Origin: Posidonia oceanica
Taxonomy: Eukaryota; Streptophyta; Magnoliopsida; Alismatales; Posidoniaceae
NCBI GenBank assembly: GCA_037176725.1
Contig: JAZBRS010000076.1
Span: 122,965,001-123,029,000, forward strand
Reading direction: 5' to 3'
Length of the DNA stretch: 64,000 nucleotides
Shown here: in pieces, positions 1 through 64,000 of the stretch
Layout of the letters: each line of letters begins with the position of its first letter
Numbering within the stretch: the stretch's first letter is position 1
Made by a program: the position numbers and the translations under genes
The notes under the pieces: generated by a model
What the model was told of the DNA's origin: nothing
The model's database searches: none
Seen by the model: only the letters and a program-made list of their open reading frames with translations

Positions 1-505
1 GACAGGACCGTAAACTGTCGCTCCAGTTGATAGGTCTGTAAACTATCCACCAGTTGGTAGGACTGTAAACTACCACGCGCAATGATGTTATACGGCTGAC
101 ATCCAGTAACTGTCCCTCGCAATGCCGTTTCCAGTTGATAGGACTGTAAACTATCCTCCAGTTGATAGGTCTGTAAACTATCCGCCGGTTGACAGGACCG
201 TAAACTGTCGTTCCAGATGATAGACTGTAAACTATCCGGCATTGCGTTATACGGCTGATATCCAGTAACTATCACTCATGGCTTGTGGTTTCCGGTTGAC
301 AGGACCGTAAACTGTCGCTCCAGTTGATAGGTCTGTAAACTATCCACCGGTTGACAGGACCGTAAACTGTCGTTAGGCTGATACTCCTAAACTATCACCC
401 ACAACCATGTTATACGGCTGATATCCAGTAACTATCACTCACAACTGCTCCGGTTGACAGGACCGTAAACTGTCACTCCCGGTTGATAGGACCGTAAACT
501 ATCCG
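1..505 (+). repeat. 3' UTR array of short covarying stem-loops
   Basis: This is a run of ~25-30-bp degenerate units, most with a 19-nt stem-loop of 5-bp arms and 9-nt loop. Examples: 1-19 has arms GACAG/CTGTC, 29-47 has GATAG/CTATC, and 56-74 has GGTAG/CTACC. A second class has 4-bp arms and loop TCCAGTAAC: GACA/TGTC at 98-114, and GATA/TATC at 257-273 and 420-436. Plant Tat-lineage elements are known for hypervariable 3' UTRs with tandem repeats (established). The paired changes in the arms are what I see here; any function is inference. Confidence 0.9.
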
Positions 506-1006
506 GACGATGAGCCCGTCACCTTATCATTTTTTTTCTCCTTTTCGGCGTAACCTTGTCCCAGGAAGACAAAGTCACGCACCCCCTTTCTGCGATAGGA
601 GAGTTGGCCTCTCTCCCCTCGCACTCTTTTCTTTCCTGCTGGCTTGTTCCCCAGACGGGGACAAGCTGCACCCTGTTTCCCCTCGCTTTGTCGCGTGAGT
701 TTGGCCTCCCTGCCAGATCCTCGCGCCACATCGCGTCCTTTTATCTTCTCTCTTGCATCATCTCCGCGCCTTCTCAGCTAGCATTGCATATTAATTTAAC
801 ATCATCAGCATCACTTGCGTGGCATCAGCATCTCTTCTAGTTGCACTAACTTTTGTACTAACTTTTGCATCGCATTAGCATGCATTGCATACTTAGCATC
901 ATTTATCTGCACCCAACACCTCGCATTGCGGCAATGGGCTACGACGTTCGGTGCATCCGCCGAATAAGTAACTCACGCCAATAGCAAATCTTTTGGCCCT
1001 CCGGTC
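506..1006 (+). other. non-coding 3' UTR tail of the retrotransposon
   Basis: No plausible gene lies here. The stretch is pyrimidine-rich around 510-700, then carries repeated short GCATTGCAT/GCATCA/TTAGCAT motifs at about 770-910. A related sequence in reverse orientation occupies 42966-43488 of the complete element, so this is a shared non-coding part of the family. Confidence 0.8.
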
Positions 1007-1090
1007 AAATGGGGTGTCTTGTCAACCCTGAGCAGCGGTCTCGGTCCCCTTGACCTCGCTCAGGGAGGGGCATCTGTTGACACCCCATTT
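1007..1090 (+). promoter_or_regulatory. polypurine tract and LTR edge within a large stem-loop
   Basis: The plus-strand priming site is the purine run AGGGAGGGG at 1062-1070, four bases before the LTR start at 1075. It is enclosed by two nested inverted repeats: AAATGGGGTGTC (1007-1018) with GACACCCCATTT (1079-1090), and CCCTGAGC (1026-1033) with GCTCAGGG (1058-1065). The outer arm pairs with the first bases of the LTR itself. The other element has the same layout with altered but still complementary arms (42882-42965). Confidence 0.8.
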
Positions 1091-1229
1091 CGACAAGGCT
1101 GAATCAGCGGATCTCTCTGGCGGCTAGGAAAAACCCAAAATCGCACATTCCTCTTCATCCTTCTTCCCAAATCAAACTCCAGCTCAAACCTCAGAGCCAA
1201 ACCTAGAACCACACCCATTTTCTAACCCC

Positions 1230-1306
1230 AAAACCTTATCCTGAAACCATCCCAAAACCTTATCCTGAAACCATCCCAAAACCTTACCCTGAAACCATCC
1301 CAAAAC
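1230..1306 (+). repeat. 24-bp tandem repeat in LTR, about 3 copies
   Basis: A 24-bp unit containing AAAACCTTATCCTGAAACC begins at 1230, 1254 and 1278 with a single difference (TATC to TACC) in the third. I did not see it expanded in the other LTR copies, so it is a local length variant. Confidence 0.85.
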
Positions 1307-3849
1307 CCAAGCCAAAACCAAACCCTAACCCTCCTTTCTACCCTTCATAACCAGCCAACTTGACCTAAGCCTTTACCCCTCTTCCCGAGCTCAAAACTTG
1401 ACCAAAATCCATAGGAAAATCCACCAACACCCACTCAACAAACCTACTCTAAAACCTAGAAATTTCTAAACCTGACCCATTCCCAAAAACCCTAGAAAAC
1501 CTAGGTGAATTTCCCCTTTTTCTACACCTTGAAACCCCTCCAAAACCTTCTTAGAATCAAACCAAAACCTTAGACCGAATACCTTAAGCCCTAGACTACC
1601 CACTCGCCAATTTTCACCCCATTCTGAGACCTCTAAGCCTTCCTTTCACCCAAATTATCCTTTTCTCTCTCCGGGATTATCATTTTCTCTCTCCTCTCTC
1701 TCTCCTGATTATCATCTCTCTTTTCATCCCTTTCTGATCCTTTTTCTGGTCTGGCTGTGGGCCCCCTCTGTGCTTCTATCCTTCCTCTATCCTATCCCTA
1801 TTTTTACTTTATTTTTAACACTTTTTCTGAATTTTTAAAAATCGTTTTCCTCCAACCTATCTTTTTCCTTTTATTCCCCTTTTTATTCCATTTTTTCCTC
1901 CTTCTCTTTTCCCTTTTCTCCCTTTTGCAAAAATCCACAAAAACCCATAAAAATCTGTAAAATCTCAAAACATAAAACAAACAAATCAGTACCCTAAGAA
2001 AAACAATTAAAAAATGTTAAACAAGCAATTAACAACTTAAACTTAACTTAAGCAAGCTAAAAAGAAAACTAAACATGCAAACTAAAAAATGCAAAACAAA
2101 TCAAAAGAAAACACTGAAAAATCAGGAAAAAAGCTAAAACAAAATCAAAACCCACCAAAGGTAAAAACCCATCAGAAGAATTAAAAAACAAACCCTAAAA
2201 AGGAGAATTAAAAATCAAACATTAAAACAAATAATTAAAAAAGGCAAAGGACTTAACCTAGTAAACATAAGAAAAACAAGTTAAAAGCTTAATTAAAAAA
2301 AAGGAAAAAAAACACATCTGAAAAGCTCAAAAACACCCTATCAAACCAGAAAAATCCAACTAAAAACTTCAAGAAAAATCCTTAAATAAAAATCAAGACA
2401 TAACTTAAAAGACTTAAGAAAGAAAAACCCTAAGAAGACTACAACTTTAAAATCTAAAACCAACCCTAAAATAATACAAAATAAATCCTGAAAAATCCTA
2501 ATCAATGCCCTAAGTGTCCAACAAAAGAAATAAAATTTTTAAAATAATTTAAAAGGGGATTAACAAACATTTAATCAAGTGAAAACCAATTAAAAACAAA
2601 ACCAAAACCCTAAAACCCTAATCAAGCCCAAAACACATTAATCAACTCAAAATAACCATTAAAAATCTTAATTAAAATCCTAACCTACAGCAAAACTCTT
2701 CTAATATTTTTACTTATTTTTAGTTTATTTTTACCTATTTTATTTCCCCATTCTACCCTCTCTTTCTTTCCTCCTTCTTTCTTTCTTTCTTTCTTTCTTT
2801 CCTTCCTTACTGGGCTCAATCCGGCCCATTTCTTCTTTTCTTTCTTTTTCATTCTTTTTCTCAGCCCGCAGCAGTCCGGCCCACGCTTCGTCTCCTCCTT
2901 CTTCTTCCTCGCGCTTCCACCGGATTTCCTTCCCGCGAGCTCGCTGCTACAGGTCTCCCTCCATTCCATTTGAATTCGAAGCTCCGTCCTTTCATCTACA
3001 GCAGCTCGCCGCCTCTCCCTCGTCTCAGCAGTTTTTCCGGAGTCGGACGACACCGGTCCTCTCTGCTGCAGTGGCCACCGATGGATTTCAAAAACTTCCA
3101 GCGCGCCAGCAGCCTCCCCTCCCCAGATAAAAGCTTCCCGTCCTTCCTTCAATCAGAGAGAGATAGACCTTCAATTGGCAGTGAGAGCGAGCAAGAGAGA
3201 GCAACGAGAGACCACCGGCAAACCAGAGACCAAAATCCGTTTTTTCTTTCCTTTCTGTGCGATCTTCCTTCTCCCCTGATCCTCTTCCAATTCCGGAGTG
3301 AAAAGAGAGAGGAAAGAGAGTGTTTGTGAGTTCTGGGCATCCCGGAGAGAAGCCCTCATCAGAGCCCGATCCCTCCATCCAGTCTTCTTCTTTTCTTCTC
3401 TGAAAATATCAGCAGAGCATCCTTCTTTCTTTTCCAATCCCCCAACACCACTCCAAGCCTCCACACTTCTCCCCTTTGCTCCCCCAAGATCACCCAAAAC
3501 CCAGCCATTTCCCAGCCTCATTCTCCGGCCATTCCACCCACTGAACCCACCTAAAACCACCCGGAAACACCCCGATCACCAGACCTGCAACCCAGCTCCT
3601 TTCTCTCACAATTCCCTCCACTCCAACTCACCACCCTCTCCCAAACTTTGTCCAGAGACTCACTGGACCTCCACCTTCTCAAAACACCAACCATCAAACC
3701 CAGCCACCCATCGTAGACCTTAAGCTCCACTACAAACACCTAGACCATCTTCAGCCCAGAAAACCGACCTAGCTCCAAGACCACTCCACAGCCTCCCAAA
3801 AAGCATTTCAACCACCCAGAACCACTCCCCGCACCTCCAGCAATCTCCC

Positions 3850-4577
3850 AGAGCGCTCCATCCAAGCCGACGAGCAGCAACGCCCCTCCCCGACCTCCGG
3901 CAGCAACCTGTGAACCCAAATCAGTCGAACCACCACCCGTGCTGCGAAGCTTCCGTCTGACTATCTGGGAAGCACCGGAGGAACATTCAGAAGCCGCTCC
4001 AACCTTCGCGAGCGACGGACGACGCCCGCTGTGACCGAACGACCTCCGCCGACCGGCTCTGGAACCACTGACGTCGGGGGAACGACTCAGACGCGGAAAG
4101 AGGTAAATTTTGCTTCCATTAGCTTCCTTTTCTTTTCCTCTCGCTTCCCTGCCCTTTAGACTAGCTTTTCCGGCCCTCCTGCTCCGTTTCCGCTCGCCGG
4201 TCCGGTCATCTTCTCCGGCAACGTCCTCCGGTCTTCGCGGCGCTCCAGCCAGCGGAACGCCATCCCGGTGATCCCCGAAGCTCCGCACGGACGTCAGGAG
4301 TCTCCTCCGGTCTTCAGAGCGCAGCTTCGCTGCGTCGAACGACCGGACCGAGCTTCAGACCTTCTGTAGAGCTCCGGCGAACGCTCCGGCACGTTCCAGA
4401 CAGCGTCGTCCTCCACCGATTGCCGCCCTGTCTCTGCCAACTCCGGGAGCACCTCCTCCGTTCGACTGCGCATCCTCAGCCCCCCCCTGTCGACGGCATG
4501 AGCGCTGGAAGTTTCGTGCTACAGTGCGCGTCGCCGTCGACGACCGGCACTGTGTCTTTATTTTTCAGTTTATATAG
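3850..4577 (+). promoter_or_regulatory. GC-rich block with TATA-like box (putative LTR promoter)
   Basis: A CpG-rich block at about 3850-4560 is followed by TATATAG at 4571-4577 and a long T-rich transcribed-looking region. The inner solo LTR keeps the TATATA motif on its minus strand near 29760; the other copies have degraded versions. If this is the promoter, U3 is ~3.5 kb and R plus U5 ~2.7 kb. No transcription start can be shown from sequence alone. Confidence 0.35.
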
Positions 4578-4619
4578 TTTTAGGGTGAATATTGCATATC
4601 TGTCTTAAGTTTTTTCATT

Positions 4620-5660
4620 TTTACATTCCAGTCCTTATTTCATTTATTCTGCTTAGTTTTTAATTAAATGCTTTGCTAAATTGCGCGATCTGTTTATGTT
4701 TTTCAATATTTGCAAGTAGATCCTTTTACTGTGCTGTGCTGCTTTAATTTTTTGTAATTTAGTCCTCCTGTTCTCAGTTTTTGCACCTAGGTCCTGCATT
4801 TAATCAGTTCATTTATTTACTCATATTTACCATACTATATTGCATCCTGGCCCCTTGCATGTTTTTATTTTTGCATTTAAGTCCCATGCACTGTTAGAAC
4901 TTAGGATTATTTTTTATTTTTCCATACTGCATTGCATTCCAAGTCCCTGCATTTTTCCATTTTTGCATTTAAGTCCATGCACTGTAGAAACCTAGGTTCT
5001 GATTTTTATTTTTGGTTGATGCATTGCATATTAGCCCCTCTACTTTATCATATTTGCAGTTAGGTCCATTTTAAATGGACAGTAACTGTGCTGCATGTAT
5101 TTTAACTTACTGCATTGCATTTTTAACCCCATATTTTCCAGAAATTGCACTGTGGTCCTGTCATTTAATTTTCAGAGCATATTTTCCATACTAAATTGCA
5201 TTTTCAACCCCTGCATGTTTTCAAAACCACACTTAGGTCCCTGCATGCTTTAAAAATCATGTGAAAAGACCATTTTGCCCCTAGGTTGCATTTTAGCCCC
5301 TATGCCTACCAAATTTCATACAGACCTTCCACTAGTACCCCCAGACTCCCCAGGACCTTGTTTTCTGGAAAATTTGCATCTTAGACCCTAGATTTTTTTA
5401 AAATTGCACTCTGACCCCCTTTTGGTTTCAAAATCTCTTTCAAAGCATACCTTCTTTTCAAAACACCTTTCTGAGCCTAGTTTTTTTTGCCAAATAGACC
5501 CCTGTCTTCCCCTGTTTTCAAAATCCTCTCCCGTGGAACCCTGTTTTCTGGGAAATTTGCATTTTTTAGCCCCTCTTCTTTTTCAAAATACTTTCTGAAA
5601 TCCTAGTTTTTTCCCAGCTTCTTTTCTTTACTTTTTCTTGCTTTTGCATGCATTCTGCAT
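4620..5660 (+). repeat. degenerate TTGCATTT/AGTCC-rich quasi-periodic stretch
   Basis: About 1 kb of loosely repeated phrases combines TTGCATTT, TAAGTCC or TAGGTCC, CTGCATG and TTTTCAAAA, with no exact period. The same stretch, reversed, is present in the other LTR copies (for example 24800-25790 and 38690-39700). It has the look of an ancient decayed tandem repeat within the transcribed part of the LTR. Confidence 0.6.
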
Positions 5661-6389
5661 CCATTTAGTCTTGCATTTCAGCATCCCCTTTGCACACACT
5701 AAGCACTCCTAGCTCCCTTTCACTTGGGAGGACCCTTATGCACATCCCTAGGACCTCCTGAACACCTAGATCTGTTCTTCTCCCCTGTTCTGGCCCTTCT
5801 GCCTTGGAGCTGCGATATCTTCCAATCCGGCCGTTGGATCTTCTCAAGTGAGCTGCCCAAGCGACCGCAGCGAAGCGCTCTTCAGCATAGACCAGACAGA
5901 TTTCAGATCAGGCTCCCGGACTTCCTGGTATGTCCTCCTGAACCCCTGCATTGCATTCATTTGCATGGCATTTGCACAGTTTTCCTTGTTTTCGCTTCCT
6001 GTCTCTTTGAACATGTAGAATAGGACTTCCCCTTTCTGCTTGTCTATTCAGATCCTCGTTTCGCGTTTCCCTGTGTGTTTCGTGTTGCGTTCTCCTTGGA
6101 TTTGCCACTTTATGTGACTTTCTTCCCCTTTTTCCACGATCCGATCGCATCGCGAGCTTTGGGCAGCATGCGAGACACACCGTGGAACGGTTTAGTGGGA
6201 AACAGCCGCAAAGAGGTGGTAATCCCTCCATTTGCCCTTTCTCCCCTCAGTAGGTCTTCACACCTGCTCTGAGTGGTCCTAAACAGCGTTTGTTCTTATA
6301 CACACGTTGTCTTGCCTCCCCTTTGACCCCTTTTAATCTCTTTCTGCATTCTCGCATTTGCATGGCTTTTTCGAGGTTTTTGCTTCGCT

Positions 6390-6700
6390 GTTTTGGCACC
6401 GTTTCGCGTGCCCGCCCTCGCTTTCGCTCCGTTTTGCGTGCCCATCTGTTTTCTTGTCTCATTTTGCGCACTGTCTTGCCTTCTCGTTTGTTTTGCGTGC
6501 CGGTTTTATTCTTTCGCCCCGTTTTGCGTACCATTCTGTTTTTTCGTCCTGTTTTGCGTACCTTCTTGCTCTCTTGTCTCGTTTTGCGCGCTGCCTTGTT
6601 TTCTGCTCGTTTTGCGTGACGATTTCGCTCTTTTGCATCGTTTTGCGTGCGTTGTTCGCTTCCCGCCTCGTTTTGCGTGTTTCGCGCCGTTTTCTCTTGC
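6390..6700 (+). repeat. ~30-bp minisatellite with GTTTTGCGTGCC core
   Basis: Units of roughly 28-36 bp share the core GTTTTGCGTGCC or GTTTTGCGCAC. Homologous arrays, reversed, lie at about 23737-24085, 27690-28040, 37745-37990 and 56395-56650. Unit number and spacing differ between LTR copies, so the array is length-variable. Confidence 0.8.
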
Positions 6701-6984
6701 ATGTCGATCCCATTGCATGGTTTTCACGCTGTTTTGTTTCCTCGCTTGCATTTGCATATAGGGCTGTGATGCTTACTGCCTGGAGTTCTCACGAGCTAGG
6801 TTTCGCCTGGTTCGGAACACGGACAGCGTAGCTGAGCACTTAGAGAGCACGTTTACTTCCCTGCCTTGCATTTTCCCACTTAGAGCACTCCTTGAGCATT
6901 CATTTAGGCATTCATAGGCACATAGGCATTCAATCCTGCATTTCCCTGCATATGCGAGCGTAAGCCTAGAAAGACCGATTTTCG

Positions 6985-7030
6985 GGCGTGTCGGGGGTGC
7001 CTAACACCTTCCCCGCACGTAACAGGAGTC
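6985..7030 (+). promoter_or_regulatory. conserved U5 block with GGTG...CACC stem
   Basis: All five LTR copies keep this block almost unchanged (reversed near 23455, 27368, 37429 and 56079). It contains GGTG(CCTAA)CACC followed by TTCCCCGCACGTAACAGGAGTCC-like sequence. From memory, many plant Tat-type LTRs have a similar GGTGCTAATACC-type block near the 3' end of the LTR, but I cannot check this. It may belong to R/U5 processing signals. Confidence 0.4.
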
Positions 7031-7210
7031 CTTGCCCTGTCTTCTGGCCCGCAATGACCATATTGCCCCTATCCTAGGCTAGAGTCATCACATTTGCATT
7101 CATTTGCATTTGTTTTCCTTTGCATTGCTTTGCTTCGCATTTCTTTCTTGGTTTTGCGTGTTAACTCATGCATTTCCCCCGGTTTTCCTTGTCTCCCGTT
7201 AATAGACATG

Positions 7211-7222
7211 GTGGCGACTCTG
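7211..7222 (+). other. primer-binding-site-like 12-mer inside U5
   Basis: GTGGCGACTCTG here is identical to the first 12 bases that follow the 5' LTR in the complete element (minus strand, 55750-55739). The copy sits about 125 bp before the LTR end in every LTR of the family, for example 55864-55875 on the minus strand. Confidence 0.75.
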
Positions 7223-7337
7223 ATTTGTCTTATCTTTTCCTTTTCTCCTCGATTTTAAGTGTTTTTCGAGTTGAGCCTCTTCCTCGGATCTCAATCGCCG
7301 CTAAATAGCGAGCCTGGTTCCGATCGGGATCGCTACA

Positions 7338-9640
7338 GCACCTATCAATCCTAGCGGTCCGGTCTTGACAAGGCTGGCACTTATCATTCCTGACCTCTTC
7401 TGGGTCTTGTTAGGGCTTGCACCAATCATTCCTGGTGGTCCGGTCATGATAAGGCTCGTACATATCATTCCTTACCTCTTTCGGGTCTTGTTGGGCTTGC
7501 ACCTATCATTCCTGGCGATCCGGTCTTGATAAGGCTCGTACTTATCATTCCTGACCTCTTCCTGGTCTTGTTAGGGCTTCCACCTATCATTCCTGGGGGT
7601 CCGGTCAAGATAAGGCTTGTACTTATCATTCCTGACCTCTTCCGGGTTTTGTTCGGACTTGCACCTATCATTCCTAGTGGTCCGGTCTTGATTAGGCTTG
7701 TACGTATCATTCTTGACCTCTTCCGGGACTTGTTAGGGCTTGTACCTTTCGTTCCTGGCGGTCCGGTCATCATAGGGCTTGTACTTATCATTCCGGAGCT
7801 CTTCCGGGTCTTGTTAGGGCATGAACCTATCATTCCTGGCGGTCTGGTCTTGATAAGGCTTGTACTTTTCATTCCATACCTTTTTCGGGGCTTGTTTGGG
7901 CTTGCACCAATCATTCCTAGCAGTCCGGTATTGATACGGCTTGTAGTTATCTTTCCAGACCTCTTCCAGGTCTTGTTAAGGCTTGCCCCTATCATTCTTG
8001 GCGGTCCAGTCACGATAAGGCTTGTACTTATCATTCCTGACCCCTTTCGGGTCTTGTTAGGGCTTGCACCTATCATTCCTGGCGGTCCGGTCATGATAAG
8101 GCTTGTACTTATAATTCCTGACCTCTTCCAGGTCTTGTTAGGGCTTGCACCTATCATTCCAAGCGGTCCGGTCATGAAAAGGCTTGTACTTATCATTCCT
8201 GACATCTTCCGGGTCATGTTTGGGCTTGCACCTATCATTCCTAGCGGTCCTGTCTTCATATGGCTGGTACTTATCATTCCTGACCTCTTCCGGGTATAGT
8301 TAGAGCCTGCACCTCTCATTCTGGGCGGTCCGGTCTTGATAAGGTTTCTACTAATCATTCCCGACCTCTTCTGGGTCTTGTTGGGGCTTGCACCTATCAG
8401 TCCTGGCAGTCCGGTCTTCATAAGGCATGTACTTATCATTCCAGACCTCTTACGAGTCTTGTTAGGGCTTGCACCAATCATTCCTGGTGGTCTGGTCTTG
8501 ATAAGGCTTGTACTAATCATTCCTGACCACTTCTGGATCTTGTTAGGGCTTGCACCTATCATTCCTGGCGGTCCAGTCTTGATAAGGCTCGTACCTATCA
8601 TTCCTGACCTCTTCCAGGCCTTGTTAGGGCTTGCACCAGTCATTCCGGGCGGTCCGTTCTTGATAAGGCTCGTACTTATCATTCCTGACCTCTTCCGGGT
8701 CTTGTTGGGGCTTGAACCACTCATTCCTGGCGGTCCGGTCATGATAAGGCTGGCACTTATCGTTCCTGACCTCTTCTGGGTCTTGTTAGGGCTTGCACCA
8801 ATCAGTCCTGGTGGTTCGGTCATGGTATGGCACGTACATTTCATTCCTGACCTCTTCCAGGTCATGTTAGGGCTTGCACCTATCATTCCTAGCGGTTCGG
8901 TCTTGATAAGGCACGTACTAATCATTCCTGACCTCTTCTGGGTTTTGTTAGGGCTTGCACCTATCATTCCAGGCGGTTCGGTCATGATAAGCTTGAACTT
9001 ATCATTCCTGACGTCTTCCGGGTCTTGTTAGGGCTTGCACCTATCATTCTTGGTGGTTCGGTCTTGATAAGGCTTGTACATATCATTCTTGACCTCTACC
9101 GCGTTGTGTTAGGGCTTGCACCTATCAATCCTAGCGGTCCGATCTTGACAAGGCTGGCACTTAACATTCCTGACCTCTTCTGGGTCTTGTTAGGGCTTGC
9201 ACCAATCATTCCTGGTGGTCCAGTCATGATAAGGCTCGTACATATCATTCCTTACCTCTTTCGGGCCTTGTTGGGCTTGCACCTATCATTCCTGGCGATC
9301 CGGTCTTGATAAGGCTCGTACTTATCATTCCTGACCTCTTCCTGGTCTTGTTAGGGCTTCCACCTATCCTTCCTGGGGGTCCGGTCATGATAAGGCTTGT
9401 ACTTACCATTCCTGACCTCTTCCGGGTTTTGTTAGGACTTGCACCTATCATTCCTGGCGGTCCGGACTTGATTAGGCTTGTACGTATCATTCCTGACCTC
9501 TTCCGGGACTTGTTAGGGCTTGCACCTTTCGTTCCTGGCGGTCCGGTCGTCATAGGGCTTGTACTTATCATTCCGGACCTCTTCCGGGTCTTGTTAGGGC
9601 AAGCACCTATCATTCCGAGTGGTCCGGTCTTGACAAGGCT
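7338..9640. repeat. local ~1.78-kb duplication within the satellite
   Basis: The block starting CACCTATCAATCCTAGCGG at about 7339 recurs at about 9119 with the same order of private variants, including a shared 2-bp deletion (TTGTTGGGCTTG at 7488 and 9268). The offset is 1780 bp, about 22 units. Similarity can be followed for roughly 500-600 bp. Confidence 0.75.
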
Positions 9641-12600
9641 TGTACTAATCATTCCTGACCTCTTTCAAGTCATGTCGGAGCTTGCACCTATCATTCCTGG
9701 CGGTCAAATATTGATAAGGCTTGAACTTGTCAATACTGACCTCTTCCTGGTCTTGTTTGGGCTTGCAGCTATCATTCCAGGTGGGCCTATCTTGATAAGG
9801 CATGTACTTATCATTCATGACCACTTCCAGGTCTTGTAAGGGCTTGCACCTTTCATTCCTAGTGGTCCGGTCATCATAGGGCTTGTACTTATCATTTCAG
9901 ACCTCTTCGGGTCTTGTTAGGGATTGCATCTATCATTCCTAGCAGTCCGGTCTTGATAAGGCTTCTACTTATCATTCCTGACCTCTTCGGGTCTTGTAAA
10001 GGCTTGCACCAATCATTCCAAGCGGTTCGGTCATGATAAGGCTTGTACTTATCATTTTAGACCTCTTCCGGGTCTTGGTAAGGCTTGCACCTATCATTCC
10101 TGGCGGTCCGGTCTTGATAAGGCACGTACTTATCTATCCTGACCTCTTCCGGGTCTTTTTAGGGCAAGCGGCTATCATTCCTGCGGTCCGGTCTTGATAT
10201 GGCTTGTACTTATCATTCATGACCACTTCCGGGTCTTGTTGGGGCTTGCACCTATCATTCCTGGCGGTCCGGTCTTGGAAAGGCACGTACTTATCATTCC
10301 AAACCTCTTCCGGGTCTTGTTAGGGCATGCACCTATCATTCCTGGCGGTCCGGTCTTCATAAGGCTTGTACTAATCATTCCGGACCTCTTTCGGGGCTTC
10401 TTACAGCTTGCACCTTTCATTCCTGGTGGTCAGGTCATGATAAGGCTCGTACCTACCATTCCTGACCTCTTCCAGGTCTTGTTAGGGCTTGCACCAATCA
10501 TTCCTGGCAGTCCATTCTTGATCAAGCTTGTACTTATCATTCCTGACCTCTTCCGGGTCTTGTTAGGGCTTGAACCAATCATTCCTGGCGGTCCGGTCAT
10601 GACAAGGCTCGTTCATATCATTCCTGACCTCTTCCGGGTCTTGTTAGGGCTGGCACCTATCATTCCTGGCGGTCCGGTCTTGATAAGGCTCGTTCTTATC
10701 ATTACTGACCTTTTCCTGGTCTAGTTAGGGCTTCCACCAATCATTCTTGGGGGTCCTGTCTTGATTAGGCATGTACGTATCATTCCTGACCGCTTACGTG
10801 TTATGATAGGGCTTGCACCTATCTGTCCTGGCGGTCCGGTATTGATAAGGCTTGTACTTATTATTCCTGACCTCTTCCGGGTCTTGGTTTGGCTCGAACC
10901 AATCATTCCTGGCGGTCCGGTCATGATAAGGCTCGAACATATCATTCCTGACCTCTTTCGGGTCATGTTAGGGGTTGCACATATCATTCCAGGCGGTCCG
11001 GTCTTGATAAGGCTTGTATTTATCATTCCTAACCTCTTCCAGGTCTTGTTAGTGCTTGCACCGATCGTTCCTGGCGGTCCGGTCTTGATGAGGCTTGTAC
11101 TTATCATTCCGGACCTCTTCTGGGACCAGTTAGGGCCTGCACCTATCATTCGTGGCGGTCTGGTCCTGATACGGCTTGTACTCATCATTCCTGTCCTCTT
11201 CTGGGTCTTGTTAGGGCTTGCACCGATCATTCCACGCGGTCCGGTCTTGATAAGGCTTGTACTTATCGTTCCTGACCTCTTCCGGGTCTTGTTAGGGCTT
11301 GCACCTATCATTCCTGGCGGTCTGGTCTTGATAAGGCTTGTACATATCCTTCCTGACCTCTTTCTGGTCTTGTTAGGGCTTGCACCTATTATTCCTGTCA
11401 GTCGTGTCTTGATAAGGCTTGTACGTATAATTCCTGACCTCCTCTGGATCTTTTTCGGGCTTGCACCAATCATTCCTGTCGGTCCGGTCTTGATACGGCT
11501 TCTACTTATCGTTCCTGACCTCTTCCGGGGCTTGTTTTGGCTAGCACCAATCATTCCTGGCTGTCCGGTCTTGATAAGGCATGTACTTATCATTCCAGAC
11601 CTCTTCCAGGTCTTGTTAGGGCTTGCACCTATCATTCCTAGTAGTCCGGTCAAGATAAGGCTTGTACTTATCATTCTAGACCCATTTCGGGTCTTGTTAG
11701 GGCTTGCACCTATCATTCCTGGTGGTCCGGTCTTGATAAGCTTGTACTTATAATTCCTGACCTCTTCCGGGACTCGTTAGGGCTTGCACCTATCGTTGCG
11801 GGCAGTCCGGTCAAGAAAAGGCATGTACTTATCATTGCTCGCATCTACCGGGTCTTGTTAGGGCTTGCAACTTTCATTCCTGGCGGTCAGGTCATGTTAG
11901 GGCTTGTACTTATCATTCCGGTCCTCTTCCGGGTCTTGTTAGGGCTTGCACCTATCATTGCTAGCGGTCCGGTCTTGGTAAGGCTTCTACTGATCATTCC
12001 TGACCACTTCGGGTCTTGTTAGGGCTTGCACCAATCATTCCTAGCGGTCCGGTCTCGATAAGGCTTGTACTTATCATTCCTGACCTCTTCCAGGTCTTGT
12101 TAGGGCTCGCACCTATAATTTCTGGCAATCCGGTCATGATCAGGCTTGTACTTATCGTTCCTGACCTCTTCTAGGTCCTGTTAGGGCTAGCACCTATCAT
12201 TCCTAGCAGTCTGATCTTGATAAGGCTTGTACCTATCATTCCTGACCTCTTTGGGTCTAGTTAGGGCTTGCACCTATCATTCCTGGCGATTCGGTCTTGA
12301 TAAGGCATGTACTTATCGTTCCTGACATCTTCGGGTCTTGTTAGGGCTTGCACCTATCATTCCTGGCGGTCAGGTCTTCATAAGGCTTGTACTAATTATT
12401 CCTGACCTCTTCCCGGTCTTGTTAGGGCTTGCACCTATCATTCCTGGCGGTCTGGTCTTGATAAGGCTCGTACCTATCGTTCCTGACCTCTTCCGAGTCT
12501 TGTTAGGGCTTGCACCTATCATTCCTGGCAGTCCGGTCTTGATAAGGCACGTACATATCAATCCTGACCTCTTCTAGGTCTTTTTAGGGCTTGCGCTTTT

Positions 12601-12660
12601 CATTCCTGGCGGTCCGGTCTTGATAAGGCATGTACTTATCCTTCTTGACCTCTTCCGTGT

Positions 12661-15600
12661 CTTGTTAGGGCTTGCACCTATCATTCTTGGCGGTCCGGTC
12701 CTCGAAAGGCTTGTACTTATCATTCATGACCTCTTCCAGGTTATGTTGGGGCTTGCACCTATCATTCCGGGCGGTCCGATCTTGATAAGGCTTATACTTA
12801 TCGTTCCTGACCTCTTCCGGGACTTGTTAGGGCTTGCACCTATCATTCCTGGCGGTCCGGTCTTGATAAGGCTCGTACCTATCATTCCTGACCTCTTCCA
12901 GGTCTTGTTAGGGCTTGCACCAATCTGTCCTGGCGGTCCATTCTTGATAAGGCTTGTACTTATCAGTCCTAACCTCTTCCGGGTCATGTCAGGGCTTGAA
13001 CCAATCGTTCCTGGCGGTCCGGTCATGATAAGGCTCGTACATATCATTCTTAACCTCTTTCGGGTCTTGATAGGGCTTGCACCTATCATTCCAGGCGGTC
13101 CGGTCTTGATATGCCTCGTACTTATCATTCCTGACCTCTTCCTGGTCTTGTTAGGGAATCCACCTATCAATCTTGGGGTCCGGTCTTGAAAAGGCTTGTA
13201 CTTATCATTCCTGTCCTCTTCCGGGTTTTATTAGGGCATGCACCTATCATTCCTTGTCGTACGGTCTTGATTAGGCTTGTACGTATCATTCCTGACCTCT
13301 TCCAGGTCTTGTTAGGGCTTGCACCTATCATTCCAGGCGGTCCGGTCTTAATAAGGCATGTACTTATCATTCCCGACCTCTTCCTGGTCTTGTTAGGGCT
13401 TGCACCGATCTTTCCTGGTGGTCCGGTCTTGATAAGGCGTGTACTTATCATTCCTGACCTCTTCCTGGTCTTGTTAGGGCTTGCACATATCATTCTCAGC
13501 GGTCCGGTCTTAATTAGGCATGTACTTATCATTACCGACCTCTTCCTGGTCTTGTTTGGGCTTGCACCGATCATTCCTTGTGGTCCGGTCTTGATAAGGC
13601 ATGTTCATATCATTTCTGACCTCTTCCTTGTCTTGTCAGAGCTTGCACCTATCATTCCTGGCAGTCAAGTATTGATAAGGCTTGTACTTATCAATCCTGA
13701 CCTCTTCCTAGTCTAGTTAGGGCTTGCACCTATCATTCTCGGCGGTCCTGTCTTGATAAGGCACGTACTTATCATTCCTGACCTCTTTCGGGTCTTGTTA
13801 GGGCTTACACCTATCACACCAGGCGGTCCGGTCTTGATAGGGCTTGTACTTATCATTCCTGTCCCCTTCTGGGTCTTGTTAGGGCATGCTCCTATCATTC
13901 CTAGCAGTCTGGTCTTGATAAGGCTTCTACTTATCATTTCGAACCTTGTTAGGGCTTGCACCAATCAATCCTAGTGGTTCGGTGTTGATAAGGCTTGTAC
14001 TTATCATTCCAGACCTCTTCCAGGTCGTGTTTTGGCTCGTACCTATCCTTCCTGGCGGTCCGATCTTGATCAGGCATGTACTTATCGTTCCTGACCTCTT
14101 CCGAGTCCTGTTAGGGCTAGCACCAATCATTCCTAGCGGTCTGGTCAAGATAAGGCATGTACCTATCATTCCTGACCTCTTCGGGTATTGTTAGGGCTTG
14201 CACCTATCATTCCCGGCGGTCCGGTCTTGATAAGGCTTGTATTTATCATTCCTAACATCTACCGGGTCATGTTAGGGCTTGCACCTATCATTCCTGGCGG
14301 TCTGGTCTTCATAAGGCTTGTTCTAATAATTCCTGACCTCTTCCAGGTCTTGTTAGGGCATGCACCTATCATTCCTGGCGGTCCGGTCTTAATAAGGCTC
14401 GTACCTATCATTCTTGACCTCTTCCGGGTCATGTTAGGGCTTGCTCCTGTCATTCCAGGCAGTCCGGTCGTGATTGGGCATGTACATATCAATCCAGACA
14501 TCTTCCTGGCCTTTTTAAGGCTTGCGCCTATCATTCCGGGGGGGCCGGTCTTGAAAAGGCTTGTACTTATCCTTCATGACCACTTCTGTGTCTTGTTAGG
14601 GCTTGCACCTATCTTTCTTGGCAGTCCGGTCTTGATAAGGCATGTACTTATCATTCCAGACCACTTCCGAGTTTTGTTAGGGCATGCACCTATCATTCCT
14701 TGCTGTCCGGTCATGATTAGGCTTGTACGTATCATTCCTGACCTCTTCCGGGTCATGTTAGGGCTTGCACCTATCATTCCTGGCGGTCCGGTCTTGATAT
14801 GGCGTGTCCTTATCATTCCCGACTGCTTCCTGGACTTGTTAGGGCTTGCACCTATCATTCTAGGCAGTCTGGTCTTGATAAGACTTGTACTTATCATTCC
14901 AGACCTCTTCTGGGTCTTGTTAGGGCTTGCACCAATCATTCCTGGCAGTCAGGTATTGATAATGCATGTACTTATCACTCCTGACCTCTTCCTGGTCTTG
15001 TTAGGACTTGCACCTATCATTCCTGGCGGTCCGGTCTTGATAACGCAGGCACTTATCATTCCGGACTGCTTCCGGGTCATGTTAGGGCTTACACCAATCA
15101 TTCCTGGCGGTCCGGTCATGATAAGGCTCGTACTTATCATTCCTTACCTCTTCCGGGTCTTGTTTGGACTTGCACCAATCATTCCTAGCGGTCCGGTCTT
15201 GATAAGGCTCGTACTTATCATTCCTGACATCTTCCTGGTCTTGTTAGGGCTTCCACCAATCATTCTTGGGTGTCCGGTCATGATATGGCTTGTACTTATC
15301 ATTCCTGACCACTTCCGGGTTTTGTTGGGGCTTGCACCTACCATTCCTGGCGGTCCAGTCTTGATTAGGCTTGTACGTATCATTCCTGACCTCTTCCAGG
15401 TCTTGTTAGGGCCTGCACCTATCATTCCTGGCGGTCCGGTCATGATAAGGCTTGTACTTATCGTTCCTAACCTCTTTCCTGTCTTGTTAGGGCTTGCACC
15501 AATCATTCCTAGTGGTCCGGTCATGATAAAGCTTGTACTTGTCATTCCTGACCACTTCCGGGTCTTGTCAGAGCTTGCACCTATCGTTCCTGGCGGTCAG

Positions 15601-18314
15601 GTATTGATAAGGCTTGTACTTATCATTCCTGACCTCTTCTTGGTCTAGTTAGGGCTTACACCTATCATTCCTAGTGGTCCTGTCTTGATAAGGCATGTAC
15701 TTATCATTCCTGACCTCTTTCGGGACTAGTTAGGGCTTGCACCTTTCATTCCTGGCGGTCCGGTCATCATAGGGCTTGTACTTATCGTTCCGAACCTCTT
15801 CCAGGTCATGTTAGGGCTTGCACCTCTCATTCGTAGCGGTCCAGTCTTGATAAGGCTTCTACATATCATTCCTGACCTCTTCGTGTCTTGTTAGGGCTTG
15901 CACCAATCATTCCAAGCGGTTCGGTCTTGAAAATGCTTGTACTTATCAGTCCTGACTTCTTCTGGGTCTTGTTAGGGCTTGCACCTATCATTCCTGGCGG
16001 TCCGATCTTGATAAGGCATGTACTTTACAATCCTGACCTCTTCCAGGTCTTTTTAGGGCATACGGCTATCATTCCTGGCGGTCCGGTCTGGATAAGGCTT
16101 GTACTTATCATTCATTACCACTACTGGGTCTTGTTGTGGCTTGCACCTATCATTCCTGGCGGTCCGGTCTTCATAAGGCTTGTACTTATCATTCCAGACC
16201 TCTTCCGTGTCTTGGTAGGGCTTGCACCTAACATTGCTGGCGGTACGGTCACGATAAGGCTTGAACAAATCGTTCCAGACCTCTTCCGGATCTTGATAGG
16301 GCTTGCACTTATCATTCCTGGTGGTCCGGTCCAGATAAGGCTCGTACCTATCATTCCTGACCTCTTCCAGGTCATGTTAGGGCTTGCACCTGTCATTCCT
16401 GGCGGTCCATTCTTGATCAGGCTTCTACTTATCATTCCGGACCTCTTCCGGGTCTTGTTAGGGCTTGAACCATTCATTCCTGGCGGTCCGGTCCTGATAC
16501 GACTTGTACATATCATTCCTGACCTCTTCAGGGTGTTGTTGGGGCGGCACCAATCATTCCCAGCGGTCCGGTCTTGATAAGGCTCATTCTTATCTTTCCT
16601 GACCTCTTCCTGGTCTTGTTAGGGCTTCCACCTATCATTCCTGGGGGTCCGGTCATGATAAGGCTTGTACTAATCATTCCTGACCTCTTATGGGTTATGT
16701 TAGGGCTTGCACCGGTCATTCCTGGCGGTCTGGTCTTGATAAGGCTTGTACGTATCATTCCTGACCTCTTCCGTGTCTTGTGTGGGCTTGAACCAATCCG
16801 TCCTGGTGGTCCGGTCATGATAAGGCTCAAACATATCATTCCTGACCCCTTTCGGGTCTTGTTAGGGCTTGCACCTATCATTGCAAGCGGTCCGATCTTG
16901 ATTAGGCTCGTACTAATCATTCCTGACGTCAACCGGGTCTTGTTAGGGCTTGCACCTATCATTCCTGGCGGTGTGGTCTTCATATGGCTTGTACTAATCG
17001 TTCTGGACCTCTTTCGGGCTTCTTAGGGCTTGCACCTATCACTCCTGGCGGTCCGGTCTTGATAAGGCTCGTACCTACCATTCCTGACCACTTCCAGGTC
17101 TTGTTAGGGCTTGCACCAATCATTCCTGGCGGACCATTCTTGATCAGGCTAGTACTTATCATTCCTGACCTCTTCCGGGTCTTGTTAGGGCTTGAACCAA
17201 TCATTCCAGGCGGTCCGATCGTGATAAGGCATGTACTTATCAATCCTGACCACTTCTGGGTCTTTTTAGGGCTTACGGCTATCATTCCTGGCGGTCCGGT
17301 CTTGATAAGGCTTGTACATATCATTCATGACCACTTTCGAGTCTTGTTTGGGCTTGCACCGATCATTCTTGCCGGTTCGGTCTGGGAAAGGCATGAACAT
17401 ATTATTCCAGACCTCTTCCGGGTCTTGTTAGGGCTTGGACCTATCATTCCAGGCGGTCTGGTCTTGATAGGACTTGTACTTATCATTCCAGACCTCTTCC
17501 GTGTCTTGTTAGGGCTTGCACCTATCATTCCAGGCAGTCAGGTATTGATAAGGCTTGTACTTATCATTCCTGAACCCTTCCTGGTCTTGTTAGGACTTGC
17601 ACCTATCATTCCTAGCGGTCCGGTCTTGATAAGGCAGGCACTTATCATTCCTGACTTCTTCCGGGTCTTTTTAGGGCTTGCACCAATCATTCCTAGCGGT
17701 CCGGTCATGATAAGGCTCGTACATATCATTCCTGACCTCTACTTGGTCTTGTTAGGGCTTCCACCTATCATTCTTCGGAGTCCGGTCATGATATGGCTTG
17801 TACTTATCATTCCTGACCTCTTCCGGGTTTTGTTAGGGCTTGCACCTACCATTCCCGGCGGTCCGGTCTTGATTAGGCTTGCACGTATCATTCCTGACCT
17901 CTTCCGGGTCTTGTTAGGGCTTGCACCTATCATTGCTGGCGGTCCGGTCTTGATAAGGCTTGTACTTATCATTCCCGACCTCCTCCTTGTCTTGTTAGGG
18001 TTTGCACCAATCATTCCTGGTGGTTCGGTCATGATAAGGCTTGTACTTGTCATTCCTGACCACTTCCGGGTCTTGTCAGAGCTTGCACCTATCTTTCCTA
18101 ACGGTCAGGTACAGATATGGCTTCTACTTATCAATCCTGACCTCTTCCTGTTCTAGTTAGGGCTTGCACCTATCCTTCCTGGTGGTCCTGTCTTGATATG
18201 GCATGTACTTATCATTCCTGACCTCTTCCTGGTCTAGTTAGGGCTTGCACCTTTCATTCCTGGCGGTCCGGTCATCATAGGGCTTGTACTTATCATTCCG
18301 GACCTCTTCGGGTC
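12661..18314. repeat. higher-order repeat, copy 1 (~5.65 kb, ~70 units)
   Basis: The order of variant units here recurs 5653-5654 bp downstream. Anchors: TCCTCGAAAGGC at 12709 and 18353; the variant TTGTTGTGGC at 16131 and 21784; frame breaks at 13186/18839 and 15888/21541. After about 16200 the offset falls to 5573, which matches loss of one ~81-bp unit in copy 2. Confidence 0.85.
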
Positions 18315-21300
18315 ATGTTAGGGCTTGCACCTATCATTCTTGGCGGTTCGATCCTCGAAAGGCCTGTACTTATCATTCATGACCTCTTCCGGGTTATGTT
18401 TGGGCTTGTACCTATCATTCCAGGCGGTCCGATCTTGATAAGGCTTATACTTATCGTTCCAGACCTCTTCCGGGACTTGTTAGGGCTTGCACCTATCATT
18501 CCTAGCGGTCCGGTCTTGATAAGGCTCGTACCTATCATTCCTGACCTCTTCCAGGTCTTGTTAGGGCTTGCACCAATCTGTCCTGGCGGTCCATTCTTGA
18601 TAAGGCTTGTACTTATCAGTCCTGACCTCTTCCGAGTCATGTCAGGGCTTGAACCAATCATTCCTGGCGGTCTGGTCATGATAAGGCTTGTACAAATCAT
18701 TCTTGACCTCTTCCGGGTCTTGTTAGGGCTTGCACCTATCATTCCAGGTGGTCTGGTCTTGATATGGCTCGTACTTATCATTCCTGACCTCTTCCTGGTC
18801 TTGTTAGGGCATCCACCTATCAATCTTGGGGTCCGGTCTTGAAAAGGCTTGTACTTATCATTCCTGTCCTCTTTCGGGTTTTATTAGGGCATGCACCTTT
18901 CATTCCTTGCGGCCCGGTCTTGATTAGGCTTGTACGTATCATTCTTGACCACTTTCGGGTCTTGTTAGGGCTTACACCTATCATTCCAGGTGGTCCGGTC
19001 TTAATAAGGCAAGTACTTATCATTCCCGACCTCTTCCTGGTCTTGTTAGGGCTTGCACCAATCATTCCTGGTGGTCCGGTCTTGATAAGGCGTGTACTTA
19101 TCATTCCTGACCTCTTCCTGGTCTTGTAACGGCTTGCACCTATCATTCTCGGTGGTCCGGTCTTAATTAGGCATGTACTTATCATTACCGACCTCTTCCT
19201 GGTCTTGTTAGGGCTTGCACCGATCATTCCTTGTGGTCCAGTCTTGATAAGGCGTGTACTTATCATTCCTGACCTCTTCCTTGTCTTGTCAGAGCTTGCA
19301 CCTATCATTCCTGGCAGTCAAGTATTGATAAGGCTTGTACTTATCATTCCTGACCTCTTCCTGGTCTAGTTAGTGCTTGCACCTATCATTCTCGGCGGTC
19401 CTGCCTTGATAAGGCACGTACTTATCATTCCTGACCTCTTTCGGGTCTTGTTAGGGCTTGCACCTATCACACCAGGCGGTCCGGTCTTGATAGGGCTTGT
19501 ACTTATCATTCCTGTCCCCATCTGGGTCTTGTTAGGGCATGCTCCTATCATTCCTAGCGGTCCGGTCTTGATAAGGCTTCCACTTATCATTTCAAACCTT
19601 GTTAGGGCTTGCACCAATCAATCCTAGCGGTTCGGTCTTGTTAAGGCTTGTACTTATCATTCCTGACCTCTTCCAGGTCTTGCTTTGGCTAGTACCTATC
19701 GTTCCTGGCGGTCCGATCTTGATCAGGCATGTACTTATCGTTCCTGACCTCTTCCGGGTCCTGTTAGGGCTAGCACCAATCAATCCTAGCGGTCTAGTCA
19801 AGATAAGGCTTGTACCTATCATTCTCGACCTCTTTGGGTATAGTTAGGGCTTGCACCTATCATTCCTGGCGGTCCGGTCATGATAAGGCTTGTACTTATC
19901 GTTCCTGACATCTGCCGGGTCTTGTTAGGGCTTGCACCTATCATTCCTGGCGGTCTGGTCATCATAAGGCTTGTACTAACTATTCCTGACCTCTTCCAGG
20001 TCTTGTTAGGGCTTGCACCTATCATTCCTAGCGGTCCGGTCTTGATAAGGCTCGTACCTATCATTCCTGACCTCTTCCGGGTCATGTTAGGGCCTGCTCC
20101 TGTCATTGCAGGCAGTCCGGTCGTGATTGGGCATGTACATATCAATCCAGACATCTTCCTGGCCTTTTTAAGGCTTGCGCCTATCATTCCGGGGGGGCCG
20201 GTCTTGAAAAGGCTTGTACTTATCCTTCATGACCACTTCCGTGTCTTGTTAGGGCTTGCACCTATCATTCTTGGCGGTCCGGTCTTGATAGGGCATGTAC
20301 TTATCATTCCAGACCACTTCCGAGTTTTGTTAGGGCATACACCTATCATTCCTTGCTGTCCGGTCATGATTAGGCTTGTACGTATCATTCTTGACCTCTT
20401 CCGGGTCTTGTTAGGGCTTGCACCAATCATTCCCGGCGGTCCGGTCTTGATAAGGCGTGTCCTTATCATTCCCGACCGCTTCCTGGACTTGTTAAGGCTT
20501 GCACCTATCATTCCAGGCAGTCTGGTCTTGATAAGACTTGTACTTATCATTCCAGACCTCTTTTGGGTCATGTTAGGGCTTGCACCAATCACTCCTGGCA
20601 GTCAGGTATTGATAATGCATGTACTTATCACTCCTGACCTCTTCCTGGTCTTGTTAGGACTTGCACCTATCATTCCTGGCGGTCCGGTCTTGATAACGCA
20701 GGCACTTACCATTCCGGACTGCTTCCGAGTCATGTTAGGGCTTACACCAATCATTCCTGGCGGTCCGGTCATGATAAGGCTCGTACTTATCATTCCTTAC
20801 CTCTTCCGGGTCTTGTTTGGACTTGCACCTATCATTCCTGGCGGTCCGATCTTGATAAGGCTCGTACTTATCATTCCTGACCTCTTCCTGGTCTTGTTAG
20901 GGCTTCCACCAATCATTCTTGGGTGTCCGGTCATGATATGGCTTGTACTTATCATTCCTGACCACTTCCGGGTTTTGTTGGGGCTTGCACCTACCATTCC
21001 TGGCGGTCCGGTCTTGATTAGGCTTGTACGTATCATTCCTGACCTCTTCCAGGTCTTGTTAGGTCTAGCACCTATCATTCCTAGCAGTCCGGTCATGATA
21101 AGGCTTGTACTTATCGTTCCCGACCTCTTCCCTGTCTTGTTAGGGCTTGCACCTATCATTCCTAGTGGTCCGGTCATGATAAGGCTTGTACTTGTCATTC
21201 CTGACCACTTCCGGGTCTTGTCAGAGCTTGCACCTATCGTTCCTGGCGGTCAAGTATTGATAAGGCTTGTACTTATCATTCCTGACCTCATCTTGGTCTA

Positions 21301-23125
21301 GTTAAGGCTTGCACCTATCATTCCTGGTGGTCCTGTCTTGATAAGGCATGTACTTATCATTCCTGACCTCTTTCGGGACTAGTTAGGGCTTGCACCTTTC
21401 TTTCCTGGCGGTCCGGTCATCATAGGGCTTGTACTTATCGTTCCGAACCTCTTTTGGGTCATGTTAGGGCTTGCACCTCTCATTCCTAGCGGTCTGGTCT
21501 TGATAAGGCTTCTACATATCATTCCTGACCTCTTCGGGTCTTGTTAGGGCTTGCACCAATCATTCCAAGCGGTTTGGTCTAGAAAATGCTTGTACTTATC
21601 ATTCCTGACTTCTTCTGGGTCTTGTTAGGGCTTGCACCTATCATTCCTGGCGGTCCGATCTTGATAAGGCATGTACTTTACAATCCTGACCTCTTCCATG
21701 TCTTTTTAGGGCATACGGCTATCATTCCTGGCGGTCCGGTCTGGATAAGGCTTGTACTTATCATTCATTACCACTACTGGGTCTTGTTGTGGCTTGCACC
21801 TATCATTCCTGGCGGTCCAGTCTTCATAAGGCTTGTACAAATCATTACAGACCTCTTCTGGATCTTGTTAGGGCTTGCACTTATCATTCCAGGTGGTCCG
21901 GTCCTGATAAGGCTCGTACCTATCATTCCTGACCTCTTCCAGGTCATGTTAGGGCTTGCACCTGTCATTCTTGGTGGTCCATTCTTGATCAGGCTTGTAC
22001 TTATCTTTCCGGACCTCTTCCGGGTCTTGTTAGGGCTTGAACCATTCATTCCTGGCGGTCCGGTCATGATACGACTTGTACATATCATTCCAGACCTCTT
22101 CAGAGTGTTGTTGGGGCTGGCACAAATCATTCCTAGCGGTCCAGTCTTGATAAGGCTCGTTCTTATCTTTCCTGACCTCTTCCTGGTCTTGTTAGGGCTT
22201 CCACCTATCATTCCTGGGGGTCCGGTGATGATAAGGCTTGTACAAATCATTCCTGACCTCTTACGAGTTATGTTAGGGCTTGCACCTGTCATTCCTGGCG
22301 GTCTGGTCTTGATTAGGCTTGTACATATCATTCCTGACCTCTTCTGTGTCTTGTTTGGGCTTGAACCAATCCGTCCTGGTGGTCCGGTCATGATACGGCT
22401 CGAACATATCATTCCTGACCGCTTTCGGGTCTTGTTAGGGCTTGCACCTATCATTGCATGCGGTCCGGTCTTGATAAGGCTCGTACTAATCATTCCTGAC
22501 GTCAACCGAGTCTTGTTAGGGCTTGCACCTATCACTCCTGGCGGTCTGGTCTTCATATGGCTTGTACTAATCATTCTGGACCTCTTTCGGGCTTCTTAGG
22601 GCTTGCACCTATCATTCCTGGCGGTCCGGTCTTGATAAGGCTCGTACCTACCATTCCTGACCACTTCCAGGTCTTGTTAGGGCTTGCACCAATCATTCCT
22701 GGCGGACCATTCTTGATCAGGCTAGTACTTATCATTCCTGACCTCTTCCGGGTCTTGTTAGGGCTTGAACCTATCATTCCAGGCGGTCCGATCGTGATAA
22801 GGCATGTACTTATCAATCCTGACCTCTTCCGGGTCTTTTTAGGGCTTACGGCTATCATTCCTGGTGGTCCGGTCTTGATAAGGCTTGTACATATCAATTG
22901 TGACCACTTCCGAGTCTTGTTGGGGTTTGCACCTATCATTCTTACCGGTTCGGTCTGGGAAAGGCATGAACATATCATTCCAGACCTCTTCCGGGTCTTG
23001 TTAGGGCTTGGACCTATCATTCCAGGCGGTCTGGTCTTGATAAGACTTGTACTTATCATTCCAGACCTCTTCCAGGTCTTGTTAGGGCTTGCACCTATCA
23101 TTTCTGGCAGTCAGGTATTGATAAG
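18315..23125. repeat. higher-order repeat, copy 2 (interrupted by LTR insertion)
   Basis: This is collinear with copy 1 until 23120, where the solo LTR begins. Copy 2 resumes at 34900 with the units expected after position 17547 of copy 1, including the AAGGCAGGCACTTATC variant (17630 and 34982). The retrotransposon therefore landed in an already amplified higher-order array. Confidence 0.85.
23121..23125. repeat. target-site duplication, left (ATAAG)
   Basis: ATAAG directly precedes the LTR base TGTAGCG and is matched by ATAAG at 34900-34904. Confidence 0.93.
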
Positions 23126-26100
23126 TGTAGCGATCCCGATCGGAATCAGGCTCGCTATTAGCGGTGATTGGATCCGAGGAAGAGGCTCGACTCGAAAACG
23201 CTTAAAATCGAGGAGAAAAGAGAAAGATAAGACAAATCAGAGTCGCCACCATGTCTATTAACGGAAGACAAGGAAAACCGGGGAAATGCTTGAATTAACA
23301 CGCAAAACCAAGCAAGAAATGCAAAGCAAAGCAACGCAAAGGAAACAAATGCAAATACATGCAAAAGAGATGACTCTAGCCTAGGATAAGGGCAGTATGG
23401 TCATTGCAAGCCAAAAGACAGGGCAAGGACTCCTGTTACGTGCGAGGAAGGTGTTAGGCACCCCCGACACACCCGAGAATCGGTCTTTCTAGGCTTACGC
23501 TCACATACGCGGAGAAATGCAGGATTGAATGCCTAAATGAATGCTCAAGGTGTGCTCTAAGTGGATAGATGCAGGGCAAGGAAGTAAACGTGCTGTCTAA
23601 GTGCTCAGCTACGCTGTCTGTGTTCCAAACCGGGCGAAACCTGGCTCGTGAGAACTCCAGGCAGTAAGCATCACAGCCCTATATGCAAATGCAAGCGAAA
23701 AAGCAAAACAACGGCAAAACCATGCAATGCGATCGACATGCAAGAGAAAACGGCGTAAAGCACGCAAAACGAGGCAAAAAACAAGAAAGCGCGCAAAACG
23801 GTGTAAAAAGACAAGGTCAGCACGCAAAACGGGCGAGAAAGCAAGGTGGCACGCAAATCGGTGCAAAAGACGATGACAGGCACGCAAAACTGTGCCAAAA
23901 ACAGGGCGAGCGCGCAAAACGACGCGAAAGACAAAGCAGGCACGCAAAACGGTGCCAAAACGAGAGCGGGCATGCAAATCGGTGCAAAAGACGATGACGG
24001 GCACGCAAAACTATGCCAAAAACAGTGCGAGCGCGCAAAACGACGCGAAAGACAAAGCAAGCACGCAAAACAGTGCCAAAAGCTGCGAGATAAAACCTCG
24101 GAAAAGCTGTGCGAATGCAAATGCAAGGAAAAGATTAGAAGCAGTAAAAGGAGAAGCAGAACAGCGCATGTGTGAGAACAGGCGCTGTTCAGGGCCACAC
24201 AGAGTAGGTGTGAAGACCTACAAAGGGGAGAGTGAGCAAACGGGGGGATTACCACCTCTTTTGCGACCATTTCCCACTAAACCGTTCCACGGTGTGTCTC
24301 GCATGCTGCCCAAAGCTCGTGATGCGATCGGATCGTGGAAAAGGGGGAAGAAAGTCACATTAAGTGGTGAATCTAGGGAAAACTCAACACAAAACACATG
24401 GGGAAACGCGAAACGGAGATCTGAGTTGATAGACAAGAAGAGGAGGCCCTATTCTACATGCTCAAAGAGACAGAAATCGAAAACGTGGAAAACTATGCAA
24501 ATGGCATGCAAATGAATGCAATGCAGGGGTTCAGGAGGACATACCTGGAAATCCGGGAGCCTGATCTGAGATCTGCTTGGTCCATGCTGAAGAGCGCTTC
24601 GCTGCGGTCGCCTGGGTAGCTTACTTGAGAAGATCCAACGGCCGGATCGGAAGATATCGCAGCTTCAAGGCAGGAGGGCCAGAACAGGGGAGAAGAACAG
24701 ATCTAGGTGTTCAGGAGGTCCTAGGGATGTGCAAAAGGTCCTCCCAAGTGAAGGGGAGCTAAAGGTGCTTAGTGTGTGCAAAGGAATGCTAAAATGCAAA
24801 GCTAAATGAATGCAGGATGCATGCAAGATGCAAGAAAAGACAAAAGGAGAGTTTTTAGAAAAACAGAGGTTCAAATGCCATTTTTGAAAAGAGAAGGGGA
24901 CTAAATGCAAAATTTTCAAAAAAGTATGGGGCCCACAGGAGAGAGTTTTGAAAACAGGAGAGGGCAGAGGGTTATTTTGCAAAAGATTGGGTTCAGAAAG
25001 CTATCTTGAAAAGAGGGCATGCATTGGAAGAAGTTTTGAAAACGAATGGAAATCAGAGGGTAATTTTGGAAAAAACTAGGGTCTAAAGTGCAAATTTTCC
25101 AAAAAACAAGGTTCTGGGGAGTCTGGGAATGCAAGTGGAGGGTCTATATGCAATTTTGTAAGCATAGGAGCTAAGATGCAACTTTAGGGGCAAAACAGTC
25201 TTTTTACATGATTTTTAAAGGATGCAAGGACCTACGTGTAATTTTTGAATCATGTAGGGGTCAAATATGCAATTTTATATGGTAAACATGCTCTGAAATC
25301 AGTAGACAGGACTGATGTGCAATTTTTGGGAAAAACAGAGTTAAAAATGCAATGCAATAAGCCAAAATGCATGCAAAACAGTTACTGTCCATTTAAAATG
25401 GACCTACATGCAAAAATAAGAAAACAGGGGGGCAAATATGCAATGCAACAAGCAGAAATTAAAATTTAAACCTAAGTTTCTACAGTGCATGGACCTAAGT
25501 GCAAAATCAGAAACGTAAAGGGATGCAGAATGCAATTTCATATGGTAAAATACATGCAATTAAATGAACTGATTTAGAGCAGGACTTAAGTGCAAAAATC
25601 GAAAACAGAGGGGCTAAAATGCAAAAAAATACAACAGCACAGCACAGTAACAGGACTAGATTGCAAATACAGAAAAGCATGAATAAAAGCTGCAATTTAG
25701 CATGATATTAAATCAGAAACTAAGCAGATTAAATAAACTAAGGACCAGAATGCAAAAATGGAAAAACTTAAGGCAGATATGCAATATTGGCACAGAAACC
25801 TTATAACTAAGAAAATAAATACACAGTGTTCGTCGACGGCGACGAGCCCTGTAGCACAAAGCCATCAGAGCTCGTGGCCGCCGACAGGGGAGGCTGAGGA
25901 GGCGCAGATTGGCGGAGGGCGCTACCGGCGACCGTGCGGAGCTCTGGGGATCACCGGGGAATCGTTCTGTCGGCCGGAGCGTCAGGGGGACAGGAGGCCG
26001 GCGCCGGAGAAGACGAACTGTCCGGCGAGTCATGATCGTAGCAGGAGGGCTGGGAACTGGCTTCTGATCGGCGGGAAAGCAGCAGGGGGAGGAGAGAGAG

Positions 26101-27034
26101 CGGGAGAGGTAAGAAATTACCTGTGTTCGCGTCTGGAGCGCGCTCCCGACCTCGGCAGAATCGGAGGTGACCGGCGGTCCTCGTCTGGTTGCAGCGATGA
26201 ACTCCAGCGGCTCACGGTGGTTGGGGCTTCTTCAGGACGTTCTTCCGGAGCTCCTCGGATGATCGGATGGCGCTTCTGCAGCTCGAGCGGAAGATTGAGT
26301 TTTTTGGGTTGACAGAATGCAGCCGGAGGTGGGGGGCCTTGTCCGCTACTCGTCCGGCGAAGCGGAGCCATCGGGGAGATTGCTGGGAGTTCGGCGAAGC
26401 TGCGTGGATGATCGGAGGGGTTTTCTGGTGAGTGTGGAGTGAGATTGGGAGTCGGGCTGATCTTGGGTCTGAGGTGAGGTAAGGTGTTTGTTGTGCCGTT
26501 CTGGGTCTGTGGTGGATGGTTAGGCTTGATGTCGGAGGCTCTGAAAAGGTGGAGGTTCGGTGAATGCTTGGGTGGATTTTGGGAGGCGGTAGTGGACTGG
26601 AGTGATGGGAATTGTGAGAGGATCAGGTTGGGTTTACAGTTGGGATCAGGTGGTGTTTCATAGCAGTTTTAGGTGGTGGAACGGCTGGTAAATGTTGAAG
26701 GAAGGTGGCTGGGTGTTGGGTGAGATTGGGGAAGTAACAGGGAGGAGTGTGGAAGCCGGGAATAGGTTTGGTTTACTGGAGAAGTGAGAGGGAGGTTCGC
26801 TGCGGATTTCTGAATGGGAATGGGTGGCGATTGCTGAAGGGAGCCTGGGGAATTGGGGTCTCTCTCTGGGATGCCAAGATGAATGCTCAGACCACTCTCT
26901 CTGGCCACTCTCTCTTCTGGAAATGGAGGAGGCAGAGAAGAAGAGGGAGGAGTTGCAGGTGGAAGAAAAGAAGCGGAACGCTCTCTGGAATTACTCTCTG
27001 AGTCTGCTCTGGAGTTGAAGGTTACTCTCTCTGG

Positions 27035-27039
27035 GTGAG
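27035..27039. repeat. target-site duplication of the nested LTR, left (GTGAG)
   Basis: GTGAG precedes TGTAGCGATC and is repeated at 32957-32961 right after TCAACA. Confidence 0.92.
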
Positions 27040-30000
27040 TGTAGCGATCCCGATCGGAATCAGGCTCGCTAGGTTTAGCGGTGATTGGATCCGAGGAAGA
27101 GGCTCAACTCGAAAACGCTTGAAATCGAGGAGAAAAAGGAAAGATAAGACAAATCAGAGTCGCCACCATGTCTATTAACGGGAGACAAGGAAAACCGGGG
27201 AAATGCGTGAATTAACGCGCAAAACCGAGCAAGAAATGCAAAGCAAAGCAATGCAAAGGAAAACAAATGCAAACAAATGCAAATGAGATGACTCTAGCCT
27301 AGGATAAGGGCAGTACGGTCATTGCGGGCCAGAAGACAGGGTAAGGACTCCTGTTACGTGCGGGGAAGGTGTTAGGCACCCCCGACACGCCCGAGAATCG
27401 GTCTTTCTAGGCTTACGCTCGCATACGCAGGAAAATGCAGGATTGAATGCCTATGTGCCTATAAATGCCTGAATGAATGCTCAAGGTGTGCTCTAAGTGG
27501 GAAGAAACAAAGCAAGGAAGTAAACGTGCTCTCTAAATGCTCAGCTACGCTATCTGTGTTCCGAACCAGGCGAAACCTAGCTCGTGAGAACTCCAGGCAG
27601 TAAGCATCACAGCCCTATGTGCAAATGTTGGCGAAAAAGCGAAACGGCGAAAAAACCATGCAATGCAATCGACATGCAGGGGAAAACGGCGTAAAACGCG
27701 TAAAACGAGGCGAGAGATGAGCAACGCATGCAAAACGAAGCAAAAGAACAAAACCGGCACGCAAAACAAGCGAGAAAGCAAGACAGCACGCAAAACGAGA
27801 CAAGGGAGCAAAGAGGCACGCAAAACGGTGCAAAAACGAGAGCGGCACGCAAAACAAGCGAGGAAGCAAGGCAGTGCGCAAAACAAGGCAAGAAAACAGA
27901 AGGGCACGCAAAATGGTGCAAAAATGAGAGCAGCACGCAGAACAAGCGAGGAAGCAAGGCTGCGCGCAAAATAAGGCAAGAGAACAGAAGGGCACGCAAA
28001 ACGGTACCAAAACGAGGGCGGGCACGCGAAACGGTGCCAAAACAGCGAAGCAAAAACCTCAGAAGAGCCATGCGAATGCAAGAATGCAGAAAAAGATTAG
28101 AAGAGGCCAAAGGGGAGGCAAAACAACGTGTGTGTAAGAACAGACGTCGTTTAGGACCACTCAGAGTAGGTGTGAAGACCTACAGAGGGGAGAGGGGGCA
28201 AACGGAGGGATTACCACCTCTTTGCGACTGTTTCCCACTAAACCGTTCCACGGTGTGTCTCGCACGCTGCCCAAAGCTCGCGATGCGATCGGATCGTGGA
28301 AAAGGGGGAAGAAAGTCACATTAAGTGGTAAATCCAGGGAAAACACAACACAAAACACTCAGGAATACGCGAAACGGGGATTGGAAGATACGAGCAGAAA
28401 GGGGAGACCCTATTCTACATGCTCAAAGAAATAGAAAGTGAAAACAAGGAAAACTGTGCAAATGGCATGCAAATGAATGCAATGCAGGGGTTCAGGAGGA
28501 CATACCTGGAAATCCAGGAGCCTGATCTAAAATCTGTCTGGTCCATGCTGAAGAGCGCTTCGCTGCGGTCGCCTGGGCAGCTCACTTGAGAAGATCCAAC
28601 GGCCGGATCGGAAGATATCGCAGCTCCAAGGTAGGAGGGCCAGAATAGGGGAGAAGAACAGATCTAGGTGTCCAGGAGGCCCTAGGGATGTGCAAAAGGT
28701 CCTCCCAAGTGAAAGGGAGCTAAAAGTGCTTAGTGTGTGCAAGAAGATGCTGAAATGCAAGACTAGATGGATGCAGAATGCATGCAAAAGCAAGAAAAAT
28801 CAAAAAGAAGACACTGGGAAAAGCCAGGAGTTCAGAAAGCATTTTGAAAAAAGAAAGGGGCTAGAAATGCAAATTTTCCAGAAAACAGGGGTCCACAGGA
28901 AAGGATTTTGAAAACAGGGGAGGACAGGGGTCCATTTTGCAAAAAGACTAGGCTCAGAAAGTTGTTTTGAAAAGGGGTTATGCTTTAAAAGAGGTTTTGA
29001 AAGCAAACAGGGATCAGAAAGCAATTTTAAAAAAACTGGGGTCTAAAATGCAAATTTTCCAGAAAACAGGGTTCTGGGGAGTCTGGGAATGCTAGTGGAG
29101 GGTCTATATGCAATTTGGTAAGCATAGGAGCTAGGATGCAAGTTAGGGGCAAAATGGTCTTTTTACATGGTTTTTGAAAGATGCAAGGACCTATGTGTGA
29201 TTTTCAAATCATGCAGGGGTCAAATATGCAATTTTATATGGAAAAATGCTCTGAAAATCAGATAACAGGACTGCAGTGCAATTTTTGGAAAAAACAGGGT
29301 TGAAAATGCAATATAATAAGCCAAAATACATGCATAACAGCTACTGTCCATTTAAAATGGACCTAACTGCAAAAATGCAGAACTAGAAGGTAAAATATAC
29401 AATGCAACAAGCAAAAATAAAAAATAAATCCTAAGTTCTACAGTGCAGTGGATTAAAATGCAAAAACAGAAAACAACAGGGGCTCAGAATGCAATGCAAT
29501 AAGGCAAAGTTACAGCATTAAATTTAAATAAGCTACTGCAGGACTTAAATGCAAAAATCAAAAACAGGAGGGCTAAACTACAAAATATTATAACAGCACA
29601 GCACAGTAACAGGACTAAAAGGCAAATATGGAAAAACAAAAACATAAGTTGCAATTTAGCATGGTACTTAATTAAAAACTAAGCAGAATAAATGGCAGGA
29701 GGACTGAAACGCAAAAATAACAGAACTTAAGCTAGACATGCAATATTTACACCTAAAACTATATAAACAAGAAAATAAATGCACAGTAACTGGTCGACGG
29801 CGACGAGTACTGTAGCAGAACGCCGGCAGTACTCGTGGCCGCCGACAGGGGAGGCTGAGGAGGCGCGGGAGGGTGGAGCTTGATGCTGGCATTCGTGCGG
29901 AGCTTCGGAGACTGCTGGAGCGGCATTCTGTTGGTCGGAGCGTCCGGAGGAACAGCAGCCGGCGCCGGAGAAGGAGAACTGACCGGCGAGTCGAGGACGG

Positions 30001-32956
30001 AGCAGGAGATTGGGAAAGCTACTTCTGGGCGGCGGGAAAGCATCAGGGGGAGAAGAGGAAGCTAGGGGAGGTTGGACTGACCTGATTCCGCGTCTGAGTC
30101 GCCCTCCCGACGTCGGTGGCTTCAGCAGTCGCCGGAGGAGGCCGTCCGGTCGCTGCGGGCGTCGCCGGTCGCTCGCGAAGGTTGGAGCTGCCTCAGAACA
30201 TCCCTCCGGTGCTTCCTGATCGACCGGACTGAAGCTCTACAGCTCGGGTGAGGATTCGGCACTTTTGGGTTCTCAGATGCTGCCGGAGGTCGGGGAGAGT
30301 GTTTGCTGCTCCTCAGGCTGGATGGAGTGTTCTGGAAGATTGCTGGAGGTTCGGGGAGTGATTTTGGGTGATTGGATTGCTGTTCTGGAGGCTGTGGAGG
30401 AAGTTTGAGAGTTGAGTCGATTTTTGGTCAGTGGTTGATGCAGGTGTTTGTAGTGGAGTTCTCGGTTTGTGGTGGGTGGCTGGGTTTGATGGTTGGTGTT
30501 TTGAGAAGGTGGAGGTCCAGTGAGTCTCTGGATGAAGTTTGGGAGAAGGCGGTGAGCTGGAGTAGAGGGAATTGTGAATGGAGTTAGGTTGGGTTTACAG
30601 TTGAAGCTTCAGGTGGTGTTCAGGTGATTTGGGGTGGTTCCAGGCAGTGGAAAGGCAATGGGGCGGTGGAGGATGAAGGTCTGGTGTTGGGTGAGATTGG
30701 GGAAGCAAAGGGGAGAAGAATGGAGGCTGGGAAAGGTGTCGGATTACTGGGAAAGAAAGAGGAGGATTTGCTGAAGACTTCGGCAGTGAGGGGGAAGGGA
30801 ATTGGGTGGAAGCTGCTGGAGAATTAGAGGCTCTCTCCGGGACGCAAAGGTGGACGCTCAAACCACTCCCTCTGACCACTCTCTCTTCTGGAAATGGAGG
30901 AGGCAGAGAAGAAGAGGAAGAAGTCGTTTCAAGTGGAAGAAAAGGGTGGAAATGCTCTCTGGAATTGGACGCGACTCTGGGTTCGCTCCGGAATTCTCTA
31001 GATTGCTCACTCTGGATCGCTCACTGCCAACCTCTCAACGAAGCTGAAGGACGCAGGCTTATATGAGGAGGAGCTGCCGGCACGTGCGCTGAAAAAATTT
31101 GAATCCAACGGCGTTGCACTGCAGCAGAGGAGACGGCGAGGCGACCGGCACTCAATGCCTCCGGATTTGGTGCTGAGATGGAGGAGTCGGCGAGCTACTG
31201 TAGATGAAAGGATGGAGGCTTGAATTTGAATGGATGGAGGGAGATCTGTAGCAGCGAGCTCGCGGGAGGAATCCAGCTAACGCGCGAGGAAGAAGAAGGA
31301 GGGAGAAGGAGCGTGGGCCGGACTGTGCTGTGGGCCGAAGAAGAAAAATAAAAGGATAAAAAGAAGAAACGGGTCGGAGGGCCCAGTGAAGAAAGGGAAG
31401 AAAGAAAAAGAGAAGTAAGAAAGAAAGAGAGGGTAGAATGGGGAAATAAAATAGGTAAAAATAAACTAAAAATAAGTAAAAATATTAGAAGAGTTGTGCT
31501 GTAGATTAGGATTTTAATTAAGATTTTTAATGGTTATTTTGAGTTGATTAATGTGTTTTGGGCTTGATTAGGGTTTTAGGGCTTTGGTTTTGTTCTTAAT
31601 TGGTTTTCACTTGATTAAATGTTTGTTAAACCTTTTTTTAAATTGTTTTAAAAATTGTATTTCCCTTGTTGGACACTTAGGATATTAATTAGGATTTTTT
31701 AGGATTTAATTTCGTATTAATCAGGGTTGGTTTTAGGTTTTTAAGTTTTAGTCTTCTTAGGGTTTCTTCCTTTTTAAGTTTTTTAAGTTATGTTTGGATT
31801 TTTATTTATTGATTTTCTTTGAAGTTTTTTAGTTGGGTTTTTCTAGTTTGAGAGGGTGTTTTTTAAGTCTTTCAGATGTGTTTTTCTTTTCTTTTTTAAT
31901 TAAGTTTTTAACTTGTTTTTCTTATGTTTATTAGGTTAAGTCTCTTGCCTTCTTTAATTATTTGTTTTAGTGTTTGATTTTTAATTCTCCTTTTTTAGGG
32001 TTTGTCGTTTAATTCTTCTGATGGGGTTTTTATTTTTGGTGGGTTTTGATTTTGTTTTAGGTTTTTCCTTGATTTTTCAGTGTTTTCTTTTGATTTGTTT
32101 TGCATTTTTTTAGCTTGTATGTTTGGTTTTCCTTTTAGTTTGATTTAGTTAAGTTTAAGTTGTTAATTGCTTGTTTAACATTTTTTAATTGTTTTTCTTA
32201 GGGTTCTGATTTGCTTCTTTTGTGTTTTGAGATTTTACAGATTTTTATGGGTTTTTGTGGATTTTTACAGAAGAGAGAAAAGAAAAAGAGAAGGAAGAAA
32301 GAAATGGAAAAAAAAGAGGGAGATAAGAGGAAAAGAGATAGGTTGGAGGAAAACGATTTTTTAAAATTCAGAAAAAGTGTTAAAAATAAAGTAAAAATAG
32401 GGATAAGATAGAGGAAGGATAGAAGCACAGAGGGGGCCCACAGCTAGACCAGAAAAAGGATAAGAAAGGGATGAAAAGAGAGATGATAATCAGGAGGGAG
32501 AGAGGAGAGAGAAAATGATAATCCCGGAGAGAGAAAAGGATAATTTGGGTGAAAGGGGGTCTTAATGGTCTTGGAATGGGGTGAGAATTGGGGAGTGGGT
32601 AGTCTAGGGTTTGAAGTCTTCGTTCTGAAGTTTTGGTTTGATTCTAAGGAGGTTTTGGAGAGGTTTCAAGGTGTAGAAAATGGGTAGTTTCACCTAGGTT
32701 TTCTATGGTTTTTGGGAATGGGTTAGGTTTGGAAATTTCTAAGTTCTTGGGTAGGCCTGTTGGGTGGATAGTGGTGGGCTTTCCTATGGATTTTGGTTAG
32801 GTTTTGAGGTTGGGAAGGGGGGTAAAGGTTTAGGTCAAAACAGGCTGATTTTGAAGGGTAGAGAGGAGGATTAGGGTTAGGGTTTGGTTGGGGTTTGATC
32901 CAGCAATCACCAAGAGGGCTCCAAGGGTCCGGGCCTGCCAAGATGAGGTGTCAACA
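27040..32956 (-). mobile_element. inner solo LTR, 5917 bp, nested in the outer LTR
   Basis: It runs from TGTAGCGATCC to GGTGTCAACA on the plus strand and is flanked by perfect GTGAG duplications. It has the same layout as the other LTRs: U5 block near 27368, minisatellite 27690-28040, TTGCATTT-rich stretch 28750-29720, TATA-like motif near 29760 (minus strand), GC-rich block to about 30300, and an A/T-rich part to 32956. It inserted after the outer LTR because it splits it. It contains no genes. Confidence 0.93.
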
Positions 32957-32961
32957 GTGAG
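32957..32961. repeat. target-site duplication of the nested LTR, right (GTGAG)
   Basis: Second copy of GTGAG; the outer LTR resumes at 32962. Confidence 0.92.
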
Positions 32962-34899
32962 GATTGTTGCCACTGATGGAAACGGAGGAGGAGCGGCTTA
33001 TATCCGGTGGAGGCCGGCTGCTGGCGCGCTGAAGATTTGAATTCAGCAGCGATTACTGCAGCGGAGAGGATGGTTGGCGACCGGCTCTAGAAAAGCTGCT
33101 GAGACAAAGGAGAGGCGGCGAGCTGCTGTAGGCGACATGACGGAAGGCTTTGAATTTTGAAAGAGGAGGGAAGGCTGTAGCTGAAGGTTCACGGGAGAAA
33201 AATGGTGGAAGGAAAACACAGAGGAGGTTGAGGAAAAAGAAGGAGAGGCGTGGGCCGGACTGTGCTGTGGGCCGAAGGAAAAAGAAAAAGAAATGAAGAA
33301 GAAAGGAAGAGACGGGCTGAATTGGGTCCAGCAAGGAAAAAGAAGAAAAGAAAAATGAGAAGAAAGAAAGAAAGAGAGGGAAAAGAAAGGAAATAAAATT
33401 AGGAAAAATAGACTAAAAATAAATAAAAATACTAGAAAGGTTGTGATGTAGATTAGGATTTTAATTAAATTTTTTAATGGCCATTTTGGGTTGATTAATG
33501 TGTTTTGGGCTTGATTAGGGTTTTAGGGTTTTGGTTTTGCTTTTAATTGGTTTTCACTTGATTAAATGTTTGTTAAACCTTGTTTTAAATTGTTTTAAAA
33601 ATTGTGTTTCCTTTGTTGGACACTTAGGATATTGATTAGGATTTTTTTAGAATTTATTTTTGTATTAACCAGGATTGGTTTTAGGTTTTTAAGTCTTAGT
33701 CTTCTTAGGGTTTTTTCTTTCTTAAGTCTTTTAAATTATGCTTTGATTTTTACTTGTTGATTTTTCTTGAAGTTTTTAGTTAGATTTTTCTGGTTTGATA
33801 GGGTGTTTTTAAATCTTTTAAGTGTGTTTTTCTTTTCCTTTTAATTAAGTTTTTTATGTTGTTCTTCTTATGTTTATTAGGTTAAGTCTTTTGCTTCTTT
33901 AATTACTTGTTTTAGTGTTTGATTTTTAATTCTTCTTTTTAGGATTTGTTTTTTAATTCTTCTGATGGGATTTTTACTCATGGTGGGTTCTGATTTCATT
34001 TTAGTTTTTTTTCTTGATTTTTCAGTGTTTTCTTTTGATTTGTTTTGCATTTTTTAGCTCACATGCTTGGTTTTCCTTCTAGCTTGATTTAGTTAAGTTT
34101 AGGTTTTTAATTGCTTGTTTAATGTTTTTTAATTGTTTTTCTTAGGGTTTTGATTTGTTTCTTTTATGTTTTGGGGTTTTACAGATTTTTAGGGGTTTTT
34201 ATGGATTTTTGCAAGAGAGGGAAAAGGAAAAGAGAAGGAGGAAAGAAATGGAAAAAAGAGGGGGATAAAAGGAAAAGAGATAGGTTGAAGGAAAAGGATT
34301 TTTTGAAAATTAGGGAAAGTGTTAAAAATAAAGTAAAAATAGGAATAAGATAGAGGAAGGATAGAAGCACAAAGGGGGTCCATAGCCAGACTAGAGAAGG
34401 AGCAAGAAGGGGATGAAAAGAGAGATGATAATCAGGAGAGAGAGAGGAGAGAGAAAATGATAATCCCAGAGAGAGAAAAGGATAATTTGGGCGAATGGAG
34501 GTCTTAAAGGTCTTGGAATGGGGTGAAAATTGGTGAGTGGGTAGCCTAGGGTTTGAGGTGCTGGGTTTGAGGTTTTGGTTTGATTCCGAAGAGGTTTTGG
34601 AGGGGTTTTAAGGTGTAGAAAAAGGGGAGTTTTGCCTAGGTTTCCTACGGTTTTTGGGAATGGTCTAGGTTTGAGAGTTTCTAAGTTCTTGGGTAGGTTT
34701 GCTAAGTAGGTGTTGGTGGGTTTTCCTATGGATTTTGGCTAGGTTTTGAGCTTGGGAAGAGGGGTAAAGGCTTAGGAAAAGTTTGCTTGGTTTTGAAGGG
34801 TAAAGAGGAGGGTTAGGGTTTGGTTTGGTTTGGGTTTGAGTCTAGCAATCACCAGGAGGGCTCCAAGCGGTCCAAGCCTGCCAAGATGGGGTGTCAACA

Positions 34900-34904
34900 A
34901 TAAG
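34900..34904. repeat. target-site duplication, right (ATAAG)
   Basis: Matches 23121-23125; satellite resumes in register. Confidence 0.93.
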
Positions 34905-37100
34905 GCTTGTACTTATCATTCCAGACCCCATCCTGGTCTTGTTAGGACTCGCACCTATCATTCCAAGCGGTCCGGTCTTGATAAGGCAGGCACTTATCAT
35001 TCCTGACTTCTTCCGGGTCTTGTTAGGGCTTGCACCAATCATTCCTGGCGGTCCGGTCATGATAAGGCTCGTACTTATCATTCCTTACCACTTCCGGGTC
35101 TTGTAAGGGCTAGCACCTATCATTCCTAGCGGTCCGGTCTTGATAAGGCTCGTACTTATCATTCCTGACCTCTTCCTGGTCTTGTTAGGGCTTCCACCTA
35201 TCATTCTTGGGAGTCCGGTCATGATATGGCTTGTACTTATCATTCCTGACCTCTTCTGGGTTTTGTTAGGGCTTGCACCTACCATTCCCGGTGGTCCGAT
35301 CTTGATTAGGCTTGCACGTATCATTCCTGACCTCTTCCGGGTCTTGTTAGGGCTTGCACCTATCATTCCTGGCGGTCCGGTCTTGATAAGGCTTGTACTT
35401 ATCGTTCCCGACCTCTTCCTTGTCTTGTTAGGGTTTGCACCAATCATTCCTGGTGGTTCTGTCATGATAAGGCTTGTACTTGTCATTCCTGACCACTTCC
35501 GGGTCTTGTCAGAGCTTGCACCTATCTTTCCTAACGGTCAGGTACAGATATGGCTTCTACTTATCAATCCTGACCTCTTCCTGTTCTAGTTAGGGCTTGC
35601 ACCTATCCTTCCTGGTGGTCCTGTCTTGATATGGCATGTACTTATCATTCCTGACCTCTTCCTGGTCTAGTTAGGGCTTGCACCTTTCATTCCTGGCGGT
35701 CCGGTCATCATAGGGCTTGTACTTATCATTCCGGACCTCTTCGGGTCATGTTAGGGCTTGCACCTATCATTCTTGGCGGTTCGATCCTCGAAAGGCCTGT
35801 ACTTATCATTCATGACCACTTCTGGGTCTTGTTGTGGCTTGCACCTATCATTCCTGGCGGTCCGGTCTTCAAAAGGCTTGTACTTATTATTCCAGACCTC
35901 TTCTGGGTCTTGTTAGGGCTTGCACCTATCATTCCTGGCGGTGCGGTCATGATAAGGCTTGTACAAATCATTCCTGACCTCTTCCGGATCATGTTAGGGC
36001 TTGCACTTATCGTACCTTGCGGTCCAGTCTTGATAAGGCTCGTACCTATCATTCCTGACCTCTTCCAGGTCTTGTTAGGGCTTGAACCGTCATTCCTGGC
36101 GGTCCATTCTTGATCAGGCTTGAACTTATCGTTCCTGACCTCTTCCGGGTCTTGTTAGGGCTTGAACCATTCATTCCTGGCAGTCCGGTCAAGATAAGGC
36201 TCATACATATCATTCTTGACCTCTTCGGGTCTTGTTAGGGCTGGCACCAATCATTCCTGGTGATCCGGTCATCATAAGGCTCGTTCTTATCTTTCCTGAC
36301 CTCTTCCAGGTCTTGTTAGGGCTCCCACCTTTCATTCTAGGGGGTCCGGTCATGATAAGGCTTGTACTTATCATTCTTGACCTCTTCCGGGTTATGTTAG
36401 GGCTTGCACCTATCATTCCTGGCGTTCCGGTCTTGATAAGGCTTGTACGTAACATTCCTGACCTCTTCCGTGTCTAGTTTTGGCTTGAACCAATCAGTCC
36501 TGGCGGTCCGGTCATGATAAGGCTCGAACATATCAATCCTGACCTCTTTCGGGTCTAGTTAGGGCTTGCACCTATCATTCCCGACAGTCCGGTCTTGATA
36601 AGGCTCGTACTTATCATTCCTGACATCTACTGGGTCTTGTTAGGGCTTGCACCTATCATTCCTAGCGGTCTGGTCTACATAAGGCTTGTACTAATCATTC
36701 TGGACCTCTTTCGGGTCTTCTTAGTGCTTGCACCTATCATTCCCAACGGTCCGGTCATGATAAGGCTCGTACCTACATTCCTGACCTCTTCCTGGTCTTG
36801 TTAGGGCTTGCACCAATCATTCCTGGCGGACCATTCATGATCATGCTTGTACTTATCATTCCTGACCTCTTCCGGGTCATGTTAGGGCTTGATCCAATCA
36901 TTCCTAGCGGTCTGGTCTTGATAAGGCTCATACATATCATTCCTGACCTCTTCCGGGTCTCGTTAGGGCTGGCACCTATCATTCCTGGCGGTCCGGTCTT
37001 GATAAGGCTCGTTCTTACCATTCCAGACCTCTTCCTGGTCATGTTAGGGCTTCCACCAATCATTCCTGGCGGTCCTGTCTTGATAAGGCTTGTACGTATC
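34905..37100. repeat. 81-bp satellite, middle block
   Basis: About 27 units. Up to about 35810 they follow higher-order copy 1 at 17553-18377, then the order switches to that of about 16121 onward (marker TTGTTGTGGC at 35829). This is a recombination junction ~28 units out of register. Confidence 0.93.
37096..37100. repeat. target-site duplication of the 24.4-kb element, left (GTATC)
   Basis: GTATC precedes the LTR and is repeated at 61545-61549. Confidence 0.93.
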
Positions 37101-40100
37101 CGTAGCGATCCCTATCGGAATCAGGCTCGCTATCTAGCGGCGATTGGATCCGAGGAAGAGGCTCGACTCGAAAACACTTGAAATCGAGGAGAAAAGAGAA
37201 AGATAAGACAAATCAGAGTCGCCACCATGTCTATTAACGGGAGACAAGGAAAATTGGGGGAAATGCGTGAATTAACATGCAAAACCAAGCAAGAAATGCA
37301 AAGTAAAGCAATGCAAAGGAAACAAATGCAAATACATGCAAATGAGATGACTCTAGCCTAGGATAAGGGCAGTACGGTCATTGCGGGCCAAAAGACAGGG
37401 CAAGGACTCCTGTTACGTGCGGGGAAGGTGTTAGGCACCCCCGACACGCCCGAAAATCGGTCTTTCTAGGCTTACACTCGCATACGCAGGGAAATGCAAG
37501 ATTGAATGCCTATGTGCCTATGAATGCCTAAATGAATGCTCAAGGTGTGCTCTAAGTGGGAAGAGGCGAAGCAAGGAAAGTAAACGTGCTTTCTAAATGC
37601 TCAGCCGCGCTGTCTGTGTTCCGAACCGGGCGAAACCTGGCTCGTGAGAACTCCAGGCAGTAAGCATCACAGCCCTATATGCAAATGCAAGCGAAAAAAG
37701 CAAAACAACGATAAAACCATGCAATGCAATCGACATGCAAGAGAAAACGGCGTAAAGCACGCAAAACGAGGCAAAAAACAAGAAAGCACGCAAAACGGTG
37801 CAAAAAGACAAGGTCAGCATGTAAAATGGGCGAGAAAGCAAGGCTGCACGCAAATCGGTGCAAAAGACAGTGACGGGCACGTAAAACTGTGCCAAAAACA
37901 GGACGAGTGCGCAAAACGACGCGAAAGACAAAGCAGGCACGCAAAATGGTGCCAAAACGAGAAAGGCCACGCAAAACGGTGCCAAAAGCTACGAGATAAA
38001 ACCTCGGAAAACTGTGCGAATGCTAAATGCAATGAAGGGATCAGAAGATGCCAAAGAGGAGCAAGACTATGTGTGTGTAAGAACAGACATTGTTTAGGAC
38101 CACCCAGGGTAGGTGTGAAGACCTACAAAGGGGAGAGTGAGCAAACGGAGGGATTACCACCTCTCTATGACCGTTTCCCACTAAACCGCTCCACGGTGTG
38201 TCTCGCATGCTGCCCAAAGCTCGCGATGCGATCGGATCGTGGAAAAGGGGGGAAGAAAGTCACATTAAGTGGTAAATCCAGGGAAAACTCAACACAAAAC
38301 ACATGGAAACGCGAAACGGAGATCTGAGTTGATAGACAAGAAGAGGAGGCCCTATTCTACATGCTCAAAGAGACAGAAATCGAGAACGAGGAAAACTATG
38401 CAAATGGCATGCAAATGAATGCAATGCAGAGGTTTAGGAGGACATACCTGGAAATCCGGGAGCCTGATCTGAGATCTGCTTGGTCCATGCTGAAGAGCGC
38501 TTCGCTGCGGTCGCCTGGGCAGCTTACTTGAGAAGACCCAACGGCCGGATCGGAGGATATTACAGCTTCAAGGCAGGAAGGCCAGAACAGGGGAGAAGAA
38601 CAGATCTAGGTGTTCAGGAGATCTTAGGGGTGTGCAAAAGGTCCTCCCAAGTGAAGGGGAGCTAAAAGTGCTTGGTGTGTGCAAAAGGATGCTAAAATGC
38701 AAGACTAAATGAATGCAGAATGCATGCACAAGCAAGAAGAAACAAGGGGAAAAACTTGGAAAAGATAGGAGTTCAAAAGCATTTTTGAAAAAGAAAAGGG
38801 GCTAAAATGCAAATTTTCACAAAAGATGGGGTCCACAGAGGAGGGTTTTGAAAACAGGAGAGGGCAGAGGGTTATTTTGCAAAAGACTGGATTCAAAAAG
38901 CTTATTTGAAAAGAGGGTATGCATTGGAAGAAGTTTTGAAAACAAAAAGAAATCAGAATGCAATTTTGGAAAAACTGGGGTCTAAAATGCAAATTTTCCA
39001 GAAAACAGGATTCTGGGGAGTCTGGGAATGCAAGTGGAGGGTCTACATGCAGTTTTGTAAGCATGGGAGCTAAGATGCAGTTTTAGGGGCAAAACAGTCT
39101 TTTTACATGGTTTTTAAAAGATGCAAGGACCTATGTGTTACTTTTGAATCATGTAGGGGTCAAATATGCAATTTTGTATGGTCAACATGCTCTGAAAACA
39201 CTGAAAAGGACTGATATGCAATTTTTTAAAAGTTCAGGGGCCAAAATGCAATGCAGTAAGCAAAAATGCATGCAAATGGTTACTGTCCATTTAAAATGGA
39301 CCTAAATGCAAATGCTAGAAAACAGAGGGAAGAAAATGCAATACAACAAGATAAAATAAAAAATAAAACCTAGGTTTCTACAGTGCATGGACCTATATGC
39401 AAAATCAAAAACATGTAGGGATGCAGAATGCAATTTCATATGGTAAAATATATGCAATTAAATGAACTGATTTACTGCAGGACCTAAGTGCAAAAAACGA
39501 AAATAGAGGGGCTAAAATGCAAAATAATACAACAGCACAGCACAGTAACAGGACTAGATTGCAAATACAGAAAAGCAGAGATAAAAGCAGCAATTTAGCA
39601 TGGTTTTTAATTAAAAACTAAGCAGATTAAATGAAGAGAGGACTAAAACGTATAAATGAGATAACTTAAGGCAGTTATGCAATATTCACACATAAACTAT
39701 ACAAACAGAAAAATAAAAGCACAGTGTTTGGCCGGCGGTGGCTGGCACTGTAGCAGTGAGCCACCGGCGCTCACCACCACCGGCACAGGAGGGCTGCGGG
39801 GGTGTTGATCGGCGGAGGAGGTTGTCGGCGTCTGTGCGGAGCTCCAGAGATCACCTAGGGGCCGTTCTTCTGGCCGGAGCGTTCGGAGAACAGGAGACCG
39901 GCGCCGGAGAAGACAGGAAGACCGGCGAGTCGAGGACGGAGCAGGAAGGCTTGGAAGCTGACTCTGATCGGCAGGGAAGCAGCAGGAGGAGGAGAGAGAG
40001 CGGGGAAGGTAAGAAAATACCTGTGTCCGTGTCTGGAGCGTCCTCCCGACCTCAGTAGTGTCGGAGCTGGCCGGCGATGGTCGTCTGGTCGCTGCGGTGG

Positions 40101-42897
40101 ATGCTGGCGGCTCACGGTGGTTCGAGCGTCTTCAGGACGAAGCTCCGGAGCTCCTCGGACGATCGGATGATGCTTCTGCAGCTCGAGCGGAAGATTGGGT
40201 CTTTTGGGTTGACAGTGAGCAGCCGGAGGTGGGGGGCCTTGTCTGCTGCTCGTCCGGCGAAGCGGAGCCTTCGGGGAGATTGCTGGAGGTCTGGGGAAGG
40301 ATTCTGGGTGGTTGAATTGGTTTTCTGGGGGCAGTGGGAAGAGTTTGCAGGTCGGCCAAATTTCTGGTCAGTGGGAGGTACAGGTGTTTGTGGTGAAGGC
40401 TTCGGTCTGTGGTGGGGGAGAAGGCTGAAGGCTGGGTACTTCGGGAAGGTGGAGTTCAGGCGAATATCTGGGGAAGGTTTGGGAAGATGCGGTGGACTGT
40501 GGTGAAGATAATTTCAGGAGAGGAGGTGTTGGGTTACAGTTGGCTTCTGCGGTGGATTCAGGTGAACTGGTGGTGGTTCTGGGTGGTGGAAAGGCCGTGG
40601 AAGGGTGGAGGAAGATTGCTGGGCTTCTGGGTGAACTTGGGGAATCAATTGGGAGAGAAATTGAGGCTTGGATGGGGCTTGGATTGCTAGAAAAGGAGGG
40701 GGAAGTTCTGCTGAATTTTCAGAGGGAGAAGAAGAAGGTTTGCTGGGGGAAGGCCCTGGAACTGGGCTCTCTCTCTCCGGGATGCCAAAGCACACCCTCA
40801 GGCTCTCTCTCTCGGACTCTTCTCTCTGGGAATTGGAGAATACAGAGGAAGAAAGAGGAGGTCGCTCAGGTGGAGGAAAGCTGCTGGAATTCTGGTTTCT
40901 CTCCGCTCTCTCCGGTCTGCTCTCTTCTGATGGTCTGCCCTTTTTTTCAATTGAAGAACGAAGAGGAGGCTTATATCAGGAGGAGCCGCCGGTACGCGCG
41001 CTGGAATTTTTGAATTCAACGGCGTCGCACTGCAGCTGAAAAGAGACGGATGCCGGCGAGACGACGGGCATTGAATGCCTCCCGGAATCGGTGCTGAGAC
41101 AGGAGAGAGCGGCGAGCTGCTGTAGATGAAAGGATGGAGGGCTTTGAATTTGAAAACGGAGGAGGGAAGGCTGTTGCTCGCCGCAGGAGAGAACCGGTGA
41201 AAGAAAGAAAGAAATAATGCAGAGAAGGTGAAGGAGGAAGAAGGGGTGGAGAAGGCGGGCCGGACTGCTGCGGGCCGAAGGAAAAAAAAAGAAATAAAAG
41301 AAAAAAGAAAAACGGGCTGGATTGGGCCCAGTAAGGAAAGGAAAGAAAGAAAAAGAGAAGTAAGAAAGAAGAGAGGGTAGAATGGGGAAATAAAATTAGT
41401 AAAAATGAACTAAAAATAAATAAAAATACTAGAAAGGTTGTGATGTGAATTAGGGTTTTAATTAAATTTTTTAATGGCCATTTTGGGTTGATTAATGTGT
41501 TTTGGGCTTGATTAGGGTTTTAGGGTTTTGGTTTTGCTTTTAATTGGTTTTCACTTGATTAAATGTTTGTTAAACCTTGTTTTAAATTGTTTTAAAAATT
41601 GTGTTTCCCTTGTTGGACACTTAGGATATTGATTAGGATTTTTTAGGATTTATTCTCGTATTAATCAGGGTTGTTTTCAGGTTTTAAGTTTTAGTCTTCT
41701 TAGGGTTTTTTCTTTCTTAAGTCTTTTAAATTATGCTTTGGTTTTTATTTGTTGATTTTTCTTGAAGTTTTTAATTAGATTTTTCTGGTTTGATGGGGTG
41801 TTTTTAAGTCTTTTAAGTGTGTTTTTCTTTTCCCTTTTTTAATTAAGTTTTTATGTTGTTTTTTCCTTAGGTTTGTTAGGTTAAGTCTCTTTGCTTCTTT
41901 AATTACTTGTTTTAGTGTTTGTTTTTTAATTCTTCTTTTTAGGTTTTGTTTTTTAATTCTTTTGATGGGGTTTTTACTTTTGGTAGGTTTTGGTTTTATT
42001 TTAGTTTTTTCCTTGATTTTTCAGTGTTTTCTTTAGATTTGTTTTGCATTTTTTTAGCTTACATGCTTGGTTTTCCTTTTAGTTTGATTTGGTCAAGTTT
42101 AGGTTTTTAATTGCTTGTTTAATGTTTTTTAATTGTTTTTCTTAGGGTTCTGATTTGTTTCTTTTATATTTTGGGGTTTTACAGATTTTTAGGGGTTTTC
42201 ATGGATTTTTGCAAGAGAGGGAAAAGGAAAAGAGAAGGAGGAAAGAAATGGAAAAAAGAGGGAGATAAAAGGAAAAGAGATAGGTTGAAGGAAAAGGATT
42301 TTTTGAAAATTAGGGAAAGTGTTAAAAATAAAGTAAAAATAGGAATAAGATAGAGGAAGGATAGAAGCACAAAGGGGGCCCACAGCCAGGCCAGAGAGGG
42401 AGCAAGAAGGGGATGAAAAGAGAGATGATAATCAGGAGAGAGAGAGAGGAGAGAGAAAATGATAATCCCAAAGAGAGGAAAGGATAATTTGGATGAAAGG
42501 GGGTCTTAAGGGTCTTGGGATGGGGTGAAAATTGGTGAGTGGGCAGTCTAGGATTTGAGGTGTTGGTCCTGAAGTTTTGGTTTGATTCTAAGAAGGTTTT
42601 GGAGGGGTTTCAAGGTGTAGAAAAAGGGGAGTTTTGCCTAGGTTTTCTAGGGTTTTTGGGAATGGTCTAGGTTTGGAAATTTCTGGGTTCTTGGGTGGGC
42701 TTGTTAAGTGAGTGTTGGTGGGTTTTCCTATGGGTTTTGGTTAGGTTTTGAGCTTGGGAAGAGGGGTAAAGGCTTAGGTCAAGATGGGCTGATTTTGAAG
42801 GGTAAAGAAGAGGATTAGGGTTTGGTTTTGGGTTTGAGTCCAGCAATCATCAGGAGGGCTCCAAAGATCCAAGCCCGCCAAAGATGGGGTGTCAACA
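37101..42897 (-). repeat. 3' LTR of the 24.4-kb element, 5797 bp
   Basis: It is near identical to 55751-61544. Its outermost base is C (37101) instead of the canonical T, and a nearby C-to-T-type set of changes separates it from its partner. It ends GGTGTCAACA at 42897, directly followed by the polypurine tract. It contains the minisatellite (37745-37990), TTGCATTT-rich stretch and GC-rich block (about 39720-40260). No genes were seen. Confidence 0.95.
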
Positions 42898-42965
42898 GAT
42901 GCCCCTCCCTGAGCAAGGTCAAGTGGAGCGAGGCCGCTGCTCAGGGTTGACAAGACACCCCATCT
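42882..42965 (-). promoter_or_regulatory. polypurine tract and LTR edge within a large stem-loop
   Basis: On the minus strand the purine run AGGGAGGGGC precedes the 3' LTR start at 42897. The arms on the plus strand are AGATGGGGTGTC (42882-42893) with GACACCCCATCT (42954-42965), and CCCTGAGC (42907-42914) with GCTCAGGG (42939-42946). The layout is the same as at 1007-1090. Confidence 0.8.
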
Positions 42966-43488
42966 AACCGGCGGGAGCAGCGGGTTGCTATGGGCGTGAG
43001 CTACTTATTCGGCGGATGCACTGAAGGTCGTAGCCCGTTGCCGCAATGCAAGATGCTAAGTGCAGATGGATGATGCTAAGTGCGATGCATGCTAGTGCAA
43101 ATGCAATGCAAGAAGTTAGCATAAAAGTTAGTGCAGCTAGAATAGATGCTGATGCTGTGCAAGTGATGGTGATGATGCTAAAGTATTATGCAGTGCTAGC
43201 TGGGGAAGTGCTAAGATGATGCAAGAGGAATGATAAAAAGGCGCGATGTGGTGCGAGGATCTGGCGGGGAGGCCAGACTTGCGCGACAAAGCGAGGAAAA
43301 ACAGAGTGCAGCTTGTCCCTGCCCGGGGAACAAGCTAGCAGAAAAGAAAGAAAGAAAAGAAAGAAAAAAAAAAGGGGTGTGAGGGGAGAGAGGCCAACTC
43401 TCCTATCGCAAAAGGGGTTTGCGTGACTTTGCCTTCCTAGGACAAGGTCACGCCAAAAAAGGTGATAAGGTGACGGGCTTTTCGTCCG
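42966..43488 (-). other. non-coding 3' UTR tail
   Basis: This is the homologue of 506-1006. It has GCATGC/TGATGCTAAGTGC-rich repeats at 43040-43200, then a purine-rich stretch (about 43330-43390). No gene is visible. Confidence 0.75.
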
Positions 43489-44335
43489 GATAGTTTACGG
43501 TCCTATCAACCGGGAGTGATAGTTTAGGTTATCAGCCTGGAATGACAGTTTACGGTCCTGTTAACCGGAAGCAGTTGTGAGTGATAGTTACTGGATATCA
43601 ATCGTATAACATGGTTGTGTGGGATAGTTTACAGTCCTATCAACTAGCGGATAGTTTACAGACCTATCAACTGGCGGATAGTTTACAGACCTATCAACTG
43701 GCGGATAGTTTACAGACCTATCAACTGGAAGCCACAAACCATGAGTGATAGTTACTGGATATCAGCCGTATAACGCAAATGCCGGATAGTTTACAGTCTA
43801 TCAACTGGAGCAACAGTTTACGGTCCTGTCAACCGGCGGATAGTTTACAGACCTATCAACTGGAGGATAGTTTACAATCCTATCAACTGGAAACGGCATT
43901 ACGAGGGACAGTTACTGGATGTCAGCCGTATAACATGATTGCGCGTGATAGTTTACAGTCCTATCAACTGGCGGATAGTTTACAGACCTATCAACTGGCG
44001 GATAGTTTACAGACCTATCAACTGGCGGATAGTTTACAGACCTATCAACTGGAAACGCGCAATGATGAGGGATAGTTACTGGATATCAGCCGTATAATGC
44101 AATTGCTGGTGATAGTTTAGGATATCAGCCTAGCGATAGTTTACAGTCCTATCAACTGGTGGATAGTTTACAGACCTATCAACTGGAGGATAGTTTACAG
44201 ACCTATCAACTGGAAACCACAATTGCAAGGGACAGTTACTGGATGTCAGCCGTATAACACAACTGTGGGCCAACCATGGATCGGCCCAGATGATAGTTTA
44301 GGTTATCAGCCTGAGCAGATAGTTTAGGATATCAG
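43489..44335 (-). repeat. 27-bp stem-loop tandem array in the 3' UTR
   Basis: Many units follow the 27-bp pattern GGATAGTTTACAGACCTATC plus CAACTGG. Most contain GATAG/CTATC arms (first at 43489-43507). Interspersed units have GACA/TGTC (43907-43923 and 44231-44247) or GATA/TATC arms around GTTACTGGA, and imperfect GACAG/CTGTT (43544-43562) or AACAG/CTGTC. A 98-codon open frame antisense to the element (43779-44075) arises only because 27 is a multiple of three. Confidence 0.9.
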
Positions 44336-44440
44336 CCTGAGAGTGCTTGATTGTTTGATAGTTTCGGATATCAGCCTAGAATGTGATTGATTGTTTGATA
44401 GTTTCGGATATTAGCCTAGAATGTGATTGATTGTTTGATA
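44336..44440 (-). repeat. ~40-bp repeat with GATAGTTTCGGATATC hairpins
   Basis: Two to three copies of a ~40-bp unit combine GATAGTTTCGGATATCAGCC with TGTGATTGATTGTTT. It forms the border between the 27-bp and 35-bp arrays and shares the GATA...TATC arms with the former. Confidence 0.75.
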
Positions 44441-45080
44441 AGAGGGGACGAGATCATGATAAGAGCTACTGCTAAAGAGGGGGTGAGATCATGATGAGAA
44501 TTACTGCTAAAGAGAGGGATGAGATCATGATGAGAGTTACTGCTAAAGAGGGGATGAGATCATGATGAGAGTTACTGCTAAAGAGGGGATGAGATCATGA
44601 TGAGAGTTACTGCTAAAGAGGGGATGAGATCATGATGAGAGTTACTGCTAAAGAGGGGGTGAGATCATGATGAGAAATACTGCTAAAGAGGGGGATGAGG
44701 TAATGATGAGAATTATTGCTAAAGAGGGGATGAGATCATGATGAGAACTATTGGTTGATAAGATATCGGACTTATCGGCCGGCAAAGAGGGGATGAGGTA
44801 ATGATGAGAATTATTGCTTAAGAGGGGGATGAGATCATGATGAGAATTACTGCTAAAGAGGGGGATGAGATCATGATGAGAACTATTGCTAAAGAGGGGG
44901 TGAGATCATGATGAGAGTTACTGCTAAAGAGGGGATGAGATCATGATGAGAGTTACTGCTAAAGAGGGGATGAGATCATGATGAGAAAGAGGGGGTGAGG
45001 TAATGATGAGAATGATTGATTGATAAGATATCGGACTTATCGGCTGGCAAAGAGGGGATGAGGTAATGATGAGAAGAAAT
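44441..45080 (-). repeat. 35-bp tandem repeat with GATAAG/CTTATC stem-loops
   Basis: About 16 copies of a 35-bp unit (GATGAGATCATGATGAGAG, then TTACTGCTAAAGAGGG). Twice the array is interrupted by GATAAG-ATATCGGA-CTTATC (44757-44776 and 45022-45041). The arms GATAAG/CTTATC are the same as those in each unit of the 81-bp satellite. Confidence 0.88.
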
Positions 45081-45200
45081 CATCCTATGACACCAGGAAT
45101 ATCATAGGGGAAAGAGGGGAAGAATGATACCAAGGGGCGATCAAAAGATGCGTCCTTGGCATCGAAAGCAGAGGGTGATGACAAGATTGTCGTGCTTGTC
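45081..45200 (-). other. three further stem-loops between repeat arrays
   Basis: Inverted repeats seen: CCTATGA (45084-45090) with TCATAGG (45102-45108); CCAAGG with CCTTGG (about 45130-45158); and GACAAG (45180-45185) with CTTGTC (45195-45200). The last is a compensated version of GATAAG/CTTATC. Confidence 0.65.
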
Positions 45201-45565
45201 AGACGAGTAGTTTTGGGGTACCAGCCCGCTGGGGACTCAGCTGAGGATGATCAGCTGAGGAGGATGACTGGTTGACGGACCTTTCGTCGAGCAGTTTGGG
45301 GTGCCAGCCCGCTGGGGACTCAGCTGGGGATGATCAGCTGAGGAGGATGACAGGTTGACGGACCTTTCGCCGAGCAGTTTGGGGTGCCAGCCCGCAGGGG
45401 ACTCAGCTGGGGATGATCAGCTGAGGAGGATGACAGGTTGACAGACCTTTCGCCGAGCAGTTTGGGGTGCCAGCCTGCAGGGGACTCAGCTGGGGATGAT
45501 CAGCTGAGGAGGATGACAGGTTGACGGACCTTTCGCCGAGCAGTTTGGGGTGCCAACCCGCAGGA
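45201..45565 (-). repeat. 83-bp tandem repeat, about 4 copies
   Basis: Unit starts GACCTTTCG at 45278, 45361, 45444 and 45527, exactly 83 bp apart. Each unit contains a strong inverted repeat CTCAGCTG(GGGATGAT)CAGCTGAG. The copies are nearly identical, so the array is young. Confidence 0.92.
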
Positions 45566-45873
45566 GATGATGATCCAGCTGGGGGCGACCAGCTGGGGAC
45601 GCCAGATGGCGTAGCTTGACGACGAGGGTCCGTAGAGGCTCCGGGCTCCAGATTGGGTGCTGAGGACTTTGCTGCGTTGTGATGTCTGCAAGTCTGGTTA
45701 GAGGGCCCAAGATGGTGATGATAATGATATGCAATACAGCAAAGAATCTTGATGTGCAAGCAGAAAGCAGAAACAGTTTTTCATTGGTAAAGCTTGGTGG
45801 GTACAATGCCTGTGGCAAGCTAGAAATGTATAGCATAGTCTGAAAGAAGACCATATGATGGTTGCTCAAGGGC
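45566..45873 (-). other. spacer between the 83-bp repeats and the mobile-domain ORF
   Basis: No repeat or gene is evident. It is the proximal 3' UTR of the element, just downstream of the ORF stop codon. Confidence 0.6.
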
Positions 45874-47214
45874 CTAGTCAACTCGGGCCTTCTTCGACTG
45901 CCGGGAGTCGAGAAACAAAGGGCCGCTTGGCGGAATTTCAGTGATAGGCCAGAGCTGTCGAACTTCAGCTTCATACTCAGGGGTGCATCCTACACCTCTC
46001 ACAGCTGCAATGTCTGTAGATTGGACCCCATGCTGCATCAGACTAGCAAGCTTCTTGGTTGGGGCAGTTGTGCTGAGAGGGTACATCTGTAGAAGCTGGG
46101 GCGCTGTACTGTCAATGAAGGCGCCCTGTTGGAAGCCGAACTGGCGCATGACCCTGATTGGATGGTACTCTACGCCTGTTGTGAAACCTGGAAGAATGAT
46201 CAGCTGCATGTCACGCGCGCTGAAGAAGACAGTGAATGGCTCTGCTGCAGAGGGGACAATACGCCAGGTTATAGCGTCGTCAGTCAGTGCTGACAGCCTC
46301 TCGTATTCTTCTTTGACGCTCTTTTCTATCTTGGCACGGGCGCTGCTGCAGTAGGCTTCAAAAGCATGCACTTGAGGGCGCAGAAGGTCCATTTCTAAGT
46401 GTGCAGTCAGCCAGACTTGTATGAGTGCTCCGCAACCGTGGAAGTGGCGGCAGCGATGAGAGATGCGGTCCAGCCCGCGATAGGTCTCTGCTAGGACAAC
46501 TGGTGCCAGGTCTATGTGCTGGGTCACCACAGTAAATGCAATTTCTGCAACCTCGATGGCCACTGTCAGTCGGCCATGGGTAAAGATCAGCTCGCCCAGG
46601 AAGCGGATAACAAATCCTCGGAGCCACAGCTCATCTCCGAGTTCTACGCGCTTGTTCATGATATCATCAAAGTGCGCGAGGCGAAGCATAGGTTCAGGCC
46701 CGCTGGTGCAGATTAATTTTTGTTGACAGGTTCGAGTGGGGAGCCCAGTCAGCTGGCTCAAGACCTGGAGGTATCCGTCACACCTCATGAAAATAGGTGG
46801 CCCCATGATCTTTGAAAAGCCGCAGATCCGACGCACCTCCTCCAGTGTAGGTGTCAGCTCAGTCTTGTTGAAACGGAAGACATGATGCGCCGGCTTCCAG
46901 AATCTTGCGGCGGCACACAGAAGGTGGCGGCTGACCTCCACATCAGCATCCTTCAGCAGCTTGGTTGGTATGCCCCACAGGCGCAGCTGTTCACAGTCTT
47001 GTAGAGTGAGCCTACTGATCCATTCTCGCAGGGCTTCCGAGCAGTGTGCAGGAGTTAGCAGAGTAGGAAAGCCCATTACGCTGATTACAGAGGGACAGGC
47101 AGATAGCTGCAGAAGCTTGAAAGTACCTGCTATCAATAAACAGTCAGATCTCGCAGGCGTATATTCTTTGACAATAAACAGAAACTGAGGCTGATAAAGT
47201 AGTTCCATATGCAT
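45874..47214 (-). CDS. plant-mobile-domain-like (DUF7745-type) protein, intact ORF
   Basis: An uninterrupted 446-codon frame starts with ATG at 47212-47214 and lies downstream of the integrase in the sense direction, in a different frame from the polyprotein. The protein shows the pattern of the plant mobile domain/DUF7745 family as I know it: an N-terminal WG..LL segment (LRLWGIPTKLL), a TLEEVRRICG motif (TPTLEEV), and later a long helical stretch around LVLAETYRGLD with HGCGALIQVW. It ends in a basic KKARVD tail. Plant mobile domains occur in cellular proteins such as Arabidopsis MAIN/MAIL1 and widely in transposons (established); their role in transposons is unclear. There are no nonsense codons here although the polyprotein has five. 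It may be expressed from a spliced or subgenomic RNA (inference). Family assignment is by eye. Confidence 0.72.
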   Translation of the reverse strand: MHMELLYQPQFLFIVKEYTPARSDCLLIAGTFKLLQLSACPSVISVMGFPTLLTPAHCSEALREWISRLTLQDCEQLRLWGIPTKLLKDADVEVSRHLLCAAARFWKPAHHVFRFNKTELTPTLEEVRRICGFSKIMGPPIFMRCDGYLQVLSQLTGLPTRTCQQKLICTSGPEPMLRLAHFDDIMNKRVELGDELWLRGFVIRFLGELIFTHGRLTVAIEVAEIAFTVVTQHIDLAPVVLAETYRGLDRISHRCRHFHGCGALIQVWLTAHLEMDLLRPQVHAFEAYCSSARAKIEKSVKEEYERLSALTDDAITWRIVPSAAEPFTVFFSARDMQLIILPGFTTGVEYHPIRVMRQFGFQQGAFIDSTAPQLLQMYPLSTTAPTKKLASLMQHGVQSTDIAAVRGVGCTPEYEAEVRQLWPITEIPPSGPLFLDSRQSKKARVD

Positions 47215-48538
47215 TCAGCAGTTGATAACAGAACATGGCAGTTAATCATAAATAAACAAAGGGAATTGGCAGCAGTTCGGCGAACGCGGGGGCGAGGGCC
47301 GGTGGGAGATCTGGACTGGCGCAGCTTGAGTGTCGTCAATGCGCTCTGCTGGGGAGAAGTACTGCCTCAGGGCCTGAGCGTGTTGCAGAGCGGAGAGAAA
47401 TTGATGGAAGAGGGAAGGAATGAAAGAGGATGCTCGTATGCAGGATGCAGGTGATATGCTTATGAAGATGAGTATTATGCTTGGATGGATGAGTATGCTT
47501 AGGTAAATGAGTATGCTTGGATGCCCTCAGCATACGGAGTGCTTTGGTGCCTACTGCGAAGGAAGGGAGTGGTCCCTGACTCACTGGGCCCTACCTAGAC
47601 TCTTGGCTTGCTGGTGGCTCTCCGAAACGGGTTGTTGGCATTATACAGGTGGTGGTGTGGTGAGGACAGGCTACTGGCCACACTCTCAGGACCTACACCT
47701 ATTCTTTCAGCTCTTTTTTTTTTTGATTGATTTCTCCCTGATAGGTATGCAGTCTTTTTCTGCCCCTAGCCAGGAGAAGGGTGAGTGTTCGCTCTTGAAG
47801 GGATGTGGTAGACCCTTTTAGGCTTGACATGCTGGGGATCTCTAGTGAGGCATGGGGGATAGCGGTGCCTGTGTTTTTCGGGCTACATTTTGCCTTTTTT
47901 CTTGTTTTTTGCTTTGCTTGCTTTTTTTCTCTCTTTTTTTTTGGTTTTTGTTCTATCTCTTTTCTCTTTTTTTTTTTTGCTTGTTGTTTTGCTTTTCTCT
48001 TTTTTTTTCAGGCTTTTGCTATCCCCATTTTGGTGGCAAAAGAAGGGTGCTTGGATTGTAATGGATTTATGCTTTGGGTCTGTTGTGTGATGGGTAGGAG
48101 GAGCAGAGTTAGACCACACACCCCTATCTCTAGGGCCGGCTTCTGTCTTCGTCTTCTGTTCCTTGGATGTGCCCAAACCTAGGTGTCTACTCTCGCTTTT
48201 TCCAGACTCACATCCTAACATTCTTCTCCCTCAGAGGTGTATGTCCTGGCGAGATTAGGCGGTTCGCCTGTCCTCGTTGGTGGTGGCTCCCTCACTAGCT
48301 AAGACATCTAAGTAGTGCCAGGTGAGGTAGGACGATTCTTTCCAGAGCAGGCAAGCACTTCCGGTTTTCATCACCGGGCCGAAGGTACAATGCTTGAGAG
48401 GATGACGATGATGATTCGAAGGGAAGGGATGCAAGAGTTGAAAGGATGATGATGATGATTTAAGATAAAAATGAAGCAAGAAGGCGAGAATGCAAGCGCA
48501 AGTGGGGGGAAGGGCATCTGCAACGGGGCCGCTTTCGG
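47215..48538 (-). other. non-coding spacer between integrase and mobile-domain ORF
   Basis: On the element's sense strand this is A-rich, with long A runs opposite the T tracts at 47707-47724 and 47870-48010. There are also GATGATGATG-type microsatellite bits near 48400-48460. No conserved protein is visible. It could hold the 5' part of an mRNA or an intron for the downstream ORF, but splice sites cannot be chosen with confidence. Confidence 0.5.
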
Positions 48539-50080
48539 CTACTGATAGTACTTCTTCAGATAGCAGAGGTTGACGGGCTCAGACTGCTCGACCTGGTCCA
48601 TATCCTCAAGAGTTGCAGTGCCTCCCGAAAAGATCTGCTTGACCACAAAGGGGCCACGCCAGTTGGGTCGGAATTTCCCTCGACCGTCAGGCAAATGAAT
48701 GACGCGCAAGACAAGGTCCCCTGGCTGAAAGCTTCTAGGCTGGACCTTCTTCAAGAATGCTCTGGCCATCCACTTCTGATAGCAGTGAGCGTTGTGCATA
48801 GCTTGCAGTCTGCGCTCATCAATTAAGTTCAGTTGGATGCAGCGGTCTTCGACCCATTCTGCCTCTTCCAACTCAGCTTCTCGTAGGATCCGTAGAGAGG
48901 GGATCTCTACTTCAACAGGTAACACCGCTTCCATTCCGTACACCAGAGAGTACGGGGTGGCTCCTGTAGAGGTCCGGATTGATGTCCTGTACGCCCAGAG
49001 CGCGTACGGGAGCTTGTCGTGCCAATCCTTGTGGGTTTCTGCCATTTTCTTTAGAATCTTGACAATGTTCTTGTTTGCAGACTCCACAGCTCCGTTCATC
49101 TGTGGCCGATAGGGCGAGGATCGATGATGCTTGATCTTGAGACTTTGCAGGTATTCCTCGATCCTTTTGGCAATGAAGTTTGTGCCATTATCAGAGATGA
49201 CTGAGTGCTGGACCCCATATCGGGCAACGATATTGTTTCTGATAAATTTTTCTGTTGCCACAGCGGTGACTGTTCTGTAAGAGGCTGCTGACAGCTCTAT
49301 TACTGATTCTGCTTTCTGCTCTGTTATTGCTGCTGCTTGCACTACTGATGCTTTCTCCTCTAGGTCTTCCGGTGTGCTTGGGGAGGGTATGCCGGACCGG
49401 CGGCTGATTTGGGCAGTGCCACTCGCTATGCTGCTCAAATGAGGCATGTGTTGCACAAACCACTTAGACCCGCCTTCTGATCGGAGAGTGATTAGCTCAT
49501 CTGGTCTAGGGGAGTCCGACGCTGCTGAGTCTTCTTCCAGGACCATGATAGAGGCATGGTCTTCTTGCAGAGGAGGGTCCGTAACCACGGCTTTCCCTTT
49601 CCTTTCTGCGGCTTGATGCTCTGCCAGGTCTTCTGCTATCGACTTGATCTGTTCTTGATAGAGTAGCTCTAAGTCAGACATCCAAGAATCGACCTGGGCT
49701 TCTATCGCCACTCCTTCTTCCTCGTCCGAGGGGGAGTCGACGTAGTAGGCGCCGGGGGCCTGCGGCACTGGCCCGGCTGCAAGGCGGATTGCTGCATTGG
49801 GAATCTGCATGATCTGGTTCACGGGCGCGTCCGATGGTGGCAACTCTGATGTAGAAGGCCCAAATAGACAAGTCAGCGGTGCCATAGATGGATATGCTGC
49901 CAGGGTCACTGTTGGAGAGTAAGCAGGGGTGCTCTTCAGAGGGCTCAAGGGCCCGGAGAGTGTAGTGCTCAGTTGGCCTTTTATATCGGGCCGTAACTGA
50001 GAGAGTGCAGCCTCTGACGCCATGGGGTCTTGCCATGAGAGCTGCTGCTGGTTGTCGGGAGGATGCGAAGCGGACTGCGC
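48539..50080 (-). pseudogene. linker plus truncated integrase (catalytic core part and C-terminus)
   Basis: After the TAG at 50081 the frame encodes ~250 residues of acidic linker, then jumps into integrase at AASYRTVTAV (near 49280). Visible are the second catalytic Asp in ISDNGTNF and the Glu in NGAVESANKN, with 35 residues between them as expected for D,D(35)E. A Tat-type C-terminus follows (KFRPNWRGPFVV, SEPVNLCYLKKYYQ). The HHCC zinc finger, the first catalytic Asp and all of RT/RNase H are absent. The C-terminal part is free of nonsense codons. The integrase could not be active without the missing Asp. Confidence 0.88.
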
Positions 50081-52045
50081 CTACTGCATTCCCGGAGATG
50101 TGGATGCTGAAGCGGGCTGAGCCGCGCTGCTGACTATACTGATTAACTGCCCCTCCAGAGATAGGGACAGTGGCACTGATGTTGCTGTGACCGCTGGTAG
50201 CATGCTTGGTTCTGCCAGAAGGAGTGTCTCTGACTCCTGCACTGCTGCTGTCTGTACTTGGGAAGCTGATGTGGCTGCAAAAGAGTGGGAACTTGCCAGT
50301 TCTGCCACAGGGCCTGCTGAGCTGCCTGCTGTTTCTGCCAAAGGAAGAGCTGAATAGATTGACTGTGTGGCCTCTGCTCTGACTACTGTTTCTGTTGTGC
50401 CGGTTGGGACTGCCTCTGTTGTACCAGACTGCTTCTCATCCGAGTAGTAGTCCTCAACACACACCCAATCCTTTGTCGGTACCGTGTCTTGATCGTCGGT
50501 CGATCCCAGGGTTCCTGCACTGGTAAAGTTAGTGAGGTCTCTGGGAATGGTTGATTTTGGATTGTTGAGCTGAGAGCAGTGATCTTCGTTGGTCTTGGGC
50601 TCGTAGCCGAGGCCTTCAGATTTCCTTCGCTCCACTGCTACGATCGGCTCTGCGATCCCCTGGCCGTGACGCCCGAGCGGCGTACCCTTTATGTAACCCC
50701 ACCTGTGACATACATTCTCGACCATTCGAAAGGGGTTGCTGTGAACGGTGAAGGAGTTGACACGTTCAAGATCAGGAATGAAGTTAACCGGCTCACACCG
50801 ATTAACGCGATATAGGGCTTCAGAAGTCTCGGGGTCAAACGGGATAGATTGCGAAGACACGCGGGAGACTGCTTCGATCCGCTCCTTCTCAAAGTTCTCC
50901 ACCATGACGACAATGACATCGTCGCCGCGACGGTACTTTATCATTCGATGGAGGGTTGAAGGAAGGACCTGATGCTTGTGAAGCCAAGGGCGCCCAAGCA
51001 GAAGATTGAAGTTCGGCTGCAAGTCGACGACATAGAATTCTACGTCGAAGACAACTGGGCCAATAGCAAGAGGAATAATCAGGACCCCTAGAGCGTCATG
51101 GTGAGTGTTGTCAAAGGCTGTCATTCCCTTCATGGCTGGCGTGATGTCCTCGGCTTTGAATCCGAGCTTGGTTGCTGTACGCAAGGGGCAGACGTTAAGG
51201 CCTGACCCATTATCAACCAGTGTTAGGGGAATGCGAAAGTTTTGGAATTGCACCGTGACGAATAGGGGCTGGTTGTGATTAATCCCCGCCGGAGGCAGCT
51301 CATCACTCGTAAAAGAGATGACCTGGGGCTCCGCAATCAACCCAACCATGCTCTCCAAGGCTGAAGGCTCAATGGACTGGGACACACGGGCAGCCTGGAA
51401 CACACGAAGAAAAGCCTCGCGGTGTTCGGCAGAGGTGTGGATCAAGTCCTAGATAGAAATGTCGGCTTTGACCTTCTTAAGCTGGGAGGTCAAGTCGGCT
51501 TTAGGTTGGCTCCTTCTAGCAACTGGAGGGGTGATTCTAGCAGGTTCTGAGGGAGTAGTGGCAGGAAGCTGGGTTACTATAGGCTGGGTAGGGATTTGGC
51601 TAGTTACAGGCTGATCTGGAGTTGGATCTACTATGGGTTGGCTAGAGGGTGGGGGCATAACAGGTCTAGGGTGAGTTGGCCTAATTGCCGGTGTTGGGGG
51701 CCTGTAAACCCTCCCCGATCGCGTTACTTCCGCGCACATCTCTGTGGCGTAGCTGTAAGGGACGCGATGGGTGTCCAGGGTCAAATCAATGACGACTGGA
51801 GCACGTGCTGCGAGCACAGAAGAGGTTACAGGAGGACCTACGGGGTACTGAGGTCCGTCTAATGGGTATGGTTATCGGGGTGGGAAGGCTGGGGTAGGTT
51901 GAGGTCTGCCTAGAAGGTGTAGCTGAGGTCGCCCTAAGAGGTGAATGGGGGAACTAGGCTGGGCCCTAGCTAGAAGGTGCACAGGGGATTGAGCCTGGGG
52001 AAGCACGGTGGGAGGCGCGAGAGGGCGCTCCAGCCTGGCACGCGG
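50081..52045 (-). pseudogene. aspartic protease region with G-patch-like segment
   Basis: The frame continues from gag through a Pro-rich linker containing TAA (51872-51874) and TAG (51449-51451). The protease proper follows: active-site motif LVDNGSGLNVCP with Asp near 51212-51214, then FNLLLGRPWLH and LPSTLHRMIKY, a hallmark of this lineage. Downstream, at about 50597-50728, WGYIKG..LGRHGQGIAEPI...GLGYEP resembles the G-patch described after protease in Tat/Ogre elements. A Thr/Ser/Ala-rich tail leads to TAG at 50081-50083. Protease normally cleaves the Gag-Pol polyprotein in the virus-like particle. Confidence 0.85.
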
Positions 52046-54421
52046 TCAGATCAGGTGAATTCCCGACTCAGAGCCGGCAACTGCCGCGAGATAGAGACTG
52101 ACTGGGAAAGGCTCAGAGATGTCAGAGATGAGATCAGAAGGGTCGACCACAGAGGTAGCAGGCCCAGAGGGAAAGACAGAGTGGATGCCTGAGGTTCCCG
52201 CCCCTCCCGGATAAGAGTGCTCCGGTAAGGGTTGGCGGGTGATGCCAGAATGCGGGGGAACAGCTGAGTGTGCAGATGCATGAGTGTGTGCTTGAGTGGA
52301 TGCCTCGTGCGTGTCGATCACAATCGTTCCCGATTCGATCAAGTCCTGAATAGCGTTCCGCAGGGAGAAGCAATTGTCCGTCGAATGCCCGACACTTCGA
52401 TGGAAATTGCAGAAGAGGTCCGGCCTAAACCAATGCGGCAGAGGACTTGGTGGCGGACGAACCTCCGGGAACTTCAGGAGCGATGCAACCTTTGGCAAGA
52501 TGGCCGTGAGTGGTTCCACCAGTGGGGTGAAACTACGCCTCTCAATGGGTGGCCTTCTTTGCCTTGGGTGTGAGCCTTGCTGAACCGGTGCGGCAGGATA
52601 GACCGGTCTAGCGGTGGTAGTGATGTGTTGTGTGTGTGGATTCCTAGATGCAGGAGCGTACACCATCTGAGCTGGGGCAGGCCGGGATGGCAAGCGAACA
52701 GGCACAGCAGGGGAGTCGACGAATGCAACAGCGGGTTTCGGCGAATCCTTCCTCTTCGGGCGGTTGTTGCTGCTGCCGCTGTTGTTGTTGGGGGCGCTGC
52801 TGTTGGCACTGTTGCTGCTGATCACTGCCTGCTTAGCGAACGCAGAGAGAGCTGGGAAGTTGCCACTCCGCAAAGAACTCTCCACGCGCGCTCCAGCTCT
52901 GATGAGCGCCGCAAAAGTAGTGACTGGTTGGATGCTAAGCAGAGCTCCGAGAGATGGCTGCGCCCCTTTGATAACGATCTCGATAGACTCCTCGTCAGAG
53001 GGTCTATCTCGAACCTGAGAGGCAAGGGCACGCCAGCGGCCGACGTACTCCCCGAACGGCTCGCCAGAATTCTGCTTGATTGCGATCAAGTCCGCCCTCT
53101 TTGGGACCAGATCGAGGTTGAAGGAGTACAGTTCCAGGAACGCCTGACTGAGGTAGTTCCAAGTCTTGATGGCTGACATATCAAGCGATGTGAACCACTT
53201 GAGTGCCGGCCCGGTCAAACTCTTCTGGAACAAGCGGATCAGCAACCTCTCATCAGCCTGAAGCTGAGCGAGATCACCGCAATACGCCTTCAAGTGTGCT
53301 ACGGGGCAGCCCCTACCATTATACTTCTCGAAGTCCGGGATCTTGAACTTCGGAGGGAGTACCGCCTCTGGAAAACAGCAGAGGTCTCGGAATTGGTAGG
53401 TCTGGTGCTCAGTACCCTACACTAATCGTAGTGCTTTCTCCAAGACGTCCATCCGGTTATTGATGGGATCTGGGATTGCTGCTGTAGGAGAGGGATCAGC
53501 AGGGGTAGCGAGTACATACGCCGAATGGGTCGCACCTAAGTGCTCCTCCGGATCTACCATAGCGTCGCCTGGTGGAGCAACGGGATGGCCGGCGTATCCG
53601 TGCTGGGGGACTGTGTATGCAGGAGTGTATGCAGGATGCTGGACCTGGTGCAGAGGAGAAGAGTAGATGCCATGCTGTGTTGTGATAGGGGTAGGATGAT
53701 GGAGCACCAGTTGCTGTACAGGCGGAGCGCCAGACAGCGAGCCGGTGAGGTACTGGGCTCCAGCCGGTCCAAAAGACTGACCACCAAAGGGAAGTGGAGC
53801 ATGCTGTGCTAAGTGTTGTGCAGCAGGAGGCGGTAAACGAGCCCCCATCTTCGGAACCGTGAGCAGTTGAGACGATGGTCGAGGCGGAGGTGTGGAGGTC
53901 GATGCATGGAATGCAGGAACTGGCCTCAGAGGAACCTCAGGAACGACAGGAATAGAAGAAGGACGAACTGATAGAGCCCTGCCCTGCAGTTTCTGGGCAA
54001 GCTCCATCAGGTGCTGGTACTGCACCTCGGGCGTCTCGCCAGCGGGAACGCTGAAGTGCAGTGCCGGCAAAGGCTGAGAAACAAGTGGCACGGACACAGA
54101 CTGTCCGGGAGGGAAGGATTCTACAGCAAAGGTCGCAGCGACGGTGGAAGGGATGTCGAAAGCGACGTATCCCTGGGATGGAGGGGGCAGTGGCGTCTCC
54201 GAAACGCGAGTAACGGTCGTCAAGATGGACTCGGCGACCGGATCCGGAGGAAGAGATGCTTGCCACTGTCCCGAGACGTACTGAGAACCTAGAGACGTCA
54301 GAGGAGGAAACCCTGTCGTCGGAGGGGGAACAAGGGGGACAGAAGGAGCAACCGGAGGGGCCGGAATGGAAACACCCTCCGTGACAGGAGTGAAAAGAGG
54401 CTCACTAACGTACTGGGCCAT
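52046..54421 (-). pseudogene. gag: gag (capsid/nucleocapsid) region with one internal amber codon
   Basis: The N-terminal ~330 residues (54421-53420) are rich in Pro, Ser, Gln and Ala. After the TAG at 53417-53419 the same frame continues through a sequence ending ..FEKYNG.GCPVAHLKAYCGD, then a retrotransposon gag domain (FQKSLTGPALKWF, FGEYVGRWRALA) at about 53290-52960. A low-complexity Asn/Ser/Pro stretch follows, then a zinc-knuckle variant C-X2-H-X4-H-X4-C at 52370-52411 (CNFHRSVGHSTDNC). This Cys-His order is typical of Tat-type gags. ATG at 54421 is chosen because the frame further upstream lacks an ATG. The frame stops at TGA 52046-52048. Confidence 0.88.
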
Positions 54422-55731
54422 TGCTGACCTAGATCGCGTGAGAATAGGGCTGCGACGAGTGTTCAAGCGGTGAGTCCTAAGAGGAGCTATCGTCACAAAG
54501 GTGGATAGCTCAGAGGGGGAATGGTCGCGAATAAAGTCGCAAAAGGGGTGTCAACGGGGGTCGATACTCGAGCTCCAGCAAAGGGAAACTCGCTATACCG
54601 ATCACGCTGACACAACAGAAGGAAATTAGGGTTAGAAACTAAAAGATGAATGCAAATGAGTTAGTTAAATGGCATGAATGATATGCATGCTTGCTAGTAT
54701 GCCCCCTTCACCTAACTAGTGTTTCCTAGCAAGGTTGTCTACTCCGGGTACCCCTGGGTGTACGGGTCATCGACTCAGGTCAGAAAAGTAGGTTCCCTGT
54801 CTAACTCCCGGCCCAAAGCTCAGGAAATGACAGGGTGGTGCGTTGGTGGCCTCTACCCCGCCAAAGTGTAGGTGGTACCCTCTACTAACACCGACACGAC
54901 CCCCGGACGAGGGGGGGACAGGCCGACTGGCTCGTGCCACGCCCAAAGCGGTGGAACAAGAAGCCGGGACCGTCCTTCGCAGACTAATAGGTGGACTCAG
55001 ATGAGAAGAATGCATGCCCTATATGATGCTTATGCAAATGCTTTAACGTCTTTTATCTTGCACATTTTATTAACCAGAGGGAGTGAAGGGTTGTTCAGAG
55101 TCTCTAGTTGCTCCTAGGAGTTCTTTTTACTTGCGGTTTTTAGTTAACCATGGGGAGAGCAAACAAGTCTCTACTATCCTAGGCATGGCATGTGCGAAAG
55201 GGAAGAAAATCAGTCAAGCATGGCAGGCAAACAATCATACAACACAACAAAAGGCAAGCGCATGGCATGTGCAAGTGCTTGTGAGCATAATGGTGAAGAA
55301 AAAACATTCATCGAGTCAAAAGGCATGTATGCAAGGCATGTGCGTGCGTAGTGACATAGCAAAGGTGTAAAAGAAGCATTCAACATTCAAAAAGCATGTA
55401 TTGTTGCCAAACAAGTATGTAGACATGCAATGTGCGATAACTAAAGCAGTAATAAGCAAGTAAGGCAAAGAAAATAAAGACAAGTAAGCTGTAACGGAAG
55501 TAAGAGCATAAGCAAGACAACAAATAAATAAACAAGCAGAGAAGCAAAGCCAAGCGAAAGGGAGCGCAAACGAGGCGAAAGAGGTGCAAAACCTAAGCAA
55601 AGTAGCCACAAAGCGACTTTCTAGGAGTTTGCACAGAAAAACGAGCAAAGCAGACAAAGAAGGCACACAAGGCAGGCAAAACTGCGAAAACAGGCGAGCA
55701 AAAAGCCGAGAACGAAAGCCGGAGTCTAGCA
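54422..55731 (-). other. leader between primer-binding site and gag
   Basis: About 1.3 kb without a convincing gene. The part nearest the LTR (55160-55720) is rich in AAGCA/GGCAAA phrases. The part at 54720-54990 is GC-richer. At 54541-54556 there is AAAAGGGGTGTCAACG, resembling the LTR terminus. Packaging or dimerisation signals would be expected here but cannot be identified. Confidence 0.6.
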
Positions 55732-55749
55732 TCCCCAGCAGAGTCGCCA
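55732..55749 (-). promoter_or_regulatory. primer-binding site, tRNA-Arg type
   Basis: One base after the 5' LTR the minus strand reads TGGCGACTCTGCTGGGGA. TGG pairs with the tRNA CCA end, and GCGACTC fits the 3' acceptor arm of a tRNA-Arg. Ogre-type elements are known to prime with tRNA-Arg. The exact tRNA cannot be confirmed without the genome's tRNA set. Confidence 0.75.
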
Positions 55750-55750
55750 C

Positions 55751-58700
55751 TGTAGCGATCCCGATCGGAATCAGGCTCGCTATCTAGCGGCGATTGGATC
55801 CGAGGAAGAGGCTCGACTCGAAAACACTTGAAATCGAGGAGAAAAGAGAAAGATAAGACAAATCAGAGTCGCCACCATGTCTATTAACGGGAGACAAGGA
55901 AAACCGGGGGAAATGCGTGAATTAACATGCAAAACCAAGCAAGAAATGCAAAGCAAAGCAATGCAAAGGAAACAAATGCAAATACATGCAAATGAGATGA
56001 CTCTAGCCTAGGATAAGGGCAGTACGGTCATTGCGGGCCAAAAGACAGGGTAAGGACTCCTGTTACGTGCGGGGAAGGTGTTAGGCACCCCCGACACGCC
56101 CGAAAATCGGTCTTTCTAGGCTTACGCTCGCATAAGCAGGGAAATGCAGGATTGAATGCCTATGTGCCTATGAATGCCTAAATGAATGCTCAAGGTGTGC
56201 TCTAAGTGGGAAGAGGCGAAGCAAGGAAAGTAAACGTGCTTTCTAAATGCTCAGCCGCGCTGTCTGTGTTCCGAACCAGGCGAAACCTGGCTCGTGAGAA
56301 CTCCAAGCAGTAAGCATCACAGCCCTATATGCAAATGCAAGCGAAAAAAGCAAAACAACGGTAAAACCATGCAATGCAATCGACATGCAAGAGAAAACGG
56401 CGTAAAGCACGCAAAACGAGGCAAAAAACAAGAAAGTGCGCAAAACGGTGCAAAAAGACAAGGTCGGCATGTAAAATGGGCGAGAAAGCAAGGCGGCACG
56501 CAAATCGGTGCAAAAGACGGTGACGGGCACGCAAAACTGTGCCAAAAACATGATGAGCGCGCAAAACGACGCGAAAGACAAAGCAGGCACGCAAAACGGT
56601 GCCAAAACGAGAAAGGGCACGCAAAACGGTGCCAAAAGCTGCGAGATAAAACCTCGGAAAACTGTGCGAATGCTAAATGCAAAGAAGAGATCAGAAGATG
56701 CCAAAGAGGAGCAAGACAATGTGTGTGTAAGAACAGACATTGTTTAGGACCACCCAGGGTAGGTGTGAAGACCTACAAAGGGGAGAGTGAGCAAACGGAG
56801 GGATTACCACCTCTTTATGACCGTTTCCCACTAAACCGCTCCACGGTGTGTCTCGCATGCTGCCCAAAGCTCGCGATGCGATCGGATCGTGGAAAAGGGG
56901 GGAGGAAAGTCACATTAAGTGGTAAATCCAGGGAAAACTCAACACAAAACACATGGAAACGCGAAACGGAGATCTGAGTTGATAGACAAGAAGAGGAGGC
57001 CCTATTCTACATGCTCAAAGAGACAGAAATCGAGAACGAGGAAAACTATGCAAATGGCATGCAAATGAATGCAATGCAGAGGTTTAGGAGGACATACCTG
57101 GAAATCCGAGAGCCTGATCTGAGATCTGCTTGGTCCATGCTGAAGAGCGCTTCGCTGCGGTCGCCTGGGCAGCTTACTTGAGAAGACCCAACGGCCGGAT
57201 CGGAGGATATTGCAGCTTCAAGGCAGGAAGGCCAGAACAGGGGAGAAGAACAGATCTAGGTGTTCAGGAGATCTTAGGGGTGTGCAAAAGGTCCTCCCAA
57301 GTGAAGGGGAGCTAAAAGTGCTTGGTGTGTGCAAAAGGATGCTACAATGCAAGACTAAATGAATGCAGAATGCATGCACAAGCAAGAAGAAACAAGGGGA
57401 ACAAACTTGGAAAAGACAGGAGTTCAAAAGCATTTTTGAAAAAGAAAAGGGGCTAAAATGCAAATTTTCACAAAAGATGGGGTCCACAGAGGAGGGTTTT
57501 GAAAACAGGAGAGGGCAGAGGGTTATTTTGCAAAAGACTGGATTCAGAAAGCTTATTTGAAAAGAGGGTATGCATTGGAAGAAGTTTTGAAAACAAAAAG
57601 AAATCAGAATGCAATTTTGGAAAAACTGGGGTCTAAAATGCAAATTTTCCAGAAAACAGGATTCTGGGGAGTCTGGGAATGCAAGTGGAGGGTCTACATG
57701 CAGTTTTGTAAGCATGGGAGCTAAGATGCAGCTTTAGGGGCAAAACAGTCTTTTTACATGGTTTTTAAAAGATGCAAGGACCTATGTGTGACTTTTGAAT
57801 CATGCAGGGGTCAAATATGCAATTTTGTATGGTCAACATGCTCTGAAAACACTGAAAAGGACTGATATGCAATTTTTTAAAAGTTCAGGGGCCAAAATGC
57901 AATGCAGTAAGCAAAAATGCATGCAAATGGTTACTGTCCATTTAAAATGGACCTAAATGCAAATGCTAGAAAACAGAGGGAAGAAAATGCAATACAACAA
58001 GCAAAAATAAAAAATAAAACCTAGGTTTCTACAGTGCATGGACCTATATGCAAAATCAAAAACATGCAGGGATGTAGAATGCAATTTCATATGGTAAAAT
58101 ATATGCAATTAAATAAACTGATTTACTGCAGGACCTAAGTGCAAAAAACGAAAACAGAGGGGCTAAAATGCAAAATAATACAACAGCACAGCACAGTAAC
58201 AGTACTAGATTGCAAATACAGAAAAGCAGAGATAAAAGCAGCAATTTAGCATGGTTTTTAATTAAAAACTAAGCAGATTAAATGAAGAGAGGACTAAAAC
58301 GTAAAAATGAGATAACTTAAGGCAGATATGCAATATTCACACATAAACTATACAAATAGAAAAATAAAAGCACAGTGTTTGGCCGGCGGTGGCTGGCACT
58401 GTAGCAGTGAGCCACCGGCGCTCACCACCACCGGCACAGGAGGGCTGCGGGGGTGTTGATCGGCGGAGGAGGTTGTCGGCGTCTGTGCGGAGCTCTGGAG
58501 ATCACCTAGGGGCCGTTCTTCTGGCCGGAGCGTTCGGAGAACAGGAGACCGGCGCCGGAGAAGACAGGAAGACCGGCGAGTCGAGGACGGAGCAGGAAGG
58601 CTTGGAAGCTGACTCTGATCGGCAGGGAAGCAGCAGGAGGAGGAGAGAGAGCAGGGAAGGTAAGAAAATACCTGTGTCCGTGTCTGGAGCGTCCTCCCGA

Positions 58701-61544
58701 CCTCAGCAGTGTCGGAGCTGGCCGGCGATGGTCGTCTGGTCGCTGCGGTGGATGCTGGCGGCTCACGGTGGTTTGAGCGTCTTCAGGACGAAGCTCCGGA
58801 GCTCCTCGGACGATCGGATGATGCTTCTGCAGCTCGAGCGGAAGATTGGGTCTTTTGGGTTGACAGTGAGCAGCCGGAGGTAGGGGGCCTTGTCCGCTGC
58901 TCGTCCGGCGAAGCGGAGCCTTCGGGGAGATTGCTGGAGGTCTGGGGAAGGATTCTGGGTGGTTGAATTGGTTTTCTGGAGGCAGTGGGAAGAGTTTGCA
59001 GGTCGGCCGGATTTCTGGTCAGTGGGAGGTACAGGTGTTTGTGGTGAAGGCTTCGGTCTGTGGTGGGGGAGAAGGCTGAAGGCTGGGTGCTTCGGGAAGG
59101 TGGAGTTCAGGCGAATATCTGGGGAAGGTTTGGGAAGATGCGGTGGACTGTGGTGAAGATAATTTCAGGAGAGGAGGTGTTGGGTTACAGTTGGCTTCTG
59201 CGGTGGATTCAGGTGAACTGGTGGTGGTTCTGGGTGGTGGAAAGGCCGTGGAAGGGTGGAGGAAGATTGCTGGGCTTCTTGGTGAACTTGGGGGATCAAT
59301 TGGGAGAGAAATTGAGGCTTGGATGGGGCTTGGATTGCTGGAAAAGGAGGGGGAAGTTCTGCTGAATTTTCAAAGGGAGAAGAAGAAGGTTTGCTGGGGG
59401 AAGGCCCTGGAACTGGGCTCTCTCTCTCTGGGATGCCAAAGCACACCCTCAGGCCCTCTCTCTCGGACTCTTCTCTCTGGGAATTGGAGAATACAGAGGA
59501 AGAAAGAGGAGGTCGCTCAGGTGGAGGAAAGCTGCTGGAATTCTGGTTTCTCTCCACTCTCTCCGGTCTGCTCTCTTCTGATGGTCTGCCCTTTTTTTCA
59601 ATTGAAGAACGAAGAGGAGGCTTATATCAGGAGGAGCCGCCGGTACGCGCGCTGGAATTTTTGAATTCAACGGCGTCGCACTGCAGCTGAAAAGAGACAG
59701 ATGCCGGCAAGACGACGAGCATTGAATGCCTCCCGGAATCGGTGCTGAGACAGGAGAGAGCGGCGAGCTGCTGTAGATGAAAGGATGGAGGGCTTTGAAT
59801 TTGAAAAAGGAGGAGGGAAGGCTGTTGCTCGCCGCAGGAGAGAACCGGTGAAAGAAAGAAAAAAAAATGCAGAGAAGGTGAAGGAGGAAGAAGGGGTGGA
59901 GAAGGCGGGCCGGACTGCTGCGGGCCGAAGGAAAAAAAAAGAAATAAAAGAAAAAAGAAAAACGGGCTGGATTGGGCCCAGTAAGGGAAGGAAAGAAAGA
60001 AAAAGAGAAGTAAGAAAGAAGAGAGGGTAGAATGGGGAAATAAAATTAGTAAAAATGAAATAAAAATAAATAAAAATACAAGAAAGGTTGTGATGTGAAT
60101 TTGGGTTTTAATTAAATTTTTTAATGGCCATTTTGGGTTGATTAATGTGTTTTGGGCTTGATTAGGGTTTTAGGGTTTTGGTTTTGCTTTTAATTGGTTT
60201 TCACTTGATTAAATGTTTGTTAAACCTTGTTTTAAATTTTTTTAAAAATTGTGTTTCCCTTGTTGGACACTTAGGATATTGATTAGGATTTTTTAGGATT
60301 TATTCTCGTATTAATCAGGGTTGTTTTCAGGTTTTTAAGTTTTAGTCTTCTTAGGGTTTTTTCTTTCTTAAGTCTTTTAAATTATGCTTTGGTTTTTATT
60401 TGTTGATTTTTCTTGAAGTTTTTAATTAGATTTTTCTGGTTTGATGGGGTGTTTTTAAGTCTTTTAAGTGTGTTTTTCTTTTCCCTTTTTTAATTAAGTT
60501 TTTATGTTGTTTTTTCCTTAGGTTTGTTAGGTTAAGTCTCTTTGCTTCTTTAATTACTTGTTTTAGTGTTTGTTTTTTAATTCTTCTTTTTAGGTTTTGT
60601 TTTTAATTCTTTTGATGGGGTTTTTACTTTTGGTAGGTTTTGGTTTTATTTTAGTTTTTTCCTTGATTTTTCAGTGTTTTCTTTAGATTTGTTTTGCATT
60701 TTTTTAGCTTACATGCTTGGTTTTCCTTTTAGTTTGATTTGGTCAAGTTTAGGTTTTTAATTGCTTGTTTAATGTTTTTTAATTGTTTTTCTTAGGGTTC
60801 TGATTTGTTTCTTTTATATTTTGGGGTTTTACAGATTTTTAGGGGTTTTCATGGATTTTTGCAAGAGAGGGAAAAGGAAAAGAGAAGGAGGAAAGAAATG
60901 GAAAAAAGAGGGAGATAAAAGGAAAAGAGATAGGTTGAAGGAAAAGGATTTTTTGAAAATTAGGGAAAGTGTTAAAAATAAAGTAAAAATAGGAATAAGA
61001 TAGAGGAAGGATAGAAGCACAAAGGGGGCCCACAGCCAGGCCAGAGAGGGAGCAAGAAGGGGATGAAAAGAGAGATGATAATCAGGAGAGAGAGAGGAGA
61101 GAGAAAATGATAATCCCAGAGAGAGGAAAGGATAATTTGGATGAAAGGGGGTCTTAAGGGTCTTGGGATGGGGTGAAAATTGGTGAGTGGGCAGTCTAGG
61201 GTTTGAGGTGTTGGTCCTGAAGTTTTGGTTTGATTCTAAGAAGGTTTTGGAGGGGTTTCAAGGTGTAGAAAAAGGGGAGTTTTGCCTAGGTTTTCTAGGG
61301 TTTTTGGGAATGGTCTAGGTTTGGAAATTTCTAGGTTCTTGGGTGGGCTTGTTAAGTGAGTGTTGGTGGGTTTTCCTATGGGTTTTGGTTAGGTTTTGAG
61401 CTTGGGAAGAGGGGTAAAGGCTTAGGTCAAGATGGGCTGATTTTGAAGGGTAAAGAAGAGGATTAGGGTTTGGTTTTGGGTTTGAGTCCAGCAATCATCA
61501 GGAGGGCTCCAAAGATCCAAGCCCGCCAAGATGGGGTGTCAACA
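55751..61544 (-). repeat. 5' LTR of the 24.4-kb element, 5794 bp
   Basis: It begins TGTAGCGATC (the element's 3' LTR edge) and ends GGTGTCAACA before GTATC. It is near identical to 37101-42897 and has canonical ends at both sides. Contents are as in the other LTRs: U5 block near 56079, minisatellite 56395-56650, TTGCATTT-rich stretch 57340-58350, GC-rich block 58380-58920, A/T-rich remainder. No genes were seen. Confidence 0.95.
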
Positions 61545-61549
61545 GTATC
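61545..61549. repeat. target-site duplication of the 24.4-kb element, right (GTATC)
   Basis: Matches 37096-37100; satellite continues in register. Confidence 0.93.
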
Positions 61550-64000
61550 ATTCCCGACCTCTTCCGGGTTATGTTAGGGCTTGCACCTATCATTCCTGGC
61601 GGTCTGGTATTGATAAAGCTTGTACTCATTATTCATGACCTCTTCCGGGTCTTGTTTGGGCTTGAACCAATCATTCCTAGCGGTCAGGTCATGATAAGGC
61701 TCGAACATATCATTCCTGACCTCTTACGGGTCATGTTAGGGGTTGCACCTATCATTCCAGGTGGTCTGGTCTTGATATGGCTTGAACTTATCATTCCTGA
61801 CCTCTACCGGGTCATGTTAGGCCTTGCACCTATCATTCTAAGCCGTCCTGTCTTGATAAGGCACGTACATATCATTCCTGACCTCTTCCGGGTCTTGTTA
61901 GGGCTTGCACCTATCACTCCAGGCGGTCCGGTCATGATAGGACGTGAACTTATCATTCCTGTCCTCTTCTGGGTCTTGTTAGGGCGTGCACCTATCATTC
62001 GTGGCGGTCTGGTCCTGATAAGGCTTGTACTCATCATTCCTGTCGTCTTCTGGGTCTTGTTAAGGCTTGCACCTATCATTCCTCGCGGTTTGGTCATGAT
62101 AAGGCTTGTACTTATCGTTCCTGACCTCTTCCGGGTCTTGTTAGGGCTTGCACCAATCATTCCTAGCGGTCTGGTCTTGATAAGGCTTGTACGCATCCTT
62201 CCTGACCTCGTTCGGGTCTTGTTAGGGCGTGCACCAATTTTTCCAGGCGGTCGGGTCTTGATAAGGCTTGTGCGTATAATTCTTGACCTCTTACGGGTCT
62301 TGTTAGGGCTTGCACCTATCATTCCTGCCTGTCCGGTCTTGATAAGGCTTGTACTTATCGTTCCTGACCTCTTCTGGGGCTTGTTTTGGCTTGCACCAAT
62401 CATTCCTGGCTGTCCGGTCATGATAAGGCATGTACTTATCATTCCTGACCTCTTCAGGGTCTTGTTTGGGCTTGCACCTATCATTCCGGGCGGTCCGGTC
62501 AAGATAAGGCTTGTACTTATCATTCCATACCCCTTTCGGGTCTTGTTAGGGCTTGCACCTATCATTCCTAGCGGTCCGGTCTTGATAAGGCTTGTACTTA
62601 TAATTCCTGACCTCTTCCGGGTCTTGTTCGGGCTTGCACCTATCATTCCGGGCAGTTCGACCAAGAAAAGGCATGTACTTATCATTCCTGACATCTTCCG
62701 GGTCTTGTTAGGGCTTGCACCTTTCATTCCTGACGGTCAGGTCATGTTAGGGCTTGTACTTATCATTCCGGTCCTCTTCTGGGTCTTGTTAGGGCATGCA
62801 CCTATCATTGCTAGCGGTCCAGTCCTGGTAAGGCTTCTACTGATCATTCCAGACCACTTCGGGTCTTGTTAGGGCTTGCACCAATCATTCCTAGCGGTCC
62901 GATCTTGATAAGGCTTGTACTTATCATTCCAGACCTCTTCCAGGTCTTGTTTGGGCTCGCACCTATCATTTCTGGCGATCCGGTCATGATCAGGCTTGTA
63001 CTTATCGTCCCTGACCTCTTCCAGGTCCTGTTAGGGCTAGCACCTATCATTCCTAGCGGTCTGATCTTGATAAGGCTTGTACCTATCATTCCTGACCTCT
63101 TCGGGTCTAGTTAGGGCTTGCACCAATCATTCCTGGCGATTCGGTCTTGATAAGGCTTGCACTTATCGTTCCTGACATCTACGTGTCTTGTTAGGGCGTG
63201 CACCTATCATTCCAAGCGGTCAGGTCTTCATAAGGCTTGTACTCACTGTTCCTGACCTCTTCCAGGTCTTGTTAGGGCTTGCACTTATCAATGCTGGCAG
63301 TCCGGTCCTGATAAGGCTCGTACCTATCTTTCCAGACCTCTTCGGGTCTTGTTAGGGCTTGCTCCTATCATTCCTGGCATTCCGTTCTTGATAAGGCTTG
63401 TACATATCAATCCTGACCTCTTCATGGTCTTTTTAGGGCTTGCGCCTATCATTCCTGGCGGTCCGGTCTTGATAAGGCATGTACTTACCCTTCATGACCT
63501 CTTCCGTGTCTTGTTAGGGCTTGCACCTATCATTCTTGGCGGTCCGGTCTTGGAAAGGCGTGTACTTATCATTCATGACCTCTTCCGTTTTATGTTAGGG
63601 CTTGCACCGATCATTCCGGGCAGTCCGGTCATGATAGGGCGTGAACTTATCATTCTTGCCCTCTTCTGGGTCTTGTTAGGGCGTGCACCTACCATTCGTG
63701 GCGTTCTGGTCCAGATAAGGCTTGTACTCATCATTCCTGTCGTCTTCTGGGTCTTGTTAGGGCTTGCACCTATCATTCCTCGTGGTCCGGTCATGATAAG
63801 GCTTGTACTTATCGTTCCTGACCTCTTCCAGGTCTTGTTAGGGCTTGCACCAATCATTCCTAGCGGTCTGGTCTTGATAAGGCTTGTACGTATCCTTCCT
63901 GACCTCGTTCGGGTCTTGTTAGGGCGTGCACCAATTTTTCCAGGCGGTCGGGTCTTGATAAGGCTTGTACGTATAATTCTTGACCTCTTACAGGTCTTGT
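61550..64000. repeat. 81-bp satellite, right block (continues past window)
   Basis: About 30 units. The variant order resembles 10790-12660 (for example CATTCGTGGCGG units followed by CTGTC(C/G)TCTTCTGGGTC and CCTCGCGG-type units). Within the block, 61931-62300 recurs at 63628-64000 (offset 1697 bp, about 21 units). Confidence 0.95.

Follow-up and report, generated by a model that had tools for sequence, protein, structure and literature searches.

Background

The tandem repeats in the 3' untranslated region (UTR) of Tat/Ogre retrotransposons are hypervariable, as Macas reportedly described in 2009. The Tat/Ogre lineage is defined by an extra RNase H (aRH) between RH and INT, and the PBS of Ogre elements is of the tRNA-Arg type. 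Such 3' UTR repeats have been attributed to errors of replication and regarded as sources from which satellites arise (PMC7004042), and an extra ORF with a plant mobile domain (PMD) is present in 57% of Ogre elements (PMC6317226). In Ty1, Gag leaves footprints on the stems of an RNA pseudoknot, for which it shows a preference (PMC8396678).

A 64,000-nt stretch of the Posidonia oceanica genome (the window, in whose coordinates positions are given) opens with a repeat array in a retrotransposon 3' UTR. Letters of these repeats tend to change two at a time, partner with partner, as though each repeat folded into a two-stem knot, and the array may be a structural signal in the RNA of its element.

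The host retrotransposon and its genome

The first-pass annotation placed the array in a retrotransposon 3' UTR, and the downstream sequence bears this out: the units stop ~560 bp upstream of a polypurine tract (PPT) that is followed directly by an LTR (PPT/LTR start, 1062-1075). The window contains part of one element, a complete relative and the satellite that surrounds them:

1..505, plus strand: array of 16 structured units, the 3' part of an array that starts ~330 bp upstream of the window
1062..1074, plus strand: PPT AGGGAGGGGCATC, preceding the 3' LTR
1075..7337, plus strand: 3' LTR (TGTTGACACC...CGCTACA) of the plus-strand element
7338..23125, plus strand: 81-bp satellite, ~195 copies, with a GATAAG..CTTATC-like dyad in each unit
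37101..61544, minus strand: complete 24.4-kb LTR retrotransposon with the 5-bp TSD GTATC, in the 81-bp satellite
43486..44262, minus strand: homologous array, in the 3' UTR of the complete element on this strand
44292..45564, minus strand: further tandem repeats in the same 3' UTR, with unit lengths of 26, 40, 35 and 83 bp, some of the repeats containing GATAAG/CTTATC units
45874..47214, minus strand: extra ORF of 446 aa, with plant mobile domain PF10536 (8e-20) and DUF7745 (7.8e-15)
48539..53293, minus strand: coding pieces, namely integrase core (48539-50023, below the Pfam cut-off), protease with G-patch (50081-51445) and gag (52046-53293)

The plus-strand element begins ~21.4 kb before the window and ends at 7337; GCACC adjoins both ends, and like the minus-strand element it sits inside the 81-bp satellite. 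The two LTRs of the minus-strand element (37101-42897 and 55751-61544) are 5.8 kb long and 98.55% identical by BLAST. After the LTR and one intervening base, TGGCGACTCTGCTGGGGA occupies the PBS position. The ORFs scanned in this element gave no match to RT or RH, and a search with the PMD protein returned nine proteins. The G-patch domain of the protease ORF piece corresponds to PF01585 (1.6e-07). Judged on its PMD extra ORF, its several types of 3' UTR tandem repeat and its great length (24.4 kb with 5.8-kb LTRs), the sequence of the element fits the Tat/Ogre lineage of Ty3/gypsy.

Genome-wide counts refer to the assembly that contains the window (2.96 Gb in 80 contigs). A 25-mer spanning the PPT/LTR junction occurs 25,909 times, its reversed control not at all, and the window array is present, counting the window copy, at least 40 times at 99-100% identity. 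At G000:C22:16572213-16618215, three near-identical copies of the array are spaced ~22.7 kb apart, perhaps as a tandem array of elements.

One of the arrays sampled (L037:1-1251) belongs to a different Ty3/gypsy element, which carries a Tf2-1-like SH3 domain, shares the PPT/LTR 25-mer and is presumably a chromovirus. It begins ~170 bp past the end of the integrase-tail reading frame, and its units follow the plan described below (GGG-CT-GATA-G-CCC-TAAC-TATC). The 3' ends look as if they had been exchanged between lineages.

Two predicted interleaved stems in the units

All 16 hairpin units at 1-505 have perfectly complementary arms: 12 are of class 1, three of class 2 and one of class 3. Class-1 arms are 5 bp long (GATAG/CTATC, GACAG/CTGTC or GGTAG/CTACC), class-2 units of this stretch have GATA/TATC or GACA/TGTC flanking TCCAGTAAC, and the sole class-3 unit of 1-505 reads GATA-CTCCTAAAC-TATC. 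The three arm-pair types named in the first-pass annotation are thus present, but GACAG/CTGTC and GGTAG/CTACC are each one base pair, not two, away from GATAG/CTATC. Perfect 5-bp stems with 8-9-nt loops number 17 per 505 nt, compared with a mean of 1.05 and a maximum of five in 500 first-order Markov sequences, and the window contains 23 matches to GATAGN{7,10}CTATC, where 0.13 would be expected. Across array A (the window array including its upstream part) and array B (43486-44262), this stem, S2, is fully paired in 33 of 36 class-1 units; the remaining three have one G.T, one A.C and one other mismatch.

A plain stem-loop, as first proposed, describes S2 correctly but is incomplete, since a second, interleaved stem, S1, covaries about equally. 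In the first arrays compared, the spacer 5' of S2 is complementary to the S2 loop (CCAG with CTG, CCGG with CCG). The stem halves thus follow in the interleaved order S1a, S2a, S1b, S2b, which predicts the topology of an H-type pseudoknot. In order, the plan has a 3-bp S1 core, a first loop that is mostly 2 nt long (3 nt in part of classes 3 and 4), an S2 with 4-6 bp, a second loop of mostly 1-2 nt and, between S1b and S2b, an A-rich last loop of 4 nt. Class 1 is exemplified by CAG-TT-GATAG-GA-CTG-TAAA-CTATC, and other classes by AGG-CT-GATA-T-CCT-AAAC-TATC, TGG-CT-GATGA-T-CCA-AAAC-TCATC and CGG-CC-GATAAG-T-CCG-ATAT-CTTATC. Individual units illustrate the plan and its variants:

480..503, plus strand: example class-1 unit, with S1a CGG (480-482), L1 TT, S2a GATAG (485-489), L2 GA, S1b CCG (492-494), L3 TAAA and S2b CTATC (499-503)
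56..74, plus strand: GGTAG/CTACC-armed unit, whose counterpart at 43968-43947 has GATAG/CTATC and the identical loop start GACTG
98..114, plus strand: class-2 unit GACA-TCCAGTAAC-TGTC, with a possible S1 TACGG/CC(A)GTA that contains a bulged A
380..396, plus strand: class-3 unit, with S1 TTAGG/CCTAA around GATA and S2 GATA/TATC
504..528, plus strand: terminal class-5 unit CGG-AC-GATGAG-C-CCG-TCAC-CTTATC, with one G.U in S2

The letters of S1 vary by class (CAG/CTG, CGG/CCG, AGG/CCT, TGG/CCA) and are mostly still complementary. In class 2, a putative S1 pairs only with a bulged A, and class 3 has a recurrent mismatch, AGG/CCG, in 15 of 329 units. The best single hairpin predicted by ViennaRNA is S1 with extra pairs in three of four class-1 units and S2 in the fourth; energies, which refer to single hairpins only, are small (-0.1 to -5.2 kcal/mol in seven units covering all classes). 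Folded as one strand, the window array is not unusually stable as RNA (z = -1.5) and moderately more stable than expected as DNA (z = -2.85). Reverse-oriented class-1 units are absent from 20 arrays, 19 of which have class-1 units. Rfam covariance models gave no match to window 1-1100 up to E = 1, and one unit pattern searched in viral contigs and in genome contigs found none.

The order of the halves bears on the molecule in which the units would act. Interleaved dyads suit a single strand and are awkward for a double-stranded site, and a structured signal in genomic RNA is therefore favoured. The units could instead be double-stranded DNA dyads that form an array of protein-binding sites, for instance for the element's own PMD protein, in the manner of VANC on VANDAL elements. 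This reading can draw on the PMD ORF, on the precedent of VANC binding to tandem VANDAL motifs (PMC5735166), on mismatches that show no strand asymmetry and on the similar GATAAG dyad of the satellite into which the elements insert. It appears very improbable to us: dyad sites should nest, whereas the interleaving of S1 and S2 puts half-sites in opposite order, and no PMD ORF lies between the integrase-tail frame and the array in L037, an interval of ~170 bp. Similar units following the end of an integrase in that element argue, if lightly, against a role tied to the PMD protein.

Covariation within units

Coupling between stem halves was assessed in 46 arrays, made up of six discovery arrays from the 200 kb around the window (A, B and four others) and 40 later ones, which are ~1.25-kb stretches upstream of PPT/LTR junctions on contig C1 (40 of 100 junction sites listed). 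Class-1 units are present in 43 of the 46 arrays overall and in 37 of the 40 from C1. The S1 stems of classes 1 and 3, and then the class-2, class-4 (GATGA) and class-5 versions, were fixed before the C1 arrays were sampled; how units were registered, classes delimited and rows filtered was decided after inspection, so that these arrays are not a clean blind test. The C1 ranking sets retained 483 of 503 class-1 units (those with a 2-nt L1 and a 2-nt L2), 275 of 397 class-3 units (L3 AAAC; class-2-like and other units dropped) and 54 of 65 class-4 units (those with S1a ending in CG dropped as mis-registered).

The paired arm changes first noticed in the window recur on this larger scale, with arms coupled beyond column independence in the 46 arrays and in the 40 C1 arrays alone. 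In the C1 arrays, APC-corrected covariation scores place S1p2, S2p3 and S2p2 first to third among 276 column pairs in class 1 (91 distinct haplotypes). In class 3 (22 haplotypes, 153 column pairs) the outer S1 pair leads, followed by S2p2, and in class 4 (20 haplotypes, 190 column pairs) S2p4 leads, followed by the outer S1 pair. If columns were exchangeable, the chance of such leading ranks would be 1.6e-5, 0.0018 and 0.0016, respectively; these values are guides that should not be multiplied, since the classes are related to each other and common descent makes their columns non-exchangeable. Of the eight pairs in class 1, five rank low, from 30th to 227th of 276.

Pair counts show how the letters are exchanged. 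Among 597 class-1 units from 43 of the 46 arrays, S1p2 is G-C in 326, A-T in 233, A.C in 21, G.T in 14 and another combination in three (Watson-Crick fraction.936, expected.509), while S2p3 is T-A in 534, C-G in 60 and another combination in three (.995, expected.815). The outer S1 pair of class 3 is A-T in 256 units, T-A in 42, C-G in two and different in 29 (329 units, class-2-like rows removed), and class-4 S1 is TGG/CCA in 33, CGG/CCG in 11 and different in 10 of 54 C1 units. When the named structure is scored over the 91 class-1 haplotypes from C1, 92.0% of cells are paired, covariation is.171 and 24 cells are doubly changed, each value reached in none of 500 shuffles (which give.127 covariation and 8.1 doubly changed cells); partners slid along the unit reach at most.088. 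For S1 alone, covariation is.300, compared with.220 in shuffles (0/500) and at most.125 for slid partners.

S1 could be an accident of unit ancestry, with S2 the only real stem of what would then be ordinary stem-loops. S2 is indeed kept more strictly, with 94.7% of cells paired against 87.5% for S1 (91 later-sampled class-1 haplotypes), and a candidate fourth class-1 S1 pair is not kept (T-A 352, T.T 162, T.C 55). In the C1 arrays, however, an S1 pair is among the top two in all three classes ranked, and S1 letters differ among classes with complementarity mostly retained. Nor is S1 a by-product of S2, because both S1 types occur among the 534 units with T-A in S2 (S1p2 G-C 264, A-T 232, with 38 exceptions: A.C 21, G.T 14, other 3); the last class-1 unit in arrays A and B likewise combines S1 G-C with S2 T-A. 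That S2 alone is real is, on balance, improbable.

The coupling is a property of the single unit. In the 29 arrays that have both S1 types, the S1p2 halves match within their own unit in 230 of 234 cases, against 139 of 234 when the half is taken from the next unit, and the figures for S2p3 are 232 and 142 of 234. In both stems, the two halves match and vary together inside a unit, and a half from a neighbouring unit is no substitute.

Shared ancestry and possible template switching

The reading of paired changes as a sign of selection is only partly supported, in that most single pairs lack significance under a tree-based null (an R-scape-like custom script, 60 simulations, all 46 arrays). 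In class 1, the top three pairs have E values of 0.8, 1.7 and 4.1, and class 3 has 0.35. Only class-2 S2p3 falls below E 0.05 (0 in 60 simulations), in an alignment partly contaminated by class 3; the class-2 tree-null alignment and the first class-3 set were cross-contaminated, and class 3 was cleaned later. Few change events per pair fall on the tree. Exchange between two unit types, which had been raised as a cause that might suffice by itself, holds in part: some of the covariation reflects such exchange, because GACAG/CTGTC is largely one spread lineage. All 60 class-1 units with GACAG/CTGTC also have S1 G-C, and parsimony gives one and three events at the two columns.

The two measures least affected by relatedness are unexceptional. 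Among the 91 class-1 haplotypes, pairs changed on both sides number five against 3.3 in shuffles (53 of 500 as high), and further pair types number 12 against 11.3 (201 of 500 as high); for S1 alone, the same measures give 3 against 2.5 (277 of 500) and 6 against 5.5 (278 of 500). G.U is not favoured over A.C at S1p2 genome-wide (8,076 and 10,257, beside 179,439 A-T units), nor among class-1 haplotypes, where the two number 5 and 5 (haplotypes in at least three arrays) or 23 and 39 (in a single array). This balance neither supports nor excludes RNA, since dead copies would collect their private mutations symmetrically.

While an element is replicated or reverse transcribed, a template switch inside the hairpin could copy one arm onto the other and so produce a paired change in a single step, after which exchange and ancestry would spread the resulting types with no function needed. 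Such switching has been proposed to create and maintain RNA hairpins (PMC8794818). It would account for the few events per pair and for the pairs that lack tree-based significance, and the unexceeded relatedness-robust measures and unenriched G.U intermediates agree with it. Such copying would however have to correct both a 3-bp and a 5-bp stem that interleave. The second L2 position, moreover, varies freely (A, T, C and G) in haplotypes common to at least three arrays while both stems are mostly kept. We regard template switching as a possible but rather unlikely source of the pattern.

The 81-bp satellite provides a control. Repeats free of constraint were predicted to lose arm coupling, and the satellite dyad behaves in this way, showing no covariation in 250 units: Watson-Crick fractions are.588 at pair 5 and.852 at pair 1, compared with.621 and.839 for independent columns. 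The control covered the GATAAG..CTTATC dyad of the satellite, which is S2-like, only. With 6-bp arms and a 7-nt loop, this dyad shows none of the arm homogenisation that template switching would bring about, yet the satellite is not reverse transcribed, and switching specific to reverse transcription would escape this comparison.

Insertion sites in the 81-bp satellite

The satellite unit holds two 19-nt dyads that resemble the 3' UTR units (GATAAGGCTTGTACTTATC and GTTAGGGCTTGCACCTATC). The satellite may itself derive from a retrotransposon 3' UTR.

Elements enter the 81-bp satellite at preferred positions. Genome-wide, 26 of 44 exact junctions between an LTR end and a satellite anchor share one gap length of 31 possible, mostly with the TSD ATAAG in the GATAAG arm; the remaining gap lengths are 0 (4 junctions), 6 (1), 20 (4), 21 (2) and 30 (7). 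The anchor was an exact 15-mer and the range of gaps spans only part of the satellite unit, and copies arising from satellite amplification may contribute to these counts. Near the window (7338-23125, 34900-37100, 61546-64000 and flanks), five of seven insertions lie fully within satellite dyads, against an expected 30/81, a difference that by itself lacks significance. At 23126-34899, an LTR block inserted in the satellite has ATAAG on both sides and is apparently nested in LTR sequence.

A tentative model

The reading we favour, with slightly less than even confidence, is that the units are copies of one compact H-type-pseudoknot element, kept in the 3' UTR by selection. That selection would act on the genomic RNA or its single-stranded cDNA, and unequal strand transfer during reverse transcription would multiply the array. 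By analogy with Ty1, the array might further be a multivalent platform to which a protein of the element binds, Gag being the likeliest, in packaging or reverse transcription, which is the less secure part of the proposal. A broader combination is doubtful as a whole, namely that a superfamily keeps 20-30 pseudoknots per element with drifting matched stems, shares them with another Ty3/gypsy lineage of the same genome and uses them as a repeated RNA tag of identity or packaging, while related elements enter a satellite at preferred positions in its similar GATAAG dyad.

If the units are RNA structures under selection, the persistence of the arrays has a reason, and plant LTR retrotransposons would gain a candidate cis-acting RNA signal. 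It would also become possible to distinguish selection from template-switch mutation as the origin of compensatory change, a question that has been raised for RNA genes (PMC8794818). The ~26,000 junctions in one genome allow a very large covariation test.

Comparison with known systems

Among the best-ranked papers on pseudoknots, palindromes or hairpins in such elements, from a literature in which few subscription journals were represented, titles and abstract openings mention no structured 3' UTR repeat arrays. In tobamoviruses, the upstream pseudoknot domain of the 3' UTR consists of tandem short pseudoknots. These resemble the present units in being tandem, short and located in a 3' UTR, and differ in belonging to an RNA virus and in having few copies.

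The 5' pseudoknot of Ty1 is functional, lies in the RNA of an LTR retrotransposon and is bound by Gag; it is single, long-range and at the 5' end, compared with tens of putative local ones in a 3' UTR here (PMC8396678). Predicted secondary structures in maize transposable elements are likewise structures of plant elements, tied there to small RNAs, but are reportedly miRNA-like (PMC10760457). The palindromic motifs of Sirevirus LTRs are high-copy, dyad-symmetric motifs in non-coding retrotransposon sequence; they differ in belonging to Ty1/copia, in lying in LTRs, in having a CGG-CCG core and in being discussed as regulatory boxes, and are not known to form interleaved stems (PMC2829016). The target repeats of VANC in VANDAL elements are also fast-evolving tandem motifs in non-coding parts of plant transposons, but consist of a short DNA motif for which protein binding has been shown, and the main text of that study contains no words in palindrom- or inverted- (PMC5735166).

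The 3' UTR repeats of Tat/Ogre elements share the position between the last ORF and the 3' LTR, the family-specific tandem repeats and the link to satellites (PMC7004042). In contrast to the present account, the main text of that paper does not use the words hairpin, palindrome, secondary structure or stem, and its Discussion does not treat covariation within units (PMC7004042). Within the portion of the literature represented here, Tat/Ogre 3' UTR tandem repeats and their satellite link are known, and what this locus would add is units that are probably structured, with two putative stems.
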